Translations under genes and position numbers: made by a program
Notes under the pieces: model-generated
Databases searched by the model: none
What the model saw: only the letters and a program-made list of their open reading frames with translations
What the model was told of the DNA's origin: nothing
In this document: positions 1 to 64,000 of the stretch, one piece after another
Numbering within the stretch: position 1 is the stretch's first letter
Layout of the letters: the number at the start of each line of letters is the position of its first letter
From: Clostridia bacterium
GTDB taxonomy: Bacteria; Bacillota; Peptococcia; DRI-13; SM3-B62
DNA: 64,000 bases
NCBI GenBank assembly: GCA_018432615.1
Contig: JAHDSQ010000003.1
Span: 62,001-126,000 of the forward strand
Reading direction: 5' to 3'

Positions 1-659
1 TCCTCATCATTTTCCAAGAGTTTGATTGCCAGCCAACGGCGGATATTTCGATTATTATCGGCGGTCTTCATAATAGTTAGGGGCAGAACTCTTTCAAGAG
101 AGACGATTTGTTCCTCAATAACCTTGGCGTAGCGAGGTGTTTTATCTTGCAGGGTATTCTGACCGTCAGCCGTCGAAAGGACCATTTCCAGTAGCTCGGC
201 AGTACCTTTGTTTTTACTTCCTACAACCGGAACGATGGGACAGCCTAGGAGTTGAGAAAGGAGCTCCTGATTGATTTTAATGCCTTGTGAATGAGCCATG
301 TCACTCATATTGAGGGCAATCACAAGGGGAAGGTCCAATTCTATTAATTGGACTGTTAGATTTAAATTCCTTTCAAGATTTGTTGCGTCCACTATATTGA
401 CGATAACGTCAATGTTTTCCTCTATCAGGAAATTTCTGGATACAACCTCCTCGGGAGAATAAGCAGAAAGACTGTAGGTACCGGGAAGGTCTATGACGTG
501 TATTTTTGTATCTTTATATACAAGCGTGCCCTCGGCTTTTTCGACGGTAACTCCCGGATAGTTTCCCACGTGTTGATTAGAACCGGTTAAATTATTGAAA
601 ATAGTTGTTTTGCCGGCATTTGGGTTGCCGGCCAGTGCAATGGTAAGTTTTCTTTTCAT
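1..659 (-). CDS. feoB: Ferrous iron transporter FeoB, N-terminal part (cut by window edge)
   Basis: FeoB is the membrane Fe(II) permease with a cytosolic G-protein domain. Only the first ~219 residues are inside the window. The reading frame starts MKRKLTIALAGNPNAGKTT, giving the G1 loop at residues ~10-18; GVTVE (G2), DLPGTYS (G3) and NMSD (G4) follow in the right order, so the GTPase domain is intact as far as it can be read. The permease half lies to the left of the window. It begins six bases after the feoA stop codon and is the third gene of a dtxR-feoA-feoB operon on the minus strand, so it should be under the metal-responsive promoter upstream of the regulator gene. Confidence 0.96.
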   Translation of the reverse strand, partial: MKRKLTIALAGNPNAGKTTIFNNLTGSNQHVGNYPGVTVEKAEGTLVYKDTKIHVIDLPGTYSLSAYSPEEVVSRNFLIEENIDVIVNIVDATNLERNLNLTVQLIELDLPLVIALNMSDMAHSQGIKINQELLSQLLGCPIVPVVGSKNKGTAELLEMVLSTADGQNTLQDKTPRYAKVIEEQIVSLERVLPLTIMKTADNNRNIRRWLAIKLLENDE

Positions 660-665
660 TTTATG

Positions 666-944
666 CTATTCCTTTTCTAGTGGCTGTATTTCTACCGTAT
701 CGGCTTCTTCTCGACGCAAGGACAGATAACAATTCCTTATTCTGATCTCAATAGGGTCACCCATTGGGGCACAACGCTCCATTGTGACATCCTCTCCCGG
801 GACTACACCCATTTCAAGCAACCTCCGCCTGATAGGACCGTTGGCGCGAATGGCACAAATCCTTCCTCTTTTACCGGGTGCCAAATCGCTCAGTGTTCTT
901 TCGCATGAGTGAAAACACTTTCTGGCTCTCCTGCGCATACGCAT
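666..944 (-). CDS. feoA: FeoA, SH3-like accessory protein of ferrous iron transport
   Basis: Small cytosolic partner of FeoB with an SH3-like beta-barrel. The region LSDLAPGKRGRI is the typical entry to the fold, followed by a RRRLLEMGVVPGEDV turn and a GDPIEIRI stretch, all FeoA hallmarks. The frame could be opened at 965, but the ATG at 944 is preceded by AAGGAAG at 7-base spacing and the upper ATG has no ribosome site, so I place the start at 944 (92 residues). The very basic N-terminus (MRMRRRARK) is unusual but not unknown. It sits between the DtxR-type regulator and feoB in one transcription unit. Confidence 0.92.
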   Translation of the reverse strand: MRMRRRARKCFHSCERTLSDLAPGKRGRICAIRANGPIRRRLLEMGVVPGEDVTMERCAPMGDPIEIRIRNCYLSLRREEADTVEIQPLEKE

Positions 945-983
945 AATAATACTTCCTTTCAGCATTAGAAATATAATAAGGGG

Positions 984-1373
984 TCATTTAGTGAGATTTT
1001 CTCGCAAAAAAAGATATAATCTTTCTGAAGTATCCATGCTAATTGAGTGCTCCATAAGGCAGGCTTCTTTTTCAGCAGTTTTGTGGGGTACGCCGAGAAT
1101 GTGCACTAAAAAATCCTTTAATGCCCTGTGCCTTTGGCGTACCAGATGGGCTTGCTTTGCGCCCTCTTCAGTCAATTGGATCGGGCCGTATTTGTCATGT
1201 TGCAATAAACCCTGTTTGGACATGACTTTAACCATACCCGTAGCGCTTGGCTTTGTAACCTGTAAGTGGTTAGCCAAGTCTGTTATGCGAACGTTTTGTT
1301 CTCGTTCCGACAAATTGAGGATTGCTTCCAGATAGTCCTGAGACGATCTGGTCAGCGGTTCTTCTCTTCTCAT
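984..1373 (-). CDS. DtxR/MntR-family metal-dependent transcription regulator
   Basis: A 129-residue metal-sensing repressor: winged helix (about residues 8-70; recognition helix near TKPSATGMVKVM) plus a dimerisation/metal domain, without the C-terminal SH3 domain of full-length DtxR. Candidate metal ligands are visible: D13 and E16 (SQDYLEA), H82, then C105, E108 and H109 (EACLMEH). D13/E16 resemble MntR, while the Cys three residues before Glu-His resembles DtxR, where MntR has Glu. Being the first gene of an operon with feoA and feoB, it most likely senses Fe(II) and represses iron uptake, including itself. Metal preference (Fe versus Mn) is inference. Confidence 0.9.
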   Translation of the reverse strand: MRREEPLTRSSQDYLEAILNLSEREQNVRITDLANHLQVTKPSATGMVKVMSKQGLLQHDKYGPIQLTEEGAKQAHLVRQRHRALKDFLVHILGVPHKTAEKEACLMEHSISMDTSERLYLFLRENLTK

Positions 1374-1392
1374 TTGACAGCACCTACAATTA

Positions 1393-1447
1393 TGTTAGGA
1401 TTGACTAACATCAGAAACATCGTAATACTTTTAAAACTACTTGTCAA
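1393..1447 (-). promoter_or_regulatory. Promoter and dyad operator of the dtxR-feoA-feoB operon
   Basis: On the minus strand TTGACA (1442-1447) is followed after exactly 17 bases by TACGAT (1419-1424). Just downstream, over the expected transcription start, lies the perfect dyad TGTTAG-GATTGA-CTAACA (1393-1410). The half-site TTAG..CTAA resembles the known DtxR/IdeR operator style. Repressor bound here would cover the start region, so the operon is probably autoregulated by its own first product. Confidence 0.75.
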
Positions 1448-1487
1448 GGCGATTATAGCTAATGGTGTGTTATCGTTAATAGGATTA

Positions 1488-1516
1488 TTGACACGGCGGT
1501 TAATAATTGTTAGAGT
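1488..1516 (+). promoter_or_regulatory. Probable sigma-A promoter of mgtE
   Basis: TTGACA at 1488-1493, a 17-base spacer, then TAGAGT (1511-1516, 4 of 6 matches to TATAAT). It points toward mgtE and leaves a leader of roughly 150 bases. It is divergent from the feo promoter about 40 bases away. Confidence 0.5.
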
Positions 1517-1647
1517 AAATTTGGCTTTTAATCATGTTTGGAGGTGGTTTTGGTGGATTCGTACCCTCCCGGTTGTAAGATGAAAGAATTTGATAGGAAA
1601 TATTTTAACAGCGGGGAGCAGAATCGCCAAATCGTTTGATTGTGCTT

Positions 1648-1670
1648 GCTTCCCGCCAAGAGGGGGAAGC
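1648..1670 (+). promoter_or_regulatory. Hairpin that buries the mgtE ribosome-binding site
   Basis: GCTTCCC (1648-1654) can pair with GGGAAGC (1664-1670) across a 9-base loop. The right arm contains most of the only good Shine-Dalgarno sequence (AGGGGGAAG) of mgtE, which lies 3 bases before the TTG start. Such a stem would reduce translation unless opened. No match to the Mg-sensing M-box leader was recognised. Confidence 0.45.
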
Positions 1671-1673
1671 GTC

Positions 1674-3044
1674 TTGATAAAAGATAAAAAAATAGCGCCG
1701 AAGATGTTAAGAACGTACTATTTACAGCAGGATGAAGCTAAAGGCAAGGAGTTCCTTGCGATGTTTCAACCTGCGGATATTGCAGAAATCTTGGAAGATA
1801 TGGAGGCCGAGGTACAAAAATGGGTTATAGCTCTTTTAGATGATGAGAGGGCTGCCGATGTAGTCAATGAGTTGGAACCCGATGTGAGCAGGGAATTGTT
1901 AGGCCTTTTAAGCCCGGAAAGGGCTTCCAGGATTTTTGATGAGATGTCGCCCGACGATGTTGCTGATTTGTTGGGTGAGTTCTCAGACCAGGATCAGGAT
2001 CGTTATCTCGGTATGATGGAAACGGAAGACAGGCAGGATGTTCGCGAGCTTATGAACTACCGGGAAGATACGGCCGGTGGCATCATGACGGTGGAATATG
2101 TAGCCATCAGAGAAGACATTACCGTGGAAAAAGCGATTGAGGTTTTACGGGAAACTGCTCCCGAAGCAGAGACAGTATATTATGTTTATGTGATAAATCT
2201 GAAGAACCAACTGGTGGGAGTTATCTCTTTAAGGGAACTGATAATTGCCGAGCCCAAGTCGTTAATCAGGGACATCATGAGGCGGCATGTGATAAGTGTA
2301 CCTGTTGATATGGACCAGGAAGAGGTTGCCTATATGGTAACTAAATACGATTTTTTGGCGGTGCCTGTAGTCGACCATGATAGGTCGCTAATGGGGATTA
2401 TTACTGTCGATGATATTATTGATGTTATTCACGAAGAGGCTGCTGAGGATATATACTTGTTAGCCGGTGCGCCCGGTGAAGATGAAAAGGAAGAAGAGGA
2501 TGAATTCCTGCTGCGCATCAAAAGCTCTTTGCAGGCAAGGCTGCCTTGGTTGTTTGTCACTATGCTGGGCGGTCTGGTCTCAGGAAGGGTTCTGAGCAGT
2601 TTTTCCGAGCAAATAAGCGCAGTTATCGCTTTAGCCTTCTTTGTTCCTCTCTTGACCGGGATGGGAGGAAATGTTGGGACCCAGTCATCTACGGTCACTG
2701 TCCGGGGAATTGCGACAGGACAGATAAAGGAAGACAGAGTTCTTAAGGTAATTTTAAGGGAGTCACTGACCGGGCTTTTCATGGGATTAGTGTTGGGAAC
2801 CATAGTTGGTCTTATTGCGGCCTGGTGGCAGAGCAAACCCATGTTGGGATTGGTAGTAGGTTTGGCTATGATGGGCAATATGTTTACAGCAGCAACCATG
2901 GGAACCCTGGTCCCGTTGTTTTTCCGCAGGGTGGGCATTGATCCCGCAGTGGCATCCGCACCCTTTATTTCGACGGCTATCGATATTACAGGTCTTTTGA
3001 TTTATTCGACGCTGGCTACACTATTGATATTTTATTTATTGTAG
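1674..3044 (+). CDS. mgtE: MgtE-type magnesium transporter
   Basis: Mg2+ channel of the cytoplasmic membrane. The protein shows an acidic N-terminal helical domain (DIAEILEDM, ERAADVVNEL, SPERASRIFDEM repeats), two CBS domains (roughly residues 110-235) and a C-terminal membrane part with about five helices carrying the pore-lining region around GGNVGTQSSTVTVRGIATG, a family signature. I chose the TTG at 1674 because GGGGGAAG precedes it and the resulting 456 residues match the family length; an ATG at 1590 would add 28 residues with no ribosome site. Preceded by its own promoter and an SD-sequestering hairpin; followed by a strong terminator. Activity is normally gated by cytosolic Mg2+ through the CBS and N domains. 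Confidence 0.95.
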   Translation: MIKDKKIAPKMLRTYYLQQDEAKGKEFLAMFQPADIAEILEDMEAEVQKWVIALLDDERAADVVNELEPDVSRELLGLLSPERASRIFDEMSPDDVADLLGEFSDQDQDRYLGMMETEDRQDVRELMNYREDTAGGIMTVEYVAIREDITVEKAIEVLRETAPEAETVYYVYVINLKNQLVGVISLRELIIAEPKSLIRDIMRRHVISVPVDMDQEEVAYMVTKYDFLAVPVVDHDRSLMGIITVDDIIDVIHEEAAEDIYLLAGAPGEDEKEEEDEFLLRIKSSLQARLPWLFVTMLGGLVSGRVLSSFSEQISAVIALAFFVPLLTGMGGNVGTQSSTVTVRGIATGQIKEDRVLKVILRESLTGLFMGLVLGTIVGLIAAWWQSKPMLGLVVGLAMMGNMFTAATMGTLVPLFFRRVGIDPAVASAPFISTAIDITGLLIYSTLATLLIFYLL

Positions 3045-3059
3045 ATGGTTTTGGACTTT

Positions 3060-3093
3060 GAGGATTGTTGTTTTTTGGGCAATCCTCTTTTTT
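3060..3093 (+). terminator. Rho-independent terminator of mgtE
   Basis: GAGGATTG (3060-3067) pairs with CAATCCTC (3080-3087), followed directly by six T (3088-3093). Confidence 0.9.
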
Positions 3094-3147
3094 AGTTGCT
3101 ATTCCTAACAAATCTTTTAATAATTATAGCTTTGTAACCTACCAGTA

Positions 3148-3175
3148 ATAACCCTGGGCATAAGCCCAGGGTTAT
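3148..3175. repeat. Perfect 12-bp inverted repeat between convergent genes
   Basis: ATAACCCTGGGC (3148-3159), loop ATAA, GCCCAGGGTTAT (3164-3175). A very stable hairpin on either strand, but with no T-run on either side. It lies between mgtE and the end of the DUF2283 gene; it may act as a transcript end-stabiliser or a back-up bidirectional terminator. Confidence 0.7.
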
Positions 3176-3237
3176 AGGTACTAAACGAATTAGCATTAAT
3201 GTTAGTTATTAATAGGGTAATAAGTAGTCTATAAATA

Positions 3238-3495
3238 TCAATTAATATGTTCTTCTATTTTTTCAAAGTCAAGATTCACTAAAAAATCTATAGATGAAAA
3301 ATAATCCTCACTTAATCTTTTTTTGAAGTCTAGAATGGTAAAACCGGTTAATCGTTCATCAATAAAAGAATACCTGAACACAATACCGTCATATTTTTCG
3401 TCACCATACGATGGCAGTGGTTCTCCCAATGATATATAAAGAATATCATTTTTTTTATCATAGTTTATTGAGACATCATTTTTTTGGTTTAACAT
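3238..3495 (-). CDS. DUF2283 family small protein
   Basis: An 85-residue protein with the DUF2283 pattern: INYDKKNDILYISLGEP near the N-terminus, then DGIVFRYSF and GFTILDFKKR. The family has no firmly known activity; members are small, often encoded next to other small genes in accessory regions. Here it is the last of three minus-strand genes and its start overlaps the end of the preceding gene by 20 bases, so translation is probably coupled. High A+T compared with the flanking core genes is consistent with acquired DNA. Function is unknown; a role as partner or antidote of the upstream nuclease-like protein is speculation. Confidence 0.8.
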   Translation of the reverse strand: MLNQKNDVSINYDKKNDILYISLGEPLPSYGDEKYDGIVFRYSFIDERLTGFTILDFKKRLSEDYFSSIDFLVNLDFEKIEEHIN

Positions 3496-3826
3496 ATATT
3501 AAACCCTCTTTTCTCACTCCGGTAATGGTTTTTTCAAACCAACTGCTCATTATTGTTCCCTTTTTTGGGTCAGAATAGTCTATTATTACTTTAGTATATA
3601 GTTTTGGATAAGTAGATGTTTCCACTTTTGCATAAAAAACTTCTCTATTTTCATTCTGATTGCTTAAATACACAAAATCAGGAGTCTCGGTACATTGTTT
3701 TATAGAGTAGTAGTTATCTTTCATTTCAGGATGACCAATACAAATGTGTTTTTTAAATGTTTTATTATCCAATTGAACCAAACGATTTTTGTAATCGTAC
3801 GTTGACATGATTATATCATCTTTCAA
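3476..3826 (-). CDS. Small protein resembling BECR-fold (RelE/barnase/EndoU-like) nucleases
   Basis: A 116-residue protein of unknown function. The layout KKHICIGHPEM, then TPDFVYLS, then EVFYAKVE, then LYTKVIIDY, then GTIMSSWF is the strand-rich pattern with a conserved HPE motif seen in phage-type Barnase-EndoU-ColicinE5/D-RelE-like nuclease domains; this is recognition by pattern, not by alignment. The TTG at 3826 follows AGGTGA by five bases and lies next to the stop of the DUF3467 gene; the ATG at 3808 (MSTYDYK) is the alternative. It is the middle gene of a three-gene set immediately upstream of, and divergent from, the BREX operon. It could be a toxin or effector, but nothing here proves catalysis. 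Confidence 0.55.
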   Translation of the reverse strand: MKDDIIMSTYDYKNRLVQLDNKTFKKHICIGHPEMKDNYYSIKQCTETPDFVYLSNQNENREVFYAKVETSTYPKLYTKVIIDYSDPKKGTIMSSWFEKTITGVRKEGLIYVKPKK

Positions 3827-3835
3827 TCAAATCAC

Positions 3836-4099
3836 CTAATTTGCAGACAATTTATTCACCATATTATCGGGCAATGTAATCACACCAAAATTCTTTTCAT
3901 AAAACTCGACATTTTTATTTACAATTACCATTAATGCTTTTGCGTGTTGTGGACTCATGATTACTTTTACAGAATCATTTAATTCTTCTTCTGTATTATT
4001 GTTTTCTGCCGGTGTTTTTAAATTGAAATTAAATATGAAATCATATAAACTAATATTCAATTCAAGATTATTGCAGTAAAAAACCTTTTGATTTTCCAT
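3836..4099 (-). CDS. DUF3467 family small protein
   Basis: An 87-residue protein ending in the DUF3467 signature: VKVIMSPQHAKALMVIVNKN followed by VEFYEKNFG. The family function is not established. ATG at 4099 is preceded by GGGAGG at 9-base spacing. First gene of the three-gene minus-strand unit, with 9 bases to the next start. The leader region up to the BREX operon (4100-4417) contains a short GCGTC-AG-GACGC dyad near 4206-4217 and A+T-rich DNA that could hold promoters for both directions, none of them strong to the eye. Confidence 0.8.
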   Translation of the reverse strand: MENQKVFYCNNLELNISLYDFIFNFNLKTPAENNNTEEELNDSVKVIMSPQHAKALMVIVNKNVEFYEKNFGVITLPDNMVNKLSAN

Positions 4100-4294
4100 A
4101 ACTCAAAGCCTCCCGGTCGTTATATTAACAAGTTATTTTTTTATATTCTATATTATTATCGTAAATTCCTTCAATTTAAGACATATAATTTGGAAATTAC
4201 TACCCTTGCGTCAGGACGCTTCTTTGCGTATGTTTAACAAGTTTTAATTCCGCGATCCTTTCACAGATATGGGTACTAGATGAGGATTATTTAT

Positions 4295-4411
4295 ATGCCT
4301 ATTTCAGTAATAATTTTGATGGGTTTTATTTTTTGCTTTTCAATGTATTCGCTTATAAAAAGTGCTACAATATTCATATGGCAAAATGGCCACGAACAAG
4401 AGGTGGGATGA
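4295..4411 (+). CDS. Possible 38-residue membrane peptide leading the BREX operon
   Basis: A short frame begins at ATG 4295, nine bases after TGAGG, and ends with TGA at 4409-4411, six bases before brxA. The product starts MPISVIILMGFIFCFSMYS, a continuous hydrophobic segment long enough to cross a membrane, and ends in a polar tail (QNGHEQEVG). Good ribosome site, tight spacing to brxA and one clean transmembrane segment speak for a real gene. Against it: small size, no recognised family, and -10-like sequences (TATAAA at 4354, TACAAT at 4366) inside it that might be the true operon promoter. Confidence 0.3.
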   Translation: MPISVIILMGFIFCFSMYSLIKSATIFIWQNGHEQEVG

Positions 4412-4417
4412 GGTAAA

Positions 4418-5014
4418 ATGTTAAAATACAAGTCAACAATAAAAGCGAGAGCCTTTCTTTATTTAGAACTAAAAAAAGCTACGAGCCTTTATTTGCAGGG
4501 CTTTTCAATAGAAGATGTAAAGCAGAAGGCATTACAAAACAATATTTTTTTACTAAATTCCGAGAGCAGAATCAAAGAAATTGCTGCAACAATCAGTGAA
4601 AGGATTAACGCCTTAGACGAAAAATTGCTTCATAAGATAGCAAAAGGCAACCTGGAAACCGGTAAGCAGTTAGCCCTATACTCCATTTTGAAAACGGACA
4701 AGCTATTCTTTGAATTCATGCAGGAAGTATATCGAGAAAAGTATCTTCTGAGAGATTACATGATCACTGATAAGGATTTTAAGATATTTTTTCAAAGAAA
4801 AGCCGAACAAAGCCAGCAGGTAGCGAACTGGAAAGACTATACCTTATATAAACTACAGCAGGTCTATAAGAGGATTTTAACCGAAGCAGGTTTTGCAAAA
4901 AAGAACCAAAAGAATATAGAAATAACGAGGCCTATTATGGAGAAGGAAATAATTGATCACATTAAAAATAAAGGTGATGAAATATTCCTGCGGGCCATGT
5001 TAGGAGAGGTATAA
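4418..5014 (+). CDS. brxA: BREX protein BrxA (DUF1819 family)
   Basis: First core gene of a type I BREX phage-defence operon. BrxA is a small DNA-binding helical protein of the defence complex; 198 residues is the usual length. The N-terminal segment (TIKARAFLYLELKKATSLYLQGFSIEDVKQKAL) and the block ALYSILKTDKLFFEFMQEVYREK are typical of the family. ATG 4418 follows GAGG at suitable spacing. Its stop codon abuts the brxB start directly, so the two are translationally linked. The following five genes appear in the canonical BREX order with short gaps. Confidence 0.93.
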   Translation: MLKYKSTIKARAFLYLELKKATSLYLQGFSIEDVKQKALQNNIFLLNSESRIKEIAATISERINALDEKLLHKIAKGNLETGKQLALYSILKTDKLFFEFMQEVYREKYLLRDYMITDKDFKIFFQRKAEQSQQVANWKDYTLYKLQQVYKRILTEAGFAKKNQKNIEITRPIMEKEIIDHIKNKGDEIFLRAMLGEV

Positions 5015-5596
5015 ATGAGGAACATCTATGAGCGGCTTGATAAAATTCTCCCAACTATTATGGATAAGAGGTTTAGGGAAAATAAGGGATTAGGCAATGA
5101 AATAGGTTTTTACATTTTTGATTATGACCCAAAAGATGAAATGGCTGTTAGAGAACATATCTCGTTCTTAAAACAGAAAATAAATAATGACGGCATAGAA
5201 GTCACTATCAAGGAATTTGACCTATATGAAATTATGATTAAAATTCTGGAGAGCAAGGGTTATCTGAAAAAAGTGTTTGAATTAGAAGAGAAGAAAGGAA
5301 CAGCGGCGATTCTTAAACCGATAAAAAATACCTTAAGGCTAACGCAAAAAAATGATTTAGTTGTAGAATACATCAGGGACAGGGTCGAGGATAATGACAT
5401 TGTATTTTTAACCGGAGTGGGAAAGATTTGGCCAATTATACGCTCCCATACTGTTTTAAATGTTTTACATTCAGTTATTGACAATGTACCTTTAATTATG
5501 TTTTATCCGGGAACTTACTCTGGGCAGGATTTACATCTCTTTGAAGAGATTTCAGACCAAAACTATTATAGGGCTTTCAAACTGGCAGAAAGATAG
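5015..5596 (+). CDS. brxB: BREX protein BrxB (DUF1788 family)
   Basis: Second BREX gene, 193 residues, the normal size for BrxB, a structural component of unknown biochemical activity. The DUF1788 pattern is clear: ERLDKILPTI near the N-terminus, GNEIGFYIFDYDPKDE, and the C-terminal VFLTGVGKIWPIIRSHTVLN followed by PLIMFYPGTYSGQDLHLF. Ribosome site AGGAGAGG lies inside the brxA end. The stop is nine bases from the brxC start. Needed together with the other five products for modification and exclusion in characterised type I systems. Confidence 0.93.
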   Translation: MRNIYERLDKILPTIMDKRFRENKGLGNEIGFYIFDYDPKDEMAVREHISFLKQKINNDGIEVTIKEFDLYEIMIKILESKGYLKKVFELEEKKGTAAILKPIKNTLRLTQKNDLVVEYIRDRVEDNDIVFLTGVGKIWPIIRSHTVLNVLHSVIDNVPLIMFYPGTYSGQDLHLFEEISDQNYYRAFKLAER

Positions 5597-5605
5597 GGGA
5601 GGCTG

Positions 5606-8600
5606 ATGAAGTTTATGAAGCTTGGGAAGATGTTTTATAAAAAAATTGATAGGGACATTAAAGGTGTTATCAAGATTGGACAGGATGATGATGCCAATGT
5701 CTATCAAGAACTGGAGGAATACGTAGTTACAAAAGAATTAAACCGGCATTTCAGTATATTTTTTGATTCTTATAAAAAAAGTATTAACACCTATACTGAC
5801 AAAATGGGGGTTTGGATATCCGGTTTCTTTGGCTCCGGTAAATCCCATTTCTTAAAGATATTGTCCTATCTTCTTGAGAATAAAGAAGTGAAGAATAAAC
5901 ACGCTGTATCATACTTTGACGATAAAATAAATGATCCTATGGTGTTGGCAGATATTAAGGCGTCAGGAGATGTCAGCACTGATGTAATATTGTTCAATAT
6001 TGATTCAAAATCAGATTCAGATTCTAAAAGCAGCAAAGAGTTAATAGTTAAAGTATTTAATAAAGTTTTCAATGAAATGCAGGGTTTTTGCGGTTCTCTC
6101 CCCTGGCTGGCTGACCTGGAAAGGCAAATGGTTAAAGAGGGCTCCTACGAAGCCTTTAAAGCAAGGTTTAGTGAATTAGCAGGCAGTTTATGGGAGGACA
6201 CAAGAGAGGATTTCTATTTCGAGGAAGACAATATTGTTCAAGCCTTGGCTGACACTACCAAAATGAGCGTAGAAGCAGCCCGAAATTGGTATCATAAAGC
6301 AGAAGAAAACTATTCTTTAAGCGTTGAAAAATTTTCCAATAAGGTTAAGGAATACATAGAATCCAAAGGGAAAGAGCATCATGTTATTTTCCTCGTAGAC
6401 GAGATGGGGCAATACATAGGTGACGATGTTGGTTTAATGTTAAACTTGCAAACCGTAGTTGAGGATTTAGGAACATACTGTGGTGGCAAGGCCTGGGTCA
6501 TTGTTACTTCTCAGCAGGATATTGATTCCATTACCAGAGTGAGAGGAAATGATTTTTCCAAAATTCAGGGCAGATTCAACACAAGGCTTAGTCTTTCCAG
6601 TGCTAATGTGGACGAGGTAATCAAAAGAAGAATTCTCCATAAAAATGATGTAGCGAAAGATACCCTTAAACTCCTCTATTCAGATAAAGTGGCCGTCTTA
6701 AAGAACCTCATCACTTTTTCAGCAGATACTCCAGAAATGAAGACGTTTAAGAACCCAGAGGATTTTGTAGAGGTTTATCCCTTTATCCCTTATCAGTTTA
6801 GGCTTTTGCAATCAGTATTTACAGCCATTAGGCAGCATGGAGCCAGCGGCAAGCACCTTTCAGAGGGGGAAAGGTCTCTTTTGAGTGCTTTTCAAGAAGC
6901 GGCTGTGAAATACATGGACAAGGAAGTAGGGGTTTTAGTGCCTTTTTCATCCTTCTATGAGACTATTGAAACCTTCCTTGACCACAATATTCACACAGTC
7001 ATTATGCATGCGGAGGATAACACCAGACTTACGCCTATGGACGTGGAGGTACTAAAAGTCCTTTTCTTAATAAAGTGGGCAAAAGAAATGCCCAAAAATA
7101 TGGAAAACATAGCAACGTTAATGGTACGTCATATTGATGAAGATAAGGTTGAATTAAAGAAAAAAATTGAAGAATCCTTAAGCAGGCTCATAAAAGAAAC
7201 GCTAATCCAGAAAAACGGTAATGAATATATTTTCCTAACCCATGAAGAACAAGACGTCAATAAAGAGATACAAAATATCCCTATTGATCTTGGAGAAATC
7301 ATTTTAAGGATTGGGGAAGAGATATATACGGGCATTTATAGTGAAAAGAAGTTCCGCTATAATCCCAGATACCACTTTGACTTCAATAAGATAATTGACG
7401 ATAGGCTCCTATCGGCACAGAAAAATGAAATAGGGGTTAAGGTCATTACCCCTTACTTTGATGCCGGTGTAGAACTATCTGACAATGAATTAAAAATGAT
7501 GTCGGCAAGGGAAAATAATTTAATTATTAAACTTCCCCCAGATGCATCTTTCCTTGAGGAAATGGAGGACATTCTAAAGATACAAACCTATCTTAAAAGG
7601 AAAGCAGGAGCTTCTGCAACAGAGGCTATTGAAGAGATTAAGGCCAGGAAATCAAGGGAGGTTGCCGAGAGGAAAGACAGGGTAGAATCTTTACTACTTG
7701 AAGCGTTAAAAGAGGCGGATTTCTATGCTAATATGCAAAAAATCGATATAAAATCAAAAAACCCCGTGGAACGAATCAACAGCGGATTAAAAATAATTAT
7801 AGATAATATCTACAACAAACTAAATTACGTTACCGAATTTATTGAGAACCCTAAAGAACTCTACGATCTGTTGCTTGTTGAGGATGCCCAAATAAAACTA
7901 TTTGACAGGGATGAGGACGTTCCCAATAGATTAGCAATAGAGGAATTGACCCACTATATTGAGCGAAATACACAACGGCATATTCCCATCACAATGAAAA
8001 CCGTTTTAGAGCTGTACTCTAAGCCCCCCTACGGTTGGCTGCCGGATGATATTAGAGGGCTTGTTATCAGGCTGTTTAAATCCCAAGAGATAAAAATGCA
8101 GTTGGGCAGTGATTATCTCAATGTCTCCGATAAAAGCCTGATTCAGTACATCACCAAGAAAGACTATGTTGACAGGTTACTCATTAAGAAAAGGACCAAA
8201 ACCCCGGAAAAGTATCTTCATAATGCCAAGCTGTTAAGCAAAGAAGTATTCAATTATTCCTCCGTGCCGGGGGATGAAGATGGTCTGATGAAGCGTTTTC
8301 AAGAGTTGTCTAATAATGAACTGTCAAAAATAAGGGAACTCTTAGTTCGCTATGAAAATAACAACTATCCCGCCAAAGAAGTCTTGGATAAAGGGAAAGA
8401 ACTATTTGAGGAACTCACTTGCATAAGAGATGCGTCTGTATTTTATGAAAGACTGTATGAGGTGAAAGAAGAACTGCTGGACTACGAAGAAAAAGTCTTT
8501 GATGTGAAAAAGTTTTTTGAAAATCAAAGAGAACAGTTTGACAAAGCCGTGAAACAACTGAATGTTTACGAAAAGAATAAGACCTATGTTCTTGACAGTG

Positions 8601-9178
8601 AAACCATCAATATTATTAAGGAAATAAAGGCAATAGTTGAATTGCCTAAGCCCTACTCTCAAATACCAAAACTCCCCAGTCTAATAAATGATTTTATTAA
8701 CAAGTTTGTCAAACTATTAGAAGAAGAGTGTAAGCCGATAAGGGATGTTATAGAAAACGACCGGCAAAAAGTTAAAGATGAATTGGATCTGTATGACTTC
8801 AGGGATGAATTGTATAGTAAATTCGATGATGAATTCAAAGACCTTCTAAAAAGGCTGGATTCTTCGCATAATTTCTATGAAGCCATTGCCATGAAAGAAG
8901 AATCTGATCGGCTGAAGATGCGTTGCTTTGAAGAAATAAAGAGAATAAGGGATCTTAGATCAAAAGAAAAGGCAGAGAAGGAGCAGCCAACGACCATTAA
9001 AGACGGTGAGAAAAAGGTTGAATACAAAATCAGAAGAACCGTTAATGTGAGTATCGCCAACATATTCCATGGAGCAAAGACCATTGAAACTGAAGAAGAC
9101 ATAGAAGAGCTTCTTGGCTATTTAAGAAAACAATTGAAAGAAGAATTAAAAGAAGACACCATACTAAAGCTAATCTAA
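5606..9178 (+). CDS. brxC: BREX protein BrxC, large P-loop ATPase
   Basis: Large (about 1,190 residue) ATPase of the BREX complex, distantly AAA+/ORC-like. Walker A is GFFGSGKS at residues 73-80 and Walker B is IFLVDEMGQ near residue 260; a sensor-like segment WVIVTSQQDIDSI follows. The C-terminal half is rich in charged helices (long coiled coil around residues 650-720 and 920-1150). Two starts are possible: ATG 5606 lies only three bases from GGGGAGG, while ATG 5615 has 12; both give the same domain content. Length matches type I BrxC. ATP-driven role in methylation and phage arrest is family knowledge. Confidence 0.95.
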   Translation: MKFMKLGKMFYKKIDRDIKGVIKIGQDDDANVYQELEEYVVTKELNRHFSIFFDSYKKSINTYTDKMGVWISGFFGSGKSHFLKILSYLLENKEVKNKHAVSYFDDKINDPMVLADIKASGDVSTDVILFNIDSKSDSDSKSSKELIVKVFNKVFNEMQGFCGSLPWLADLERQMVKEGSYEAFKARFSELAGSLWEDTREDFYFEEDNIVQALADTTKMSVEAARNWYHKAEENYSLSVEKFSNKVKEYIESKGKEHHVIFLVDEMGQYIGDDVGLMLNLQTVVEDLGTYCGGKAWVIVTSQQDIDSITRVRGNDFSKIQGRFNTRLSLSSANVDEVIKRRILHKNDVAKDTLKLLYSDKVAVLKNLITFSADTPEMKTFKNPEDFVEVYPFIPYQFRLLQSVFTAIRQHGASGKHLSEGERSLLSAFQEAAVKYMDKEVGVLVPFSSFYETIETFLDHNIHTVIMHAEDNTRLTPMDVEVLKVLFLIKWAKEMPKNMENIATLMVRHIDEDKVELKKKIEESLSRLIKETLIQKNGNEYIFLTHEEQDVNKEIQNIPIDLGEIILRIGEEIYTGIYSEKKFRYNPRYHFDFNKIIDDRLLSAQKNEIGVKVITPYFDAGVELSDNELKMMSARENNLIIKLPPDASFLEEMEDILKIQTYLKRKAGASATEAIEEIKARKSREVAERKDRVESLLLEALKEADFYANMQKIDIKSKNPVERINSGLKIIIDNIYNKLNYVTEFIENPKELYDLLLVEDAQIKLFDRDEDVPNRLAIEELTHYIERNTQRHIPITMKTVLELYSKPPYGWLPDDIRGLVIRLFKSQEIKMQLGSDYLNVSDKSLIQYITKKDYVDRLLIKKRTKTPEKYLHNAKLLSKEVFNYSSVPGDEDGLMKRFQELSNNELSKIRELLVRYENNNYPAKEVLDKGKELFEELTCIRDASVFYERLYEVKEELLDYEEKVFDVKKFFENQREQFDKAVKQLNVYEKNKTYVLDSETINIIKEIKAIVELPKPYSQIPKLPSLINDFINKFVKLLEEECKPIRDVIENDRQKVKDELDLYDFRDELYSKFDDEFKDLLKRLDSSHNFYEAIAMKEESDRLKMRCFEEIKRIRDLRSKEKAEKEQPTTIKDGEKKVEYKIRRTVNVSIANIFHGAKTIETEEDIEELLGYLRKQLKEELKEDTILKLI

Positions 9179-9195
9179 GCAGGGGAGGGAAAAGC

Positions 9196-12100
9196 GTGAA
9201 TAAATCGGCTATAAAAAATTTTGCCGTCAGAGCCAGAAGAAAGCTCATAGAAGAAGTAACCCATAAAGCCTATGAAATAGGGATAACCAAAGATAATATA
9301 AATAAAATAGAAACCTTTGAAGGCGGCTTTATAGTTAAGGGCAGGGAAAACGGTAAAGCCTTTAAGAAATATGAACTTAAACAGCGTGAGAGACTGGTCC
9401 AAAATATTAAAGACAAGGGGTTTGAGCAAGTTATAGAGGAAGTTGCCTATACCTGGTTTAACCGCTTTATTGCCCTGCGTTTTATGGAGGTAAATAATTA
9501 TCTTCCCACAGGGGTAAGAGTATTATCTTCAGAAGAAGAAGGGAAAACCGAACCGGATATTATTAAAGAAGCCCTCGACATCGACTTAGAAGTGGAGCAA
9601 GAAATTATCTTCAGATTGCAGGATAGTAATGATACGGAAGATCTGTATAAATACCTGTTGATTAGACAGTGTAATCAACTTGGTAAGATCATGCCGGCTG
9701 TATTTGAAGAAATTGCAGATTATACGGAACTGCTACTGCCGGATAAACTGTTGGCAGAAGGTTCTATTATCAGGGACTTAGTTGAGAGCATAGAGGAATA
9801 TGATTGGAAGATAGAATTGGATGAAAAGGAACAAAAACAGGAGACAGAAAAGGGAGAGCACGGTATAGAAATCATCGGTTGGCTCTATCAGTATTATATC
9901 TCTGAAAAACACAAGGAAATTGTAGGGATAAATAAAGAGATGATAAAAAAAGAAGATATACCTGCTGCTACTCAACTTTTCACACCTAAGTGGATTGTTA
10001 AATACATGGTAGAAAATTCGTTGGGAAGGTCTTGGTTAGAGTCTCACTCAAATGAAGAATTAAAGGCTCAGTGGAAGTATTACCTAGAAGAACCAGAACA
10101 AGAGCCTGAGGTGCAAAAACAACTGGATGAATTAAAGAACCCCAACTTGAATCCTGAAGAAATCAAAGTATTAGATCCTGCCATGGGTAGCGGTCATATT
10201 CTGGCCTATGCCTTTGATGTTCTTTATGAAATATATTTGAGTGCAGGTTACTCGGAAAGAGAAATTCCAACTCTTATATTAGAGAAAAACCTTTATGGCC
10301 TTGATATTGATGACCGGGCAGGCCAATTGGCATGTTTTGCGTTGCTCATGAAGGCAAGAAGTAAAAACAGGAGGATATTTAGAAACAGGCCAAGGTTGAA
10401 TCTCTGTTCCATTCAAGAAAGCAATGCTATTCCTAAAGAAGCCATAGAATATTTGGTTAACCCTAAAGAAGCAGAACTGTGGAAAGAAAAGCATAAAGAA
10501 GAAGCGAAGTATTTAATCGATGTTTTCCATGATGCTAAGGAATATGGCTCTATTCTTGAAGTGAAGGAAATAGATTTTGATGCTTTGGAAAGAAGGATAG
10601 AAGAGATTAGAAATGATAGCCCAGCAGATATTTTTGAATTGCAGCATAAGGAAGTTATATTGGAGAAGGTGTTTCCGCTGATTCAGCAGGCTAAGATAAT
10701 GAGTCAGGAGTACGACATAGTCGTAACTAATCCCCCTTATATGGGTAATAAATATATTAATAGTAAACTAAAGCGCTTTATAATAAATAATTACGAGGAC
10801 CATAAATCAGATTTATTCTCAGTATTTATAGCCCGTAATTGCAAATATGCAAAGGATAATGGGCAACTAGGCTTTATGACACCTTTTGTGTGGATGTTTA
10901 TTTCTTCGTATGAGAAAATGAGGCAGAAAATTATTAAAGAAAAGTCTGTTACAAGTTTAATTCAACTTGAATATTCGGGTTTTGCTGAAGCAACAGTTCC
11001 GATCTGTACATTTACGTTAAGAAACATTAGCACAGGTGAGAGTGGAGAATATGTTAGACTAACTGATTTCAAAGGACCTGACAATCAGTCAATAAAGACA
11101 TCAGAAGCAGTAGTAGATCCAAGTGTGGAATATAGATATACAACTAAGACATCTAATTTATCAATGATACCTGGAAGTCCGGTTGCTTATTGGGTTAAAA
11201 ATAATGTTATTAATACTTATATAAATGGTATGCCATTGGGTAAGATGGGATTGCCAAAAACAGGCATGACAACAGCAGATAATAGTAGATTTTTAAGACG
11301 GTGGTTTGAAGTCAATATAGAGAAAGTTAATTTTAACAGTAAAGATAAAGATGATGCAATAAACAGCAAGGCAAAATGGTTTCCATACAGTAAAGGTGGC
11401 GGCTTTAGAAGGTGGATGGGCTATGATGAATATTTAGTTAACTGGGAAAACGATGGCTTAGAAATAAAGCAAAATAAAGATAAAAATGGAAAGAAACTGG
11501 CATCAGTTAGAAGTGAAGATAAATACTTTAAGCCTTGTATAACTTGGTCTGCGGTTACATCGTGTAAATTTTCCTCAAGAATAGTTGATGCAGGTAGAAT
11601 TTTTGATTCAGGGGGATCATCAATTTTTTTAAACGACAATCTTTACTTTGTAGAAGGGTTTCTTAATACAAAGATAGCACAGATGTATTTATCTTTAAGT
11701 AACCCTACTTTAAACTATCAACCTAGGGATATAGCAAATATGCCTATAATTCACTCTGAAGTAAAGATGAAAGAGAAAGTAGAGTATTTGGTAAAACAAA
11801 ATTGCATAATATCTAAAATCGACTGGGATTCCTTTGAAACCTCATGGGATTTTAAAAAGCATCCATTAATCTCATATAGAATGGCTGGTGCCTATGCATG
11901 GGGAGATAACCTGCCTTCGTGCAGAATATCATCAGCCTTTAAAGCATGGGAACTATTCACAGACGGCCAATTCGATCAACTAAAAGCCAACGAAGAAGAA
12001 CTCAACCGTATTTTCATAGAAATATACGGACTTCAGGACGAACTCACCCCTGAAGTAGAGGATAAGGACATCACGATTAACAAAGCAGATCGGGAACGGG

Positions 12101-12900
12101 ATATTAAATCCTTTATTTCTTATGCAGTGGGTTGCATGTTTGGCCGATATTCTTTAGACGAAGACGGGCTAATCTACGCCGGCGGAGAATTCAGTGATAA
12201 ACTCAGGTTTAACAATGGCAAATGGCAGATTAACACCAAGGAGGGTTGGCAGCAATCCTCAATCAATATAGCAAAAGATAACATCATCCCTATTGCCGAC
12301 GGGGATTACTTTGAAGATGATATCCTTGAGCGATTCGTTGAGTTTGTTAAGGCATCCTTCGGTGAAGAGGCATTGGAAAAAAACTTAGGATACATTGCTG
12401 AAACCTTGGGTAAAAAGACTAATGAAACTTCTAGACAAGCCATCAGAAGATACTTCTTAAAAGACTTTTATAAAGACCATGTGAAAACATATAAGAAGCG
12501 GCCTATTTACTGGTTATTTGATAGCGGTAAGCAAAATGGGTTTAAAGCCCTTATCTATATGCACCGCTATGACCCCTATACCATAGCCAGGGTAAGAACT
12601 GATTATTTACACACGCTACAGAAAAAATATGAAGCACAAATCAATCATCTGGATATCATAATCGCCTCCGAAATCTCTGACAGGGAGAAGGTTGCGGCCA
12701 GAAAGAGGAAAGAAGTCATTCTAAAACAGATACAGGAATGCAGAGCCTATGACCAAGCCATAGCCCACGTAGCCAACCAAAAGGTAGAGATCGACTTGGA
12801 TGACGGCGTAGTAGTTAACTATGCAAATTTTCAAGGGATTGAAATACCGCAAGGAGAGGGTAAGAAGCCCTTAAAAGCAGATCTGCTAGCAAAGATATGA
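9196..12900 (+). CDS. pglX: BREX adenine-N6 DNA methyltransferase PglX
   Basis: The specificity and methylation subunit of BREX: it methylates one adenine in a non-palindromic site so that host DNA is marked as self. GTG start at 9196 after GGGGAGGG (6 bases). Segment TQLFTPKWIVKYMVENSLG (near residue 258) is followed by SAM-binding motif I DPAMGSGH at 327-334 and catalytic motif IV NPPY at 512-515, the arrangement of a gamma-class N6-adenine methyltransferase. The part after motif IV, about residues 515-880, is the likely target-recognition region; its base composition is lower in GC than the flanks. At 1,234 residues it has the usual PglX length. Intact frame, no phase-variable tract seen. 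Confidence 0.96.
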   Translation: MNKSAIKNFAVRARRKLIEEVTHKAYEIGITKDNINKIETFEGGFIVKGRENGKAFKKYELKQRERLVQNIKDKGFEQVIEEVAYTWFNRFIALRFMEVNNYLPTGVRVLSSEEEGKTEPDIIKEALDIDLEVEQEIIFRLQDSNDTEDLYKYLLIRQCNQLGKIMPAVFEEIADYTELLLPDKLLAEGSIIRDLVESIEEYDWKIELDEKEQKQETEKGEHGIEIIGWLYQYYISEKHKEIVGINKEMIKKEDIPAATQLFTPKWIVKYMVENSLGRSWLESHSNEELKAQWKYYLEEPEQEPEVQKQLDELKNPNLNPEEIKVLDPAMGSGHILAYAFDVLYEIYLSAGYSEREIPTLILEKNLYGLDIDDRAGQLACFALLMKARSKNRRIFRNRPRLNLCSIQESNAIPKEAIEYLVNPKEAELWKEKHKEEAKYLIDVFHDAKEYGSILEVKEIDFDALERRIEEIRNDSPADIFELQHKEVILEKVFPLIQQAKIMSQEYDIVVTNPPYMGNKYINSKLKRFIINNYEDHKSDLFSVFIARNCKYAKDNGQLGFMTPFVWMFISSYEKMRQKIIKEKSVTSLIQLEYSGFAEATVPICTFTLRNISTGESGEYVRLTDFKGPDNQSIKTSEAVVDPSVEYRYTTKTSNLSMIPGSPVAYWVKNNVINTYINGMPLGKMGLPKTGMTTADNSRFLRRWFEVNIEKVNFNSKDKDDAINSKAKWFPYSKGGGFRRWMGYDEYLVNWENDGLEIKQNKDKNGKKLASVRSEDKYFKPCITWSAVTSCKFSSRIVDAGRIFDSGGSSIFLNDNLYFVEGFLNTKIAQMYLSLSNPTLNYQPRDIANMPIIHSEVKMKEKVEYLVKQNCIISKIDWDSFETSWDFKKHPLISYRMAGAYAWGDNLPSCRISSAFKAWELFTDGQFDQLKANEEELNRIFIEIYGLQDELTPEVEDKDITINKADRERDIKSFISYAVGCMFGRYSLDEDGLIYAGGEFSDKLRFNNGKWQINTKEGWQQSSINIAKDNIIPIADGDYFEDDILERFVEFVKASFGEEALEKNLGYIAETLGKKTNETSRQAIRRYFLKDFYKDHVKTYKKRPIYWLFDSGKQNGFKALIYMHRYDPYTIARVRTDYLHTLQKKYEAQINHLDIIIASEISDREKVAARKRKEVILKQIQECRAYDQAIAHVANQKVEIDLDDGVVVNYANFQGIEIPQGEGKKPLKADLLAKI

Positions 12901-12915
12901 AGAGTGGTGACTATA

Positions 12916-15489
12916 ATGAATTTAGTGGAAGTAAAGAGAATCTTGGAAGAAAACTTCAATAAAGAACCTGCTGAAGGGAAAAAGAGGAATATAGTTTTCT
13001 GGTATGACGAAGAGGGGGAGTTTGTTGAAGACATTAATGAACTCAGCTTAGATAACGCCAAAACCCTGAAACTTACCGATAACAATGCCTTCTATATCAA
13101 GTATCAATTGGAAAAGAAAGATACAGAGTCTAATTATCTGATCTATTCCCCTCAAGGAAAGCCTTTGCCCCGTGACAACTGGATACTGGATATTCTCAAA
13201 TACAGCATGGAGTTTTCTACGGACAAGGCTGTTTTAATCATGCGGGATTTAGGAGCAAAAGATCCTTCGTTGAGGAATGTCTTTAAGAAGTATTTAAAAT
13301 TCTTTGGTAACAAAGAGCGGTACAAAAAGTTTGCTTCCTTTCATGTAGATAATTTCACCGAAGAGAAGGTTGATATAGCCGTTTTAGCTGCTTTGTGTAA
13401 ACTACCTGTGGCTGATTTTGAACAGGTTGTTAAAAAGGTTTTGCTTGGAGAAACAGAAAGAGAAAATAAGTACCTGGAAGCAATAAAAAACTTTGGCGAT
13501 ATCGACGCTTTCTGGAACCTGATTGAAAAAAGGTATGGTTATACTTATGAGGATAAGTCCTTAGAAAAGCTCGCTGTGATGCTTCTTACAACCCATTTGA
13601 GTTATAGTCTTGAAGAAAACCTGCCCAAAACATGGCAGGAATATGTGTCACCCAAAAAGTCCGATTGCATGGTTTTTGTCGACAATTTCATGAAACATGT
13701 TGTTGATAGGAGCGCGTTTAATGCTTTAGCGGATGAGGTAGAAAGAATATTAAATGTTAAAGGGTACTTGGATAAATGGGATATTGAGAAGTATCTTGAA
13801 TGCGATACCTTCAGGGCCTTCGATGAAAAAATAATAAATAAGTTAATGGACAACTTGTTGGAAGGTATTGGGGAGTTTGGCAAGTACCGCAGGATTATCA
13901 ATGACAGAAGGAAAAGACACTGGTTTGAGATATATCAAAATGTATATGAAGCCCTCTCCTATGCCTTGGAACTTCTTGAAATGGAAAAAAGAGTGGAAGA
14001 AGGCCTCAAAGGCCAGTCTGCCTTTGAATTGGTTGATATCTATGTTAAAGAATACTATCTTATGGACCAATTCTATAGAAAGTTTTATTTGTACTACGAC
14101 AAGGTTGAGAACAAAGAGCTTCTCTTTAAGTTAGGAGAAAGAATTGAAAATACATACACCCATTGGTATTTAAATGAACTCTCAGTCAAATGGTCGGCAG
14201 CAGTAGAGGAAGGAATGCTCGATAACTATCCTTTAACAAGTATTCATCAGCAAAAAGATTTTTATCGGGATTATATAGAATCGTTTGTGAGGAATGATGA
14301 GAGGGTCTTTGTAATTATCTCCGATGCTTTAAGATATGAGGCCGCGAAAGAGCTTATCGGCCTGATAAATAAAGAAGTAAGAGGAGTAACAGAGATAGAA
14401 TTCATGCAAGGGGTCGCTCCCTCAACCACCAAGTTTGGTATGGCAAGTCTCTTGCCACGAAAAACGATTACGGTTAACGAAAAAGCAGAAGTTATGATAG
14501 ATGGGATAAACACCCAGGGAACAGAAAATAGAGGAAAGATACTGGCAAATTACAGCAAAGATGCACTGGCAATTGGGTTTTTTGACATGATAGATATGAA
14601 AAGGCCGGAATATAAAGAAGTCTTTGAGGGCCGAAAACTAATCTATATCTATCACAACGCAATTGATGCCGTAGGGGATAAAGCCTTAACGGAAAGGGAG
14701 GTCTTTGAAGCTACAGAAAAGGCTTTTGAAGATCTGGTCCTTTTGGTTAAAAACCTTGTCAATCATGTAAGTGCCACAAACATTATGATTACAGCAGACC
14801 ACGGTTTTATTTATAGGCGGTCACCCTTAACCGAGGTTGACAAGATTTATAAGTGTGAGACAGAAGCTCTAGAAGCAGGAAGAAGGTATGTGCTCTCAGC
14901 AAACGAGAAAGAGTTACCTTATTCCCGGAAGGGGGAAGATACCTTATCTATTTCCATGAAGTATCTCTTAGGTAAGGAAACTAGCCTTATAGCCATTGTT
15001 CCTAAAGGAGTTATCCGTTATAAAATCCAGGGCTCAGGAGCCAACTATGTTCATGGCGGGGCATCTCTTCAGGAAGTCATCATACCCGTGATCAAGTTTA
15101 AAAATGTCCGTAAAAATGAGTATAAAGCCACCAAGGTTGAAGTAAAACTGACTAATATCTCCAGAAAAATAACAAACAGGATTACTTATCTTGAATTCTT
15201 CCAAACAGAACGGTCCGAAGACAAAAAGGTACCACTGAAGTTAAAACTATACTTTACAGATGAAGAGGGTAATCGTATATCCAACGAGAACATTATCATT
15301 GCTGACAGCAGGTCCAAAAAACCGCAGGAGCGTACTTATAGGGAGAAATTTACTTTAAAAGATATGGCTTATGACAAAACAAAAAAGTACTATTTGATTC
15401 TGGAGGACGAAGAAGAGCCTGTAGAAAAAATATATGAAAAAATCCCTTTCAACATTGATATGATTATCAGTGATGATTTCGGATTGTAA
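12916..15489 (+). CDS. pglZ: BREX protein PglZ, alkaline-phosphatase-superfamily protein
   Basis: Core BREX gene with an alkaline-phosphatase-like metal-binding domain. Landmarks: IVFWYDEEGEF near the N-terminus (typical PglZ opening), VFVIISDALRYEAAKEL (around residue 464; metal-binding Asp), GVAPSTTKFGMASLLP, IYHNAIDAVGDK, and ITADHGFIYRR (around residue 628; Asp-His metal ligands). A frame start at GTG 12904 exists but has no ribosome site; ATG 12916 has GTGGTG upstream and gives the family-typical N-terminus MNLVEVKRILEENFNKE, so I use it (857 residues). Biochemical role in BREX is not settled, although the metal site is conserved and required in studied systems. Confidence 0.94.
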   Translation: MNLVEVKRILEENFNKEPAEGKKRNIVFWYDEEGEFVEDINELSLDNAKTLKLTDNNAFYIKYQLEKKDTESNYLIYSPQGKPLPRDNWILDILKYSMEFSTDKAVLIMRDLGAKDPSLRNVFKKYLKFFGNKERYKKFASFHVDNFTEEKVDIAVLAALCKLPVADFEQVVKKVLLGETERENKYLEAIKNFGDIDAFWNLIEKRYGYTYEDKSLEKLAVMLLTTHLSYSLEENLPKTWQEYVSPKKSDCMVFVDNFMKHVVDRSAFNALADEVERILNVKGYLDKWDIEKYLECDTFRAFDEKIINKLMDNLLEGIGEFGKYRRIINDRRKRHWFEIYQNVYEALSYALELLEMEKRVEEGLKGQSAFELVDIYVKEYYLMDQFYRKFYLYYDKVENKELLFKLGERIENTYTHWYLNELSVKWSAAVEEGMLDNYPLTSIHQQKDFYRDYIESFVRNDERVFVIISDALRYEAAKELIGLINKEVRGVTEIEFMQGVAPSTTKFGMASLLPRKTITVNEKAEVMIDGINTQGTENRGKILANYSKDALAIGFFDMIDMKRPEYKEVFEGRKLIYIYHNAIDAVGDKALTEREVFEATEKAFEDLVLLVKNLVNHVSATNIMITADHGFIYRRSPLTEVDKIYKCETEALEAGRRYVLSANEKELPYSRKGEDTLSISMKYLLGKETSLIAIVPKGVIRYKIQGSGANYVHGGASLQEVIIPVIKFKNVRKNEYKATKVEVKLTNISRKITNRITYLEFFQTERSEDKKVPLKLKLYFTDEEGNRISNENIIIADSRSKKPQERTYREKFTLKDMAYDKTKKYYLILEDEEEPVEKIYEKIPFNIDMIISDDFGL

Positions 15490-15508
15490 ATAGGCAGGTG
15501 AAGAAAAG

Positions 15509-17551
15509 ATGGACGGGATAGGTAAGAGTTTAAATGAGAAATTAAATGAGCACTTTTCAGGCAGAGTTGTCAGGAAGGACTTAACTCAAAAAATCAAAGA
15601 AGGGGCAAATGTTCCGGTGTATGTGCTGGAATATTTGCTGGGTATGTATTGTGCCACCGATGACGAGGACTCCATTAATGATGGCGTAAAAAGAGTTAAA
15701 CAGATACTTTCCGACAATTTTGTGCGCCCTGATGAAGCCGAGAAGGTTAAATCAAAAATAAGAGAGCTGGGCCAATATACCGTCATTGATAAGCTGACGG
15801 TAAAACTTAATGAAAAAAAGGACGTCTATGAGGCCGAGTTTTCAAACCTGGGGCTAAAAGGTGTAGAGGTGGGAGCAAATTATGTTAAAGAGTTTGAAAA
15901 ACTACTTGCCGGTGGTATTTGGTGTATTTTAAAGATTCATTACTTCTATGACGAAGAAGTAAAAAACGCTAATCCTTTTATCATAGACAGTCTTAAACCG
16001 ATTCAAATGCCTAATTTGGATATGACAGAGATTTTTAACGGCAGAAAACATTTTACTAAAAATGAATGGATTGATATTCTCTTAAGATCTGTGGGTATGG
16101 AACCTACTCAACTGAAGGAGAAGGTTAAATGGCATCTAATCGCCCGTATGATTCCTTTGGTCGAAAACAACTATAATGTTTGTGAATTGGGGCCGCGGGG
16201 AACGGGCAAATCCCATATCTATAAAGAAATATCCCCCAACTCCATTTTAATATCGGGAGGACAGACTACCGTAGCCAATTTGTTTTACAATATGAGTACA
16301 CGCAAGATTGGTTTAGTCGGTTTATGGGATGTGGTGGCTTTTGACGAGGTGGCCGGCATTACTTTTAAAGACAAAGATGGAATTCAGATTATGAAGGACT
16401 ACATGGCCAGTGGTTCATTTGCCAGAGGTAAGGAGTTGAAAAATGCTTCGGCCTCAATGGTCTTTGTGGGTAACATTAATCAAAGTGTTGAAGTGTTGTT
16501 AAAGACATCTCATTTATTTGACCCCTTTCCTGAAGCAATGGCTTATGACTCTGCCTTCTTTGATAGGATGCACTGTTATATTCCAGGCTGGGAGATACCA
16601 AAATACAGGCCAGAATTTTTCACTAATGAATACGGTTTTATTACTGATTACATAGCAGAGTTCTTCAGGGAAATGAGAAAGCGGTCATTTACCGATGCAA
16701 TAGATAATTACTTTAGGTTAGGAAATAACCTTAATCAAAGGGATGTTATAGCAGTAAGGAAAACTGTTTCGGGACTTATTAAGCTCATTTATCCTAATGG
16801 AGAATTTGAAAGGGAAGACATCGAGGAAATACTGAGGTATGCCTTGGTTGCCAGAAGACGGGTAAAAGAGCAGTTGAAAAAAATTGGCGGCATGGAATTC
16901 TACGATGTTCATTTTTCCTATCTTGATAAAGAAACCTTTGAGGAAGAATTCGTATCTGTTCCGGAACAAGGCGGAGATAAGCTTATTCCTGAGGGTATGG
17001 GGAAACCAGGTCATGTCTATACCATCTCCCATGGGGACTCTGGAATGATTGGGGTATATAAGATTGAAACAGAGGTTGTTTCCGGGTCAGGAAAGTTTGA
17101 AAGGACAGGTTTAGGTTCAAGCAGGGATGCGAAGGAAAACATTAATACAGCCTTTAACTATTTCAAGGCTAATAAAAAGCATATCAGCGGCACAATTTCT
17201 CTTAATAACAATGACTTCTTAATGCACGTTCAGGATATGCAGGGGATTGGTATGACATCTGAATTGACTTTGTCAGCCTTTATTGCTTTATGCTCAGGGG
17301 CTTTAAAAAAGCCTGTCCAGAGCCAATTAGTAGTATTAGGCTCTATGAGCATCGGTGGTACTATAAATAAAGTTAGAGAATTAGCAGGTACCCTGCAGGT
17401 TTGCTTTGATGCCGGGGCAAAGCGGATCCTGCTTCCTATGGCCTCTGCCGTAGAAATAAATACAGTTCCGCCGGAGTTATTTGCTAAATTCCAGATATCA
17501 TTTTACCAAAGTCCTGAGGATGCGGTATTTAAAGCGTTGGGTGTAGTGTAA
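15509..17551 (+). CDS. brxL: BREX protein BrxL, AAA+ protein with Lon-like C-terminal domain
   Basis: Last gene of the type I BREX operon. N-terminal segment, then an AAA+ module with Walker A GPRGTGKS near residues 228-235 and acidic VVAFDEVAG as Walker B about 45 residues on, and a C-terminal fold resembling Lon protease (VVLGSMSIGGTINKVRELAG, then GAKRILLPMAS). By hand alignment to Lon the catalytic lysine position is not lysine here, which agrees with the view that BrxL is a DNA-stimulated ATPase (MCM-like ring) and not an active protease. SD AGGTGAAGA precedes the ATG. The downstream 180 bases hold no clear terminator, only AT-rich DNA, before yqzL. Confidence 0.94.
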   Translation: MDGIGKSLNEKLNEHFSGRVVRKDLTQKIKEGANVPVYVLEYLLGMYCATDDEDSINDGVKRVKQILSDNFVRPDEAEKVKSKIRELGQYTVIDKLTVKLNEKKDVYEAEFSNLGLKGVEVGANYVKEFEKLLAGGIWCILKIHYFYDEEVKNANPFIIDSLKPIQMPNLDMTEIFNGRKHFTKNEWIDILLRSVGMEPTQLKEKVKWHLIARMIPLVENNYNVCELGPRGTGKSHIYKEISPNSILISGGQTTVANLFYNMSTRKIGLVGLWDVVAFDEVAGITFKDKDGIQIMKDYMASGSFARGKELKNASASMVFVGNINQSVEVLLKTSHLFDPFPEAMAYDSAFFDRMHCYIPGWEIPKYRPEFFTNEYGFITDYIAEFFREMRKRSFTDAIDNYFRLGNNLNQRDVIAVRKTVSGLIKLIYPNGEFEREDIEEILRYALVARRRVKEQLKKIGGMEFYDVHFSYLDKETFEEEFVSVPEQGGDKLIPEGMGKPGHVYTISHGDSGMIGVYKIETEVVSGSGKFERTGLGSSRDAKENINTAFNYFKANKKHISGTISLNNNDFLMHVQDMQGIGMTSELTLSAFIALCSGALKKPVQSQLVVLGSMSIGGTINKVRELAGTLQVCFDAGAKRILLPMASAVEINTVPPELFAKFQISFYQSPEDAVFKALGVV

Positions 17552-17736
17552 GGTATGGGGTGATAGGTTATTTTTCTGGGTTTGGACTTTGATAACATTT
17601 GTTTTTTTACTTAAAACAGTTATAATTAAATAGTAAGGTGTGCTGTTGATGATGGTAAAAACACACCAGTATTGCGGATGAAACCTTGAGTAAGACTAAA
17701 AAAGCATTGATACTATTGTCAGAAAGGATAAGGCCT

Positions 17737-17880
17737 ATGCAAACTGGTAAGTTCTTCTGGAATTATTTTTTTGTAACCGGCAATATCGGTGCTTATCTTA
17801 TTTTCCGAGAAATTAATAAAACGAGTGTCATGATACCCAGTGATGTTTGCGGACTAAAGAAGAAGAAAAGGCTGGGGTAA
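17737..17880 (+). CDS. YqzL-like micro-protein upstream of recO
   Basis: A 47-residue product starting MQTGKFFWNYFFVTGNIGAY, matching the YqzL family (Trp-Asn/Lys-Tyr-Phe...TG.I.AYL pattern) that in bacilli sits directly before recO and is of the same length. The ATG at 17737 follows AAGGA by 8 bases; the frame can be read from a TTG at 17686 but that adds 17 residues not seen in the family. The basic tail (LKKKKRLG) is typical of small ribosome- or RNA-associated proteins, but function is unknown. Four bases separate it from recO. Confidence 0.75.
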   Translation: MQTGKFFWNYFFVTGNIGAYLIFREINKTSVMIPSDVCGLKKKKRLG

Positions 17881-17884
17881 GGAC

Positions 17885-18637
17885 ATGGGTTTGTACAGGA
17901 CTGAGGCTTTGGTGCTGCGAAGTAGGAAATATATGGAGGCAGACAGCATCCTTACTGTTATGACAAAAAGAAGGGGTAGAATCGGGGCCATTGCTAAAGG
18001 AGTCCGTAAACAAAACAGCAGGCTAAGGGGCGGTGTACAGGTTTTTACCCATAATGATATGCTGCTATATCAGGGCCGAAGCCTTGATATAGTTACGCAG
18101 AGCGAGTGTATTGAAGCGTTTGGCGAACTCCATGAAGATATGGTGGCCATGACGGCCGCAGGCTATTGGAGTGAGTTGGTTGAAGCCTTAGTACCTGAGG
18201 GGGAACAGGACTTATCTTTATTTCAATTAGTCCTGGCCGGTTTTCACCTTTTGTGTCTCGCGGCCAATGCAACGGTCGTACGGGGACTGGAAATAAAGCT
18301 GTTGTCACAGCTGGGCTATTCTCCGGTCCTTGACAGGTGCGTGTCTTGCGGCAGGGCATTATCACAAGGTTTCGAGCCTGCTTTTTCCACAAACTTAGGT
18401 GGTGTCGTATGCTCTTCCTGTATAGGGGCACCCGGGAGTTATGAAATAAAACGTTTTTCCCACGAAGGGATAAGAGTCTGGCAACAATTAATCAAGATGG
18501 ATTTAAGCAAAATCAGGCGTTTAAAGGTGACCGGGGAGGCACTGGCTGTGCTGGAGGAGATTTTAGAGGCCTTTATAACAGTTCAGGTCGGTCGTTCCTT
18601 AAAGTCCAAGCCGGTGTTAAAAAGTATGCAACTATAG
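17885..18637 (+). CDS. recO: DNA repair protein RecO
   Basis: Recombination mediator that loads RecA with RecF/RecR at gaps. 250 residues. The OB-fold opening LYRTEALVLRSRKYMEADSI is typical, followed by a helical domain and a C4 zinc finger: CVSCGRAL (C-x2-C) and CSSCIG (C-x2-C) about 25 residues apart. Family length and the position after yqzL and before glyQS match other Firmicutes. No irregularity seen. Confidence 0.96.
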   Translation: MGLYRTEALVLRSRKYMEADSILTVMTKRRGRIGAIAKGVRKQNSRLRGGVQVFTHNDMLLYQGRSLDIVTQSECIEAFGELHEDMVAMTAAGYWSELVEALVPEGEQDLSLFQLVLAGFHLLCLAANATVVRGLEIKLLSQLGYSPVLDRCVSCGRALSQGFEPAFSTNLGGVVCSSCIGAPGSYEIKRFSHEGIRVWQQLIKMDLSKIRRLKVTGEALAVLEEILEAFITVQVGRSLKSKPVLKSMQL

Positions 18638-18672
18638 TTTGATGGGAATATTAGTTAACAGGAGGTGGAAAT

Positions 18673-19143
18673 ATGGATGAACTGAGTAAAATTGATGTTA
18701 TCAGACAAAGGCTTGGCGTGTCTTATGGTGAAGCAAAAGAGGCCCTTGACAGGGCGGATGGTGATGTATTGCAAGCTCTGATTATTTTGGAAAAGCCGAA
18801 GGGAAGGTCTGATAAAAAATCGGAAGAAAAGCTGGATAAGAAGCTGGACGAAAAGGCACATCAGGTAATGGACTATATCCGAGAGATAGTTAAAAAAGGA
18901 AATGTTACTAAGATAAAGATTAAAAAAGGAGACCGTGTAGTGCTCGATTTCCCCGCTACCGTTGGGGCGTTGGGTATTGGCGGAGCCTTATTAAGCCCGG
19001 TTCTCGCCGTGTTAGGGGTGGCCGGTACCGTAGCGGCATTTGTTAATAATTACAGTCTGGAGATCGTCCGTCCTGACGGTAGTGTTGAAAAACATGATCT
19101 TAAGTTTCTTACCGATGATAATAAAAATGAGCATCAAGACTAA
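18673..19143 (+). CDS. DUF4342 protein with UBA/TS-N-like N-terminus
   Basis: A 156-residue protein. Residues ~5-40 (DVIRQRLGVSYGEAKEALDR, then DGDVLQALIILE) form a UBA/TS-N-like three-helix unit, as in the elongation factor Ts N-domain. A charged lysine-rich linker follows, and the C-terminal half is DUF4342 (IREIVKKGNVTKIKIKKGD, then a glycine/alanine-rich hydrophobic stretch LGIGGALLSPVLAVLGVAGTV). Cellular role unknown; possible membrane association through the hydrophobic stretch. ATG preceded by GGAGGTGG. It lies between recO and the glycine T-box leader. Confidence 0.85.
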   Translation: MDELSKIDVIRQRLGVSYGEAKEALDRADGDVLQALIILEKPKGRSDKKSEEKLDKKLDEKAHQVMDYIREIVKKGNVTKIKIKKGDRVVLDFPATVGALGIGGALLSPVLAVLGVAGTVAAFVNNYSLEIVRPDGSVEKHDLKFLTDDNKNEHQD

Positions 19144-19184
19144 TTTATTTGCTAATCAATAGCATCTATAAGAAAATATATGGT

Positions 19185-19385
19185 GATGATGGGAAAGGTT
19201 TTTCGGTGTGAAAAAAAGCGAACCGGGGATGGTGAAAGCCCGGTTGTAGCCTGAAAAACGGGGCGTCCCGGAACCGAGGAGAAGAAAAAAGCCGGGCTTT
19301 TATCAAAGCCAAGCAGGGTGGAACCGCGGGAAAAACCTCTCGTCCCTGCAGCGTGATTGCTGCAAGGATGGGTGGTTTTTTATAT
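19185..19385 (+). ncRNA. T-box riboswitch leader controlling glyQS
   Basis: The invariant T-box AGGGTGGAACCGCGGG is present at 19315-19330. Upstream is the Stem I apical hairpin AACCGGG/CCCGGTT (19221-19245); a GGC triplet at 19262-19264 is a candidate glycine specifier. Downstream the terminator arm ACC..CGTCC-TGCAGC pairs with GCTGCA-GGATG..GGT (19335-19376) and runs into T5 (19376-19380). Uncharged tRNA-Gly should pair with the T-box bulge and favour the antiterminator, raising glyQS expression when glycine is scarce. The amino acid is deduced mainly from the downstream genes; the 5' border is approximate. Confidence 0.93.
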
Positions 19386-19448
19386 TATCAGAAAGTATAA
19401 GTGCAACTATAAAGATGTTCAACAAGAAAGAGGAGGTTTGTATAAGCC

Positions 19449-20366
19449 ATGAATTTTCAGGAGATTATCCTGGCCCTCAACGATTTTTGGGGCAGGCAGG
19501 GCTGTATTATTCAACAACCCTATGATTTGGAAAAAGGAGCAGGAACAATGAACCCCGCCACCTTTCTGAGGGCCTTGGGGCCGGAACCGTGGAATGTGGC
19601 CTACGTGGAGCCGTCAAGGAGGCCAACCGATGGGCGATATGGGGAGAATCCGAACCGTCTCCAGCATTATTACCAGTATCAGGTTATCCTTAAGCCTTCG
19701 CCGGATGATATCCAGGAATTGTATTTGGAGAGTCTGAAGACCCTGGGCATTGATTTGAGAAGGCACGATGTAAGGTTTGTTGAGGATAATTGGGAATCAC
19801 CGACCTTGGGAGCATGGGGGTTGGGTTGGGAGGTATGGTTGGACGGTATGGAAATAACCCAGTTCACCTATTTTCAACAGTGTGGCGGTATTGACTGCAG
19901 GCCGGTGGCCGGGGAGATAACGTATGGTTTGGAACGTATTGCGATGTTCATTCAGGAAAAGGAAAGCGTTTATGATATTACCTGGGTCGATGATATCACC
20001 TACGGTGATGTGCATCACCAGAATGAAGTGGATTATTCTCATTACAACTTTGAAGTCGCCGATACAGAAATGCTCTTCAGACATTTCGATGATTATGAAA
20101 AGGAAGCCTTGAGGGTAATTGAAAAAGGCTTGGTACAACCGGCCTATGATTACGTTTTAAAGTGCTCACATACTTTTAACCTCTTGGATGCCAGGGGTGC
20201 CATCAGTGTTACGGAAAGAACCGGCTTTATAGCTAGGGTAAGGAATATGGCCCGTCACTGTGCCCAAGCCTATGTTCAACAACGGGAGTCATTAGGATAT
20301 CCGCTTGTGAAGGACAAGGTCCAGCGTGGACAATTGGGCTTAACGAGCGAGAAGGGAGAGGTTTAA
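19449..20366 (+). CDS. glyQ: Glycine-tRNA ligase alpha subunit
   Basis: Catalytic subunit of the alpha2beta2 bacterial glycyl-tRNA synthetase; makes glycyl-adenylate and charges tRNA-Gly. 305 residues, family length. Starts [19 protein letters not shown] and continues with the class II motifs [15 protein letters not shown] and [21 protein letters not shown], all diagnostic. AGGAGG lies 12 bases upstream, rather far but without a better start. It is expressed behind the T-box leader and ends two bases before glyS. Confidence 0.98.
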
Positions 20367-20368
20367 AA

Positions 20369-22447
20369 ATGGCAGATTATTTACTTGAAATCGGGACGGA
20401 AGAAATTCCCGCCAAGTTTATGCCGACGGCATTGGAACAGCTTAAGAAATTTGCCAAAGAGAGGATTGAAGAAAGACGCATCTCTTTTGGAAGCATACAG
20501 ACCATGGGTACTCCCAGGCGCATGGCCTTGCTGGTTTATGACATTGCCCCGAGGGAAGAGGATGTCAAAGAAGAAGTAAAGGGTCCGGCCAAAAAGGCGG
20601 CTTTTGCTCCGGACGGGAGCCTGACGAAAGCCGGGGAGGGCTTTGCTCGCTCCCAGGGAGTGGCGTCTAATGAACTGATAATCAAGGATACCGGTAAGGG
20701 CGAGTACGTATACGCCATGCATGAAGTCAAGGGGAAACCGACGAAAGAGGTATTGCCGGAAATAGTTGTACAAATCATCGGGGATTTGTCTTTTCCCAAA
20801 CCCATGCGTTGGGCAAATAAAGAAATGCGCTTTGCCAGACCGATACGCTGGCTGGTCTCACTGCTGGATAAAGAGATCATTCCCGTGGAGATTGAAGGCT
20901 TAAGGGCAGGTAATTTGACCAGGGGACACCGGGTTTTGGGACAAGAAAAGATCACCATTACCGAACCCTCAAGGTATATCAAGCAATTGGAAGAAAATTT
21001 TGTGATGGCAGATCAAGGCAAAAGACATGACGAGTGCTGGCGGCAGATACAGGAAGCGGCAAAAACAGTGGGTGGGGAAGTTGAGTATGATGAAGAACTT
21101 CTGGATGAAGTCACATATCTTTTAGAATGGCCCACAGCCGTGATGGGTGAATTTGATCAAGCCTATTTGGAAATGCCCGTAGAGGTTATAATAACGCCAA
21201 TGCGTGAGCATCAGCGCTATTTCCCGGTCCGTAATGACAAGGGAGAACTTTTGAACCGTTTTATTACCCTTCGCAATGGTGATGACAAACACCTTGAGGT
21301 AGTAAAATCAGGGAACGAAAAGGTTTTACGGGCAAGACTTGCCGACGCCCGTTTTTTCTGGGAAGAGGACAAGAAGAGGAATTTAGCCGAGAATTTGCCC
21401 AAACTTAAAAAGGTTATCTTTCAAGAGGAACTGGGTACCTTGGCTCAAAAAACAGAAAGGGTGAAGGCTCTGGTAGAATCACTGGCTCTTTTGCTGGAGC
21501 TTCCTGAGAATGTGCGCTGCGCTGCCATAAGGGCTGCCGAATTGGCAAAAGCCGATCTGACAACAAACATGGTGTATGAGTTTCCTGAGCTACAGGGCAT
21601 TATGGGACGATACTATGCCTTGTTGTCAGGTGAAACAGAAGAGGTTGCCCTGGCTGTTAAGGAGCATTATCAGCCGCGTTTTGCCGGGGATGAGATACCG
21701 TCAGAGATAGTTGGAGCCTTGGTAGGCATTGCCGACAAGGCGGATACGGTGGCAGGTTGTTTTGCCGCTGGTATTGAGCCTACCGGTTCCCAGGATCCTT
21801 ATGCCCTAAGGCGCCAGGCGATGGGGATTTGCCTGACGCTGATAGGGCACAGCTTGGAAATAGATTTGGCCGGTTTGTTGAAAATGGCTTTGAGTAAATA
21901 TCAAGATATTCTGTCGGAAGATAAAATTGGGGAAGAGACCTTAGCTAAATTGATGGAATTTTTCCGGGCTCGTGTCAAGAACATTTTGGCTGATAAAGGC
22001 TATAGTTTTGATGTGAGTGAGGCCGTTTTGGGGGTCGAATACGGTTTGCTGACGACAACCTTGATGAGGGCTGAAGCTTTGAGCCGGATGAAGGATGATG
22101 AGTGTTTTGGTGAGATGTTGACGTCTTTTACACGTGCCTACAACATCGCGAAAAAGGCTCGGGACATTGAGGTGAAGCCGGAGTTTCTTACGGAACCCGC
22201 GGAAAAAGAGCTTTATCACGCTATCGTAGCCTGTGAAGGCAGGGTGGCGGAAAAGAAGGTGCAGCAAGAATATGAAGATGCCATTAAGGAACTGTCTGCT
22301 TTGACAGGACCGATAAATGCCTTCTTTGATGCTGTAATGGTTATGGCCGAGGACGATAAGGTTCGCAATAATAGACTGGGATTGTTGAGACGGATTACAA
22401 AACTTACCCAGGAAGTAGGGGATCTAAGTAAAATAACAATTTCTTGA
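20369..22447 (+). CDS. glyS: Glycine-tRNA ligase beta subunit
   Basis: Beta subunit that binds tRNA-Gly; 692 residues, normal length. Starts MADYLLEIGTEEIPAKFMPTA, the standard opening, with GPAKKAAFAPDG, PKPMRWANKEMRFARPIRW and PVEVIITPMREHQRYFPV in order, the middle HD-like region, and the C-terminal DALR anticodon-binding domain (LLTTTLMRAEALS to AYNIAKKA). Follows glyQ by two bases and shares its T-box control. Confidence 0.98.
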   Translation: MADYLLEIGTEEIPAKFMPTALEQLKKFAKERIEERRISFGSIQTMGTPRRMALLVYDIAPREEDVKEEVKGPAKKAAFAPDGSLTKAGEGFARSQGVASNELIIKDTGKGEYVYAMHEVKGKPTKEVLPEIVVQIIGDLSFPKPMRWANKEMRFARPIRWLVSLLDKEIIPVEIEGLRAGNLTRGHRVLGQEKITITEPSRYIKQLEENFVMADQGKRHDECWRQIQEAAKTVGGEVEYDEELLDEVTYLLEWPTAVMGEFDQAYLEMPVEVIITPMREHQRYFPVRNDKGELLNRFITLRNGDDKHLEVVKSGNEKVLRARLADARFFWEEDKKRNLAENLPKLKKVIFQEELGTLAQKTERVKALVESLALLLELPENVRCAAIRAAELAKADLTTNMVYEFPELQGIMGRYYALLSGETEEVALAVKEHYQPRFAGDEIPSEIVGALVGIADKADTVAGCFAAGIEPTGSQDPYALRRQAMGICLTLIGHSLEIDLAGLLKMALSKYQDILSEDKIGEETLAKLMEFFRARVKNILADKGYSFDVSEAVLGVEYGLLTTTLMRAEALSRMKDDECFGEMLTSFTRAYNIAKKARDIEVKPEFLTEPAEKELYHAIVACEGRVAEKKVQQEYEDAIKELSALTGPINAFFDAVMVMAEDDKVRNNRLGLLRRITKLTQEVGDLSKITIS

Positions 22448-22478
22448 TTGATGCGGTGTAATATCGATATCGGAAGTA

Positions 22479-22523
22479 AATGTTATAACATTATTGCAAA
22501 AACCATCACAAATAGTGTATCAT
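22479..22523 (+). promoter_or_regulatory. Probable ccpN promoter with an upstream 14-bp palindrome
   Basis: AATGTTATAACATT (22479-22492) is a perfect palindrome lying two bases before TTGCAA (22494-22499); after 18 bases comes TATCAT (22518-22523). A second palindrome ATATCGATAT sits at 22461-22470. The dyad is a candidate operator for the regulator encoded next, but no consensus was matched. Confidence 0.45.
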
Positions 22524-22552
22524 ATTAATCAAAAGCGTCATCATTAAATGGG

Positions 22553-23206
22553 GTGGTACCGATACGGTTAACAGAGCGCCAGGAACGGATTATAGAGATT
22601 GTCAAGGAGAAGGGACCAATAAAGGGAGAAGATATTGCCGATATCCTGGGCTACGTGAGGTCGACGCTACGACCTGATTTGTCTATTCTGACGAAGGCCG
22701 GTATACTGGGAGCGCGTCCCAGGGTAGGCTACTATTTTACCGGAAAAGGTGTTGCCTCCCAGGTGGCAGAAGAAATAAACAAAATAATGATAAAAGACAT
22801 CAAAGCAGTTCCAGCGGTGGTTAGCGTTGAAACCACCGTTTATGATGCCATTGTTTCCCTGTTTATGATGGATGTAGGAAGTCTGTTTGTTGTGAGTGAG
22901 GGAGGATTGCTGGAAGGCGTTGTATCAAGGAAGGATTTGCTTAAGTTTTCTATGGGACAGGTGAACATACAAGAGGTTCCAATCACTGTTGTTATGACGC
23001 GTATGCCTAATTTGATCACCGTTGGACCTGAGGACAACCTTTGGTCGGCGGCCAAAAAACTTATCGACCATGAAATTGATTCTCTGCCCGTGGTCCGACC
23101 TATTACATACCGGGGCCAAGAAGGTCTGGAGGTTATAGGCAGGATTACTAAAACAACTATAGCCAGGGTCTTTGTGGAGTTGGGCCAGGGCGAGGAATTC
23201 AAATAA
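22553..23206 (+). CDS. ccpN: CcpN-like transcription repressor (HTH plus two CBS domains)
   Basis: A 217-residue regulator: N-terminal winged helix ([25 protein letters not shown], then [17 protein letters not shown]) and two CBS domains (residues ~75-210; [55 protein letters not shown]). This is the CcpN/YqzB architecture; in Bacillus it represses gluconeogenic genes and senses nucleotides through CBS. As in Bacillus, the PPDK-type regulator follows directly. GTG 22553 gives the family-typical N-terminus but has only a weak ribosome site. It probably coordinates pyruvate/PEP metabolism with the two downstream genes. Confidence 0.93.
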
Positions 23207-23219
23207 GGAGGGGAAAACC

Positions 23220-24041
23220 ATAGCGATACCGATTATTTATGTCATATCAGACTCATTGGGAGAAACAGCGGAGTTTGTGGCAAAAGCCGCAGCCAGCCAA
23301 TTCAATTCCGGCAAGGCGGAAATTCGCAGGGTTCCGTATGTTAATGATGCGGAACATATTGTGCAGGTTTTGGAAGAGGTGGCACAACATCGGGCAATTG
23401 TTGCTTTTACTCTCGTTGTTCCACAGTTACGTGATTGTCTGGTGAAAAAGGCTGCGGAAGTAGGGGTTGTTACGGTAGATCTGCTCGGACCGATGATGGA
23501 TGCTATCTCGAAGTTTTCACATTCGTCGCCTAGATATGAGCCCGGATTGATCCATAAAATGGACGAAGAGTATTTCAAAAAAGTGGATGCCATTGAATTT
23601 GCCGTTAAATATGATGACGGGAAAGACCCAAGAGGCATTGTGAATGCGGATATTGTTTTGATAGGGGTTTCTCGCACGTCAAAGACGCCGCTTTGTATGT
23701 ATCTTGCTCATAAAAGAATAAGAGCCGCCAATATTCCTCTTGTCCCGGAGGTCGCTCCGCCGGAAGAGTTGTATCAACTTTCACCAGGCAAGGTGATAGG
23801 GTTGACGGTTAAACCGGAGGTGTTGAATCCTATTCGTAAAGAGCGCTTGCTTTCTTTGGGGCTCGCTCCGGATGCGGATTATGCCAGTAATGAGAGAATC
23901 CTCAAGGAAATAGAATACGCAGAAGAGGTAATGACCAAGTTAAGATGCCCGGTCATTGATGTTACTAATAGAGCCATTGAAGAAAATGCGGGTAGGATAT
24001 TACAAATATATTATCGAGGTGAGTATGGTGCAAAAAAATAG
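23220..24041 (+). CDS. PPDK regulatory kinase/phosphorylase (DUF299), apparent AUA start
   Basis: Bifunctional serine/threonine kinase and Pi-dependent phosphorylase that switches pyruvate phosphate dikinase off and on. The protein begins [20 protein letters not shown], the family opening; the P-loop GVSRTSKT lies near residues 149-156, followed by [12 protein letters not shown]. No ATG, GTG or TTG exists between the strong ribosome site AGGAGGGG (23206-23213) and the conserved first strand; the codon at the right place (23220, six bases on) is ATA. A TTG at 23172 is in frame but 34 bases before that site and inside ccpN. The gene overlaps ppdK by 17 bases, its obvious target. Confidence 0.9.
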
Positions 24042-26676
24042 TCGCGTGTACCTTTTTAAGGAAGGAAATGCCGGAATGAAAGCGTTGTTAGGTGGGAAAG
24101 GGGCTAACCTTGCGGAAATGACCAACATAGGTTTGCCTGTTCCTCCGGGTATGACGATCACAACCAAGGCGTGCATTGAATATTTTGACAATAACAAGAA
24201 CTTCCCGGAGGGCTTGGAGGAAGAACTGTGGGATAAGCTTAAGGAAGTAGAGAAACAGGCCGGCAAAAGATTTGGGGATAACAATAATCCGCTTTTAGTT
24301 TCTGTCCGTTCCGGGGCCCCTATTTCTATGCCGGGTATGATGGATACCATCTTAAACCTGGGTTTAAACGATGAGACAGTAGAGGGATTGGTAGAGGCAA
24401 CTCAAAACAGGCGTTTTGCTTTGGACAGTTATCGGCGTTTTATTCAAATGTTTGCGAATGTTGTGATGGGTGTCGATCACTTTGAGTTTGAAAATGTGTT
24501 GGAAAGGATCAAGACAGAAAGTGGGGCGCAACAGGACAAAGACCTTAATGCTCAAGCCTTAGAAAAGGTCATCAACGGATATAAGGCGGTTGTCAGGCGT
24601 TCTGCCGGGAAGGACTTCCCCCAGAATCCTAAGGAACAGTTGTTAATGGCGGTTCGCGCTGTTTTTAGTTCCTGGTTTAATCCCCGGGCGGATGTCTATC
24701 GCAAAATCAATAAGATTTCGCGAGACCTCGGTACTGCGGTGAACATTCAGTCTATGGTCTTCGGTAATATGGGAGATGACTCCGGTACCGGTGTAGCTTT
24801 TACAAGAAACCCATCCACCGGCGAAAGCAAGCTTTATGGTGAATTCTTGATGAATGCCCAGGGAGAGGACGTTGTAGCCGGAATACGTACACCCCAGTCG
24901 ATACAACAGCTCAGTGAGGAAAATAATGAGATATATGAGCAGTTCGTCAAGATATGCAAAAAGCTCGAAAACCATTATCGTGATGTTCAGGATATAGAAT
25001 TTACCATTGAAAAGGGCAAACTATACCTCTTGCAAACGAGAACAGGCAAGAGAACAGCCAGTGCTGCCGTTAGGATTGCCGTTGAGATGGTACATGAAGG
25101 TATTATATCTAAAGAGGAAGCATTGCTGCGTGTGGATCCGAGCTCCCTTGACCAGTTGTTGCATAAGAGGATAGACGTTAATTCCGAAGCCAAGGTCATA
25201 GCTACGGGGTTGCCGGCTTCGCCGGGAGCCGCTTCCGGACAAGTGGTTTTTAATGCTGATGAGGCTGAGGAGCAGAATAAAAAAGGGAAAAAAGTTGTTT
25301 TGGTTCGTACGGAAACTACTCCGGACGACATTCATGGTATTGTTGCCTCGCAAGGTGTTCTGACCAGCAGGGGTGGCATGACCAGTCATGCTGCCGTCGT
25401 TGCCCGCGGCATGGGTAAGTGCTGTGTTTGCGGCTGTGAAAGCATTAAAATTGATTATGAGACCGAAACGATGAAGGTTGGTAGTCTCGTTATCAAGAAA
25501 AATGATGTGATATCTATAGATGGAAGTACCGGCAGGGTTATCCTGGGTGAGGTAAAAATGATTCCCCCGGAGCTAAGTGCCGAATTTCAGGAAATATTGG
25601 TTTGGGCTGATGAAGTAAAGAGACTGGTCGTAAGAGCCAATGCTGATACCCCTCAGGATGCAAAAAAAGCCAGAGAATTCGGGGCGGAGGGAATTGGATT
25701 ATGCCGTACCGAGCATATGTTTATGGCCCCCGACCGTGTGCCTATTGTGCAGGAGATGATTCTTGCCGACAATATCGAGGACAGGGAAAAGGCTTTGGCC
25801 AAGCTTTTGCCGATTCAAGAAGAGGATTTCTACGGTATTCTTAAGACCATGGACGGTTATCCCGTTACGATTAGATTACTTGATCCTCCCCTGCATGAGT
25901 TTTTACCCAACATTGAAGAGTTGGTGCTGGAGGTGCATGAGCTGAGGAGAACTCAAGCCGACCCGGAAAAACTGGCTGAGTTGGAGACGGTACTGAGCAA
26001 GGCCAGGAACTTGCATGAGTTCAATCCCATGTTGGGACATCGTGGTTGCCGTTTAGCCATTACCTTCCCGGAGATATCCAAAATGCAGGCACGGGCGATA
26101 TTCCAGGCGACAGTTCGTTTGGTTAAAGAAGGATATAAACCTATACCGGAGGTAGAGGTACCGCTGGTTATCGATCAGAACGAACTGATATTGTTGCGTA
26201 ATGTGGTAGAAAAAGCAGCCCAGGAAGTAATAGCAGAAACAAAAGTTGATTTCAAATATTCGGTAGGCACTATGATCGAGATGCCGCGAGCCTGCCTGAC
26301 CGCCGATCAAATCGCTCCGCATGCCGACTTCTTTTCCTTTGGCACTAATGATCTTACCCAAACCACCTTCGGCTTCAGCCGGGATGATGCGGAGGGCAAG
26401 TTCATGACGGAGTACATTGATAAGAAGATACTCAAGAATGACCCCTTTATAGTTTTGGACCGGGATGGTGTAGGAAAATTGATGGAATACACGGTGGAAA
26501 AAGGCCGGGGAGTCAAGCCTAAACTTGAAATCGGTATTTGCGGTGAGCATGGTGGGGAGCCTAATTCGGTGGAATTTTGCCATATGATTGGTTTGAACTA
26601 TGTCAGCTGCTCACCTTTTAGGGTGCCTATTGCCAGGCTGGCTGCTGCTCAGGCGACTGTAAGCAACAAAAACTAA
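24025..26676 (+). CDS. ppdK: Pyruvate, phosphate dikinase
   Basis: Interconverts pyruvate + ATP + Pi and PEP + AMP + PPi. 883 residues from ATG 24025 ([17 protein letters not shown]); GAGGTGA lies very close upstream, so GTG 24028 is possible too. Domains in order: nucleotide-binding ([41 protein letters not shown]), phospho-His domain with [13 protein letters not shown], His at 455 and the regulatory Thr two residues before it, then the PEP/pyruvate barrel with [10 protein letters not shown] (Cys ~839). Length and all catalytic residues are intact. It is controlled by the regulator encoded just upstream. In anaerobes it can serve glycolysis with PPi or gluconeogenesis. Confidence 0.98.
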
Positions 26677-26713
26677 TCAGAATAAGGATCAAAAAAAGGA
26701 TTAAAATAAATGC

Positions 26714-26759
26714 AAAACAGGGTATTGTCATATCAATTTAAATGGCAATACCCTGTTTT
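26714..26759. terminator. Bidirectional-type terminator after ppdK
   Basis: AAAACAGGGTATTG (26714-26727) pairs perfectly with CAATACCCTGTTTT (26746-26759), 14 base pairs with an 18-base loop; A-run on one side and T-run on the other. Confidence 0.88.
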
Positions 26760-26790
26760 GTTGGCTTCTAGGCGTGTCCATGAAAAAACA

Positions 26791-26799
26791 TGTTATAAT
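26791..26799 (+). promoter_or_regulatory. Extended -10 promoter of the lipoprotein gene
   Basis: TGT directly followed by TATAAT (26794-26799) gives a perfect extended -10 element; no good -35 is present. It lies about 60 bases before the lipoprotein start. Confidence 0.5.
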
Positions 26800-26856
26800 G
26801 AGCATCAGTAGATAAATGTGAAGCAAGAGAATTTATATTTTTGGAGATGAAGTGTT

Positions 26857-27396
26857 GTGAAAAAATTTAAGAATTCATTTATCATGATTAGTTTACTATT
26901 AATATTATTAGTTTTAGCATCTTGCCAAGGTAGGATGATACAAGAGCCAGCCATTAAAATATCATATGATTCCCAAGAACTAAAGCCAATCTATTATGGA
27001 GATAGAAATAATAAAGATGAAGAGCATATTGAAGAAGCGATAAAGAGTGTTATGGTTGGGAAAAGGTTTATTGATTTGCCAATGATTGATTTTGGAGAAA
27101 AAATTGAAATTGAAGCCCTGAATTTTGAAACAACCGAATTCGAAGTCTATGATTATATAGTAGATGAAAGAGGAAATATTGTATCTGAATATGACATAAA
27201 TCCACTTATATTAACTTCAGTAGAAGAAGGAAATACAGATTTTGCTTTTGAGGAAAGGGAAGACTTAGAAAAATATCATGATTATATGGTCGAAGGTAAA
27301 TCCATACATTGCTTATTAATCAGAAGTAAAATAAATAAGTCTTCTTTCGCATTCGGAGTACTTGTATTAGGTCAGAAAGTGTTCCATAATGCGTAA
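26857..27396 (+). CDS. Putative lipoprotein of unknown function
   Basis: A 179-residue secreted lipoprotein. The N-terminus has a basic start (MKKFKN), a hydrophobic core (ISLLLILLVL) and the lipobox LASC with Cys at 23, so it should be cleaved by signal peptidase II and anchored outside the membrane. The mature part is acidic, contains FGEKIEIEALNFETTEFEVYDYIVDE and DYMVEGKSIHCLLIRS, and has no family I can name. GTG start at 26857, with GGAG 10 bases upstream. It stands alone between two terminators in the island after ppdK, and its last codons lie in repeat copy 1. A+T content is higher than in ppdK, in line with acquisition. Confidence 0.75.
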   Translation: MKKFKNSFIMISLLLILLVLASCQGRMIQEPAIKISYDSQELKPIYYGDRNNKDEEHIEEAIKSVMVGKRFIDLPMIDFGEKIEIEALNFETTEFEVYDYIVDERGNIVSEYDINPLILTSVEEGNTDFAFEEREDLEKYHDYMVEGKSIHCLLIRSKINKSSFAFGVLVLGQKVFHNA

Positions 27397-27466
27397 AAAA
27401 TAGAGATTGTACTATTTTGACAGCTACCGCCCAAGCTGCTGTGAATGGCAAAGACCAATAGAAGCA
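27378..27466 (+). repeat. Repeat copy 1, resembling the 3' tail of ppdK
   Basis: Shares AAGTGTTCCATAAT(G/A)CGTAAAAA, CTATTTTGACAGCT and later blocks with copy 2 at 30319-30405. In one frame it reads ILTATAQAAVNGKDQ-stop, resembling the end of PPDK ([16 protein letters not shown]-stop). It includes the last codons of the lipoprotein gene and is followed by a terminator, as ppdK is. Confidence 0.7.
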
Positions 27467-27484
27467 GATATTTATCTGAAGCAG

Positions 27485-27527
27485 GGGTATTGTCTTTGAA
27501 TGATTTTAAGAGACAGTACCCTTTTTT
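27485..27527 (+). terminator. Terminator after repeat copy 1
   Basis: GGGTATTGTCTT pairs with AAGAGACAGTACCC (one G-U, one bulge) and runs into six T at 27522-27527. Confidence 0.8.
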
Positions 27528-27607
27528 ATTTAACTTAAAGTAAAATATTCCGTGGGATTCTACAAATTCACTTGTATAATAGTTTAGATGATGGAGGAGG
27601 TGAACCT

Positions 27608-28135
27608 GTGGATGAAAAGATTATTGAACTAATAAAGTCCCAAAAGGACAAAGGGCTAATGCTCATGCAACAACAATATTCAGGTCTGATGCATTATATA
27701 GTTCGAGGCATTTTACAAAATGAGAGCGATATAGAAGAATGTATCAGCGATATCTGCGTGAAAGTTTGGCATTCCATTGAGAGCTACTCTCCGGATAAGG
27801 GCAAATTCTCCACATGGCTCACCGTCATATCGCGAAATACAGCGCTCAATTATCTGAAAGGCAAGGATACGGAGCATGACGAACTAAAAGAGGGGACAGC
27901 GGATACATCCTCTGTAGAAGATGACATCCTTCGCCGGGAACGGGCAGAGGAGTTAAAGTGTGCAATACGTACACTTTCCCCTGGAGAACAGCATATTTTC
28001 TACCGTAAATATTATTATCTGCAACAGACATCTCAAATTGCTGCAGAGCTTGGAATAACAGTCCGCTCTGTGGAGGGGAAACTATATCGCCTAAGAAAAA
28101 AGTTGCAGAATGAATTGGGAGGTGATTTCAGATGA
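27608..28135 (+). CDS. ECF-type RNA polymerase sigma factor
   Basis: A 175-residue group 4 sigma factor. Region 2 is seen in MHYIVRGILQNESDIEECISDICVKVWHSI and GKFSTWLTVISRNTALNYL; region 4 in CAIRTLSPGEQHIFYRKYYY and QIAAELGITVRSVEGKLYRLRKKL. GTG 27608 follows GGAGGAGGTGA at good spacing and is preferred to the TTG at 27572, which overlaps the TATAAT at 27575-27580 that is probably the promoter. The last bases overlap the next gene by ATGA, the usual arrangement of a sigma factor with its anti-sigma partner. Regulon unknown. Confidence 0.93.
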   Translation: MDEKIIELIKSQKDKGLMLMQQQYSGLMHYIVRGILQNESDIEECISDICVKVWHSIESYSPDKGKFSTWLTVISRNTALNYLKGKDTEHDELKEGTADTSSVEDDILRRERAEELKCAIRTLSPGEQHIFYRKYYYLQQTSQIAAELGITVRSVEGKLYRLRKKLQNELGGDFR

Positions 28136-29610
28136 GCGAAAAAGATTTAAATTTTGATCAACAGATGATTGACCAGCTCAGCGATGTGACCCCACCGGAA
28201 GAGGAAATCCGTAAGACAAATCCCTGGAGCAAACCCATTGGTTTTATCACTTGGGGCTTTATCCTGACAACATGGCATCTGGATTTTCTGCACCTGCGGT
28301 ATATTCTGCCTACTATAGGTGTTATACTGATTTTTCTCGGTTTTCGCAGCCTAAGAAACGAGAATAAATATTTTAAGATTGCCTGGATGCTTTCCATCTT
28401 GAAACTTTTTTTGCAACTGGGAGACCTGGTTTCGGTCTCAACGCCTCTAAACATTCTGGGCTATCCGGAGTTTACTATCGGCTCGGTAATGGTTGGTTTC
28501 CACCAAATAGTTATGCTTCTCGTTTTCCGAGCAGCCCTGAAAGATGCTTCTAAAAAAGCGGGGAAATTAATGGAAGCCGACCCATTGCTTGGGGCATCGT
28601 TGTGGACAGCGGCAGCGTTCCTTATTGCTCTGTCTCCACTTTCCAATAGTTGGTTGATCTTTATTCCTATGGTGATATGCTATATCCTTATTGTACGATC
28701 ATTGTTCCGCATCGGGGGCCAATTGGACGATACGGGATACGTTCTGACAAACGCACCGGTCAGGATCAACAATCGAACATTCGGATGGACGTATTTTCTT
28801 GTTGCACTGACAACTGTGATAATATGCAGTACCTTTTATAACCACTTGCAACTGGAACCACAAGAGTATTCTCCACCGGAAATCACTGAAGCAAGACAAC
28901 ATCTGCTTGACATGGATTTTCCGGCTGAAGCCCTGGGATATCTCAGCAACCAAGACGTGACAATGTTAAGTGATGCTGTGAATGTGGAATCATTTAGTAA
29001 GTTGCTGATGTTTGATGCAAAGAGAGTTGAACACCGGGAAGGCTTTGGAAGCTACAAACAAATCACCCATACTTATGAACCGGGTAAAAAAAATATTGAG
29101 GCCACTACGGTCTACATCGAGGTGCCCGGAAATGTGGTATATGTCATGCAATATTTCACATGGAAAGGAGGGCGGCCAGTCTGGCAGGACGGCATTCTGA
29201 TTTCAGGAGAAACGGAAGCGGATGACAAGCAGATAATCAGTAGCGGCCTATTCTACAGCAAAAGAGGTACAGAGTATACTGCGGATTTTCCTCGTCTTGT
29301 ATGTGATCAAATAACACGAAGTACGATGTTTGGCACCTACTATCCCGTGCTAATAACGGGTGCTCTGAGTTATCCATTTGGCGCTGAGGATCAAGGTGGA
29401 TATGTACTTTACTGTTATACGGTCAGAGTTGACAGTGATATTTATGAAACTCATGCTATCCTTAGTTACGTACACCTTTTAAGCCCATTACACATTCCAT
29501 ATATAAGGACCGAGGACTTGATTTTAAGTGGTGCTTATACCTTTGAGGATGAGTTGCAGCAGCATTTTACAAATTACGAGTCTTTGGCATTAAGTAAAAG
29601 GAACCGGTAA
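28132..29610 (+). CDS. Multi-pass membrane protein, probable anti-sigma partner of the ECF factor
   Basis: A 492-residue protein. The cytosolic N-terminus (MSEKDLNFDQQMIDQLSD to WSKPIG, about 40 residues) carries VTPPEEE, a feature of anti-sigma proteins in Firmicutes. About seven transmembrane helices follow between residues 40 and 235 (for example YILPTIGVILIFLGF and SWLIFIPMVICYILIVRSLF), then a ~255-residue external domain with several aromatic strands (TTVYIEVPGNVVYVMQYFTW). Overlap with the sigma gene (ATGA) supports co-translation. It likely holds the sigma factor until an outside signal is met; the signal and the fold of the outer domain are unknown. Confidence 0.7.
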   Translation: MSEKDLNFDQQMIDQLSDVTPPEEEIRKTNPWSKPIGFITWGFILTTWHLDFLHLRYILPTIGVILIFLGFRSLRNENKYFKIAWMLSILKLFLQLGDLVSVSTPLNILGYPEFTIGSVMVGFHQIVMLLVFRAALKDASKKAGKLMEADPLLGASLWTAAAFLIALSPLSNSWLIFIPMVICYILIVRSLFRIGGQLDDTGYVLTNAPVRINNRTFGWTYFLVALTTVIICSTFYNHLQLEPQEYSPPEITEARQHLLDMDFPAEALGYLSNQDVTMLSDAVNVESFSKLLMFDAKRVEHREGFGSYKQITHTYEPGKKNIEATTVYIEVPGNVVYVMQYFTWKGGRPVWQDGILISGETEADDKQIISSGLFYSKRGTEYTADFPRLVCDQITRSTMFGTYYPVLITGALSYPFGAEDQGGYVLYCYTVRVDSDIYETHAILSYVHLLSPLHIPYIRTEDLILSGAYTFEDELQQHFTNYESLALSKRNR

Positions 29611-29614
29611 GCTA

Positions 29615-29633
29615 AAAGCAAGATTCTTGCTTT
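29615..29633 (+). terminator. Weak terminator hairpin after the sigma/anti-sigma pair
   Basis: AAAGCAAG, loop ATT, CTTGCTTT, an eight-base-pair stem followed by GTTG; the T-run is poor, so termination may be partial. Confidence 0.45.
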
Positions 29634-29686
29634 GTTGCAGCACGTTTTACAGGAATGGAACGGATTAATATTAACGAATAGAATAA

Positions 29687-29715
29687 TTGATTACGGGGTA
29701 TAATTATGGTATAAT
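29687..29715 (+). promoter_or_regulatory. Promoter of the toxin-antitoxin pair with direct repeats
   Basis: TTGATT (29687-29692), 17 bases, TATAAT (29710-29715). GGTATAAT occurs twice, at 29697-29704 and 29708-29715, one helical turn apart and covering the -10, a plausible site for autorepression by the antitoxin. Confidence 0.65.
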
Positions 29716-29741
29716 AATGCCGCAGAAAGGAGCTGAAGGTT

Positions 29742-30002
29742 ATGCCTCAAATAATTCCAATTCGGGATTTGAAAAACACAAGCGAAATTTCTCAAATGTG
29801 TCAAGCGTCTGATGAGCCGGTTTTTATTACAAAAAACGGTTATGGGGATATGGTTATTATGAGTATGAAGTTATATGAAGAAAAAATGTTTATGCTTGAC
29901 GTATATAGTAAGCTTATTGCGGCGGAGGAACAACTAGCGGAAGGTAAAGTGATTGATGGGGATACTTCTTTAAATGGAATCAGAGAAAAATACAATGTAT
30001 GA
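29742..30002 (+). CDS. Phd/YefM-type antitoxin
   Basis: An 86-residue antitoxin. The N-terminal fold is that of Phd/YefM: IIPIRDLKNTSEISQMCQ, then EPVFITKNGYGDMVIMSMKLYEE, which binds DNA as a dimer. The C-terminal part (IAAEEQLAEGKVIDGDTSLNG) is the flexible, toxin-binding segment. AGGAG precedes the ATG. Its end overlaps the toxin gene start. It should repress its own promoter and neutralise the toxin encoded next. Confidence 0.9.
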   Translation: MPQIIPIRDLKNTSEISQMCQASDEPVFITKNGYGDMVIMSMKLYEEKMFMLDVYSKLIAAEEQLAEGKVIDGDTSLNGIREKYNV

Positions 30003-30303
30003 GTTAAAGGTTTCTGAGCTAGCGCACCAAGATTTAGATAAGATTGTTTCTTATATTGCTGTACAATTAGCCAATCCAAAGGCAGCAGGTGATTTCCTTG
30101 ATGAAGTAGATAAATGTTATGGTTATCTAAAGAACAATCCTTTGATATATGCAAAATGTCAAGATAAGCGGTTGGAAAAAGAGGGTTATCGCAAGGTATC
30201 GATTAAGAATTATGTGCTTGTGTATAAAATTAATGAGGTCTCCAAGACCGTCAATATTTTGCGTTTTTTCTATGGGGCACAAGCTTATGTAAAGCTAATA
30301 TAA
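29995..30303 (+). CDS. RelE/ParE-superfamily toxin
   Basis: A 102-residue toxin from ATG 29995 (MYELKVSELAHQDLDKIVSYI), the typical opening of the RelE/ParE fold; an upstream ATG at 29974 would add seven residues. The helical hairpin (LDEVDKCYGYLKNNPLIY) and the strands YRKVSIKNYVLVYKI and VNILRFFYGAQ are present, the last with the conserved Arg-Phe-Tyr-Gly/His type end. Start overlaps the antitoxin stop by eight bases. Whether it poisons gyrase (ParE) or cleaves mRNA (RelE) cannot be told by eye; the long helical hairpin favours ParE. Confidence 0.88.
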   Translation: MYELKVSELAHQDLDKIVSYIAVQLANPKAAGDFLDEVDKCYGYLKNNPLIYAKCQDKRLEKEGYRKVSIKNYVLVYKINEVSKTVNILRFFYGAQAYVKLI

Positions 30304-30318
30304 AATTTATGGCTATAA

Positions 30319-30405
30319 AAAGTGTTCCATAATACGTAAAAATTGTGATAGGTCCTATTTTGACAGCTGCAGCTCAGGCCGCTGTAAAACACTAAGGACT
30401 AATCG
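30319..30405 (+). repeat. Repeat copy 2, resembling the 3' tail of ppdK
   Basis: Second copy of the element at 27378. It shares GCTGC(A/T)GCTCAGGC and ACTAATC..A.TAAGG with the real ppdK end and reads PILTAAAQAAVKH-stop in one frame. It follows the toxin gene directly. Confidence 0.7.
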
Positions 30406-30435
30406 AAGTAAGGCTTACAATAATAACTAAAAAAA

Positions 30436-30476
30436 GGGGCTGCCACTTAATAAATTAGGTGCAGTATCCCTTTTTT
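30436..30476 (+). terminator. Terminator after repeat copy 2
   Basis: GGGGCTGCCAC folds on GTGCAGTATCCC with a bulge, then six T (30471-30476). Confidence 0.75.
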
Positions 30477-30608
30477 GTTACTTGCTAAATTATTAATAAG
30501 CCTGCTATTAAAAAGAGTGCTATGGTAGGAGATGTGTGCTGTCCACCATTTGCTTCATGCTCCCGCAGGTAGTAATTTCCCTATGGGCGGCTTTGGGATA
30601 ACATTGCC

Positions 30609-30731
30609 ATGCTAATCAGCATCATATTTTTTGGGCCTTTGGCCGATGATATATCGGTGAATATATATCGGAACGTCCCATCCTTCAATCATTTTATTTC
30701 AGAAAAAGTTTCGTTTGACATTTATTCATAA
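30609..30731 (+). pseudogene. Possible remnant of an MFS efflux transporter C-terminus
   Basis: A 40-codon frame starting at ATG 30609 reads MLISIIFFGPLADDIS and then loses similarity. The string hydrophobic-FGPLAD is typical of the late transmembrane region of DHA3-type MFS drug exporters. No ribosome site, and the promoter of the next gene lies at its end, so this is most likely dead DNA. The remaining bases 30481-30608 show nothing I recognise. Confidence 0.3.
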
Positions 30732-30771
30732 ATGTTATATATTTATAACATAAGTTATAAATATATAACAT
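30715..30771 (+). promoter_or_regulatory. Promoter with perfect 18-bp dyad built of two operator palindromes
   Basis: TTGACA (30715-30720), 17 bases, TATATT (30738-30743). Over the -10 and start lies a perfect inverted repeat with 18-base arms (30732-30749 and 30754-30771, loop ATAA). Each arm is itself a palindrome, TGTTATA-TATT-TATAACA and GTTATA-AATA-TATAAC, centred 20 bases apart, about two helical turns. This is an excellent candidate operator for the Xre-type repressor encoded two genes down. Confidence 0.8.
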
Positions 30772-30785
30772 AAGGAGACGAGGGC

Positions 30786-31148
30786 ATGTATATGAATAAT
30801 AAGTTGGGGTATTTAGGTTTTTTGAGTTTGCTCGGGCTGTTAGGGTTTACCGGAAATATTGGGTTTTTCGGTTTTTTTGGTTTTATAGCCTACTTTAGAT
30901 ATTTTAAGGTAATTCCTGACGAATTGTTTAAAGAAAATATCCGAAGGGCGGCAACGCCGGGGTTTTTTGTCAGTATCACTGTGACTGCGCTTGTCACCGT
31001 ATATATCGCATTACTTAAAAATGTCTCTGCGCAAGACGTGGCAACCGGCTTAGCAATAGGTCTGACCATAAATTTTGTACTTTCCGTTTTTGTGTTTACA
31101 GGTATTTTGTTGTACCTTGAAATCCACGAAAGCGGTGGTGAACAATAA
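30786..31148 (+). CDS. DUF3796 membrane protein
   Basis: A 120-residue membrane protein. The first 40 residues are glycine/phenylalanine-rich ([18 protein letters not shown], then [13 protein letters not shown]), followed by [18 protein letters not shown] and two further hydrophobic helices, as in DUF3796 proteins. Four transmembrane segments are likely. Function unknown; family members are regularly paired with a small Xre regulator, as here (2-base gap). AAGGAGA lies 7 bases upstream of ATG 30786; ATG 30792 is an alternative. Confidence 0.8.
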
Positions 31149-31150
31149 TA

Positions 31151-31354
31151 ATGGCTTTGCTTACAAGGATAAAAGAATATCGTGCAAAATTTGATATGAA
31201 ACAGGAAACGTTAGCGGAACTGGTTGGGGTAAGACGGGAGACAATAGGTCATTTGGAAAAAGGAAAGTATAACCCATCATTAAAACTGGCTTTTGATATA
31301 GCAAAGGTATTTAATACAACCGTAGAGGAATTATTTGAATTTACGGATGTATAA
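31151..31354 (+). CDS. Small Xre-family HTH regulator
   Basis: A 67-residue repressor consisting of one helix-turn-helix domain: [20 protein letters not shown], then [29 protein letters not shown] with recognition helix at about residues 28-37. It belongs to the YozG/SinR-like compact group. Encoded after the DUF3796 gene in one operon, it probably binds the double palindrome in their common promoter and represses both. The inducing condition is unknown. Confidence 0.9.
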
Positions 31355-31436
31355 TGCTTAAGAAGATCGCTTTTTTTGTTTCATAGCAAGTTGTGCAGGT
31401 GGGTAAAAGAGATTATATAAAAGGGGTGACGGATAG

Positions 31437-32333
31437 ATGCTAGAGGTGGTATTTAGTGACAGCACAAAAGGTGCTATGAAGTGTGCGAAAAACTACAATG
31501 AGGAAAGCCGGAGCAAGGGGGCTGTTGCTATCGGTTATATCGGCAAGAAGCCCTCAAAACACGAACTAAAAGTGAAATATGAGGGTAAACCTATTGGCGG
31601 AAGTTCACAAGATGTAGTTTGTATCGGATTTTCTCTTGATGTCGGTGATATTACAGGTGAGATTGACGGTACGGAACGTCAAGAAGCATTTCATAATGTA
31701 TGGGGTCCTGTAGGCTTTGACGGAAAGGGGATAGAACGGTTTTTCCATAAGCAACGTGAAGATTTAACAAAGTTATTAGCTGCTGCAAAGCAAGGAGCCC
31801 CAATAAGGATTTGGAAAAGCAATGCGCCGTATTCTGCCTGCGGGTTTTCTTTTGTTTGCGGTATATTAAGAAATATTGACTGTAAAGTCAGTGTCGTTTC
31901 ACTGCCGGAGTGTTGTGAGATGTCCGACGGTACGGTTGTATCGTATAGTAATTGGGGAGAAATATCTCCCGGGCAATTTTATAGTTTTTTGTCTTGGGAG
32001 CGAGACTTGAATAATACAAAAAAGTGTATACAAGCCAATTTGTGGGAGGACTTAAAAAAAGAAAACGCACCTTTGAGAGCACTTATCAATGGCAAATTGC
32101 TTTCTGTTCCTGAGGACTTCTATGATCATCTTCTAATAAAAAATATTCCCGAGGGAGAATTTATCATGGCTCGGTTAATTGGCGAAGTTTTGGGTAAATA
32201 TCAATTGGGTGTAAGTGACGCTTGGTACGCCCGGCGAATTAGGAAAATGATTAAAGATAATAGGCTGAAAGTTGTTGGAGATAAAGACCCTGAACATCCT
32301 TACGGGAAAGTTCTAATGAAAACGACCATATGA
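31437..32333 (+). CDS. DUF1835 / DUF3658 domain protein
   Basis: A 298-residue soluble protein. It begins MLEVVFSDSTKGAMKCAKNY, the DUF1835 opening, continues with VVCIGFSLDVGDITG and a second part (IRIWKSNAPYSACGFSFVCG), and ends with a DUF3658-like helical region (DAWYARRIRKMIKDNRLKV). Function is not established; such proteins appear singly in Firmicute accessory regions. GGGGTGA precedes the ATG. Stands alone downstream of the Xre gene with an 82-base gap. Confidence 0.75.
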   Translation: MLEVVFSDSTKGAMKCAKNYNEESRSKGAVAIGYIGKKPSKHELKVKYEGKPIGGSSQDVVCIGFSLDVGDITGEIDGTERQEAFHNVWGPVGFDGKGIERFFHKQREDLTKLLAAAKQGAPIRIWKSNAPYSACGFSFVCGILRNIDCKVSVVSLPECCEMSDGTVVSYSNWGEISPGQFYSFLSWERDLNNTKKCIQANLWEDLKKENAPLRALINGKLLSVPEDFYDHLLIKNIPEGEFIMARLIGEVLGKYQLGVSDAWYARRIRKMIKDNRLKVVGDKDPEHPYGKVLMKTTI

Positions 32334-32395
32334 TGCACCCCAATATGATACAATGCAAATGTAGGATTTGTGCGGATGGAGTGTATAATATTGAT

Positions 32396-32709
32396 ATGTT
32401 TAATAATGTTGATTTAATGGATAAGGATAAACTCTTAAAGATATTCGATTATCTGAATGAGAGGTTGAAAGAAACCAATTACAACTTGAAATAACAATTC
32501 ATGGTAACTCTATTATGACTATGGTTTATGATAACAGGCCTGCCACCAAAGATATAGATTGTATTTTTAGTGAAACTAACTATAAATTATTGGAAAGCAT
32601 ATTAGAACTATTAAAATCAAAGGACAAGTTGTTTTTAGATAGTCTGTATAACCCGGTAAATATAGCTGCATGCAATGCTGAGGAAATAAGATATTTAACC
32701 TTAGTATAA
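32396..32709 (+). pseudogene. Frameshifted remnant of a DUF6036-like nucleotidyltransferase-fold protein
   Basis: From ATG 32396 the frame reads MFNNVDLMDKDKLLKIFDYL and stops early; one base later the frame continues EITIHGNSIMTMVYDNRP then ATKDIDCIF, so a single base has been lost near 32488. The motif RPATKDID.IF with a preceding GxS is typical of DUF6036/AbiEii-like nucleotidyltransferase folds. The piece ends in a stop at 32709 and is shorter than such proteins usually are. TATAAT at 32382-32387 may be its old promoter. Confidence 0.55.
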
Positions 32710-32830
32710 GCCTTATTATCATTCCAAGAGAATAAGTGATTTTGAAAAACTCAAATTGTTATATACTAATCCTGCACCACTGAAGGCAAGAAATGTTTAC
32801 TTTGACCTAGAAGCCATACAGAGGGTTTAG
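32705..32830 (+). pseudogene. C-terminal fragment of an unidentified protein
   Basis: A frame of 41 codons without a start reads YKPYYHSKRISDFEKLKLLY and ends KARNVYFDLEAIQRV-stop. It is coding-like in composition and directly follows the truncated nucleotidyltransferase remnant, so the two may be parts of one decayed gene or of two fused fragments. Family not recognised. Confidence 0.3.
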
Positions 32831-32851
32831 GCAAAAAAACCCAACGGTTAT

Positions 32852-32897
32852 AATCCCGCTGACTTCCTGCTTTTTCAAGCTGAGCGTCGGCGGGATT
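32852..32897 (+). terminator. Long imperfect hairpin before dgt
   Basis: AATCCCGCTGAC (32852-32863) pairs with GTCGGCGGGATT (32886-32897) with one mismatch; an inner GCTTTTTCAAGC adds pairing. No T-run follows, so its role as terminator is uncertain. Confidence 0.4.
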
Positions 32898-32986
32898 TGT
32901 ATTGGGATAAAAATAAAAAAGAGGAATTTTTGCTTTCGAGTAGTAATGTATCTAATGACAATTTTTCAAGGGCGAGGAGGAAAAGG

Positions 32987-34033
32987 ATGTCGATTCGTAA
33001 GGAATTGGAGGCTCTGGAAAAAGTAACGTTAAGTCCTTATGCCATGCAAGCTTCTATGTCTAAGGGTCGGGAAGAAAAAGAAGACCCCGATATTCTAAGG
33101 ACTTGTTATATGCGGGACAGGGATCGCATTATACATTCCAAATCATTCCGCCGCTTGAAGCATAAAACTCAAGTCTATATATCACCGGGGAACGATCATT
33201 ATCGGACCCGGCTGACTCACACCTTAGAGGTTAATCAAATATCCCAAACTGTCGGAAAGGCCTTGCGTTTAAACCTTGATTTAATTGAAGCCATTGCTTT
33301 AGGACATGATGTGGGGCATACGCCTTTTTCTCATACCGGGGAAGAGGTTTTAGACAGGATGCTGCCGGAAGGGTTTAGACATAATGAAAACAGTGTCAGG
33401 GTTTTAACGCGTATTGAAAAAGGGGCGAAGGGTAAGGGATTAAACCTAACGTGGGAGGTTTTAGACGGTATTCTGCATCATAGTGGCTACGGTGAGGGGG
33501 CTGGTAAAGCGTCTACCTTGGAGGGACAGGTTGTTCGTCATGCTGATAAAATAGGGTATGTGCAGCATGATATTGATGATAGTCTTAGGGCTGGGGTGCT
33601 CAAAGAGGACGAGATTCCTTCAGAGTACCTTGAGGTTCTTGGGTATTCCCACAGCGCCAGAATAGGTTCCCTGGTTCTTGATGTGGTGAAAAATAGCCTT
33701 GAAAATTTCAAGAAAGAAGAAATAAGAATAAGTCTCAGCCCGGAATATGACCAGGCCCTACAAGGCTTAAGGAACTTTATGTTCGAAAAGGTCTACAAAG
33801 GGCCATGCTGTTACGCGCCGAGACAGCGTGCCGCTTTCGTGGTAGAGTTTTTGTATGAGTATTACAGAAAGAAACCGGAAAAAATGCCGCAATACTACAA
33901 AGAAATCGCCGAAGAAGAAGGCGTCGAAAGAGGTGTGGCCGACTATATATCAGGAATGACAGATAATTATTGCATTGCGGCTTTTAAAGAATTAACAATC
34001 CCCCAGTTTTATATAAGTTTGGACAAGGAATAG
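32987..34033 (+). CDS. dgt: dGTPase-like deoxynucleotide triphosphohydrolase (HD domain)
   Basis: Hydrolyses dNTPs to nucleosides and triphosphate. 348 residues from ATG 32987, which has GAGGAGG six bases upstream; the frame is open back to 32897 but that part lacks similarity. The family opening (YMRDRDRIIHSKSFRRLKHKTQVY) is followed by the HD motif: RTRLTHTLEV and ALGHDVGHTPFSHTGE, then ILHHSGYGEG and HADKIGYVQHDIDD. It has the length of the short dGTPase-like class common in Gram-positives. It precedes dnaG and rpoD as in related clostridia. Confidence 0.95.
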   Translation: MSIRKELEALEKVTLSPYAMQASMSKGREEKEDPDILRTCYMRDRDRIIHSKSFRRLKHKTQVYISPGNDHYRTRLTHTLEVNQISQTVGKALRLNLDLIEAIALGHDVGHTPFSHTGEEVLDRMLPEGFRHNENSVRVLTRIEKGAKGKGLNLTWEVLDGILHHSGYGEGAGKASTLEGQVVRHADKIGYVQHDIDDSLRAGVLKEDEIPSEYLEVLGYSHSARIGSLVLDVVKNSLENFKKEEIRISLSPEYDQALQGLRNFMFEKVYKGPCCYAPRQRAAFVVEFLYEYYRKKPEKMPQYYKEIAEEEGVERGVADYISGMTDNYCIAAFKELTIPQFYISLDKE

Positions 34034-34140
34034 CTTGAAAAGTTGGGGGAAAAAAAGAAGGATATTATCGTTTTTTAACGAATAGGTCATAAATGTTCAC
34101 ATTTTGGTTTAATTGGTACTGAAACAGGAGGCTTAATTCT

Positions 34141-34200
34141 TTGCGAAAAAGCAGGAAAAATGTATTTATGTGGAGAATTGGAGTATTAGTACTAATATAA
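34141..34200 (+). CDS. Possible 19-residue leader peptide before dnaG
   Basis: TTG 34141 lies nine bases after a perfect AGGAGG and opens MRKSRKNVFMWRIGVLVLI-stop, ending five bases before the dnaG ribosome site. Basic then hydrophobic composition. No family is known to me; the good ribosome site is the only argument for translation. Confidence 0.25.
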   Translation: MRKSRKNVFMWRIGVLVLI

Positions 34201-34222
34201 GATATAAGGTGGTGTGTCGGTC

Positions 34223-36040
34223 TTGTCCGGACAAATACCCGAAGAGTTAATTGATGACCTGCGCCACCGGGTTGATATAGTTGAGGTAATTGGCGAACAT
34301 GTTAATCTAAAAAAAAGGGGGCAGAATTACGTAGGGTTGTGTCCCTTCCATTCCGAAAAGACGCCGTCATTTGTCGTTTCACCGCAGAAACAGATTTATC
34401 ACTGTTTTGGCTGTGGCAAGGGCGGTAATATCTTTTCTTTTCTCATGGAGAAGGATGGACTGGCGTTTCCTGAGGTGGTTTCGTTGTTGGCCGAAAGGTA
34501 CGGGGTGATTCTTCCAAAACAGGAGATATCTCCGGCGAAGGCCAAGCAGGAATCATTAAGAAAACGTTATTATCATATCAATGAATTAGCAAGTGGATAT
34601 TATCAACAGCAATTATATAAGCCTGAAGCGCGAGAACCACTGGAGTACCTCAAAAAAAGGGGATTAAGGCAGGATGATTTAGAAAGATTTTTGCTGGGAT
34701 ATACCCCGCTGGGGTGGGACCATCTCAGCCGTTTTTTGTTAAAAAAGGGGGTCAAGGAAAATGAACTGATTTTGCTTGGCCTGGCCGTCAAAACAAAAAA
34801 AGGAAACATCATAGACCGTTTTCGCAACCGCATTATATTTCCTATTGCAGATGATAGGGGACGAGTGGTGGGATTCGGAGGCAGGGTAATGGATGATACC
34901 CAGCCAAAGTATTTAAATTCCCCCGATACTCCTTTATATAATAAAAGCAAACATTTATATGCGTTAAATCTTGCTAAAGGAAGCATCAGAACAAATGATC
35001 AGGCTATTATTATGGAAGGTTATATGGATGTTATTACTGCCCATCAAAACGGTATTGATAACGCTGTGGGAGCTTTAGGTACCGCGCTGGCCCTTCAACA
35101 GGCACTTTTGCTTATGCGGTATACGTATAATATTTTAGTATGCTTTGATGCTGATACGGCAGGGCAGAAGGCTGCTTTGCGGGGCATGGACCTACTGCAG
35201 CAGCAGGGATGCCAGGTTGCGGTGATTACGATACCTGAAGGGAAGGATCCTGATGAATATATTAAAGAAAAGGGCAAGGAGAGATTTATCGGTCTTGTCG
35301 GCAAGGCGCAAAGCCTTCTGGAATATAAACTGATAAAGGCGCTAGAATCCAACAGTATTGATACTGTGGCCGGCAAAATTAAAATTGTACAAAGCCTATT
35401 GCCGGACATTCAAGGAATACAGAGTCCTGTTACCCGCCAGGTTTTCATTCAAATGATTGCCGAGAGGTTAAACTTGCCGGAAACGGCGATTTATGCTGAG
35501 GTACGAAAGGGTGCTTTAACCAGGTCCGGGGAGAGGAAGTATGAGAAAACGGTGTCTGAAGAAAAGGAAAAGACCGGGGCACCAAAAAACGCGGCGGAGA
35601 AGGCGCAAAGGTTGCTCATTCGTTTAGCGATAACCCATACCGAAACAGTTGATAAAATAGAAAACTGGGGAGGCGAGACCCTTTTTAGCAGCAGATTGCT
35701 TAAAGAAATTTACCGGGCTCATTATTTAATTCGCCAGTCTGGTCATAATATAAAGGCAAATGATTTGGTGTCTCTGTTAGAAGACAGAAAAAGCCAAGAA
35801 CTTTTAACGGAAATACTATTAGAGGATGAAGTGCCTAAAGACTGGAAAAAAATATTTATTGATTGTTTGACATTGTTAAAGATTGAACATATTAATAAAC
35901 AAATTATGGAATACAGTGATTTGATGTCGCAATATGAAAAAAGTGGGGAGGCAAGTAAATCGCTGGAAATGATGCAAAAAATACAACAGCTTGTGAAGGA
36001 TAAACAAATCATGGTGCAAAACCCTACGAAAGGGGGGTAG
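34223..36040 (+). CDS. dnaG: DNA primase
   Basis: Makes RNA primers at the replication fork. Zinc-binding domain: [13 protein letters not shown], then [11 protein letters not shown] (CHC2 type). The RNA polymerase domain includes [23 protein letters not shown], and the TOPRIM motifs IIMEGYMDV and [11 protein letters not shown]. The C-terminal ~150 residues are a helicase-binding domain. I prefer TTG 34223 (SD AAGGTGG at 10 bases) over GTG 34214, which touches the ribosome site. About 605 residues, normal length. First gene of the dnaG-rpoD pair. Confidence 0.97.
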
Positions 36041-36045
36041 TCAAA

Positions 36046-37182
36046 TTGAAAACGGAAAAGGATGTTGAAGAAATCAAAATCAGCGGAATTAAGGAGCTTG
36101 TTGAGCAAGGCAAGAAAAAAGGTGCTTTAACATACCGTGAGATAATGCTAGCCCTTCAAGGGGTTGAAATGACACCTGAACAGATAGATGAAGTGTATGA
36201 GCATTTTAGCTCGATGGGTATTGATGTGGTTCCGGATTTTGTCGCTGATGAAGATGATGCCAAAGAAAAGGATGCAGAAGTAATTGAGCCTGTGGTCAAC
36301 GAAGAGGAAGAAGAAGTTGAAGTGGAAATAGATCTTAGTGTTCCCGAAGGCGTAGGGATAGATGATCCGGTACGTATGTATTTGAAAGAGATCGGGAGGG
36401 TGCCGCTTTTGTCCGCAGAGGAGGAGGTTTCCTTAGCTCAAAGGATGGAAATGGGTGATGAAGAAGCCAAAAGACGGTTGGCTGAGGCGAATCTCAGACT
36501 CGTAGTAAGTATAGCCAAACGTTATGTCGGACGCGGAATGCTGTTTCTTGATTTGATACAGGAAGGGAATCTAGGTCTTATCAAGGCTGTTGAGAAATTT
36601 GATTACCACAAGGGTTATAAATTCAGCACCTATGCAACATGGTGGATACGCCAGGCGATAACACGTGCTATAGCCGACCAGGCTAGGACGATTCGTATTC
36701 CCGTACACATGGTTGAGACAATAAACAAACTAATTAGGGTTTCTCGACAATTACTACAGGAGTTGGGTCGGGATCCGACACCGGAAGAGATAGCCCAGGA
36801 AATGGATATACCCGTGGAACGGGTCAGGGAAATATTGAAAATAGCTCAAGAACCGGTATCCTTGGAAACGCCTATTGGAGAAGAGGAAGATAGTCATCTT
36901 GGTGATTTTATTGAGGATGAGGATGCACCGGCCCCGGCAGAGGCAGCTTCTTTTATCTTGCTTAAGGAGCAATTGGAAGAGGTATTGGAAACTCTTACCC
37001 AAAGAGAAGAAAAGGTCTTAAGGCTTCGTTTCGGACTGGATGATGGGCGGGCGAGGACCTTAGAGGAAGTTGGTCAGGAATTTGGTGTTACCAGGGAAAG
37101 AATACGGCAGATTGAGGCGAAAGCCCTCAGAAAACTGAGGCATCCGAGCCGTAGCCGTAAATTAAAGGACTACCTGGATTAA
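36046..37182 (+). CDS. rpoD: Primary RNA polymerase sigma factor (sigma-A)
   Basis: Housekeeping sigma factor, 378 residues, TTG start after AAGGGGGG. Acidic region 1.1 ([12 protein letters not shown]), region 1.2 ([22 protein letters not shown]), region 2 ([39 protein letters not shown]), region 3 ([15 protein letters not shown]) and region 4 ([20 protein letters not shown]) are all complete. The promoters listed in this window (TTGACA-17-TATAAT type) fit its expected specificity. Co-transcribed with dnaG, five bases apart. Confidence 0.99.
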
Positions 37183-37242
37183 AGCAGGGGATAAAATGTG
37201 CTAAGTGGCCCACGCTGCACCGGACAGGGTAAAAATTAGGTA

Positions 37243-37271
37243 TTGACCTCCCGCCGGGATTGTTATAAAAT
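37243..37271 (+). promoter_or_regulatory. Promoter of the Met/Ile2-Val tRNA pair
   Basis: TTGACC (37243-37248), 17 bases, TAAAAT (37266-37271), about 28 bases before the first tRNA. Confidence 0.7.
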
Positions 37272-37299
37272 ATTCTATGTCGTCATGTAGCGATATGAA

Positions 37300-37374
37300 G
37301 GGCCTATAGCTCAGCGGTAGAGCAACCGGCTCATAACCGGTTGGTCCCTGGTTCGATCCCAGGTGGGCCCACCA
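37300..37374 (+). tRNA. tRNA with CAU anticodon (Met or lysidine-modified Ile2)
   Basis: Cloverleaf with acceptor GGGCCTA/TGGGCCC, D-arm AGCTCAGCGGTAGAGC, anticodon stem ACCGG/CCGGT with loop CTCATAA (CAT at 37332-37334), T-arm CCTGGTTCGATCCCAGG and encoded CCA. CAU can read AUG, or AUA after lysidine formation by TilS; the acceptor stem and loop are compatible with either identity. No initiator feature (an unpaired first base pair or GGG/CCC anticodon stem) is seen. Confidence 0.9.
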
Positions 37375-37376
37375 TC

Positions 37377-37452
<76 letters not shown>

Positions 37453-37466
37453 TAATTAAATGTAAA

Positions 37467-37498
37467 GGACCTGTCCGATAAAGGGCGGGTTCTTTTTT
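37467..37498 (+). terminator. Terminator of the tRNA pair
   Basis: GGACCTGTCC pairs with GGGCGGGTTC (10 pairs including three G-U), then six T (37493-37498). Confidence 0.88.
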
Positions 37499-37646
37499 GG
37501 GTGCCCCGGCATGGGCGCAGTCTAACGGGTGAAAGCAATTATGATTTGAGAGAAAATCTTTGTGATTATTAAGGAAAAAAATGTAAACTTATGTTATGAT
37601 AGAGAAAACATTTCCTTGCATTTGAAATGAGTAGGAGGGGTCATCA

Positions 37647-39254
37647 ATGTATCGTCCTGTTATTATGGGTAAAAACGGCTTGGTGACATCCGCCAATCCT
37701 CTGGCGTCAATGGCAGGTCTTGCGGTGCTAAAGGAAGGTGGAAATGCTTTTGATGCCGCGGTTGCAGTAAGCGCCGTACTGGGAGTGGTTCAGCCTCACG
37801 TCAGTGGGATTGGCGGGGATGCTATTTTTTTGCTGTACTGCGCAAAGGACAAAGAAACATACTTTCTTAACGGCAGCGGACGTTCTCCGTTTAATGCAGG
37901 TATTGACAGTATGCGCACTTATGGCTATGAAAGAATACCCGTTAGAGGTGTTTTGCCGGTCACGGTTCCCGGTTGTGTTGATGCCTGGGGTGAAATATGG
38001 AAAAGATTTGGGAGTATAACCTTTGAGCGTTTACTGCAACCGGCGGTGGACTACGCGGCAAGAGGATTTCCGGTAAGCCATTATTTGGCGAAAGATTTGG
38101 AAAAATACAAAGAGGTATTGCGGTATGACAGCTCCTTGTGTAAGATATTTATGCCGACGGGTAACCCGGTAAAAGCCGGAAGTGTGCTTAAACAGGAAAA
38201 TTTGGCGGAAACGTTAAAAACCCTCGGGCATGAAGGTCCCCAAGCCTTTTATGAAGGTGAAACGGCAACGGCCATACATAACTATACGGTTGATAAAAAT
38301 GGTCTTTTAACGAAAAGAGACCTGTCTTTACACACCTCCACCTGGGCTGAGCCGATTGCTTCAAGCTACGGGAAGATGATGATCTATCAAACACCCCCCA
38401 ATACTCAGGGATTGGCAACATTATTGGCATTTAACATTATGGACGGTTTGGAGATAGAAATGGGGGAGTGCGGCATCGCTCAATCCATACATTACATGGT
38501 TGAGGGTATAAAAAAAGCCTGTCGTCACAGGGACCAATATATAGCCGATCCTGATTTTGTTCCGACCCTTTACGAGGAATTTCTGGACAAGCAGTATGCA
38601 GCACGCTTAAGAAAGATGATTAGTCCTTTTGCAGTAGGCGAAGACATTTATGAAGGTGTTTATAAGGAAGAGGCGCGTGATTGTGCATCATATTACGCCA
38701 TAGCCGATGCTGATGGGAACGTGGCTTCCGGAATTCAAAGTCTTTATTCGCCTTTTGGTGCAGGGTGCATGATAGAGGAAACGGGTATAATATTACAAAA
38801 CAGAGGAGCCTCTTTTTCATTGGACCCCTGCCATATTAACAGACTTGAACCATGTAAGCGTCCCTGCCATAATTTGACAGCTTCGCTGGTGCTGCAGGAC
38901 GGATTACCGGTGATTATCTTCGGTGCATCAGGTTCGGATGGGCAGCCGCAAACGCATCTTCAGGTACTGTTGCGTCTAATCCATTCCGGAATGAATATCC
39001 AAGAAGCCATTGAAGCGCCGCGCTGGATGCTAGGATCTATTTACCCGGCAGACAGTACCTTGTACCTTAACGTGGAAGGAAGGTTTTCTGCTGAGGTAGT
39101 AGGGGCCTTGGAATCATGGGGACATAATATTCGCTTGGTCGATGAATGGTCTCCTGAAGTAGGTCCGGCTCAGGGAATGGTTATTGATAATGATAGCAGG
39201 TTATTAATGGGAGGAGCGGATCCGCGTGCTGAAGGCTACGCGGTGGCTTGGTGA
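37647..39254 (+). CDS. Gamma-glutamyltransferase family protein (YwrD-like) with altered nucleophile site
   Basis: Ntn-hydrolase of the gamma-glutamyltransferase family, 535 residues. Family blocks: GLVTSANPLASMAGLAVLKE, GGNAFDAAVAVSAVLGVVQP, GIGGDAIFLLY, and in the C-terminal half LQNRGASFSLDPCHINRLEP and FGASGSDGQPQTHLQVLLRL. No signal peptide, so cytosolic as in the YwrD branch. At the self-cleavage site, where a Thr normally begins the small subunit (TTH or TTY), the sequence reads D-C-A-S-Y-Y (Cys 346, Ala 347, Ser 348). The usual threonine is absent, so processing would need Cys or Ser, or does not occur. Substrate unknown. AGGAGGGG precedes the ATG. Confidence 0.88.
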   Translation: MYRPVIMGKNGLVTSANPLASMAGLAVLKEGGNAFDAAVAVSAVLGVVQPHVSGIGGDAIFLLYCAKDKETYFLNGSGRSPFNAGIDSMRTYGYERIPVRGVLPVTVPGCVDAWGEIWKRFGSITFERLLQPAVDYAARGFPVSHYLAKDLEKYKEVLRYDSSLCKIFMPTGNPVKAGSVLKQENLAETLKTLGHEGPQAFYEGETATAIHNYTVDKNGLLTKRDLSLHTSTWAEPIASSYGKMMIYQTPPNTQGLATLLAFNIMDGLEIEMGECGIAQSIHYMVEGIKKACRHRDQYIADPDFVPTLYEEFLDKQYAARLRKMISPFAVGEDIYEGVYKEEARDCASYYAIADADGNVASGIQSLYSPFGAGCMIEETGIILQNRGASFSLDPCHINRLEPCKRPCHNLTASLVLQDGLPVIIFGASGSDGQPQTHLQVLLRLIHSGMNIQEAIEAPRWMLGSIYPADSTLYLNVEGRFSAEVVGALESWGHNIRLVDEWSPEVGPAQGMVIDNDSRLLMGGADPRAEGYAVAW

Positions 39255-39255
39255 A

Positions 39256-39963
39256 ATGATGAAGATATCGAGACGTTTGATTGAGATAGCCAGCATGGTC
39301 CCACCTGGGACAAGAGTAGCCGATATAGGGTGTGACCATGCTTTGCTGGCGGCTTACTTGGTAAAAGAGGAGATTGCACTTCATGTGATTGGAGTTGAGG
39401 TAAGCGAGGGGCCTTATAGGAGCGCTTGTAAGACGGTGAGTGAGCTTGAAGATGGCGGAAAAATCGAAATCAGAAAAGGCAGCGGGTTTAAGGCACTATT
39501 GCCGGGCGAGGTTGATAATGCTGTTATCGCCGGCATGGGGGGTAGTACGATAATCGGCATCCTTGAGGAGAACCCTGTTGTGACAGCCGGTATAGGACAG
39601 CTTGTTCTTCAGCCGATGGGCGGAGAAAAAAATCTCAGAAGATGGTTAACCTCTCATGGATGGAGTATTTACAGTGAAAGTATTGTGGCCGAAGAAGAAC
39701 GTTTTTATGTTGTAATGGCGGCAAAGCAAGGGAAAAGCATGGAGTTGAATGAGCTGGAAGCCGAGTATGGTCCGTATCTGATAAAAAACAGACACCCTCT
39801 CTTGATTAAGATTTTGGAAAAAAGTATAAACTCGATGCAGGAAATTATCGAGGAATTAGAGAAATCTACAGGAGAAGGGACACGAAAAAAAGCGGTGGAA
39901 TTGCATGAGAAACTTGTTCTGGCAAAGGGGTTAAAGGAATGGCTGTATACTGTTGGAGAATAA
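39256..39963 (+). CDS. trmK: tRNA (adenine22-N1)-methyltransferase TrmK
   Basis: Methylates A22 in the D-loop of tRNAs. Family pattern: SRRLIEIASMVPPGTRVADIGCDHALLAAYL (SAM site), VIAGMGGSTIIGILEE, QLVLQPMGGEKNLRRWL, and a C-terminal helical coiled region. The ATG at 39256 lies one base after the preceding stop (MMKISRRL), preferred to the upstream frame extension inside the previous gene. 235 residues. Overlaps the Nif3-like gene by 25 bases, the same order as trmK-yqfO in bacilli. Confidence 0.94.
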   Translation: MMKISRRLIEIASMVPPGTRVADIGCDHALLAAYLVKEEIALHVIGVEVSEGPYRSACKTVSELEDGGKIEIRKGSGFKALLPGEVDNAVIAGMGGSTIIGILEENPVVTAGIGQLVLQPMGGEKNLRRWLTSHGWSIYSESIVAEEERFYVVMAAKQGKSMELNELEAEYGPYLIKNRHPLLIKILEKSINSMQEIIEELEKSTGEGTRKKAVELHEKLVLAKGLKEWLYTVGE

Positions 39964-41051
39964 TTGAATTGCTGGAAAAGTATGCTCCTCCATTTCTGGC
40001 TGAGGAATGGGACAATATTGGTCTGCAGGTTGGTGACCCCAATCAAAGGATAAGCGGGATCTTGATGACGCTTGATTTAAATGATGCCGTTCTCAAGGAA
40101 GCCGAATCCTTAGGCGTTGAAATGGTCGTTGTCCATCATACACCGTTTTTTAAAGCACAGAAGGATTTAAGGGTAGACAGGCCTGTCGGGCGGTTATTAG
40201 CGGGTTTGGTGAAAAGAGATATGGCAATGTATGCGGCTCACACCAATCTGGATGTTGTTTGTGGCGGGGTCAATGATGTGCTGGCCGAGGCGTTAGGGCT
40301 TAAGGAGATATCTGTACTGGAAACGAATTGGGAACAAAACTTCTTTAAGTTGGTCGTCTTTGTTCCGAGAGAGCATACGGATCGTGTCGCTAAAAGCATT
40401 CTGGAGGCCGGAGCCGGATATATCGGCAGTTACGCGGACTGTTCCTTCCGTACGACAGGCATCGGTACATTTCGTCCGTTGACCGGGACGAATCCTTTTA
40501 TCGGTAAGCCTGGGGAACTGGAAAGGGTTGAAGAGGACAGGCTGGAAACCATTGTTCCTGAAGAAAGAAAAGAGGAAGTCATTCAGGCCATGCTTGAAGC
40601 TCATCCCTATGAAGAGGTAGCTTATGACCTTTATCCACTGGTCAACAGAGGTGAAAAGGCGGGGTTAGGCAGGGTGGGCAGGTTGCCTGCTCCCATGTCT
40701 TTATTGGAGTTGGCCTGTCTTGTCAAGACGAGATTGCATATTGATAATCTCAGGTATTGTGGGGATAAGGATTTGTTAATCGAGAAGGTGGCGGTGTGTG
40801 GAGGAAGCGGTATTTCACTTTACCGCAGGGCTGCTGCTTGCGGTGCTCAAGTCATTATAACCGCTGATGTAAAGTATCATGAGGCTCAGGAGGTACTGGA
40901 ATGCGGAATGGTGCTAATCGATGCCGGACACTTTGCAACAGAAAGGCCGGTGATGGATAGCCTTGCGGGTTATTTAACGGATAATTTGACAAATGAAGGA
41001 GTAAGGGTTCATGTATCACAGATTAATACGGACCCCTTTTGTTTTTTGTAG
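39939..41051 (+). CDS. Nif3/YqfO-like dinuclear-metal hexameric protein
   Basis: A 370-residue member of the Nif3/GTP cyclohydrolase I type 2-like family. N-terminal half: APPFLAEEWDNIGLQVGD, MVVVHHTPFF (metal His), YAAHTNLDVVCGGVND. A PII-like insert lies in the middle (FKLVVFVPREHTDRVAKSIL to AHPYEEVAYDLYPL), as in YqfO. C-terminal metal site: VAVCGGSGISLYRRA, TADVKYHEAQE, DAGHFATERPV. Complete. Cellular role in the family is unsettled. Follows trmK with overlap. Confidence 0.95.
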   Translation: MAVYCWRIIELLEKYAPPFLAEEWDNIGLQVGDPNQRISGILMTLDLNDAVLKEAESLGVEMVVVHHTPFFKAQKDLRVDRPVGRLLAGLVKRDMAMYAAHTNLDVVCGGVNDVLAEALGLKEISVLETNWEQNFFKLVVFVPREHTDRVAKSILEAGAGYIGSYADCSFRTTGIGTFRPLTGTNPFIGKPGELERVEEDRLETIVPEERKEEVIQAMLEAHPYEEVAYDLYPLVNRGEKAGLGRVGRLPAPMSLLELACLVKTRLHIDNLRYCGDKDLLIEKVAVCGGSGISLYRRAAACGAQVIITADVKYHEAQEVLECGMVLIDAGHFATERPVMDSLAGYLTDNLTNEGVRVHVSQINTDPFCFL

Positions 41052-41148
41052 GGTAGGATAATAGGTCCTATCCTATTGCTTTCTCATAAAGAAAATGGCT
41101 GTCTTGGTAACAAGAACATAAAACGGCAAGCGGAAAGGCGGTAGGAAA

Positions 41149-41862
41149 ATGGAGCAGGAAAAGCTTATTTGGAAGCTGCAGGTTCTGAAGAAAAAGGAAT
41201 ATGCTCTCAAGAATAAGGGGGAATTACAAACCCTAACCGAAGAACTGAAGGGTATGCGGTCAAAGATAGAGGGGATGGATAAGGAACTTGCGGTAATTAC
41301 AGAAGATATAATAAAAGCAGAAAAAGCTTCCCGTGATATTGATGGAATACTTGGGAAGCTCAATATGCAGGTGGAGAAAGCCAAAGAAAACCTTTACGGG
41401 GCTAAGGGTAAATCTATGAAGGAATTAATGGCCCTGCAACAGGCGGTTATGAATAATGAGGTTGAAATAGAAAAGGCGGAAACGCAATACTTAGAGGATA
41501 CAAAACGAGCAGAAGAGCTTAAAATTGAAAGCAATGAAATGAAGAAGGCGGTAAAAAAACTGAAAGTTGAGTATAATAGTAGGGTGAAGGTGTATAAGGA
41601 AAAAGCCAAAGAAGTTGAGTCTCTGTTGTCGGAATTAAGGTCTAGACAGGAAGCCATCAGGGAACAATTAAGCCCTGCTGTTATTCGCTTGGTACACGAG
41701 ACAGAGAGGCATTTTCCGCAAAACCCCATTTCTTACCTGCAGAATGGTTCTTGTTCGGAGTGTCACATTAGTTTGCCTGCGGTTTTAGAGAGGCGTATTC
41801 AGGAAAGGACCCAATTATGCCGCTGTGATAACTGCGGGCGCATTATTATTAATAAACAGTAG
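41149..41862 (+). CDS. Coiled-coil protein with C-terminal C4 zinc ribbon
   Basis: A 237-residue protein made of a long antiparallel coiled coil (residues ~5-180, charged heptads) and a zinc ribbon at the end: CSECHISLP and CRCDNCGRIIINKQ (C-x2-C twice). This is the CT398-like architecture, often encoded beside a Nif3-like gene and rnpB, as in this window. A nucleic-acid-related or export-related role has been proposed for relatives, but none is certain. ATG preceded by AGGCGGTAGG. Confidence 0.88.
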   Translation: MEQEKLIWKLQVLKKKEYALKNKGELQTLTEELKGMRSKIEGMDKELAVITEDIIKAEKASRDIDGILGKLNMQVEKAKENLYGAKGKSMKELMALQQAVMNNEVEIEKAETQYLEDTKRAEELKIESNEMKKAVKKLKVEYNSRVKVYKEKAKEVESLLSELRSRQEAIREQLSPAVIRLVHETERHFPQNPISYLQNGSCSECHISLPAVLERRIQERTQLCRCDNCGRIIINKQ

Positions 41863-41894
41863 TTCTGTCATTCTTGGGAGCTGATGCATAGTCA

Positions 41895-42152
41895 TTAATA
41901 GTTCATAGTGATAAGCTGTTTAAAGGTCTGGCTGTCTATTTCTTTACTTACGCCGCCAGAGGTCAGTGTGATTAGTACCTCCTTTTCGGTTTTTTGCACT
42001 ATTTCAATATGAAAATTTTTGTTGAAACGGACGTGAATACTCTGAATTCCGGTGTTGCCATTATCACTGTCATTACCGATTTCAATATGCTGATTCTTCT
42101 TGTTCGCGGGAACGTCTCGTTCCAGAGTCACCTTAAGTTGGTTTATTGACAT
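41895..42152 (-). CDS. Small protein of unknown function
   Basis: An 85-residue acidic protein. ATG 42152 (MSINQLKVTLERDV) has GGAGGTGG six bases upstream; a TTG at 42167 lies inside that ribosome site and is rejected. The chain alternates polar and hydrophobic residues (SIHVRFNKNFHIEIVQKTEKEVLITL), suggesting an all-beta fold. No family recognised. Single gene on the minus strand between the zinc-ribbon gene and the aminotransferase gene. Confidence 0.65.
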   Translation of the reverse strand: MSINQLKVTLERDVPANKKNQHIEIGNDSDNGNTGIQSIHVRFNKNFHIEIVQKTEKEVLITLTSGGVSKEIDSQTFKQLITMNY

Positions 42153-42220
42153 ATTAACCACCTCCAATACTATTATAATATATATTATCGGAAATGATGA
42201 ATTATTAAGGGGAGATCATC

Positions 42221-43636
42221 ATGGATACAGTAAAAAAAGGCGATAAGGCTCTTTTGACTCTCGAGGAAGCACTGCTAATCAATAGACAAAAGATGAGAGC
42301 ATATTATCAGGATTATGTTAATCCTTCGCTGGTGGCAGTGATGAAGCTGATTGATTTTGACAAGGAGTTTGTTAAGGCGGAGGGAGAATATGTTTGGGAT
42401 GCGGATGGGAAAAGATATCTTGATTTTCTGGGGGGATACGGAGCTTTAAATTTAGGGCATAACCCTCGTGAGGTTCTGGCGGCAATTGAAAAGGTTGCTA
42501 CAAGGCCTAATATTATGCAGGCGGCCTTAAATCCTTTGGCTTCTGCTCTGGCACATAATCTGGCCCTTGTAGCGCCCGGTGATTTACAAAGGGTGTTTTT
42601 TTGCAATAGCGGAACAGAAGCGGTGGAGGGAGCATTAAAGCTCGGACGGGCAGCAAATCCCAATCGCAGCAAGATTGTCTATTGTGAAAACTCGTTTCAT
42701 GGCAAGAGCTTCGGGTCCTTGTCGGTAACAGGGCGTGAAAAGTACCGTCAACCGTTTAAACCGTTACTGCCGGGCTGTGAAGCTGTCCCCTTCGGAGATT
42801 TGAAGGCCCTGGAGGCCAAGCTGTCTTTTCAAGACGTGGCAGCCTTTATTGTCGAACCAATCCAGGGCGAGGGCGGGGTCAATGTTCCTCCTGAGGGCTA
42901 TTTGACCGGTGTGCGGGAACTGTGCGATAGGTACGGTACTATCCTTATCGTTGATGAAATACAGACCGGGTTGGGCAGAACCGGCAAGCTGTTTGCCTGC
43001 GAGCATGACGGTATTATCCCCGATATTATTTGTCTGGCGAAATCGTTGGGGGGCGGCGTGATGCCTTTAGGTGCATATATTGCTCGTCCGCAGCTTTGGG
43101 ACAACGTTTACGGCGGTATGGACAAGTATGCTCTTCATACCTCTACTTTTGGCGGAAACACGATAGCGATGGCGGTGGGTATAGCTGCGCTGCAGTCAAT
43201 TCTGGCAAACGATTTGCCGCGGCAAGCAGAGGAAAAAGGCAATTACTTATTAGGGAAAATGAAGGAGTTACAAGCAACATACGATTTGATCCAAGATGTG
43301 CGGGGCAAGGGGCTTTTGATCGGAGTCGAATTCAAACAGCCTGTGGGCAAAGTCATGAATGGCATAACCGGGGGTAGGGTAGGTGCCCTTGCCGAGGAGT
43401 ATTTTGGTGCCTTGTTTGCCGGAGAGTTGATGAATAAACATCAGATTATTACGGCATACACGCTGAATAATCCTAATGTAATACGTCTTGAACCGCCCTT
43501 AACGGTCAGTGAGGATTCCTTAGAGACATTGGTTTATGCTATGGAGGATATTTTTAAAAAGAGCGGGTTTACAAAGATTATTTTGGGCAGTGCGGGCAAG
43601 GCCTTACGTTCGCTGTTTAAGAAAAGTAATGCGTGA
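42221..43636 (+). CDS. Class III PLP aminotransferase, putrescine/ornithine type
   Basis: A 471-residue fold-type I aminotransferase. Landmarks: YLDFLGGYGALNLGHNP, FFCNSGTEAVEGALKLGR, SFHGKSFGSLSVTG, AFIVEPIQGEGGV, ILIVDEIQTGLGRTGK, and the PLP lysine K274 in CLAKSLGGGVMPLGAY. The N-terminal extension (~40 residues before the core) is typical for the putrescine aminotransferase (YgjG/PatA) branch, but ornithine or other omega-amino substrates are possible. Polyamine genes speE and speB elsewhere in the window make putrescine use plausible. GGGGAG precedes the ATG. Confidence 0.9.
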   Translation: MDTVKKGDKALLTLEEALLINRQKMRAYYQDYVNPSLVAVMKLIDFDKEFVKAEGEYVWDADGKRYLDFLGGYGALNLGHNPREVLAAIEKVATRPNIMQAALNPLASALAHNLALVAPGDLQRVFFCNSGTEAVEGALKLGRAANPNRSKIVYCENSFHGKSFGSLSVTGREKYRQPFKPLLPGCEAVPFGDLKALEAKLSFQDVAAFIVEPIQGEGGVNVPPEGYLTGVRELCDRYGTILIVDEIQTGLGRTGKLFACEHDGIIPDIICLAKSLGGGVMPLGAYIARPQLWDNVYGGMDKYALHTSTFGGNTIAMAVGIAALQSILANDLPRQAEEKGNYLLGKMKELQATYDLIQDVRGKGLLIGVEFKQPVGKVMNGITGGRVGALAEEYFGALFAGELMNKHQIITAYTLNNPNVIRLEPPLTVSEDSLETLVYAMEDIFKKSGFTKIILGSAGKALRSLFKKSNA

Positions 43637-43648
43637 AGTATAAACGGG

Positions 43649-44095
43649 GTGAAAATATTGGAGGCAACAGGCAGGATATTATCAATTAATATCAGTGAAA
43701 AAAAAGGGATAGAAAAAGATAGCGTTGAAATGGTAAATGTAATAGAAGGTTGGGGAGTGGAAAATGATGCCCATGGCGGGGAGTGGGATAGGCAGGTCAG
43801 TATTTTTTCCATCGAGGCCATGAAAAAGGTACCCCCGGAAAAGATGGAGATTGTTAAGAGCACAGGGTATACGGAGAACTTTACGATAAGCGGTGTGCCT
43901 TTAGAGAAGCTGGGTGTAGGAGCTGTAGTCAGGCTCGGTGAGGCGGAGGTAGAGATATGCCATATCGGAAAAGAGATATTTAAAGAGGAAGGGAGACCGT
44001 ATATTGTTAGCCGTGAAGGGCGCTTTGGCAAGGTTGTCAAAGGAGGAAGGGTAAAAAACGGTGATTCCGTTCAGGTTATATCTAAAGTTGATTAA
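43649..44095 (+). CDS. MOSC domain protein
   Basis: A 148-residue single MOSC domain: ATGRILSINISEKKGIEKD, then WGVENDAHGGEWDRQVS, then FTISGVPLEKLGVGAVVRLGEAEVEI. Such stand-alone MOSC proteins are linked to molybdenum-cofactor or sulfur transfer. The reactive cysteine often placed in FxENxxxxG...C is at EVEICHIGKE. GTG 43649 is used; TTG 43658 fits better to GGGGTGA spacing and is equally likely. No molybdenum genes are visible nearby. Confidence 0.88.
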   Translation: MKILEATGRILSINISEKKGIEKDSVEMVNVIEGWGVENDAHGGEWDRQVSIFSIEAMKKVPPEKMEIVKSTGYTENFTISGVPLEKLGVGAVVRLGEAEVEICHIGKEIFKEEGRPYIVSREGRFGKVVKGGRVKNGDSVQVISKVD

Positions 44096-44114
44096 CGGTA
44101 ATTTGTGCATAAAT

Positions 44115-44142
44115 AAAAAAAGCCCCGCAAGTTGTTGCAGGG
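44115..44142 (-). terminator. Terminator of rnpB
   Basis: On the minus strand CCCTGCAA-CAAC-TTGCGGGG is followed by GC and seven T (complement of 44115-44121). Confidence 0.88.
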
Positions 44143-44156
44143 ATAAGCAAGATGAC

Positions 44157-44525
44157 ACGAGTATGCCTGTAAGCCGAGTTCTGTCTCCCCCTGAGGGGTG
44201 ATGACCATTTATCTGGGATGTCAGTTACCTGACACCTCAAGCGACCTTACCCGGGAGCGGAACGGGCCGTTCCATTGCTCCTCTATTCGGTCTTGCTCCG
44301 GGTGGGGTTTACCGAGCCAGCCAGTCACCTGACTGCTGGTGAGCTCTTACCTCGCCTTTCCATCCTTACCTGTGCCGGGGACCGGCCATCGGCGGTATGT
44401 TTCTGTGGCACTTTCCTTGGAGTCGCCTCCACTGGGTGTTACCCAGCACCCTGCCCTAAGGAGCTCGGACTTTCCTCAGATACAGCCTTTCGGCATTTGT
44501 ATCCGCGGTCATCCAGCATACTCAT
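44157..44525 (-). ncRNA. rnpB: RNase P RNA (catalytic RNA of tRNA 5' processing)
   Basis: On the minus strand the conserved segments appear in order: GAGTATGC (P1 5' arm), GAGGAAAGTCCGAGCTCC (CR-I), GGAAAGTGCCACAGAAA (CR-II), GTAAGGATGGAAAGGCGAGG with GGTAAGAGCTCACC, and ACAGAACTCGGCTTACAG (CR-V), closing with GCATACTC, which pairs with the 5' arm. About 370 bases. Overall order fits the ancestral A-type. Borders are set by the P1 stem. The open frames found across this region are not genes. Confidence 0.98.
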
Positions 44526-44614
44526 GACGCTTGTTATCAGGAACTATAGTTTAACACAATCATCGTCTTTGGTGCAAGTTATGCTTTTTCAAATGAAGAT
44601 AGGGGTATATAATT

Positions 44615-45295
44615 ATGAGAGACAATAAGACATCTCAACCGGCGAGTGTATATGACAGCAAGATCGAAAAGACGATCCCTTTTTACAGAATGTTTCATGA
44701 GCAGGCAATAGACCTGGTTAGAGAGGTCAGACCGAATCCGCAAATATGGCTGGATGCCGGGGGCGGAACAGGCCTTTTGATCGAACGGGCCGCTCGGATT
44801 TTTCCAAAGACAAGGTTCGTGCTTAGTGACCCGTCCGAGTCGATGCTGAAGATGGCCGAAGGTAAATTTGCTTCTTATCCGCAGATAAAGTTTGAGTCTG
44901 TTTTGGCGGGAACAGAAGAACTGGATTTTCCGGATGAAAGCTTTGATGTAATAACGGCAATAATTTCTCACCATTATTTTGATGTTAAGACAAGGAAACT
45001 AGTAACGAAGAAATGCATGAAAATGCTGAAAAAAGGTGGTATTTACATCAATGTTGAAAGTGTTTCACCTCTAACCCCAAAGGGGAAAGAAATAGGAATC
45101 GCCAGGTGGCGTCAATTACAGCTAAATAACGGCAAGACAGAGGAAGAGGTTGCTAAGCATTTGGGCAGATTTGGCAAGGAATTTTTCCCAATCAGGATTC
45201 AAGAACATCTTATGATGATGCAGGAGAGCGGGTTTTTGACTGTTGAGTTATTCTGGGCTTCTATCATGCAAGCGGGCTTTTATGGGATTAAATAA
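44615..45295 (+). CDS. Class I SAM-dependent methyltransferase
   Basis: A 226-residue Rossmann methyltransferase. Motif I: WLDAGGGTGLLIERAA; motif II acidic residue in FVLSDPSESMLKMAE; motif IV-like ELDFPDESFDVITAIISHHYF; post-I LKKGGIYINVESV. Substrate unknown; relatives methylate small molecules or quinone-like substrates. No ribosome site of high quality (GATAGGGG 13 bases upstream). It stands between rnpB (divergent) and ilvN. Confidence 0.88.
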   Translation: MRDNKTSQPASVYDSKIEKTIPFYRMFHEQAIDLVREVRPNPQIWLDAGGGTGLLIERAARIFPKTRFVLSDPSESMLKMAEGKFASYPQIKFESVLAGTEELDFPDESFDVITAIISHHYFDVKTRKLVTKKCMKMLKKGGIYINVESVSPLTPKGKEIGIARWRQLQLNNGKTEEEVAKHLGRFGKEFFPIRIQEHLMMMQESGFLTVELFWASIMQAGFYGIK

Positions 45296-45327
45296 AATAT
45301 GATTTGAAACAGGGAGGAGTGTTGAAA

Positions 45328-45822
45328 ATGCCTCATACATTGGCGGTTTTAGTAGAAAACAGACCGGGAGTTTTAACGCGTGTTTCGGGCTTAATCAGTC
45401 GAAGGGCATTCAATATCGAGAGTATTGTGGCAGGTTATACGGAAGAAGAGGATGTTACCAGAATTACCATTGTAGTCAACGGTGATGATAGGGAGATCGA
45501 ACAGGTCGTTAATCAATTAGCCAAGCTGGTTGATGTCATTAAAATAATTGATTTAACCAGTACGGATTATCTTGATCGGGAATTAGCCTTAATAAAGGTA
45601 TGTGCCGTGCCGGAGAAACGTTCGGATATCGTAGACATAGTCGATATTTTCCGTGCTCGTATCGTGGATGTTAATCGGGAAACGATGGTTATTGAGTTGA
45701 GCGGTTCTCAAGAGAAAATAGATGCGTTATGTGAAGTAATGAGAGATCATGGCATTATAGAAATTGTAAGGACGGGTAAGACGGTAATTTCAAGAGGGCC
45801 TTTACCGGCGAAGGAATTATAA
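45328..45822 (+). CDS. ilvN: Acetolactate synthase small (regulatory) subunit
   Basis: ACT-domain regulatory subunit giving valine feedback to acetohydroxyacid synthase. 164 residues from ATG 45328 (AGGGAGGAG eight bases upstream). Opening HTLAVLVENRPGVLTRVSGL, RRAFNIESIVAGYTEE; second half VPEKRSDIVDIVDIFRARIVD and VIELSGSQEKIDALCE. The large subunit ilvB is not adjacent, and a terminator follows, so here the gene is separate from the branched-chain operon. Confidence 0.95.
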   Translation: MPHTLAVLVENRPGVLTRVSGLISRRAFNIESIVAGYTEEEDVTRITIVVNGDDREIEQVVNQLAKLVDVIKIIDLTSTDYLDRELALIKVCAVPEKRSDIVDIVDIFRARIVDVNRETMVIELSGSQEKIDALCEVMRDHGIIEIVRTGKTVISRGPLPAKEL

Positions 45823-45842
45823 GTATAAAAAATTTAAATAAG

Positions 45843-45890
45843 AACTCCACCCAACAGTAATCTTTGATTGCGATTTCGGGTGGGGTTTTT
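45843..45890 (+). terminator. Terminator of ilvN
   Basis: AACTCCACCC pairs with GGGTGGGGTT, with T5 at 45886-45890; loop of 25 bases. Confidence 0.82.
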
Positions 45891-46024
45891 GTTTGCTTAA
45901 AAAAAAGTTTACTATTACGAAAGCAATATGGTATTATGAAAATGTAGTAAGGCAGAATATTGAAGAAAGGGGGAAAGAAGGAAATAATTGTTTGTTTAGA
46001 ATTATCAAATTTGGAGGTGATTTT

Positions 46025-47686
46025 ATGAATTCGGCGTTACTGGTTGTCATTGCTGTCGTTTGGTTTTATTTCGCTTATAAGTGGTATGGCAATAAGGTTG
46101 AGAAGAAGACTGTTGCTCCAAACGACGGGAACAAAACACCGGCGATTGAACAAAACGACGGTGTAGACTATTACCCCGCTAAGCCTTTTGTTTTATTCGG
46201 ACATCATTTTTCATCTATCGCCGGTGCGGGGCCTATTCTCGGTCCGGTTGCGGCTGTAGCCGCCTTTGGCTGGGGTGGGACAATCCTTTGGATCATGATT
46301 GGAGCGGTTTTTATTGGGGCAGTGCATGACTATCTGTCATTGATGGTTTCCACACGAAGCAAAGGAAGTAGTATTCCGGAGATCGCCCAACAGGTTATTG
46401 GGAAAAGAGCAAGAAATCTTTTTTCGATTTTTGTACTTATAACATTAATATTAATAGTAGCTGTTTTTGGCTCCGTTGCAGCGAATACCCTAGTGAGCAC
46501 GCCTGAAGTGGTAATACCTACCTTTGGCGTGATACCATTAGCAATGCTTTTTGGATTTATGGTGTACAGAAAGAATGTTTCCTTAACGATTGGAACGGTG
46601 GTTTCGCTTGTCATTTTGGCACTGTTGATCTACTTAGGTTTCAGATACCCGGTGGCAGCGCCACTGGAAGGCTCGAATGCATATGCCTTTTGGTTTGTTC
46701 TATTAATGGCGTACGGACTTTTAGCCTCTATACTGCCGGTATGGGTGCTGCTGCAACCCAGGGACTATATCTCCAACTGGGTACTGATGATAGGTCTGGG
46801 ACTTGGATTGATCGGAACATTTGTGACACGCCCTGTTATTAATGCACCTGCTTTTACAGGCTTTACAGGCAGCGGCGGCCCGCTTTGGCCGATGTTGTTT
46901 ATTACCGTGGCCTGTGGTGCTATTTCCGGTTTCCACTCCTTGGTTGCCAGTGGTACGACATCCAAACAGTTGGCGAAGGAAAGTGATGGAAAGCTCGTTG
47001 GTTTCGGGGGCATGCTCTTAGAGGGAGTCCTGGCTGTGTTGGCGGTTATTTGTGTTGGAGCCGGTCTTTACTGGGTCGCTCCTGCAGGACAGGAAGCTTT
47101 TTCCTTCTTGGATGTGCTTGGCGAAGGTGGAGCCATCACGGCGTTCGGTATGGGGTATGGTAAAGTAACCGAACCACTGCTGGGTGTTTTCGGCATGCTT
47201 TTTGGTATTACGATGCTGAAGACCTTTGTAATGACGACGCTTGATACCACGGTTCGCCTTGGTAGGTTTGTCAGTGCAGAGCTTATCGGTGCGAAACTGC
47301 CTCTTATGAAGAACAGGTTTGCAGGTTCGCTGCTGGTAATCATACCTGCTTTTTACTTGGGTTATACCGGAACATATAATGTCATTTGGCCCATGTTTGG
47401 TGCTGCTAACCAGCTTGTTGCGGCACTGGCTCTCTTGGTTGTAACGGCGTATTTGGTAGGGGTTAAAAAACCTACGAAATATACCCTTTATCCTGCGATA
47501 TTTATGATTCTAACGACTCTTGCCGCTTTAATTTACCAGGGTTATGGGCATTTCTTCGGTTCCAGCCCGAATTACGTGTTGGGAACAACTTCCGTCGTGC
47601 TGTTCGTGCTGGCTATAGTCGTGGCAGGTGAAGCCTGGAAGATCTTGTCGGCAGCTGCCGGCAAGAAAAAGGATGTTGCGGCTTAA
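46025..47686 (+). CDS. cstA: CstA-family carbon-starvation/pyruvate or peptide transporter
   Basis: Integral membrane transporter with about 15-16 hydrophobic helices, 553 residues. Family signatures: FVLFGHHFSSIAGAGPILGPV, FIGAVHDYLSLMVSTRSKG, GAISGFHSLVASGTTSKQL and TTLDTTVRLGRF. ATG 46025 follows GGAGGTGAT; the upstream frame from 45893 has no support. CstA relatives take up pyruvate or peptides during carbon limitation. The link with PPDK, LDH and CcpN elsewhere in the window would suit pyruvate. Confidence 0.95.
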   Translation: MNSALLVVIAVVWFYFAYKWYGNKVEKKTVAPNDGNKTPAIEQNDGVDYYPAKPFVLFGHHFSSIAGAGPILGPVAAVAAFGWGGTILWIMIGAVFIGAVHDYLSLMVSTRSKGSSIPEIAQQVIGKRARNLFSIFVLITLILIVAVFGSVAANTLVSTPEVVIPTFGVIPLAMLFGFMVYRKNVSLTIGTVVSLVILALLIYLGFRYPVAAPLEGSNAYAFWFVLLMAYGLLASILPVWVLLQPRDYISNWVLMIGLGLGLIGTFVTRPVINAPAFTGFTGSGGPLWPMLFITVACGAISGFHSLVASGTTSKQLAKESDGKLVGFGGMLLEGVLAVLAVICVGAGLYWVAPAGQEAFSFLDVLGEGGAITAFGMGYGKVTEPLLGVFGMLFGITMLKTFVMTTLDTTVRLGRFVSAELIGAKLPLMKNRFAGSLLVIIPAFYLGYTGTYNVIWPMFGAANQLVAALALLVVTAYLVGVKKPTKYTLYPAIFMILTTLAALIYQGYGHFFGSSPNYVLGTTSVVLFVLAIVVAGEAWKILSAAAGKKKDVAA

Positions 47687-47723
47687 TAAGCCGGATAATA
47701 ATTTCATGGCTTCGTAAGAAAGA

Positions 47724-47778
47724 GGAAATAAGCACCCTTTGGTATCTTGTGAACACAAGAAAAGGGGTGCTTATTTCC
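47724..47778 (+). terminator. Long hairpin after cstA
   Basis: GGAAATAAGCACCC (47724-47737) pairs with GGGTGCTTATTTCC (47765-47778), and an inner TCTTGTG/CACAAGA stem (47745-47760) stacks on it, 21 pairs in all. A T-run is only inside the arm, so termination strength is uncertain; it may stabilise the mRNA end. Confidence 0.65.
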
Positions 47779-47817
47779 ATTTATTAATGTTATATTATAT
47801 TTAAAGAAGGTGATCGA

Positions 47818-50800
47818 ATGCCATTGAGGTTTATTATCGGACGTGCCGGTGCCGGTAAAACATACCGTTGTTTAACCGAAATTGCCGCCAAGGAAAAAAA
47901 TAATGAGAAGAAGGCCTTGATATACCTTGTTCCGGAGCAGGCTTCCTACCAGATGGAAAAGAAACTGCTTTCTTTTTGCAAAACAGGCGGAGCGATGTTT
48001 GCTCAGGTCCAAAGCTTTCAACGTTTGGCTTGGCAGGTTTTACAAGAGTCAGGCGGCGGAATCTATCCGGTTTTGGATGAAACGGGCAAGGCGATAATTA
48101 TGCGTCGATTATTGGAAGAGCGAAGAAAGGATATTACGACCTTCGCGAGAGTGTTGGAAAGGCCGGGTTTTCTCAAGGAACTGGTGGAGACCGTTGCTGA
48201 ATTCAAGGTATATGATATTGCTCCGGATAAGTTGAGGGAGTGCTTAGAGAAGCTGGGGGCTGCGAATAACGAGGATTTGAACGGAAAATTGAGCGAACTA
48301 CTTTTGTTATATGAGGAATATAGAGGATATCTTGATAAAGAGTACCTGGATACCGATGATTTTTTGAAGCTTTTAGCCGACAATCTGCATAAAGTCCGCT
48401 TTTTTGATGATGCGGAGATATGGCTGGACGGTTTTACAGGCTTTACGCCTATGGAATACGCTGTCTTAGAAAAGCTAATGCTTTGCTGCCGCAGGGTTAA
48501 CGTTACCTTATGTATTGACGGCGATCATCTGGGAAGGAGAGTTCCGGAAACCGATGCTTTTTTCCCTCCCTGGGAGACTTATATGAAGTTGTGCTCTCTG
48601 GCTGCAAAAGTTTGTGTTCCGGTGGAAGAGGTCGTCAAGGAGGAGCATGGGAAAAGTCATCGTTTCGGCAGTAAGAATGAGCTTCTGTTTTTAGAAAAAA
48701 ACTACTGTGCCGATGACGAGGGGATTTACTCAGGCAAGGCAGAAGGTATTCAGGTGGTTGCAGCCGCAAACCGTAGGGAAGAGGTTGAAAGGGCGGCACG
48801 TGAGATAATCGATCTTTGTCGGGAAAAAAAATACCGTTTTCGCGAAATTGCGTTGTTTATCAGGGATTTTGCTCATTATGAAGAATTGCTGCCTGTGATT
48901 TTTGATGATTATGGGATACCTTTTTTTATGGATAAAAAAAGGGCAATGCGTCATCATCCGCTTTTGGATCTTGTCCAGGGGGGACTGGAAGTCATTGAAC
49001 GTGGTTGGAATTATGAACCATTGTTTCGCTTTTTGAAAACAGATATTGTTTCCATTTCCCGGCAAGAAGTTGATGTGCTGGAAAACTATTGCCTGGCCCA
49101 TGGCATCCGTGGTAGTCGTTGGACCGACGAGGAAGCCTGGACTTTTGTGCGGAATTATACTCTCGGTGAGGAGGAAAGAGAGGAAAAGCTCAATACGGAA
49201 ATCACAAGGGTCCTTAAGCGTGTTAACAGGGCCCGGGAAAAGGCCGTCAAAGATTTGCGGGAATTGGAAACAGCTTGTAAAGAAGCCCAAACGGCTTCTG
49301 ATTATGGAACCGCTATATTCGAAATGATGGAGAAATTAGCCGTGGCCAAAAAGCTTGCACAATGGAGTGATGAAGCTGAAAAGGAAGGTCGGTTGGAGGA
49401 GGCCAGGCTGCACCGCCAGGTCTGGAACAGCATGATGGGCTTGTTAAATCAACTTGCGGTCGTGTTGGGTGAACAGCAACTGACCTTAAAGGAATACAGC
49501 CGACTCTTCAATGCCGGTATGGAGAATGTTGAACTTGCCTTGATTCCTCCCGGTCTTGATCAGGTACTGGTGGGGTCCTTGGAGCGCTCACGTCATCCTG
49601 AGATTAAAGCTGCATTCATTTTAGGAGTCAATGAGGGGGTCTTTCCGGCACGTAAAACTAAGGAAGGCCTGATCAGTGATGACGAAAGGCGGATACTGGC
49701 CGAGCTAAAGCTTGAACTGGCACCGACCGGTGACAAGCAATTGTTTGCCGAACAGCATTTGGTGTACTTAGCCCTTACCAGGGCCAGCGAATTTTTATGG
49801 CTTAGCTATCCCAAGGCAGATGACGAAGGCAGAGCTTTGAGCCCGTCCTCGGTTGTACGAAGGGTCTGCACGTTATTTGGCAGGCAAGAGGAAGAAGGGG
49901 AGGGCAAAGGCATTTTCGATTCCCTGGCATTCCAATTAAGGAGAGCCGTTGAAGGGGAGGAGATCGAGCCTTTTTGGTGGCAAGTGTACAATCGCTTATT
50001 GGAAAAAGAAGAATGGCGGAAAAGGCTTGCCGGGATTGTTAAGGGACTGTTTTCTGCCGATAGTGAAGAAAACCTCCCGTCGGAATTGGTGACGGGATTG
50101 TATGGCAGGGTATTGAGAACCGGGGTTTCGAGGCTGGAGAGATTTCAAGCCTGTCCCTTTGCCCATTTCCTTAACTATGGCTTGCAGTTGAAAAAACGAC
50201 CGGAATATAAGCTGACGGCTCCGGATTTGGGTCAGTTCTTTCATGATGTGCTGGAAAACATCTATACCTCCTTGGGGAAAAATGAGTTAAACCTGGCTGA
50301 CCTGGCTTTTGAACAAGCGCAAGAGATTGCCGAAGAGACTGTCGACGGCTTGGCGCCGAAACTGCAAAATGAGATTTTGTTAAGCACCGCCAAGTATCGC
50401 TATTTAACGAATAAACTGAAGGGAACGGTTGCCAATTCTCTTCAGGTACTGCAAGAGCACGAGAAAAGAGGGGAGTTTCGCACGTTAGGGGTTGAGTTGG
50501 AGTTCGGTAAGGGCAAAAAACTGTCGGGATTGAAACACATCTTGCCCAACGGTGCTGAACTGGTATTGGAAGGGAGAATAGACCGGGTGGATTTTGCTCG
50601 TGACGGCAATTCTTGCTTGCTGCGGGTCATTGATTATAAATCGGGGGCTATCTCTCTCAATTTGTTGGAGTTGTATCACGGCCTTAAACTCCAGCTTCCC
50701 ATCTACCTGGATGTTGTTTTGGCCAATGCTCCCCGTCTTGTGGAGGGACAGGCAGTACCTGCGGGTATGCTGTATTTTAAGATCTCGAATCCGCTGGTTT

Positions 50801-51249
50801 TATCACAAAGACCGCCGACGGCAGAGGAGTTAGAAAAGGAACGGAGAAGGAAGGCGAAGATGAAGGGTTTCGTGCTGCGGGATGAGAGGGTTATCAGATT
50901 AATGGACAGAGAAATCAGTGGGTATTCCGAATTAATCCCGGCAGCAATCAACCGTCAAGGAAAGTTTTACAAAAACCTCGACACAATGTTGAGCAGCAAG
51001 GATTTTCAGATAATAAGCGAACATGTTAAAGGCATCGTCAAGCAGGCGGCAGAAAACATTTATGCCGGTAATATAGAGATCAAGCCGTATCATTTTTCCA
51101 ATAGAAGTCCCTGTGATTATTGTGACTACAGGGCTGTTTGTCGTTTCGATAATACCATGTCTCATCAAGGTTATCGCTATTTAAGCAAAAAGACGGTATT
51201 TGAGGTGAAAAAGGAGCTTGGCCTAGGGGAGGGAACGAGCGATGAGTAA
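47818..51249 (+). CDS. addB: ATP-dependent helicase/nuclease subunit B (AddB)
   Basis: Second subunit of the AddAB double-strand-break resection enzyme. 1,143 residues. N-terminal P-loop GRAGAGKT at residues 8-15, UvrD-like inactive helicase body, and a C-terminal RecB-type nuclease (LRVIDYKSGAISLN). The iron-sulfur cluster ligands are present: C779 (ACPFAHF) and C1099, C1102, C1108 (CDYCDYRAVC). Ends eight bases inside addA. Normal composition and length. Confidence 0.97.
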   Translation: MPLRFIIGRAGAGKTYRCLTEIAAKEKNNEKKALIYLVPEQASYQMEKKLLSFCKTGGAMFAQVQSFQRLAWQVLQESGGGIYPVLDETGKAIIMRRLLEERRKDITTFARVLERPGFLKELVETVAEFKVYDIAPDKLRECLEKLGAANNEDLNGKLSELLLLYEEYRGYLDKEYLDTDDFLKLLADNLHKVRFFDDAEIWLDGFTGFTPMEYAVLEKLMLCCRRVNVTLCIDGDHLGRRVPETDAFFPPWETYMKLCSLAAKVCVPVEEVVKEEHGKSHRFGSKNELLFLEKNYCADDEGIYSGKAEGIQVVAAANRREEVERAAREIIDLCREKKYRFREIALFIRDFAHYEELLPVIFDDYGIPFFMDKKRAMRHHPLLDLVQGGLEVIERGWNYEPLFRFLKTDIVSISRQEVDVLENYCLAHGIRGSRWTDEEAWTFVRNYTLGEEEREEKLNTEITRVLKRVNRAREKAVKDLRELETACKEAQTASDYGTAIFEMMEKLAVAKKLAQWSDEAEKEGRLEEARLHRQVWNSMMGLLNQLAVVLGEQQLTLKEYSRLFNAGMENVELALIPPGLDQVLVGSLERSRHPEIKAAFILGVNEGVFPARKTKEGLISDDERRILAELKLELAPTGDKQLFAEQHLVYLALTRASEFLWLSYPKADDEGRALSPSSVVRRVCTLFGRQEEEGEGKGIFDSLAFQLRRAVEGEEIEPFWWQVYNRLLEKEEWRKRLAGIVKGLFSADSEENLPSELVTGLYGRVLRTGVSRLERFQACPFAHFLNYGLQLKKRPEYKLTAPDLGQFFHDVLENIYTSLGKNELNLADLAFEQAQEIAEETVDGLAPKLQNEILLSTAKYRYLTNKLKGTVANSLQVLQEHEKRGEFRTLGVELEFGKGKKLSGLKHILPNGAELVLEGRIDRVDFARDGNSCLLRVIDYKSGAISLNLLELYHGLKLQLPIYLDVVLANAPRLVEGQAVPAGMLYFKISNPLVLSQRPPTAEELEKERRRKAKMKGFVLRDERVIRLMDREISGYSELIPAAINRQGKFYKNLDTMLSSKDFQIISEHVKGIVKQAAENIYAGNIEIKPYHFSNRSPCDYCDYRAVCRFDNTMSHQGYRYLSKKTVFEVKKELGLGEGTSDE

Positions 51250-54200
51250 ATGGACTGATGAGCAAAAAAGGGCCATCAATTCAAGAGAATGCAGCTTGTT
51301 GGTATCTGCCGCGGCCGGTGCCGGCAAGACCGCCGTGCTGGTTGAGAGGATCATCAGACGAGTTTTAGATACCTTAAGCCCTGTTGATATTGACAGGCTG
51401 CTTGTCGTTACATATACCAATGCGGCTGCTCGGGAGATGAAGGAAAGGGTCGGTACGGCTCTTCGGGAACGAAGAAAAAACAATCCGGGTGATTACAGGC
51501 TGCAAAAGCAGCTCCTTTTGTTGGAACGGGCTCACATTTCCACCTTGCACTCCTTTTGTGTGGAGATGCTGCGCAAAAATTATTATCGGTTAAAACTTCC
51601 GGAAAAGGCCGCACTGGATCCCGCTTTTAGGGTGGCTGAGGAAACAGAAGCCTTGCTTTTGAAACTGGAAGTCTTGGAGGATGTTTTTGAAAAAAGGTAT
51701 ACAGATGAGGATGCTGTTTTTTTAGAGTTGGTGGAGGCCTATGGTGGAGAAAGGGATGACAAGGCTTTACAGGATTTGGTGATGAGACTGTACGATTTTT
51801 CTCGCAGCCATCCTTCGCCTGAAGATTGGCTGGCAAATGTAGCGGAATCTTTTCACGCAGGTTCGGAAGATGATGTAATCGAAGGGCTGCTTGAGCAGGC
51901 TGTCGAGGGCTTGCTTGCCCCTCTGGGTACGGCATTGTCATACTTAAGGGAAGCGGCTCTATGTGCTTCAGCGCCTGGGGGTCCGCATCCATACCTGTCT
52001 GGTTTGTTGGAGGAAGCAGGTATGTTAGAGCGTGTGCTTGATTGTTGCGGCTACGAAGGAAAAGCAATACGATGGAGGGAAGCTTTTGAAGCCCTGGCCG
52101 CAGTAGAATTTAAACGGTTGACGGCAGTTAAGGACGAGGGTATTGACGAGGCATTGCGGGACGAAGCCAAAAATCTGCGGGATAAGGCAAAAAAAATGGC
52201 AAAGGAAGCCCAGGACACGATTTTGGCACGTTCTTTCGAGGAGTATGTGCAGGATTTGAATAAAATCGCGCCGTTGATGGAAACCCTCTGCGGACTTGTT
52301 GTGGAATTTGCTCACTACTATCTGCTGGCTAAGCTGGAGAAAAACATTATCGACTTTTCAGATATAGAGCATTTGACACTTAATTTGCTTTGTGACGAAG
52401 ACAAGAAGCCTTCGGCCTTAGCCTTGAAGCTGCGGGAGAGTTTTGCCGAGGTGTTGATCGATGAGTATCAGGATATCAATAATGTTCAAGAGACCATTCT
52501 GCGGCTCATTTCCGTTAGCGACGGAGGCTATGCTAACACCTTTATGGTGGGAGACGTTAAGCAAAGTATATATGGTTTTCGGCTTGCCGAGCCGGGGCTG
52601 TTTATGGAGAAGTATAGAAACTATTCCGATAGAGAGGATGCGGCAGAGCAAAAAATCGTCTTAGCGAAGAATTTCCGCAGTAAAAAAGGGATTATCGACG
52701 GAGTTAATTTCGTTTTTCGTCAACTCATGCAGGAGAGTCGTTTCGGTGTTAAGTATGACAAGGATGCGGAGCTTGTATATGGCTTGATAGACGGGGAGGA
52801 AGATGAAAAGGACGAGAAGGCTGGTTTTAACGGCGAGATAGAAGTGCACCTCGTGGAAAAAGGACAGGCTTACGAGGATGAGGATTTGAAAGAACAAGAA
52901 GCTCTGGATGCAACGCAGCTGGAAGCAAGAATCATTGCCCGTAGGATACGGGAGTTAAAAGAAAAGACGGTTTGGGATAAAGAACAGGGAGCGTATAGAC
53001 CAGTTGAGTATCGTGACATTGCAGTACTGCTCAGAACGGCTAAAACGGCGGCTGTGGTGTTTGTTGAGGAGTTGCAACGTCAGGGTATACCTGCCTATAC
53101 TGAGGCCGGAGAGGGATATTTACGGGCCCAGGAGATACAAGTAATGATATCACTGCTTAGGATAATCGATAATCCTCGTCAGGACATACCTCTGGCGGCA
53201 GTTTTGCGTTCACCGGTAATTGGCTTGAACTCATCCGAACTGGCTGCCATCAGGTTATGGAGGAGACAAGGCGATTATTATGATGCAGTGCGTTTGGCGG
53301 CCAGGAAGGAACGGGGGCAGCTGCAAAAAAAGCTGAGGGCTTTTTTACGCAATCTACGGAGTTGGCGCACTTTTGCCCGGCGGAATTCCTTACAGGAATT
53401 GATCTGGCTCTTGTACAGGGAAACGAATTATTACAATTACGCCGGAGCAATGCCGGATGGGCAGCAGAGACAAGCCAACCTGCGGATGCTGTATGATCGT
53501 GCCGTCCAGTACGAAAGGACTGCCATGAAGGGATTGTTCAAGTTCCTGCGCTTTTTGGAAAAGCTGGAGGAAAGAGGCGGTGACTTTGAGACAGCCCATA
53601 CGCTGGGAGAGAAAGAAAATGTAGTACGCATCATGAGTATCCACAAGAGTAAGGGGTTGGAGTTCCCGGTGGTCTTTGTGGCGGGAATAGCAAAGAAATT
53701 CAATTTTAAAGATTTATATAACGATGTGCTGTTGGATAAGGATTTAGGGATCGGGCCGCTTTTGGTTGACAGCGCAAAGCGTATAAAGTATCCGACTTTG
53801 GCTGCAATAGCTATCAAGAATAGGTTAAAAGCGAGGATGCTGGCAGAGGAGATGCGCATCTTGTATGTGGCGATGACCAGAGCAAGAGAGACCTTGATAT
53901 TGGTAGGGGCTGTCGGAGAAAAAGTAAAAGCACCCTTGATGGAGGGTGACTCGTTAAAACAGGTGAATGAGAGGCTGTCACCGGGGATAGTAGAGGGGGC
54001 TGCCAGCTTTTGGGATTGGCTTATAGCCTGTAATCCATCCATGTGGAGCTTTTTTTGTTACGAAGGCGGGGAATTGTTTGTGGAGGAAAAAGAAACAGCA
54101 GCAGAATACCACGAAGAGTTGATAAGGTTAAAAAGACTTGAGCCGGTTGCAATTGATGATAGTGATGATGGGATGGTCGAAAACCGCTTAAACTGGGATT

Positions 54201-54892
54201 ACCCGGACAGTTGGCTGGCCGGTGTGCCGGCGAAGCTATCTGTGACGGAGCTAAAAAACCGCTACTATCAGTCAACCCGGGATAATACGGAAGCGGTTTT
54301 GTATGATAGCCATTCCTGGATGGAGGAAAGGCCCGGCTTTTTACAAGAAAGAAGGGGACTATCGGCTGCCGAGAAGGGTTCCGCTTTACATCTTATCATG
54401 CGGCATATTGACATAGCCGGCGAGTTGACGAAGGAAGAAATCGAAGAAGAAGTAGCGGGGATGGTTGCCAAGGAGTTGATTACCCTTGAGGAGGCTGAAA
54501 GCATCAATGCTGAGGAGATTGAAACGTTTTTTGATTCTAAGTTGGGGAAAAGGCTTCTTGCCAGTCCTGAGGTTATGAGAGAATTACCGTTTGTTATGGA
54601 GGTAGCGGTAGGTGAATTGCCTGGTGAATGGCAAGGGAAGGATACGGATGAAACCGTAATTGTGCAGGGTACGGTAGATTGTCTTTTTGCCGAAGGGGAA
54701 GGCTATGTTCTGTTGGATTACAAGACGGATACGGTTAGCGGAAAAGAAAAAGCCGATTACGAGAGCTTTTTAAAAGCACGTTATCAGCTGCAAATGGAAC
54801 TATACAAAAGGGCGGTAGAGATGATCCTGAAAAAGCCCGTAACCGAAAAGGTGATTTATTCCTTTTCCTTAGCGGATGTTATCATGCTGTGA
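51242..54892 (+). CDS. addA: ATP-dependent helicase/nuclease subunit A (AddA)
   Basis: UvrD-type 3'-5' helicase with a RecB-family nuclease at the end; with AddB it processes broken ends and recognises Chi. 1,216 residues. Walker A SAAAGAGKT at 22-30, motif Ia VVTYTNAAAREM, motif II VLIDEYQDINN, motif III FMVGDVKQSIYGFR, motif V VRIMSIHKSKGLEFPVVFV, motif VI ILYVAMTRARETL, and the nuclease motif VLLDYKTD near residue 1157. Overlaps addB (8 bases) and, convergently, the HAD gene (24 bases). Confidence 0.97.
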   Translation: MSKWTDEQKRAINSRECSLLVSAAAGAGKTAVLVERIIRRVLDTLSPVDIDRLLVVTYTNAAAREMKERVGTALRERRKNNPGDYRLQKQLLLLERAHISTLHSFCVEMLRKNYYRLKLPEKAALDPAFRVAEETEALLLKLEVLEDVFEKRYTDEDAVFLELVEAYGGERDDKALQDLVMRLYDFSRSHPSPEDWLANVAESFHAGSEDDVIEGLLEQAVEGLLAPLGTALSYLREAALCASAPGGPHPYLSGLLEEAGMLERVLDCCGYEGKAIRWREAFEALAAVEFKRLTAVKDEGIDEALRDEAKNLRDKAKKMAKEAQDTILARSFEEYVQDLNKIAPLMETLCGLVVEFAHYYLLAKLEKNIIDFSDIEHLTLNLLCDEDKKPSALALKLRESFAEVLIDEYQDINNVQETILRLISVSDGGYANTFMVGDVKQSIYGFRLAEPGLFMEKYRNYSDREDAAEQKIVLAKNFRSKKGIIDGVNFVFRQLMQESRFGVKYDKDAELVYGLIDGEEDEKDEKAGFNGEIEVHLVEKGQAYEDEDLKEQEALDATQLEARIIARRIRELKEKTVWDKEQGAYRPVEYRDIAVLLRTAKTAAVVFVEELQRQGIPAYTEAGEGYLRAQEIQVMISLLRIIDNPRQDIPLAAVLRSPVIGLNSSELAAIRLWRRQGDYYDAVRLAARKERGQLQKKLRAFLRNLRSWRTFARRNSLQELIWLLYRETNYYNYAGAMPDGQQRQANLRMLYDRAVQYERTAMKGLFKFLRFLEKLEERGGDFETAHTLGEKENVVRIMSIHKSKGLEFPVVFVAGIAKKFNFKDLYNDVLLDKDLGIGPLLVDSAKRIKYPTLAAIAIKNRLKARMLAEEMRILYVAMTRARETLILVGAVGEKVKAPLMEGDSLKQVNERLSPGIVEGAASFWDWLIACNPSMWSFFCYEGGELFVEEKETAAEYHEELIRLKRLEPVAIDDSDDGMVENRLNWDYPDSWLAGVPAKLSVTELKNRYYQSTRDNTEAVLYDSHSWMEERPGFLQERRGLSAAEKGSALHLIMRHIDIAGELTKEEIEEEVAGMVAKELITLEEAESINAEEIETFFDSKLGKRLLASPEVMRELPFVMEVAVGELPGEWQGKDTDETVIVQGTVDCLFAEGEGYVLLDYKTDTVSGKEKADYESFLKARYQLQMELYKRAVEMILKKPVTEKVIYSFSLADVIML

Positions 54893-55531
54893 GTTATTCA
54901 GGAGGTGGTTTTTAATATCGGCAAAACGTTCAAAGGCAATGACCGGAATGTGGTGTTCTCTGCAGTACGACAGCAGGTGTTTTTTAGCAAATATCAGGTC
55001 GGCTTCCTGACAGCCGCAAGTGTCGGAAATACCGTCACCGATGTAAATGACCTGGTCGGCTCCGGTTTCTTGTCTTAGTTGTTTGACAATGTTCTTTTTA
55101 CAGGTTCCACACTTGTCACAGACAGGGGAGTAATAGGGCGTTTCTATCTTCCAGCCGTTTTTATCCCACAGTAGCGTATTGCAATAAACAGGCAGGTCCT
55201 TAAGCCCGTTTTTTTCCAAGATGGTACGAATATTGAGATCGAAGCCGTCGCTGACCACATAGAGAGGGTCGCCGTTTTGCCTAGTGTAATCGACAAAGTC
55301 GGGAAAAGTCTCGTCTATGGGAATAAAGCTGAGAAAACGACTTAAATCATCAGGGGTTACTTGAAAGCCTTTGAATATTTCAAGAGCACTTTCCATTGTC
55401 GTGAGCTCACCCTTTTCCCAGCGTCTGATGCTTTCTTCCCAACCGGGAGAAGCAAATTTTTCGACCATGATGTCACAGGTATCGGTTTTTGTTATTGTTC
55501 CGTCAAAGTCGGTAATATACAAGCGTTTCAA
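54869..55531 (-). CDS. HAD-superfamily phosphatase (MtnX/phosphoserine-phosphatase-like)
   Basis: A 220-residue HAD hydrolase. Motif I DFDGTITKTD, motif II YVVSDGFD, motif III/IV IYIGDGISDTCGCQEAD. A CDKCGTCKK segment (C-x2-C-x2-C) in the cap region may bind metal. The best start is TTG 55531, with GGAGG 8 bases upstream and the product beginning LKRLYITDFDG. The pattern is that of MtnX-like methionine-salvage phosphatases, but no salvage genes are adjacent, so the substrate is open. Ends inside addA on the opposite strand. Confidence 0.87.
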   Translation of the reverse strand: MKRLYITDFDGTITKTDTCDIMVEKFASPGWEESIRRWEKGELTTMESALEIFKGFQVTPDDLSRFLSFIPIDETFPDFVDYTRQNGDPLYVVSDGFDLNIRTILEKNGLKDLPVYCNTLLWDKNGWKIETPYYSPVCDKCGTCKKNIVKQLRQETGADQVIYIGDGISDTCGCQEADLIFAKKHLLSYCREHHIPVIAFERFADIKNHLLNNSQHDNIR

Positions 55532-55635
55532 ATGAATAACCTCCCATAGCGGTATGAAGTGCCTGGTCCTGATTATATAAAACAATGGGAGGATTAACAA
55601 GGTATAGGGAAAATGGTTGGTTAGCTTTTTCTGCT

Positions 55636-55664
55636 TTGACCGGCGGTTTGTTAAACACTATAAT
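55636..55664 (+). promoter_or_regulatory. Promoter of ychF
   Basis: TTGACC (55636-55641), 17 bases, TATAAT (55659-55664), about 40 bases before the ychF start. Confidence 0.8.
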
Positions 55665-55705
55665 GTTAGTTGACACATCATGGGTTGAGATAGGGGGAGA
55701 AACAG

Positions 55706-56791
55706 TTGAAAATTGGTTTAATAGGGTTACCGCTTACAGGCAAAACAACGCTATTCAATTTATTGACAAAGTCTAAAGCGGCGATGGGTAGTTTTTCCGC
55801 CGGCACCGGGGCTAATATTGGCACTGCTCAGGTACCGGATAAAAGGATAGACTTTTTGAGTGAAATGTATAATCCAAAGAAAACGACTTATGCCCAGATA
55901 GAATTTGTAGATATTGCAGGTTTTCTTGCCGGCGGGGAAGGACATAAGTCAGGGGCAGGGAAATTTTTAAACGATGTCAGAGGTTGCGATGCCTTAGTGC
56001 ATGTTTTGCGTGCTTTTGAAAATGACGATGTTGTTCATGTCACAGCGGACTTAAATCCGGCGAAGGATTTGGACGCCGTGGATATGGAGCTTTTGTTTGC
56101 TGATTTGGAGTTGATTGAAAAACGTATTGAACGAATCAAAGCGGGTAAGAAGATCACAAAGGAAAACGCAGCAGAAATGAACCTTTTGGAGAAGTGCTAT
56201 GGTGTATTGGAAAACGGCTCATCCATGTTGGAGGCAGATTTAACGGAGGAGGAACGTTTCTCGCTGAAGAATTTTGCTTTTTTGACTGAAAAACCGCGTC
56301 TGGCGGCAGTGAATATGGACGAGCAGCAGTTTAGAGAAAAGAGTTACCCCTATAAAGAAAAACTGACCGCTCTTTGCCGGGAAAAGAATATTGCCCTTTT
56401 GGAATTGTGCGCTCAAATGGAGCTGGAAATCAGTGAGTTGGACGATGAGGACAGGATGGCTTTTATGGAGGATTTAGGATTGGTCGAAACGGGGATAGAA
56501 CTATTAGCCCGCAATGTTTACGCTCATCTGGGTTTGCTATCCTTTTTTACGGTTGGAGAAGATGAAGTTAAGGCCTGGACAATTGCCAAGGGTTTGAATG
56601 CTAAGGAGGCCGCCGGAAAAATCCATTCCGACATTGAAAGGGGATTTATCAGAGCCGAGGTAGTTAAGTATCAGGATATAGCCGAGTTGGGTAGTATGGC
56701 AAAAGTGAAGGAAAAAGGGCTGTTCCGCCTGGAAGGGAAAGAATATACGGTGCAGGACGGAGATATTGTCCATTTCCGCTTTAATGTTTGA
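55706..56791 (+). CDS. ychF: Obg-family ATPase YchF-like
   Basis: Ribosome-associated P-loop NTPase that binds ATP over GTP. 361 residues. G1 GLPLTGKTTLFNLLT at 7-21, G3 FVDIAGFLAGGEGHKSGAG, a coiled-coil insert (ELIEKRIERIKAGKKITKEN), and the C-terminal TGS-like domain (LLSFFTVGEDEVKAWTI, AAGKIHSDIERGFIRAEVV). G1 LTGKTT and the remainder follow the YchF branch, although GLPLTGKT replaces the common GLPNVGKS. TTG start after GGGGGA. Confidence 0.92.
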   Translation: MKIGLIGLPLTGKTTLFNLLTKSKAAMGSFSAGTGANIGTAQVPDKRIDFLSEMYNPKKTTYAQIEFVDIAGFLAGGEGHKSGAGKFLNDVRGCDALVHVLRAFENDDVVHVTADLNPAKDLDAVDMELLFADLELIEKRIERIKAGKKITKENAAEMNLLEKCYGVLENGSSMLEADLTEEERFSLKNFAFLTEKPRLAAVNMDEQQFREKSYPYKEKLTALCREKNIALLELCAQMELEISELDDEDRMAFMEDLGLVETGIELLARNVYAHLGLLSFFTVGEDEVKAWTIAKGLNAKEAAGKIHSDIERGFIRAEVVKYQDIAELGSMAKVKEKGLFRLEGKEYTVQDGDIVHFRFNV

Positions 56792-56882
56792 GTATATTTG
56801 AATAAAAATTAGTTTACCCATATTGTAACCGGGAACAATAATAATAGAATAAGAAAAATGTTTCCGGTCAGGTGGGGTGTTT

Positions 56883-57068
56883 ATGAAAAATATCAGTTCT
56901 CGTATTGCCGGCAAATGTCCGCATTATGAATCGATAAGGGCTCCCAGAGGTATTGAAATGGGTCCGGTTGTTACCAGAGAATTGTTGCCGCGTTGTGAAT
57001 ATTGTCTTTATTGGTTAGGCGGTAATTGCCAGCTATTTGGAGCCAAAGGAAGGCGTTACCTATCCTGA
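56883..57068 (+). CDS. Cysteine-containing micro-protein
   Basis: A 61-residue protein from ATG 56883 (AGGTGGGG upstream). It carries C12 (KCPHYE), then C38, C41 and C49 (RCEYCLYWLGGNC), a possible four-cysteine metal site or disulfide pair. Basic tail (GAKGRRYLS). No family recognised. Single gene between ychF and the Nudix-like gene; the next 125 bases hold a TATTGAGG/CCTCAATA dyad (57114-57172) of uncertain meaning. Confidence 0.6.
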   Translation: MKNISSRIAGKCPHYESIRAPRGIEMGPVVTRELLPRCEYCLYWLGGNCQLFGAKGRRYLS

Positions 57069-57193
57069 ATACAGTCAACATATTGTCAGGTTAGTGGGTA
57101 TATAAATAATATATATTGAGGCAGGAGAACATCTTGATTCTGTCGAAGATATATCATAGAGTTTCCTCAATAAGCAAATAGGGGGTTTTATCT

Positions 57194-57634
57194 TTGTTGA
57201 CAAGGAAATGTGCAGGTGGTGTTGTATTTCAAGATGACAGGGTAATGATTTTAAAAAGCGACAAGAATGAATGGGTACTGCCTAAAGGGGTAATACGCGG
57301 TGGTGATATTGCTATTGACGTGGCATTACAGCGTGTTAAACTTGAAGGCGGCGTCGAGGCGAGGGTGATTTCCTCGGCTGGCGAGACAAGTTACGAATTT
57401 TATTCTTATTCAAGAAGAAGGCCTGTTTGCAACAAGATAGATTGGTTTATCATGGAATCGAATAGTACGGAAGTTGCGGCTTATACAGGGGAAGGGTTTA
57501 GTGACGGGGGCTTTTTCCCGATTGAGGAAGCATTACAGAAGATTACTTATAGTCAGGATAAATCGTTGGTTCGTCTTGCATATCGCAAATACTGCAATTT
57601 GCGTCATGAGGAAACTGCAGTTTCTGCAGGTTGA
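57194..57634 (+). CDS. Nudix-fold protein with a degenerate Nudix box
   Basis: A 146-residue protein with the Nudix layout: TRKCAGGVVFQDDRVMILKSDKNEW, LPKGVIRGGD, then YEFYSYSRRRPVCNKIDWFIM and the helix EEALQKITYSQDKSLVRLAYRK. The box expected as Gx5Ex7REUxEExGU reads G-VIRGG-D-IAIDVAL-QR-V-K-LE-G-G-V: the first Glu is Asp, RE is QR and EE is LE. The metal-binding glutamates are therefore mostly lost, and it may be a binding or regulatory protein. TTG start. Upstream of speE behind a terminator, so probably separate from it. Confidence 0.8.
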   Translation: MLTRKCAGGVVFQDDRVMILKSDKNEWVLPKGVIRGGDIAIDVALQRVKLEGGVEARVISSAGETSYEFYSYSRRRPVCNKIDWFIMESNSTEVAAYTGEGFSDGGFFPIEEALQKITYSQDKSLVRLAYRKYCNLRHEETAVSAG

Positions 57635-57663
57635 GGGGTTTTAAGTCTTTTTTGCAGGATGGG

Positions 57664-57707
57664 CGGCCGGTTGGCTTATATTATAAGTAAGCCGAAGGCC
57701 GTTTTTT
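57664..57707 (+). terminator. Terminator after the Nudix-like gene
   Basis: CGGCC and GGCTTA pair with TAAGCC and GGCCG (stem with small internal loop), then six T (57702-57707). Confidence 0.88.
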
Positions 57708-57746
57708 GCTGTGAAAACAACAAATACTTCACTCTGGATTTTGTTT

Positions 57747-57755
57747 TGGTATAAT
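57747..57755 (+). promoter_or_regulatory. Extended -10 promoter of speE-speB
   Basis: TGG-TATAAT (57750-57755) with TTCACT (57728-57733) as a weak -35 at 16 bases. Confidence 0.55.
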
Positions 57756-57788
57756 GGTATTCGGAATTCTGTTTCGGGAGGTCGTTTG

Positions 57789-58631
57789 ATGAAAAGTGAT
57801 TTATGGATTACAGAAAAGCAGACTCAGGATATGAAGGTTTCTTTCCGTGTCAGGAATACCGTGCACGAAGAAAAAACCGAATATCAACATTTATCTATCG
57901 TTGACACTTATACCTATGGGCGCATGTTGTTTCTTGACAATTGTGTCATGACCAGTATACGGGACGAGTTTGTCTACCATGAGATGCTTACTCTTGTCCC
58001 CCTTAATACCCATCCAAAACCGGCCAATGTTTTAATTGTCGGGGGAGGCGATGGAGGAACAGTCAGGGAAGCGGTCAAGCATCCCGGGGTGGAGAAAGTG
58101 ACCTTGGTCGAGATTGATGGCAGGGTCATTGAAACAGCAAAGGAATATATGCCGGAAATTGCTGCGGCTTTTGACAGTCCTAAGCTGGAAGTTGTTGTTG
58201 ACGATGGTATTAAGCACATTAAGGAAAATAAAGATACTTACGATATTGTTTTGATTGACTCCACAGACCCTGTCGGACCGGCTGTCGGACTATTCTCTCG
58301 GGAGTTTTATCAGGATGTTCATCGCTCGCTAAAGGAAGAAGGTATTATGGTTGCTCAGACGGAGTCGCCTTTTTTGGGTAAGGATTTGATTGCGGGGATA
58401 CATGATAATCTGAGGTCTGTTTATCCGATTGTCAAGCTATATTTGGCTTCAATACCTACTTATCCCACCGGCTTATGGAGCTTTTCTCTGGCCTCAAAAA
58501 AGTATGATCCTACTGAGATTGAGCGGGGAGGAATATATGCTGAGGGAACAAAGTATTACAACGAGGACATTCATTTTACGAGTTTTGTCCTGCCGAATTT
58601 TGTGGCGGAGATTTTTCTTAAAAAGGATTAA
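57789..58631 (+). CDS. speE: Polyamine aminopropyltransferase (spermidine synthase)
   Basis: Transfers the aminopropyl group of decarboxylated SAM to putrescine, giving spermidine. 280 residues from ATG 57789 (GGGAGG 8 bases upstream). Signatures: TEYQHLSIVDTYTYGRMLFLD, VLIVGGGDGGTVREAVKHPG, TLVEIDGRVIE, VLIDSTDPVGPA and the late PTYPTGLWSF. Complete. Followed after 32 bases by speB, which supplies putrescine from agmatine. The speD and speA genes are not in the window. Confidence 0.97.
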   Translation: MKSDLWITEKQTQDMKVSFRVRNTVHEEKTEYQHLSIVDTYTYGRMLFLDNCVMTSIRDEFVYHEMLTLVPLNTHPKPANVLIVGGGDGGTVREAVKHPGVEKVTLVEIDGRVIETAKEYMPEIAAAFDSPKLEVVVDDGIKHIKENKDTYDIVLIDSTDPVGPAVGLFSREFYQDVHRSLKEEGIMVAQTESPFLGKDLIAGIHDNLRSVYPIVKLYLASIPTYPTGLWSFSLASKKYDPTEIERGGIYAEGTKYYNEDIHFTSFVLPNFVAEIFLKKD

Positions 58632-58663
58632 GTAAAAAGTCATATGCAAACGGAGGGCGTGTT

Positions 58664-59530
58664 TTGAAAGAGATGTTTTTACGTACGGCACAATTCATGG
58701 GGGCATGTGAGGAGCATGAAGCGGTTGATGCTGTGCTTGCGGGGGTGCCGATGGACTTTACGGCAAGTTTTAGACCGGGATCCAGAACGGCACCGCAAGA
58801 GGTGCGCAATGTCTCTTATGTTCTGGAAGAATACAGCTTCTACCAGAAAAAGAGCTTAACGGATTTAAGGTATTACGATGCCGGCGATCTGGTACTTCCT
58901 TATGGCAATGTGGCAGAAAGCCTGAATTTGATTGAAAAGGCTGCGACAGGTTTTTTCGGTAGTGGAGTGTTCCCGCTCTTTTTGGGAGGAGAGCATTTGA
59001 TATCTTTCCCTATTATCAAGGCGTGCTATGAGAGGTATCCGGATTTGGTGGTTGTGCACTTTGATGCTCATGCAGATTTACGCTGCTCTTACGAAGGCGA
59101 GGGTAATTCCCATGCCACTGTAATGTACAAGGTAGCAGAAATGCTGGGGAAGGATAGACTGTACCAATTTGGGATCAGGTCAGGTACGAGTGAAGAATTT
59201 GCATACGCCGAGCAACACACAAAGATATATCCTGATGAAATATTTCCTGCTCTTGAGGGAGTTGTTGAGAGGCTCAGTGGAACACCGGTTTATGTATCCT
59301 TGGATATCGATGCGGTGGACCCGGCTTTTGCCCCCGGTACAGGCACGCCTGAGCCGGGAGGCTGCAGTGCCAGAGAGATATTGGCCGCGGTTAGGGCTAT
59401 GAGTTCGTTAAATGTCGTAGGTATGGATATAGTTGAGATTCTGCCTGCCTATGACGAAGCCCAGATAACAGCGGTATTGGGAGCTAAGCTGGTAAGAGAG
59501 GCGCTTTTGGCATTTGCCGCGAAAATATGA
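58664..59530 (+). CDS. speB: Agmatinase (ureohydrolase)
   Basis: Hydrolyses agmatine to putrescine and urea. 288 residues with the binuclear Mn sites: GGEHLISFP, VVHFDAHADLR, SHATVMYKV and SLDIDAVDPAFAPGTGTPEPGG. GSRTAPQEVRN near the N-terminus is also typical. TTG start after CGGAGGGCG. Directly after speE, so the operon makes putrescine and then spermidine. Arginase or guanidinobutyrase activity cannot be excluded, but the partnership with speE favours agmatine. Confidence 0.95.
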   Translation: MKEMFLRTAQFMGACEEHEAVDAVLAGVPMDFTASFRPGSRTAPQEVRNVSYVLEEYSFYQKKSLTDLRYYDAGDLVLPYGNVAESLNLIEKAATGFFGSGVFPLFLGGEHLISFPIIKACYERYPDLVVVHFDAHADLRCSYEGEGNSHATVMYKVAEMLGKDRLYQFGIRSGTSEEFAYAEQHTKIYPDEIFPALEGVVERLSGTPVYVSLDIDAVDPAFAPGTGTPEPGGCSAREILAAVRAMSSLNVVGMDIVEILPAYDEAQITAVLGAKLVREALLAFAAKI

Positions 59531-59607
59531 TAAACACAAGACACAAAGCAAAAAACAGAGCTTGATAAAACCACATAAATGAGCCACATAAAAACGGGGA
59601 AAAGAAG

Positions 59608-59636
59608 TTGACACAGTCATAAGGCCGTGATAAAAT
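59608..59636 (+). promoter_or_regulatory. Promoter of the Phe-Gly tRNA pair
   Basis: TTGACA (59608-59613), 17 bases, TAAAAT (59631-59636), 26 bases before tRNA-Phe. Confidence 0.85.
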
Positions 59637-59662
59637 AGCTATTGTCAATCCGTTAATCACCT

Positions 59663-59738
<76 letters not shown>

Positions 59739-59760
59739 TTATATGTTTGAATACTGTTAT

Positions 59761-59835
59761 GCGGAAGTGGCTCAGTGGTAGAGCATCGCCTTGCCAAGGC
59801 GAGGGTCGCGAGTTCGAATCTCGTCTTCCGCTCCA
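59761..59835 (+). tRNA. tRNA-Gly (GCC)
   Basis: Acceptor GCGGAAG/CTTCCGC, anticodon loop TTGCCAA (GCC at 59793-59795), T-loop TTCGAAT, encoded CCA. A candidate effector of the glyQS T-box. Confidence 0.98.
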
Positions 59836-59846
59836 TTAAAAAAAAG

Positions 59847-59870
59847 GAAGCCTGGCTCTGCCAGGTTCTT
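59847..59870 (+). terminator. Terminator between tRNA pairs
   Basis: GAAGCCTGGC, loop TCT, GCCAGGTTC, then TTTATA; short T-run, moderate strength. Confidence 0.6.
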
Positions 59871-59918
59871 TATACATTAACAGGGGTTTTTAATGTGTTT
59901 TTTGGTCCAACAACTACC

Positions 59919-59948
59919 TTGACAGAAATGTTCTTTCTCTGATAAAAT
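59919..59948 (+). promoter_or_regulatory. Promoter of the Cys-Leu tRNA pair
   Basis: TTGACA (59919-59924), 18 bases, TAAAAT (59943-59948), 29 bases before tRNA-Cys. Confidence 0.8.
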
Positions 59949-59977
59949 GTTGTTTGCTTCGGTCAGGTTATTGACAT

Positions 59978-60053
59978 GGTGCGGTGGCGAAGAGGCTAAC
60001 GCTGCGGACTGCAAATCCGCCATCCGTCGGTTCAAATCCGACCCGCACCTCCA
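59978..60053 (+). tRNA. tRNA-Cys (GCA)
   Basis: Acceptor GGTGCGG/CCGCACC, anticodon loop CTGCAAA (GCA at 60011-60013), T-loop TTCAAAT, encoded CCA. Confidence 0.97.
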
Positions 60054-60074
60054 GTATGATAAATCCGTGATTGT

Positions 60075-60163
60075 GCCCGAGTGGCGGAATTGGCAGACGC
60101 ACAGGACTTAAAATCCTGCGAGACTTAAATCTCGTGCCGGTTCGACCCCGGCCTCGGGCACCA
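60075..60163 (+). tRNA. tRNA-Leu (UAA)
   Basis: Class II tRNA: acceptor GCCCGAG/CTCGGGC, anticodon loop CTTAAAA (TAA at 60109-60111), long variable arm (CGAGACTTAAATCTCG), T-loop TTCGACC, encoded CCA. Confidence 0.98.
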
Positions 60164-60190
60164 CTTATAACAAGGCTGAAGGCCGAGATA

Positions 60191-60217
60191 AAGACATCCG
60201 TTGAGGTGTCTTTTTTT
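60191..60217 (+). terminator. Terminator of the Cys-Leu tRNA pair
   Basis: AAGACATC pairs with GGTGTCTT (loop CGTTGA), and T runs on to 60217. Confidence 0.88.
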
Positions 60218-60260
60218 GTACTTTCGACGGAAAACATCATAAAAATTAGCAAAAAAACCA

Positions 60261-60289
60261 TTGACTATACATGCATAATTGTATACAAT
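60261..60289 (+). promoter_or_regulatory. Promoter of citrate synthase with overlapping palindromes
   Basis: TTGACT (60261-60266), 17 bases, TACAAT (60284-60289). ATTGTATACAAT is a palindrome over the -10, and CGTATACG follows at 60297-60304; TATAC...GTATA half-sites also flank the spacer. These could be sites for a metabolic repressor; none was identified. Confidence 0.7.
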
Positions 60290-60339
60290 AGAACACGTAT
60301 ACGAGTTAAATATTTTAACATATTGCAGGAGGATTATAG

Positions 60340-61731
60340 ATGTTATTAGCTTATGACAATTATGCAAAATACAGCACTTCATATCTTAAAGAACTGGCAG
60401 AACTAGCCAAGAGAAACAATGTCTTTGATACGGAGCTATATAACGAATACAATGTTAAGAAGGGCTTGAGAAATAAAAATGGAACAGGCGTATTGGTTGG
60501 GCTGACGGGCATTGGAGATGTTGTTGGTTACCGGATGGAGGACGGAACCAAAATACCGATAGACGGGGAGCTCTACTACAGAGGTTATGGAATAGACCGT
60601 ATAATCTCCGGTTTTCAGAAAGAAAAAAGGTTTGGGTTTGAGGAAGTCTGTTATCTTCTAATTTTTGGTCAATTACCCGATAAGGATGAATTGCTGGATT
60701 TTCAGGCTTATCTTGGTGACAATAGAGTTCTTCCTGATGGTTTTGTAGAGGATATGGTGCTGAAAGTGCCCAGCCCTAATATCATGAATAAGCTGGCCAG
60801 AAGCGTATTAGCCCTTTACTGTTACGACCGATCCCCTGAGGATAATAACGTTGCCAATGTTGTCAGACAGTCACTTGAATTGCTTGCTTACTTTCCTGCC
60901 ATGGTAGCTTATGCTTACCAGGCTAAATCAAGATATTATGACAGTAAGAGTCTTTTCATACATAGCCCGCAGCCAAATTTAGGCACAGCAGAAAACCTCC
61001 TATACATGCTTAGACCGACAAACGAGTACACGAGGCTGGAAGCGGAGCTTTTGGATTTGGTTCTGGTTTTGCACGCCGAACACGGCGGGGGAAACAATTC
61101 AACATTTACTACACGCGTAGTTACTTCCGCAGATACGGATACATACTCTGCTATTGCAGCCGCGATTGGTTCGCTGAAGGGAAGCAAGCACGGTGGAGCC
61201 AATATCAAGGTTTATGAGATGATGGAAAACGTCAAGGAAAACGTTCGTGATTGGGAAGATGATGAAGAAATCAAGGCTTATCTGAAAATGCTCCTCGAGA
61301 AGAAAGCCCATGACAAATCAGGGCTTATTTACGGGATGGGGCACGCTGTGTATACCTTGTCTGATCCCAGGGCGGTTCAATTAAAGAAAAAGGCCGAAGA
61401 GTTAGCAAAGGCCAAGGGTTTAGAGAAAGAGTATCGACTGTTTAATGCCGTTGAGAAATTAAGTCCCGCCGTCTTTGAGGAAATAACCGGGAAAGAAAAA
61501 CTGCTTTGCGCAAATGTTGATCTTTATTCTGGGCTCGTCTATAGGGCGCTGGGTATACCTCGCGAACTGTTCACTCCCTTATTCGCCACCGCGAGGATTG
61601 CCAGTTGGTGCGCCCATAGGATAGAAGAAATGGTGAGCGGGGGAAGGATTATTCGTCCCGCCTACAGGAATATACTTGACTGGAAAGAGTACATTCCTTT
61701 AACGGAAAGGCCAAAAATACTACCTCTTTAG
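60340..61731 (+). CDS. Citrate synthase
   Basis: Condenses acetyl-CoA and oxaloacetate. 463 residues, longer than the ~370-residue CitZ type, as in several anaerobes. N-terminal extension (~50 residues) precedes GTGVLVGLTGIGDVVGYR and DGELYYRGYGIDRIISGF. Active-site blocks: LVLVLHAEHGGGNNSTFTTR, GSLKGSKHGGANIKVYEMM, and GMGHAVYTLSDPRA with the catalytic His; Asp in CANVDLYSGLVYRALGIP. AGGAGG precedes the ATG. A 2-methylcitrate activity is possible. Ends in TTAG, shared with the stop of the convergent gene. Confidence 0.95.
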   Translation: MLLAYDNYAKYSTSYLKELAELAKRNNVFDTELYNEYNVKKGLRNKNGTGVLVGLTGIGDVVGYRMEDGTKIPIDGELYYRGYGIDRIISGFQKEKRFGFEEVCYLLIFGQLPDKDELLDFQAYLGDNRVLPDGFVEDMVLKVPSPNIMNKLARSVLALYCYDRSPEDNNVANVVRQSLELLAYFPAMVAYAYQAKSRYYDSKSLFIHSPQPNLGTAENLLYMLRPTNEYTRLEAELLDLVLVLHAEHGGGNNSTFTTRVVTSADTDTYSAIAAAIGSLKGSKHGGANIKVYEMMENVKENVRDWEDDEEIKAYLKMLLEKKAHDKSGLIYGMGHAVYTLSDPRAVQLKKKAEELAKAKGLEKEYRLFNAVEKLSPAVFEEITGKEKLLCANVDLYSGLVYRALGIPRELFTPLFATARIASWCAHRIEEMVSGGRIIRPAYRNILDWKEYIPLTERPKILPL

Positions 61732-62084
61732 ACCTGTACACCCCTGTTTTTTAGCTGGCTCAGCTTTTTTTTGGAACATTCCTCACACCTGAACTCCGGA
61801 CGTTTGTCGTTTAGCTTATCATAGTTTTTAGCTTTAACCAGCCGATAACCTTTGGCAATTTTACCACAATCAACGCATTCCACTTGTTCCTCAATTTCCC
61901 ATAAAGGATTAAAAATAGTAGTTCTGAAGATGTATTTGTCCACCCAAAAGAAGATAAGTCCCCCGATTAGATTTGCCACGATTGTTTTGGTTGTAACATC
62001 AAAAGTAAGATAATACATGCAGAGTGCTAAAATAGGGGTGCTTAATTGCCAACGCAAAAGGTAAAATAAGTACTTTTTTATCAT
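61728..62084 (-). CDS. Small membrane protein with C-terminal zinc ribbon
   Basis: A 118-residue protein. Residues ~13-28 and ~33-50 are hydrophobic (STPILALCMYYLTF and IVANLIGGLIFFWVDKYIF), giving two membrane helices; the cytosolic tail contains C70-x2-C73 (ECVDCGK) and C100-x2-C103 (RCEECSK), a likely zinc ribbon, in a basic background. No family recognised with certainty; the combination suggests a membrane-tethered nucleic-acid or protein-binding module. Its stop codon overlaps that of citrate synthase by four bases. Confidence 0.7.
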   Translation of the reverse strand: MIKKYLFYLLRWQLSTPILALCMYYLTFDVTTKTIVANLIGGLIFFWVDKYIFRTTIFNPLWEIEEQVECVDCGKIAKGYRLVKAKNYDKLNDKRPEFRCEECSKKKLSQLKNRGVQV

Positions 62085-62135
62085 GTTGCCACCTGCCTCG
62101 CTTAAGAAGTGATTCGTTCTTCATGAGATGTTTGC

Positions 62136-62178
62136 AAAATCATAAGATTAGCATTTGACATGCTAGTCTTATGATTTT
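62136..62178. repeat. 18-bp inverted repeat between divergent genes
   Basis: AAAATCATAAGATTAGCA (62136-62153) and TGCTAGTCTTATGATTTT (62161-62178) pair over 18 bases with one T-G wobble, loop of seven. Located between the membrane zinc-ribbon gene (minus) and the glycosylase-like gene (plus), where no transcript should end; could be an operator, a small-RNA terminator or a MITE remnant. Confidence 0.6.
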
Positions 62179-62295
62179 ATTGGTTATATTATATCTTTTT
62201 GTGCGCCCAAATCAAAGGAAACTTGTTTGTGTTTAACCGAAAATATGGTAATATGGTTAAAGGGTTCCAAAAACCGGAAAGAGAAGGGCTTGCTA

Positions 62296-62727
62296 ATGAG
62301 ATTATGGTCACTCCACCCTGTATACCTTGATTCTAAAGGATTAACCGCTTTATGGCGCGAGGGACTGCTGGCCCAGAAAGTTCTGTTAGGAGAAACTAAA
62401 GGGTATCGTAATCATCCGCAGCTTTTAAGGTTTAAAGAATCATCAGACAGTTTGGCAGCCATTGGAACATATTTGCATTATGTCTGGCAAGAAGGGGAGA
62501 AAAGAAATTATAACTTTTCCCGGGAAAAGATTCTTTTTTATACAGATGATATAAAGCTGGAAGTTAACAGAGGACAAGTCCTTTATGAATTTAACTTGCT
62601 GCTTGCAAAGCTGAACAGAAGAAACGAAGCGAAATACAGGGAAATCTGTTCGCTCCGAGATGTTGTTGCCCATCCCCTGTTTATAATAAAAGAAGGGGAC
62701 GTGGAAAGCTGGGAAAGGGTTCATTAG
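62296..62727 (+). CDS. Pyrimidine-dimer DNA glycosylase-like protein (Pyr_excise family)
   Basis: A 143-residue protein from ATG 62296. The opening MRLWSLHPVYLDSKGLTALWREG then LLAQKVLLGETKGYRNHPQL is typical of the T4 endonuclease V-like Pyr_excise family, which removes UV dimers through an N-terminal amine; here the N-terminus is Met-Arg instead of the Thr-Arg of the phage enzyme after processing. Bacterial members are mostly untested. The frame is open back to 62227, without support. It ends on TTAG shared with ldh. Confidence 0.8.
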   Translation: MRLWSLHPVYLDSKGLTALWREGLLAQKVLLGETKGYRNHPQLLRFKESSDSLAAIGTYLHYVWQEGEKRNYNFSREKILFYTDDIKLEVNRGQVLYEFNLLLAKLNRRNEAKYREICSLRDVVAHPLFIIKEGDVESWERVH

Positions 62728-63665
62728 CTTGCGGTGTTGATAATGTTTTTAATCAGTCGTGCACTTTCCTGCAAAGCCGATTTTTCTTCGTTTGATATGG
62801 GCAGTTCAAAAACCGTGTGACGTCCTTTGGAATTCACAAGACATGGTAAACTAAGGCAAACATCCTTGATGCCATATTGTCCTTCAAGGAGTGAGGAAAT
62901 GGTTAGAATTGAGTTCTCATCTCTGAGGATTGCTTTAATAATGCGTCGTACGGCGAGAGCAATTGCGTAGTATGTTGCACCTTTACGTTCAATAATATGG
63001 TAGGCCGCATTTTTTACGTTGTTAAAAACTTCGATGTGGTTAAGGGAGGCATTTCCAAAGGAGGTATTTTGGGGTGATTCAAAGTGTGAGAGTCCTGTTC
63101 CGCCGATATTTGCCAGGCTCCACAAGGGAACCTCACTGTCACCGTGTTCACCTACGATATAGGCATGAACGTTGCGTGCGTCAATATCATAGTAGGTACT
63201 GATTTCCTGCCGGAAACGAGAACTGTCCAAAACAGTGCCGGACCCAATTACCTGATGAGGTGAAAGGTTAGAATTCTTCAAGGCTACATACGTTAAGACA
63301 TCTACGGGATTAGTGACAATCAGAAAAATGGCTGCGGGACAAATTGACGCAAGCCTTGTTATTAACTCTTTGATAATGACAGTGTTTCTCTCTGCCAGGT
63401 CTAAGCGCGTTTCATTGGGATTTTGATTAGCCCCGGCGGTGATAATGACGATTTTTGATCCTTTACAGTCTTCCAACTCGCCGGGAATGATGCGGACGGG
63501 ATGGATAAAGGAGGCACCGTCGTTAAGGTCCATGGCCTCACCCTCGGCTTTTTTTCTGTCTTTATCCACTAAAACCAGGTCGGAGACCATGCCGTCTCCC
63601 ACGAGGGCGAAAGCGATGCTGGCTCCGACAAAACCGGTTCCAATTATCGAAATTCGTGTGCTCAC
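62724..63665 (-). CDS. ldh: L-lactate dehydrogenase
   Basis: Reduces pyruvate to L-lactate with NADH. 313 residues. Nucleotide site ISIIGTGFVGASIAFAL and the VLVDKD acidic end; substrate loop ITAGANQNPNETRLDL with Gln at the position that separates lactate (Q) from malate (R) dehydrogenases; VTNPVDVLTY; GSGTVLDSSRFR; and catalytic His in YIVGEHGDSEVPLW. Complete, minus strand, single gene. Four-base convergent overlap with the glycosylase-like gene. Allosteric fructose-bisphosphate control is common but not visible here. Confidence 0.95.
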   Translation of the reverse strand: MSTRISIIGTGFVGASIAFALVGDGMVSDLVLVDKDRKKAEGEAMDLNDGASFIHPVRIIPGELEDCKGSKIVIITAGANQNPNETRLDLAERNTVIIKELITRLASICPAAIFLIVTNPVDVLTYVALKNSNLSPHQVIGSGTVLDSSRFRQEISTYYDIDARNVHAYIVGEHGDSEVPLWSLANIGGTGLSHFESPQNTSFGNASLNHIEVFNNVKNAAYHIIERKGATYYAIALAVRRIIKAILRDENSILTISSLLEGQYGIKDVCLSLPCLVNSKGRHTVFELPISNEEKSALQESARLIKNIINTAS

Positions 63666-63800
63666 TAAGATACACTCCTTGTTCTATATAGTCTTGTTCC
63701 CTTTATATCTTTTCAAAATGAGGGATTTGTATACTTAGAAGGTTCTTTGTGGGCAGAAGAATTGATTGATACAAAAAATTTGAGACAGGAGTGAAGTGTA

Positions 63801-64000
63801 ATGAAAGAGAATGTATATGCAGAGGAAAAAATCTATATGGGAAGATTGCCGCAAGGCAGCGATATTCTGGTGTCACTTGGTGAAATAGCCAAAAAAAACG
63901 GCATTAAGACAGGCCAAATTCAGATGATCGGTGCTGTCCAATGCGCGGTAGTGGGTTATTACGACCAAGATAACATGGCATATAAAACCCTGAAGCTCGA
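63801..64000 (+). CDS. PPC/DUF296 domain protein, N-terminal part (cut by window edge)
   Basis: The first 66 codons of a PPC (plants and prokaryotes conserved, PF03479) domain protein: EKIYMGRLPQGSDILVSLGE, AKKNGIKTGQIQMIGAVQCA, VVGYYDQDN. The family forms trimers; the bacterial function is unknown. ATG 63801 follows GGAGTGAAG. The remainder lies outside the window. Confidence 0.8.
   Translation, partial: MKENVYAEEKIYMGRLPQGSDILVSLGEIAKKNGIKTGQIQMIGAVQCAVVGYYDQDNMAYKTLKL

Follow-up and report, generated by a model that had tools for sequence, protein, structure and literature searches.

The window analysed here, a stretch of 64,000 nucleotides from a Clostridia bacterium (contig JAHDSQ010000003.1), carries next to a BREX operon three small genes that code for a DUF3467 protein, a protein with a predicted BECR-type nuclease fold (the middle protein) and a DUF2283 protein. 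The three genes are probably a toxin-antitoxin-like cassette of phages and mobile DNA, composed of a BECR RNase toxin, a DUF2283 antitoxin and DUF3467 as a third component. What is new is a BECR toxin-antitoxin module with an unusual third part, BECR toxin-antitoxin modules as such being known. The cassette and its upstream region are organised as follows:

3836-4099, minus strand: DUF3467 gene, first of the cassette, 87 aa (PF11950, E=8.7e-12, 45.4 bits against a cut-off of 25 bits)
3476-3826, minus strand: middle gene, predicted PBECR-like BECR-fold protein, 116 aa from TTG or 110 aa from an ATG at 3808
3238-3495, minus strand: DUF2283 gene, third of the cassette, 85 aa (PF10049, E=1.5e-6, 28.7 bits against a cut-off of 23 bits)
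4100-4417, unstranded: divergent intergenic region from the cassette to brxA (promoter and Rfam scans)

Anatomy and conservation of the three-gene array

The coordinates agree with the earlier note, which had described three small minus-strand genes with overlapping or 9-base junctions: the DUF3467 and middle genes are separated by 9 nt while the middle and DUF2283 genes overlap by 20 nt. The range given there, 3238-4411, holds for the genes, which end at 4099; its remainder is intergenic region and a 43-aa hydrophobic ORF (4280-4411, plus strand) found just 5′ of brxA, whose status as a gene is unsupported. The DUF3467 gene is preceded by a GGGAGG ribosome binding site and the TTG initiation codon of the middle gene by the Shine-Dalgarno sequence AGGTGA. 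The ribosome binding site (AGAGGG) and the initiation codon of the DUF2283 gene are both located within the 3′ end of the middle gene. Promoters above chance level and a clear operator were not found in the intergenic region. An Rfam search of positions 3000-18000 identified no RNA element, so that a type I or type III antitoxin RNA is unsupported. None of the three proteins is found among the defence genes listed by PADLOC.

The earlier note had pointed to co-occurrence of the three families across genomes as a check of the module. The array, with the gene order DUF3467/middle/DUF2283, is indeed found in 14 independent lineages, window included (G393 (L017) was left out as a weak, broken match):

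the window
Anoxybacillus (L010, L028, L038, L040)
Clostridia DTU068 (L013=L039)
Bacillota SKS1.bin35 (L014=L036)
G042 (L015)
G123 (L016, middle gene broken)
Staphylococcus phage phiSP119-2 (L023)
S. nepalensis plasmid (L024)
G404 (L025)
viral contig (L030)
Pelotomaculum sp. (L037)
Parageobacillus (L043=L045)
G115 (L093)
G088 (L096, middle gene frameshifted)

The mean identity between lineages is ~30% per gene and the divergences of the three genes correlate (r 0.49-0.60, Mantel p<=0.0022). One pair shows purifying selection (omega 0.03-0.11). Chance does not explain the gene order, since the same order in 14 lineages is accompanied by correlated divergence and, in that pair, by purifying selection. 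An overlap of 14-50 nt between the middle and DUF2283 genes is seen in each of the 13 measured arrays, whereas the spacing between the DUF3467 and middle genes varies from -23 to +33 nt. The gene layout of type II toxin-antitoxin systems is thus present: the genes are small, adjacent, co-oriented, overlapping (13/13) and conserved as a pair. Sampling of Bacillota by family revealed the cassette at 6 of 13 DUF3467 loci, and with the DUF2283 profile the middle gene, whole or partial, was found just upstream in 8/8 genome contigs and 3/3 viral contigs (the middle gene of L039, included in this count, is that of L013). A two-gene form with the middle and DUF2283 genes but without DUF3467 exists at L027, L041 and L046, and a distant relative (L026) has an intact, solo middle gene without recognisable DUF2283. 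Few further copies came from scans of viral contigs with single middle proteins.

Predicted fold of the middle protein and its pairing with DUF2283

Modelling of the middle protein with AlphaFold2 on a 10-member alignment (pLDDT 89.6, pTM 0.82) gave a helix at the N-terminus and, after it, an antiparallel sheet of 4-5 strands, as in known BECR/PBECR structures. The best matches among viral models (BFVD) are phage PBECR/MuF-C-type regions (E 4.5e-6, 3.5e-5 and 5.7e-5, probability 1.00, TM by query 0.64-0.68). With Z values that are all below 8, and thus singly within the range where chance arrangements occur, the VIA comparison to solved structures in the PDB has at its top a Salmonella toxin-antitoxin complex (Z 7.7, rmsd 3.1, 83 aligned) and includes BrnT (Z 7.4, rmsd 3.0, 76 aligned), CdiA-CT (Z 7.1, rmsd 3.2, 85 aligned), RelE (Z 5.8, rmsd 3.4, 73 aligned) and many more RelE, HigB and ParE rows. 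Most of the top rows are BECR toxins. Foldseek matches to the PDB were weak (E-values >0.1) and a sequence search of the PDB with all three proteins yielded no useful match. The BECR-type nuclease fold supposed in the earlier note is confidently predicted by this modelling, its closest relatives being phage PBECR/MuF-C, then BrnT, CdiA-CT and RelE. The assignment is based on the coherence of the VIA matches, on the PBECR match and on conserved residues rather than on single Z values. Both findings that the earlier note had named as speaking against its reading, an unconserved gene neighbourhood and a fold unrelated to BECR nucleases, were looked for and neither was seen.

In Pfam the window protein reaches PBECR3 with E=0.045 (14 bits, below the cut-off of 30) and leaves the RelE, HigB, BrnT, ParE and DUF4258 models unmatched. 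Five of its 10 relatives match PBECR2 (best 3.8e-8), and one relative is just over the curated cut-off (27.2 versus 27.1). The active site of PBECR domains is composed of a helix His and a Ser/Thr in strand 4 (PMC5512222). This pair is found in the middle-protein relatives as His21 (17/18) and Ser/Thr88 (18/18; numbering from the ATG). Other kept positions are His26 (17/18), Glu28 (16/18), Pro43 (18/18), Arg55 (15/18) and Tyr/Trp105 (18/18). The HPE motif reported in the earlier note is present as H26-P27-E28. Candidate catalytic residues, as read from the alignment, are His21 and Ser88 and also His26, Glu28, Arg55 and Tyr105.

The middle gene is broken by stops, frameshifts or truncation at seven loci where DUF2283 is open (L012, L016, L042, L074, L080, L083, L096), while an intact close relative of the middle gene with a broken DUF2283 was seen at none of the examined loci. 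This 7 to 0 split has a sign-test p of ~0.016, a count that draft-assembly errors could inflate and to which some loci contribute only related two-gene forms. Such one-sided decay is what a toxin role of the middle protein and an antitoxin role of DUF2283 would lead one to expect. Of 30 sampled DUF2283 loci, at least 16 have a BECR-type gene before DUF2283, which is of the middle type in seven and of the DUF4258 type in nine. The actual toxin-antitoxin pair thus seems to consist of the middle protein and DUF2283. The two small neighbours of the middle gene had been described as antidote-like in the earlier note; this fits DUF2283, which looks like an antitoxin, but DUF3467 is an added third component and not obviously an antidote. 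DUF2283 was not described in the literature searched.

Another small gene family (SKHFLKRKGLRGIPDGLAE...) is found upstream of DUF2283 at L076:1643-1930 and L079:1215-1514. It is possibly a further BECR-like toxin clade.

DUF3467 and a proposed mechanism

The MSPQHAK and YExxFG motifs of DUF3467 are kept in its relatives. The model has a b-b-b-alpha arrangement and moderate scores (pLDDT 77.5, pTM 0.49). Foldseek against the PDB was uninformative and the VIA matches are weak and partly coherent: COMM domains (COMMD, Z 6.1), Borrelia PUR-alpha (5.3), PC4 (4.2) and MRP1/2 (4.0). The single-strand nucleic-acid binders PUR-alpha, PC4 and whirly share with DUF3467 a sheet and a long helix (weak VIA, Z 4-5), but no sequence similarity was found and the fold match is not decisive. 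In a Phocaeicola massiliensis record from a plasmid collection (OY726002.1, L105:4839-5180) the DUF3467 gene has rpoC on its upstream side and is immediately followed by rpsL and rpsG (neighbours named by reading the sequences, not by profile). A gene for a TROVE/Ro60 RNA-binding protein is directly followed by DUF3467 in a Bacillota genome (L095:1438-3132). The PUR/PC4-type matches, the rpoC-rpsL position and the TROVE/Ro60 neighbour suggest a nucleic-acid role; the modelled DUF3467 is probably a single-stranded nucleic-acid binder, which we retain as a lead only. Two phage contigs carry DUF3467 genes (L032:1-321, L034:166-486) and neither the middle gene nor DUF2283 was detected there. DUF3467 is mentioned only once, in passing, in the literature searched.

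The cassette most likely operates as follows. The middle protein would be a PBECR-type RNase in which His21 of the first helix and Ser/Thr88 of a late sheet strand cut the target RNA in a metal-free reaction. DUF2283 would neutralise it as a protein antitoxin, its synthesis being coupled to that of the toxin by an initiation codon inside the toxin gene. DUF3467, encoded first, would be translated before the toxin and probably bind single-stranded nucleic acid, either RNA or DNA. Its possible functions are repression of the operon or guidance of the RNase towards a target. The carrier would probably benefit from stable keeping of the element or from a growth arrest that stops competing phages. 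A bolder and rather unlikely extension is that DUF3467, as a PUR/PC4-like protein, links the PBECR RNase and DUF2283 to the transcription/translation machinery, phage takeover or loss of the element then releasing the RNase. If true, DUF3467-linked RNase release would introduce a sensing architecture that is new among BECR toxins.

Genomic setting, alternative readings and known systems

The BREX operon divergent from the cassette was called complete in the earlier note, and PADLOC identifies there the type 1 gene set. The operon and the ends of the island that contains it are:

3046-3076, plus strand: left end of the island, direct repeat copy 1, where the left G398 homology ends
4418-17551, plus strand: complete type 1 BREX operon (PADLOC, Pfam, NCBIfam)
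4418-5014, plus strand: brxA
5015-5596, plus strand: brxB
5606-9178, plus strand: brxC
9196-12900, plus strand: pglX
12904-15489, plus strand: pglZ
15509-17551, plus strand: brxL
17577-17607, plus strand: right end of the island, direct repeat copy 2, just before recO, where the right G398 homology starts

G398 is a sister species of the same genus (RecO 95% identical). In its genome the flanking sequences that correspond to window 1-3076 (mgtE side) and to 17577 onward (recO side) are contiguous, at 94% identity, which defines the cassette and BREX as one 14.5-kb island. The island ends form an imperfect 31-nt direct repeat (81%) in which TTTGGACTTTGA is matched exactly, and a recombinase gene was not recognised within the island. 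The GC content is 29% in the cassette, 34-40% in the BREX operon and 43-47% in the host, and the lower value of the cassette suggests separate origins. Elsewhere, the Anoxybacillus and Pelotomaculum copies adjoin a prophage serine recombinase and repressor, those of Parageobacillus and of viral contig L030 are downstream of an N-acetylmuramoyl-L-alanine amidase, and an annotated amidase is found near the cassette of the S. nepalensis plasmid. Further copies are positioned between housekeeping genes. The cassette is thus mobile-element cargo, found elsewhere in prophages, plasmids and housekeeping regions that do not adjoin BREX.

It is quite improbable that the cassette serves BREX as an anti-phage accessory, supplying a back-up RNase that comes into action upon BREX failure. 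Such a role has been proposed for HEPN, PIN and Schlafen RNases encoded in BREX loci (2026 BREX survey, PMC12839542), and the cassette does share with BREX an island that is missing from the sister genome. However, none of the 13 other three-gene arrays adjoins BREX genes, of the 12 related genomes searched a single one clearly has BrxC, on other contigs, the two parts of the island differ in GC content, and a text search of PMC12839542 gave no BECR RNase, DUF2283 or DUF3467. Of the earlier suggestion of a toxin-antitoxin or accessory defence module beside BREX, the conserved toxin-antitoxin-like three-gene module stands while the specific link to BREX is unsupported; their proximity in the window is probably due to defence-island clustering.

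Two other readings concern the roles of the proteins. Instead of a toxin, the middle protein might be a phage effector RNase or an inactive RNA-binding domain that serves prophages during infection, DUF2283 and DUF3467 assisting in its folding or targeting. Its nearest folds are phage PBECR/MuF-C regions, many copies are found in phage regions, and PBECR domains were proposed to target host or phage RNA, or RNA-based anti-phage systems (PMC5512222). We consider this unlikely: fusions to MuF, portal or polyvalent proteins were not found, many copies are stand-alone and chromosomal, and the constant DUF2283 overlap and one-sided decay favour a toxin-antitoxin. The assignment of the antitoxin role to DUF3467 instead of DUF2283, or to both jointly, has in turn a low probability. 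Antitoxin-first gene order is common, and DUF3467 is small, first in order and co-diverges with the middle protein at r 0.60 versus 0.49 for DUF2283. Against this stand the loci with the middle and DUF2283 genes alone, the pairing of DUF2283 with DUF4258 toxins too, and toxin-free settings of DUF3467 such as that between rpoC and rpsL. The reading of the cassette as a BECR RNase toxin, a DUF2283 antitoxin and a third component is retained as the probable one.

Several known systems resemble the cassette in part. The PBECR domains of phage MuF/polyvalent proteins (PF18810 PBECR2, matched by relatives to 3.8e-8, and PF18812 PBECR3) have the same predicted fold, with the helix-1 His and strand Ser/Thr, and phage association is common to both; the middle protein differs by being stand-alone, operonic with DUF2283 and DUF3467 and unfused to virion proteins, and its window member is below Pfam cut-offs. 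DUF4258-DUF2283 pairs also have a BECR-type gene followed by DUF2283, but the toxin clade is different (HxxxxHPE with a TTDPLGR start) and the cassette has an extra DUF3467 in front. BrnT-BrnA likewise encodes the toxin first and then the antitoxin, BrnT being among the nearest solved folds (Z 7.4); in contrast, the cassette has no BrnT sequence match, DUF2283 is not BrnA and there is a third gene. The ptuXYZ system is a three-gene defence operon with a BECR RNase whose partners, a DUF262 protein and an ATPase, are wholly different (PMC11980606). The 13 families of the 2025 BECR toxin survey do not include that of the middle protein (PMC11980606), and the three-gene cassette was not described in the literature searched.

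With the cassette, a further type of phage-borne RNase toxin-antitoxin would be known, one that has an unexplained third subunit. It would give DUF2283 a role, as an antitoxin common to several BECR toxin clades, and would offer a first approach to DUF3467, which is encoded as a small protein in a core Bacteroidota transcription/translation operon.
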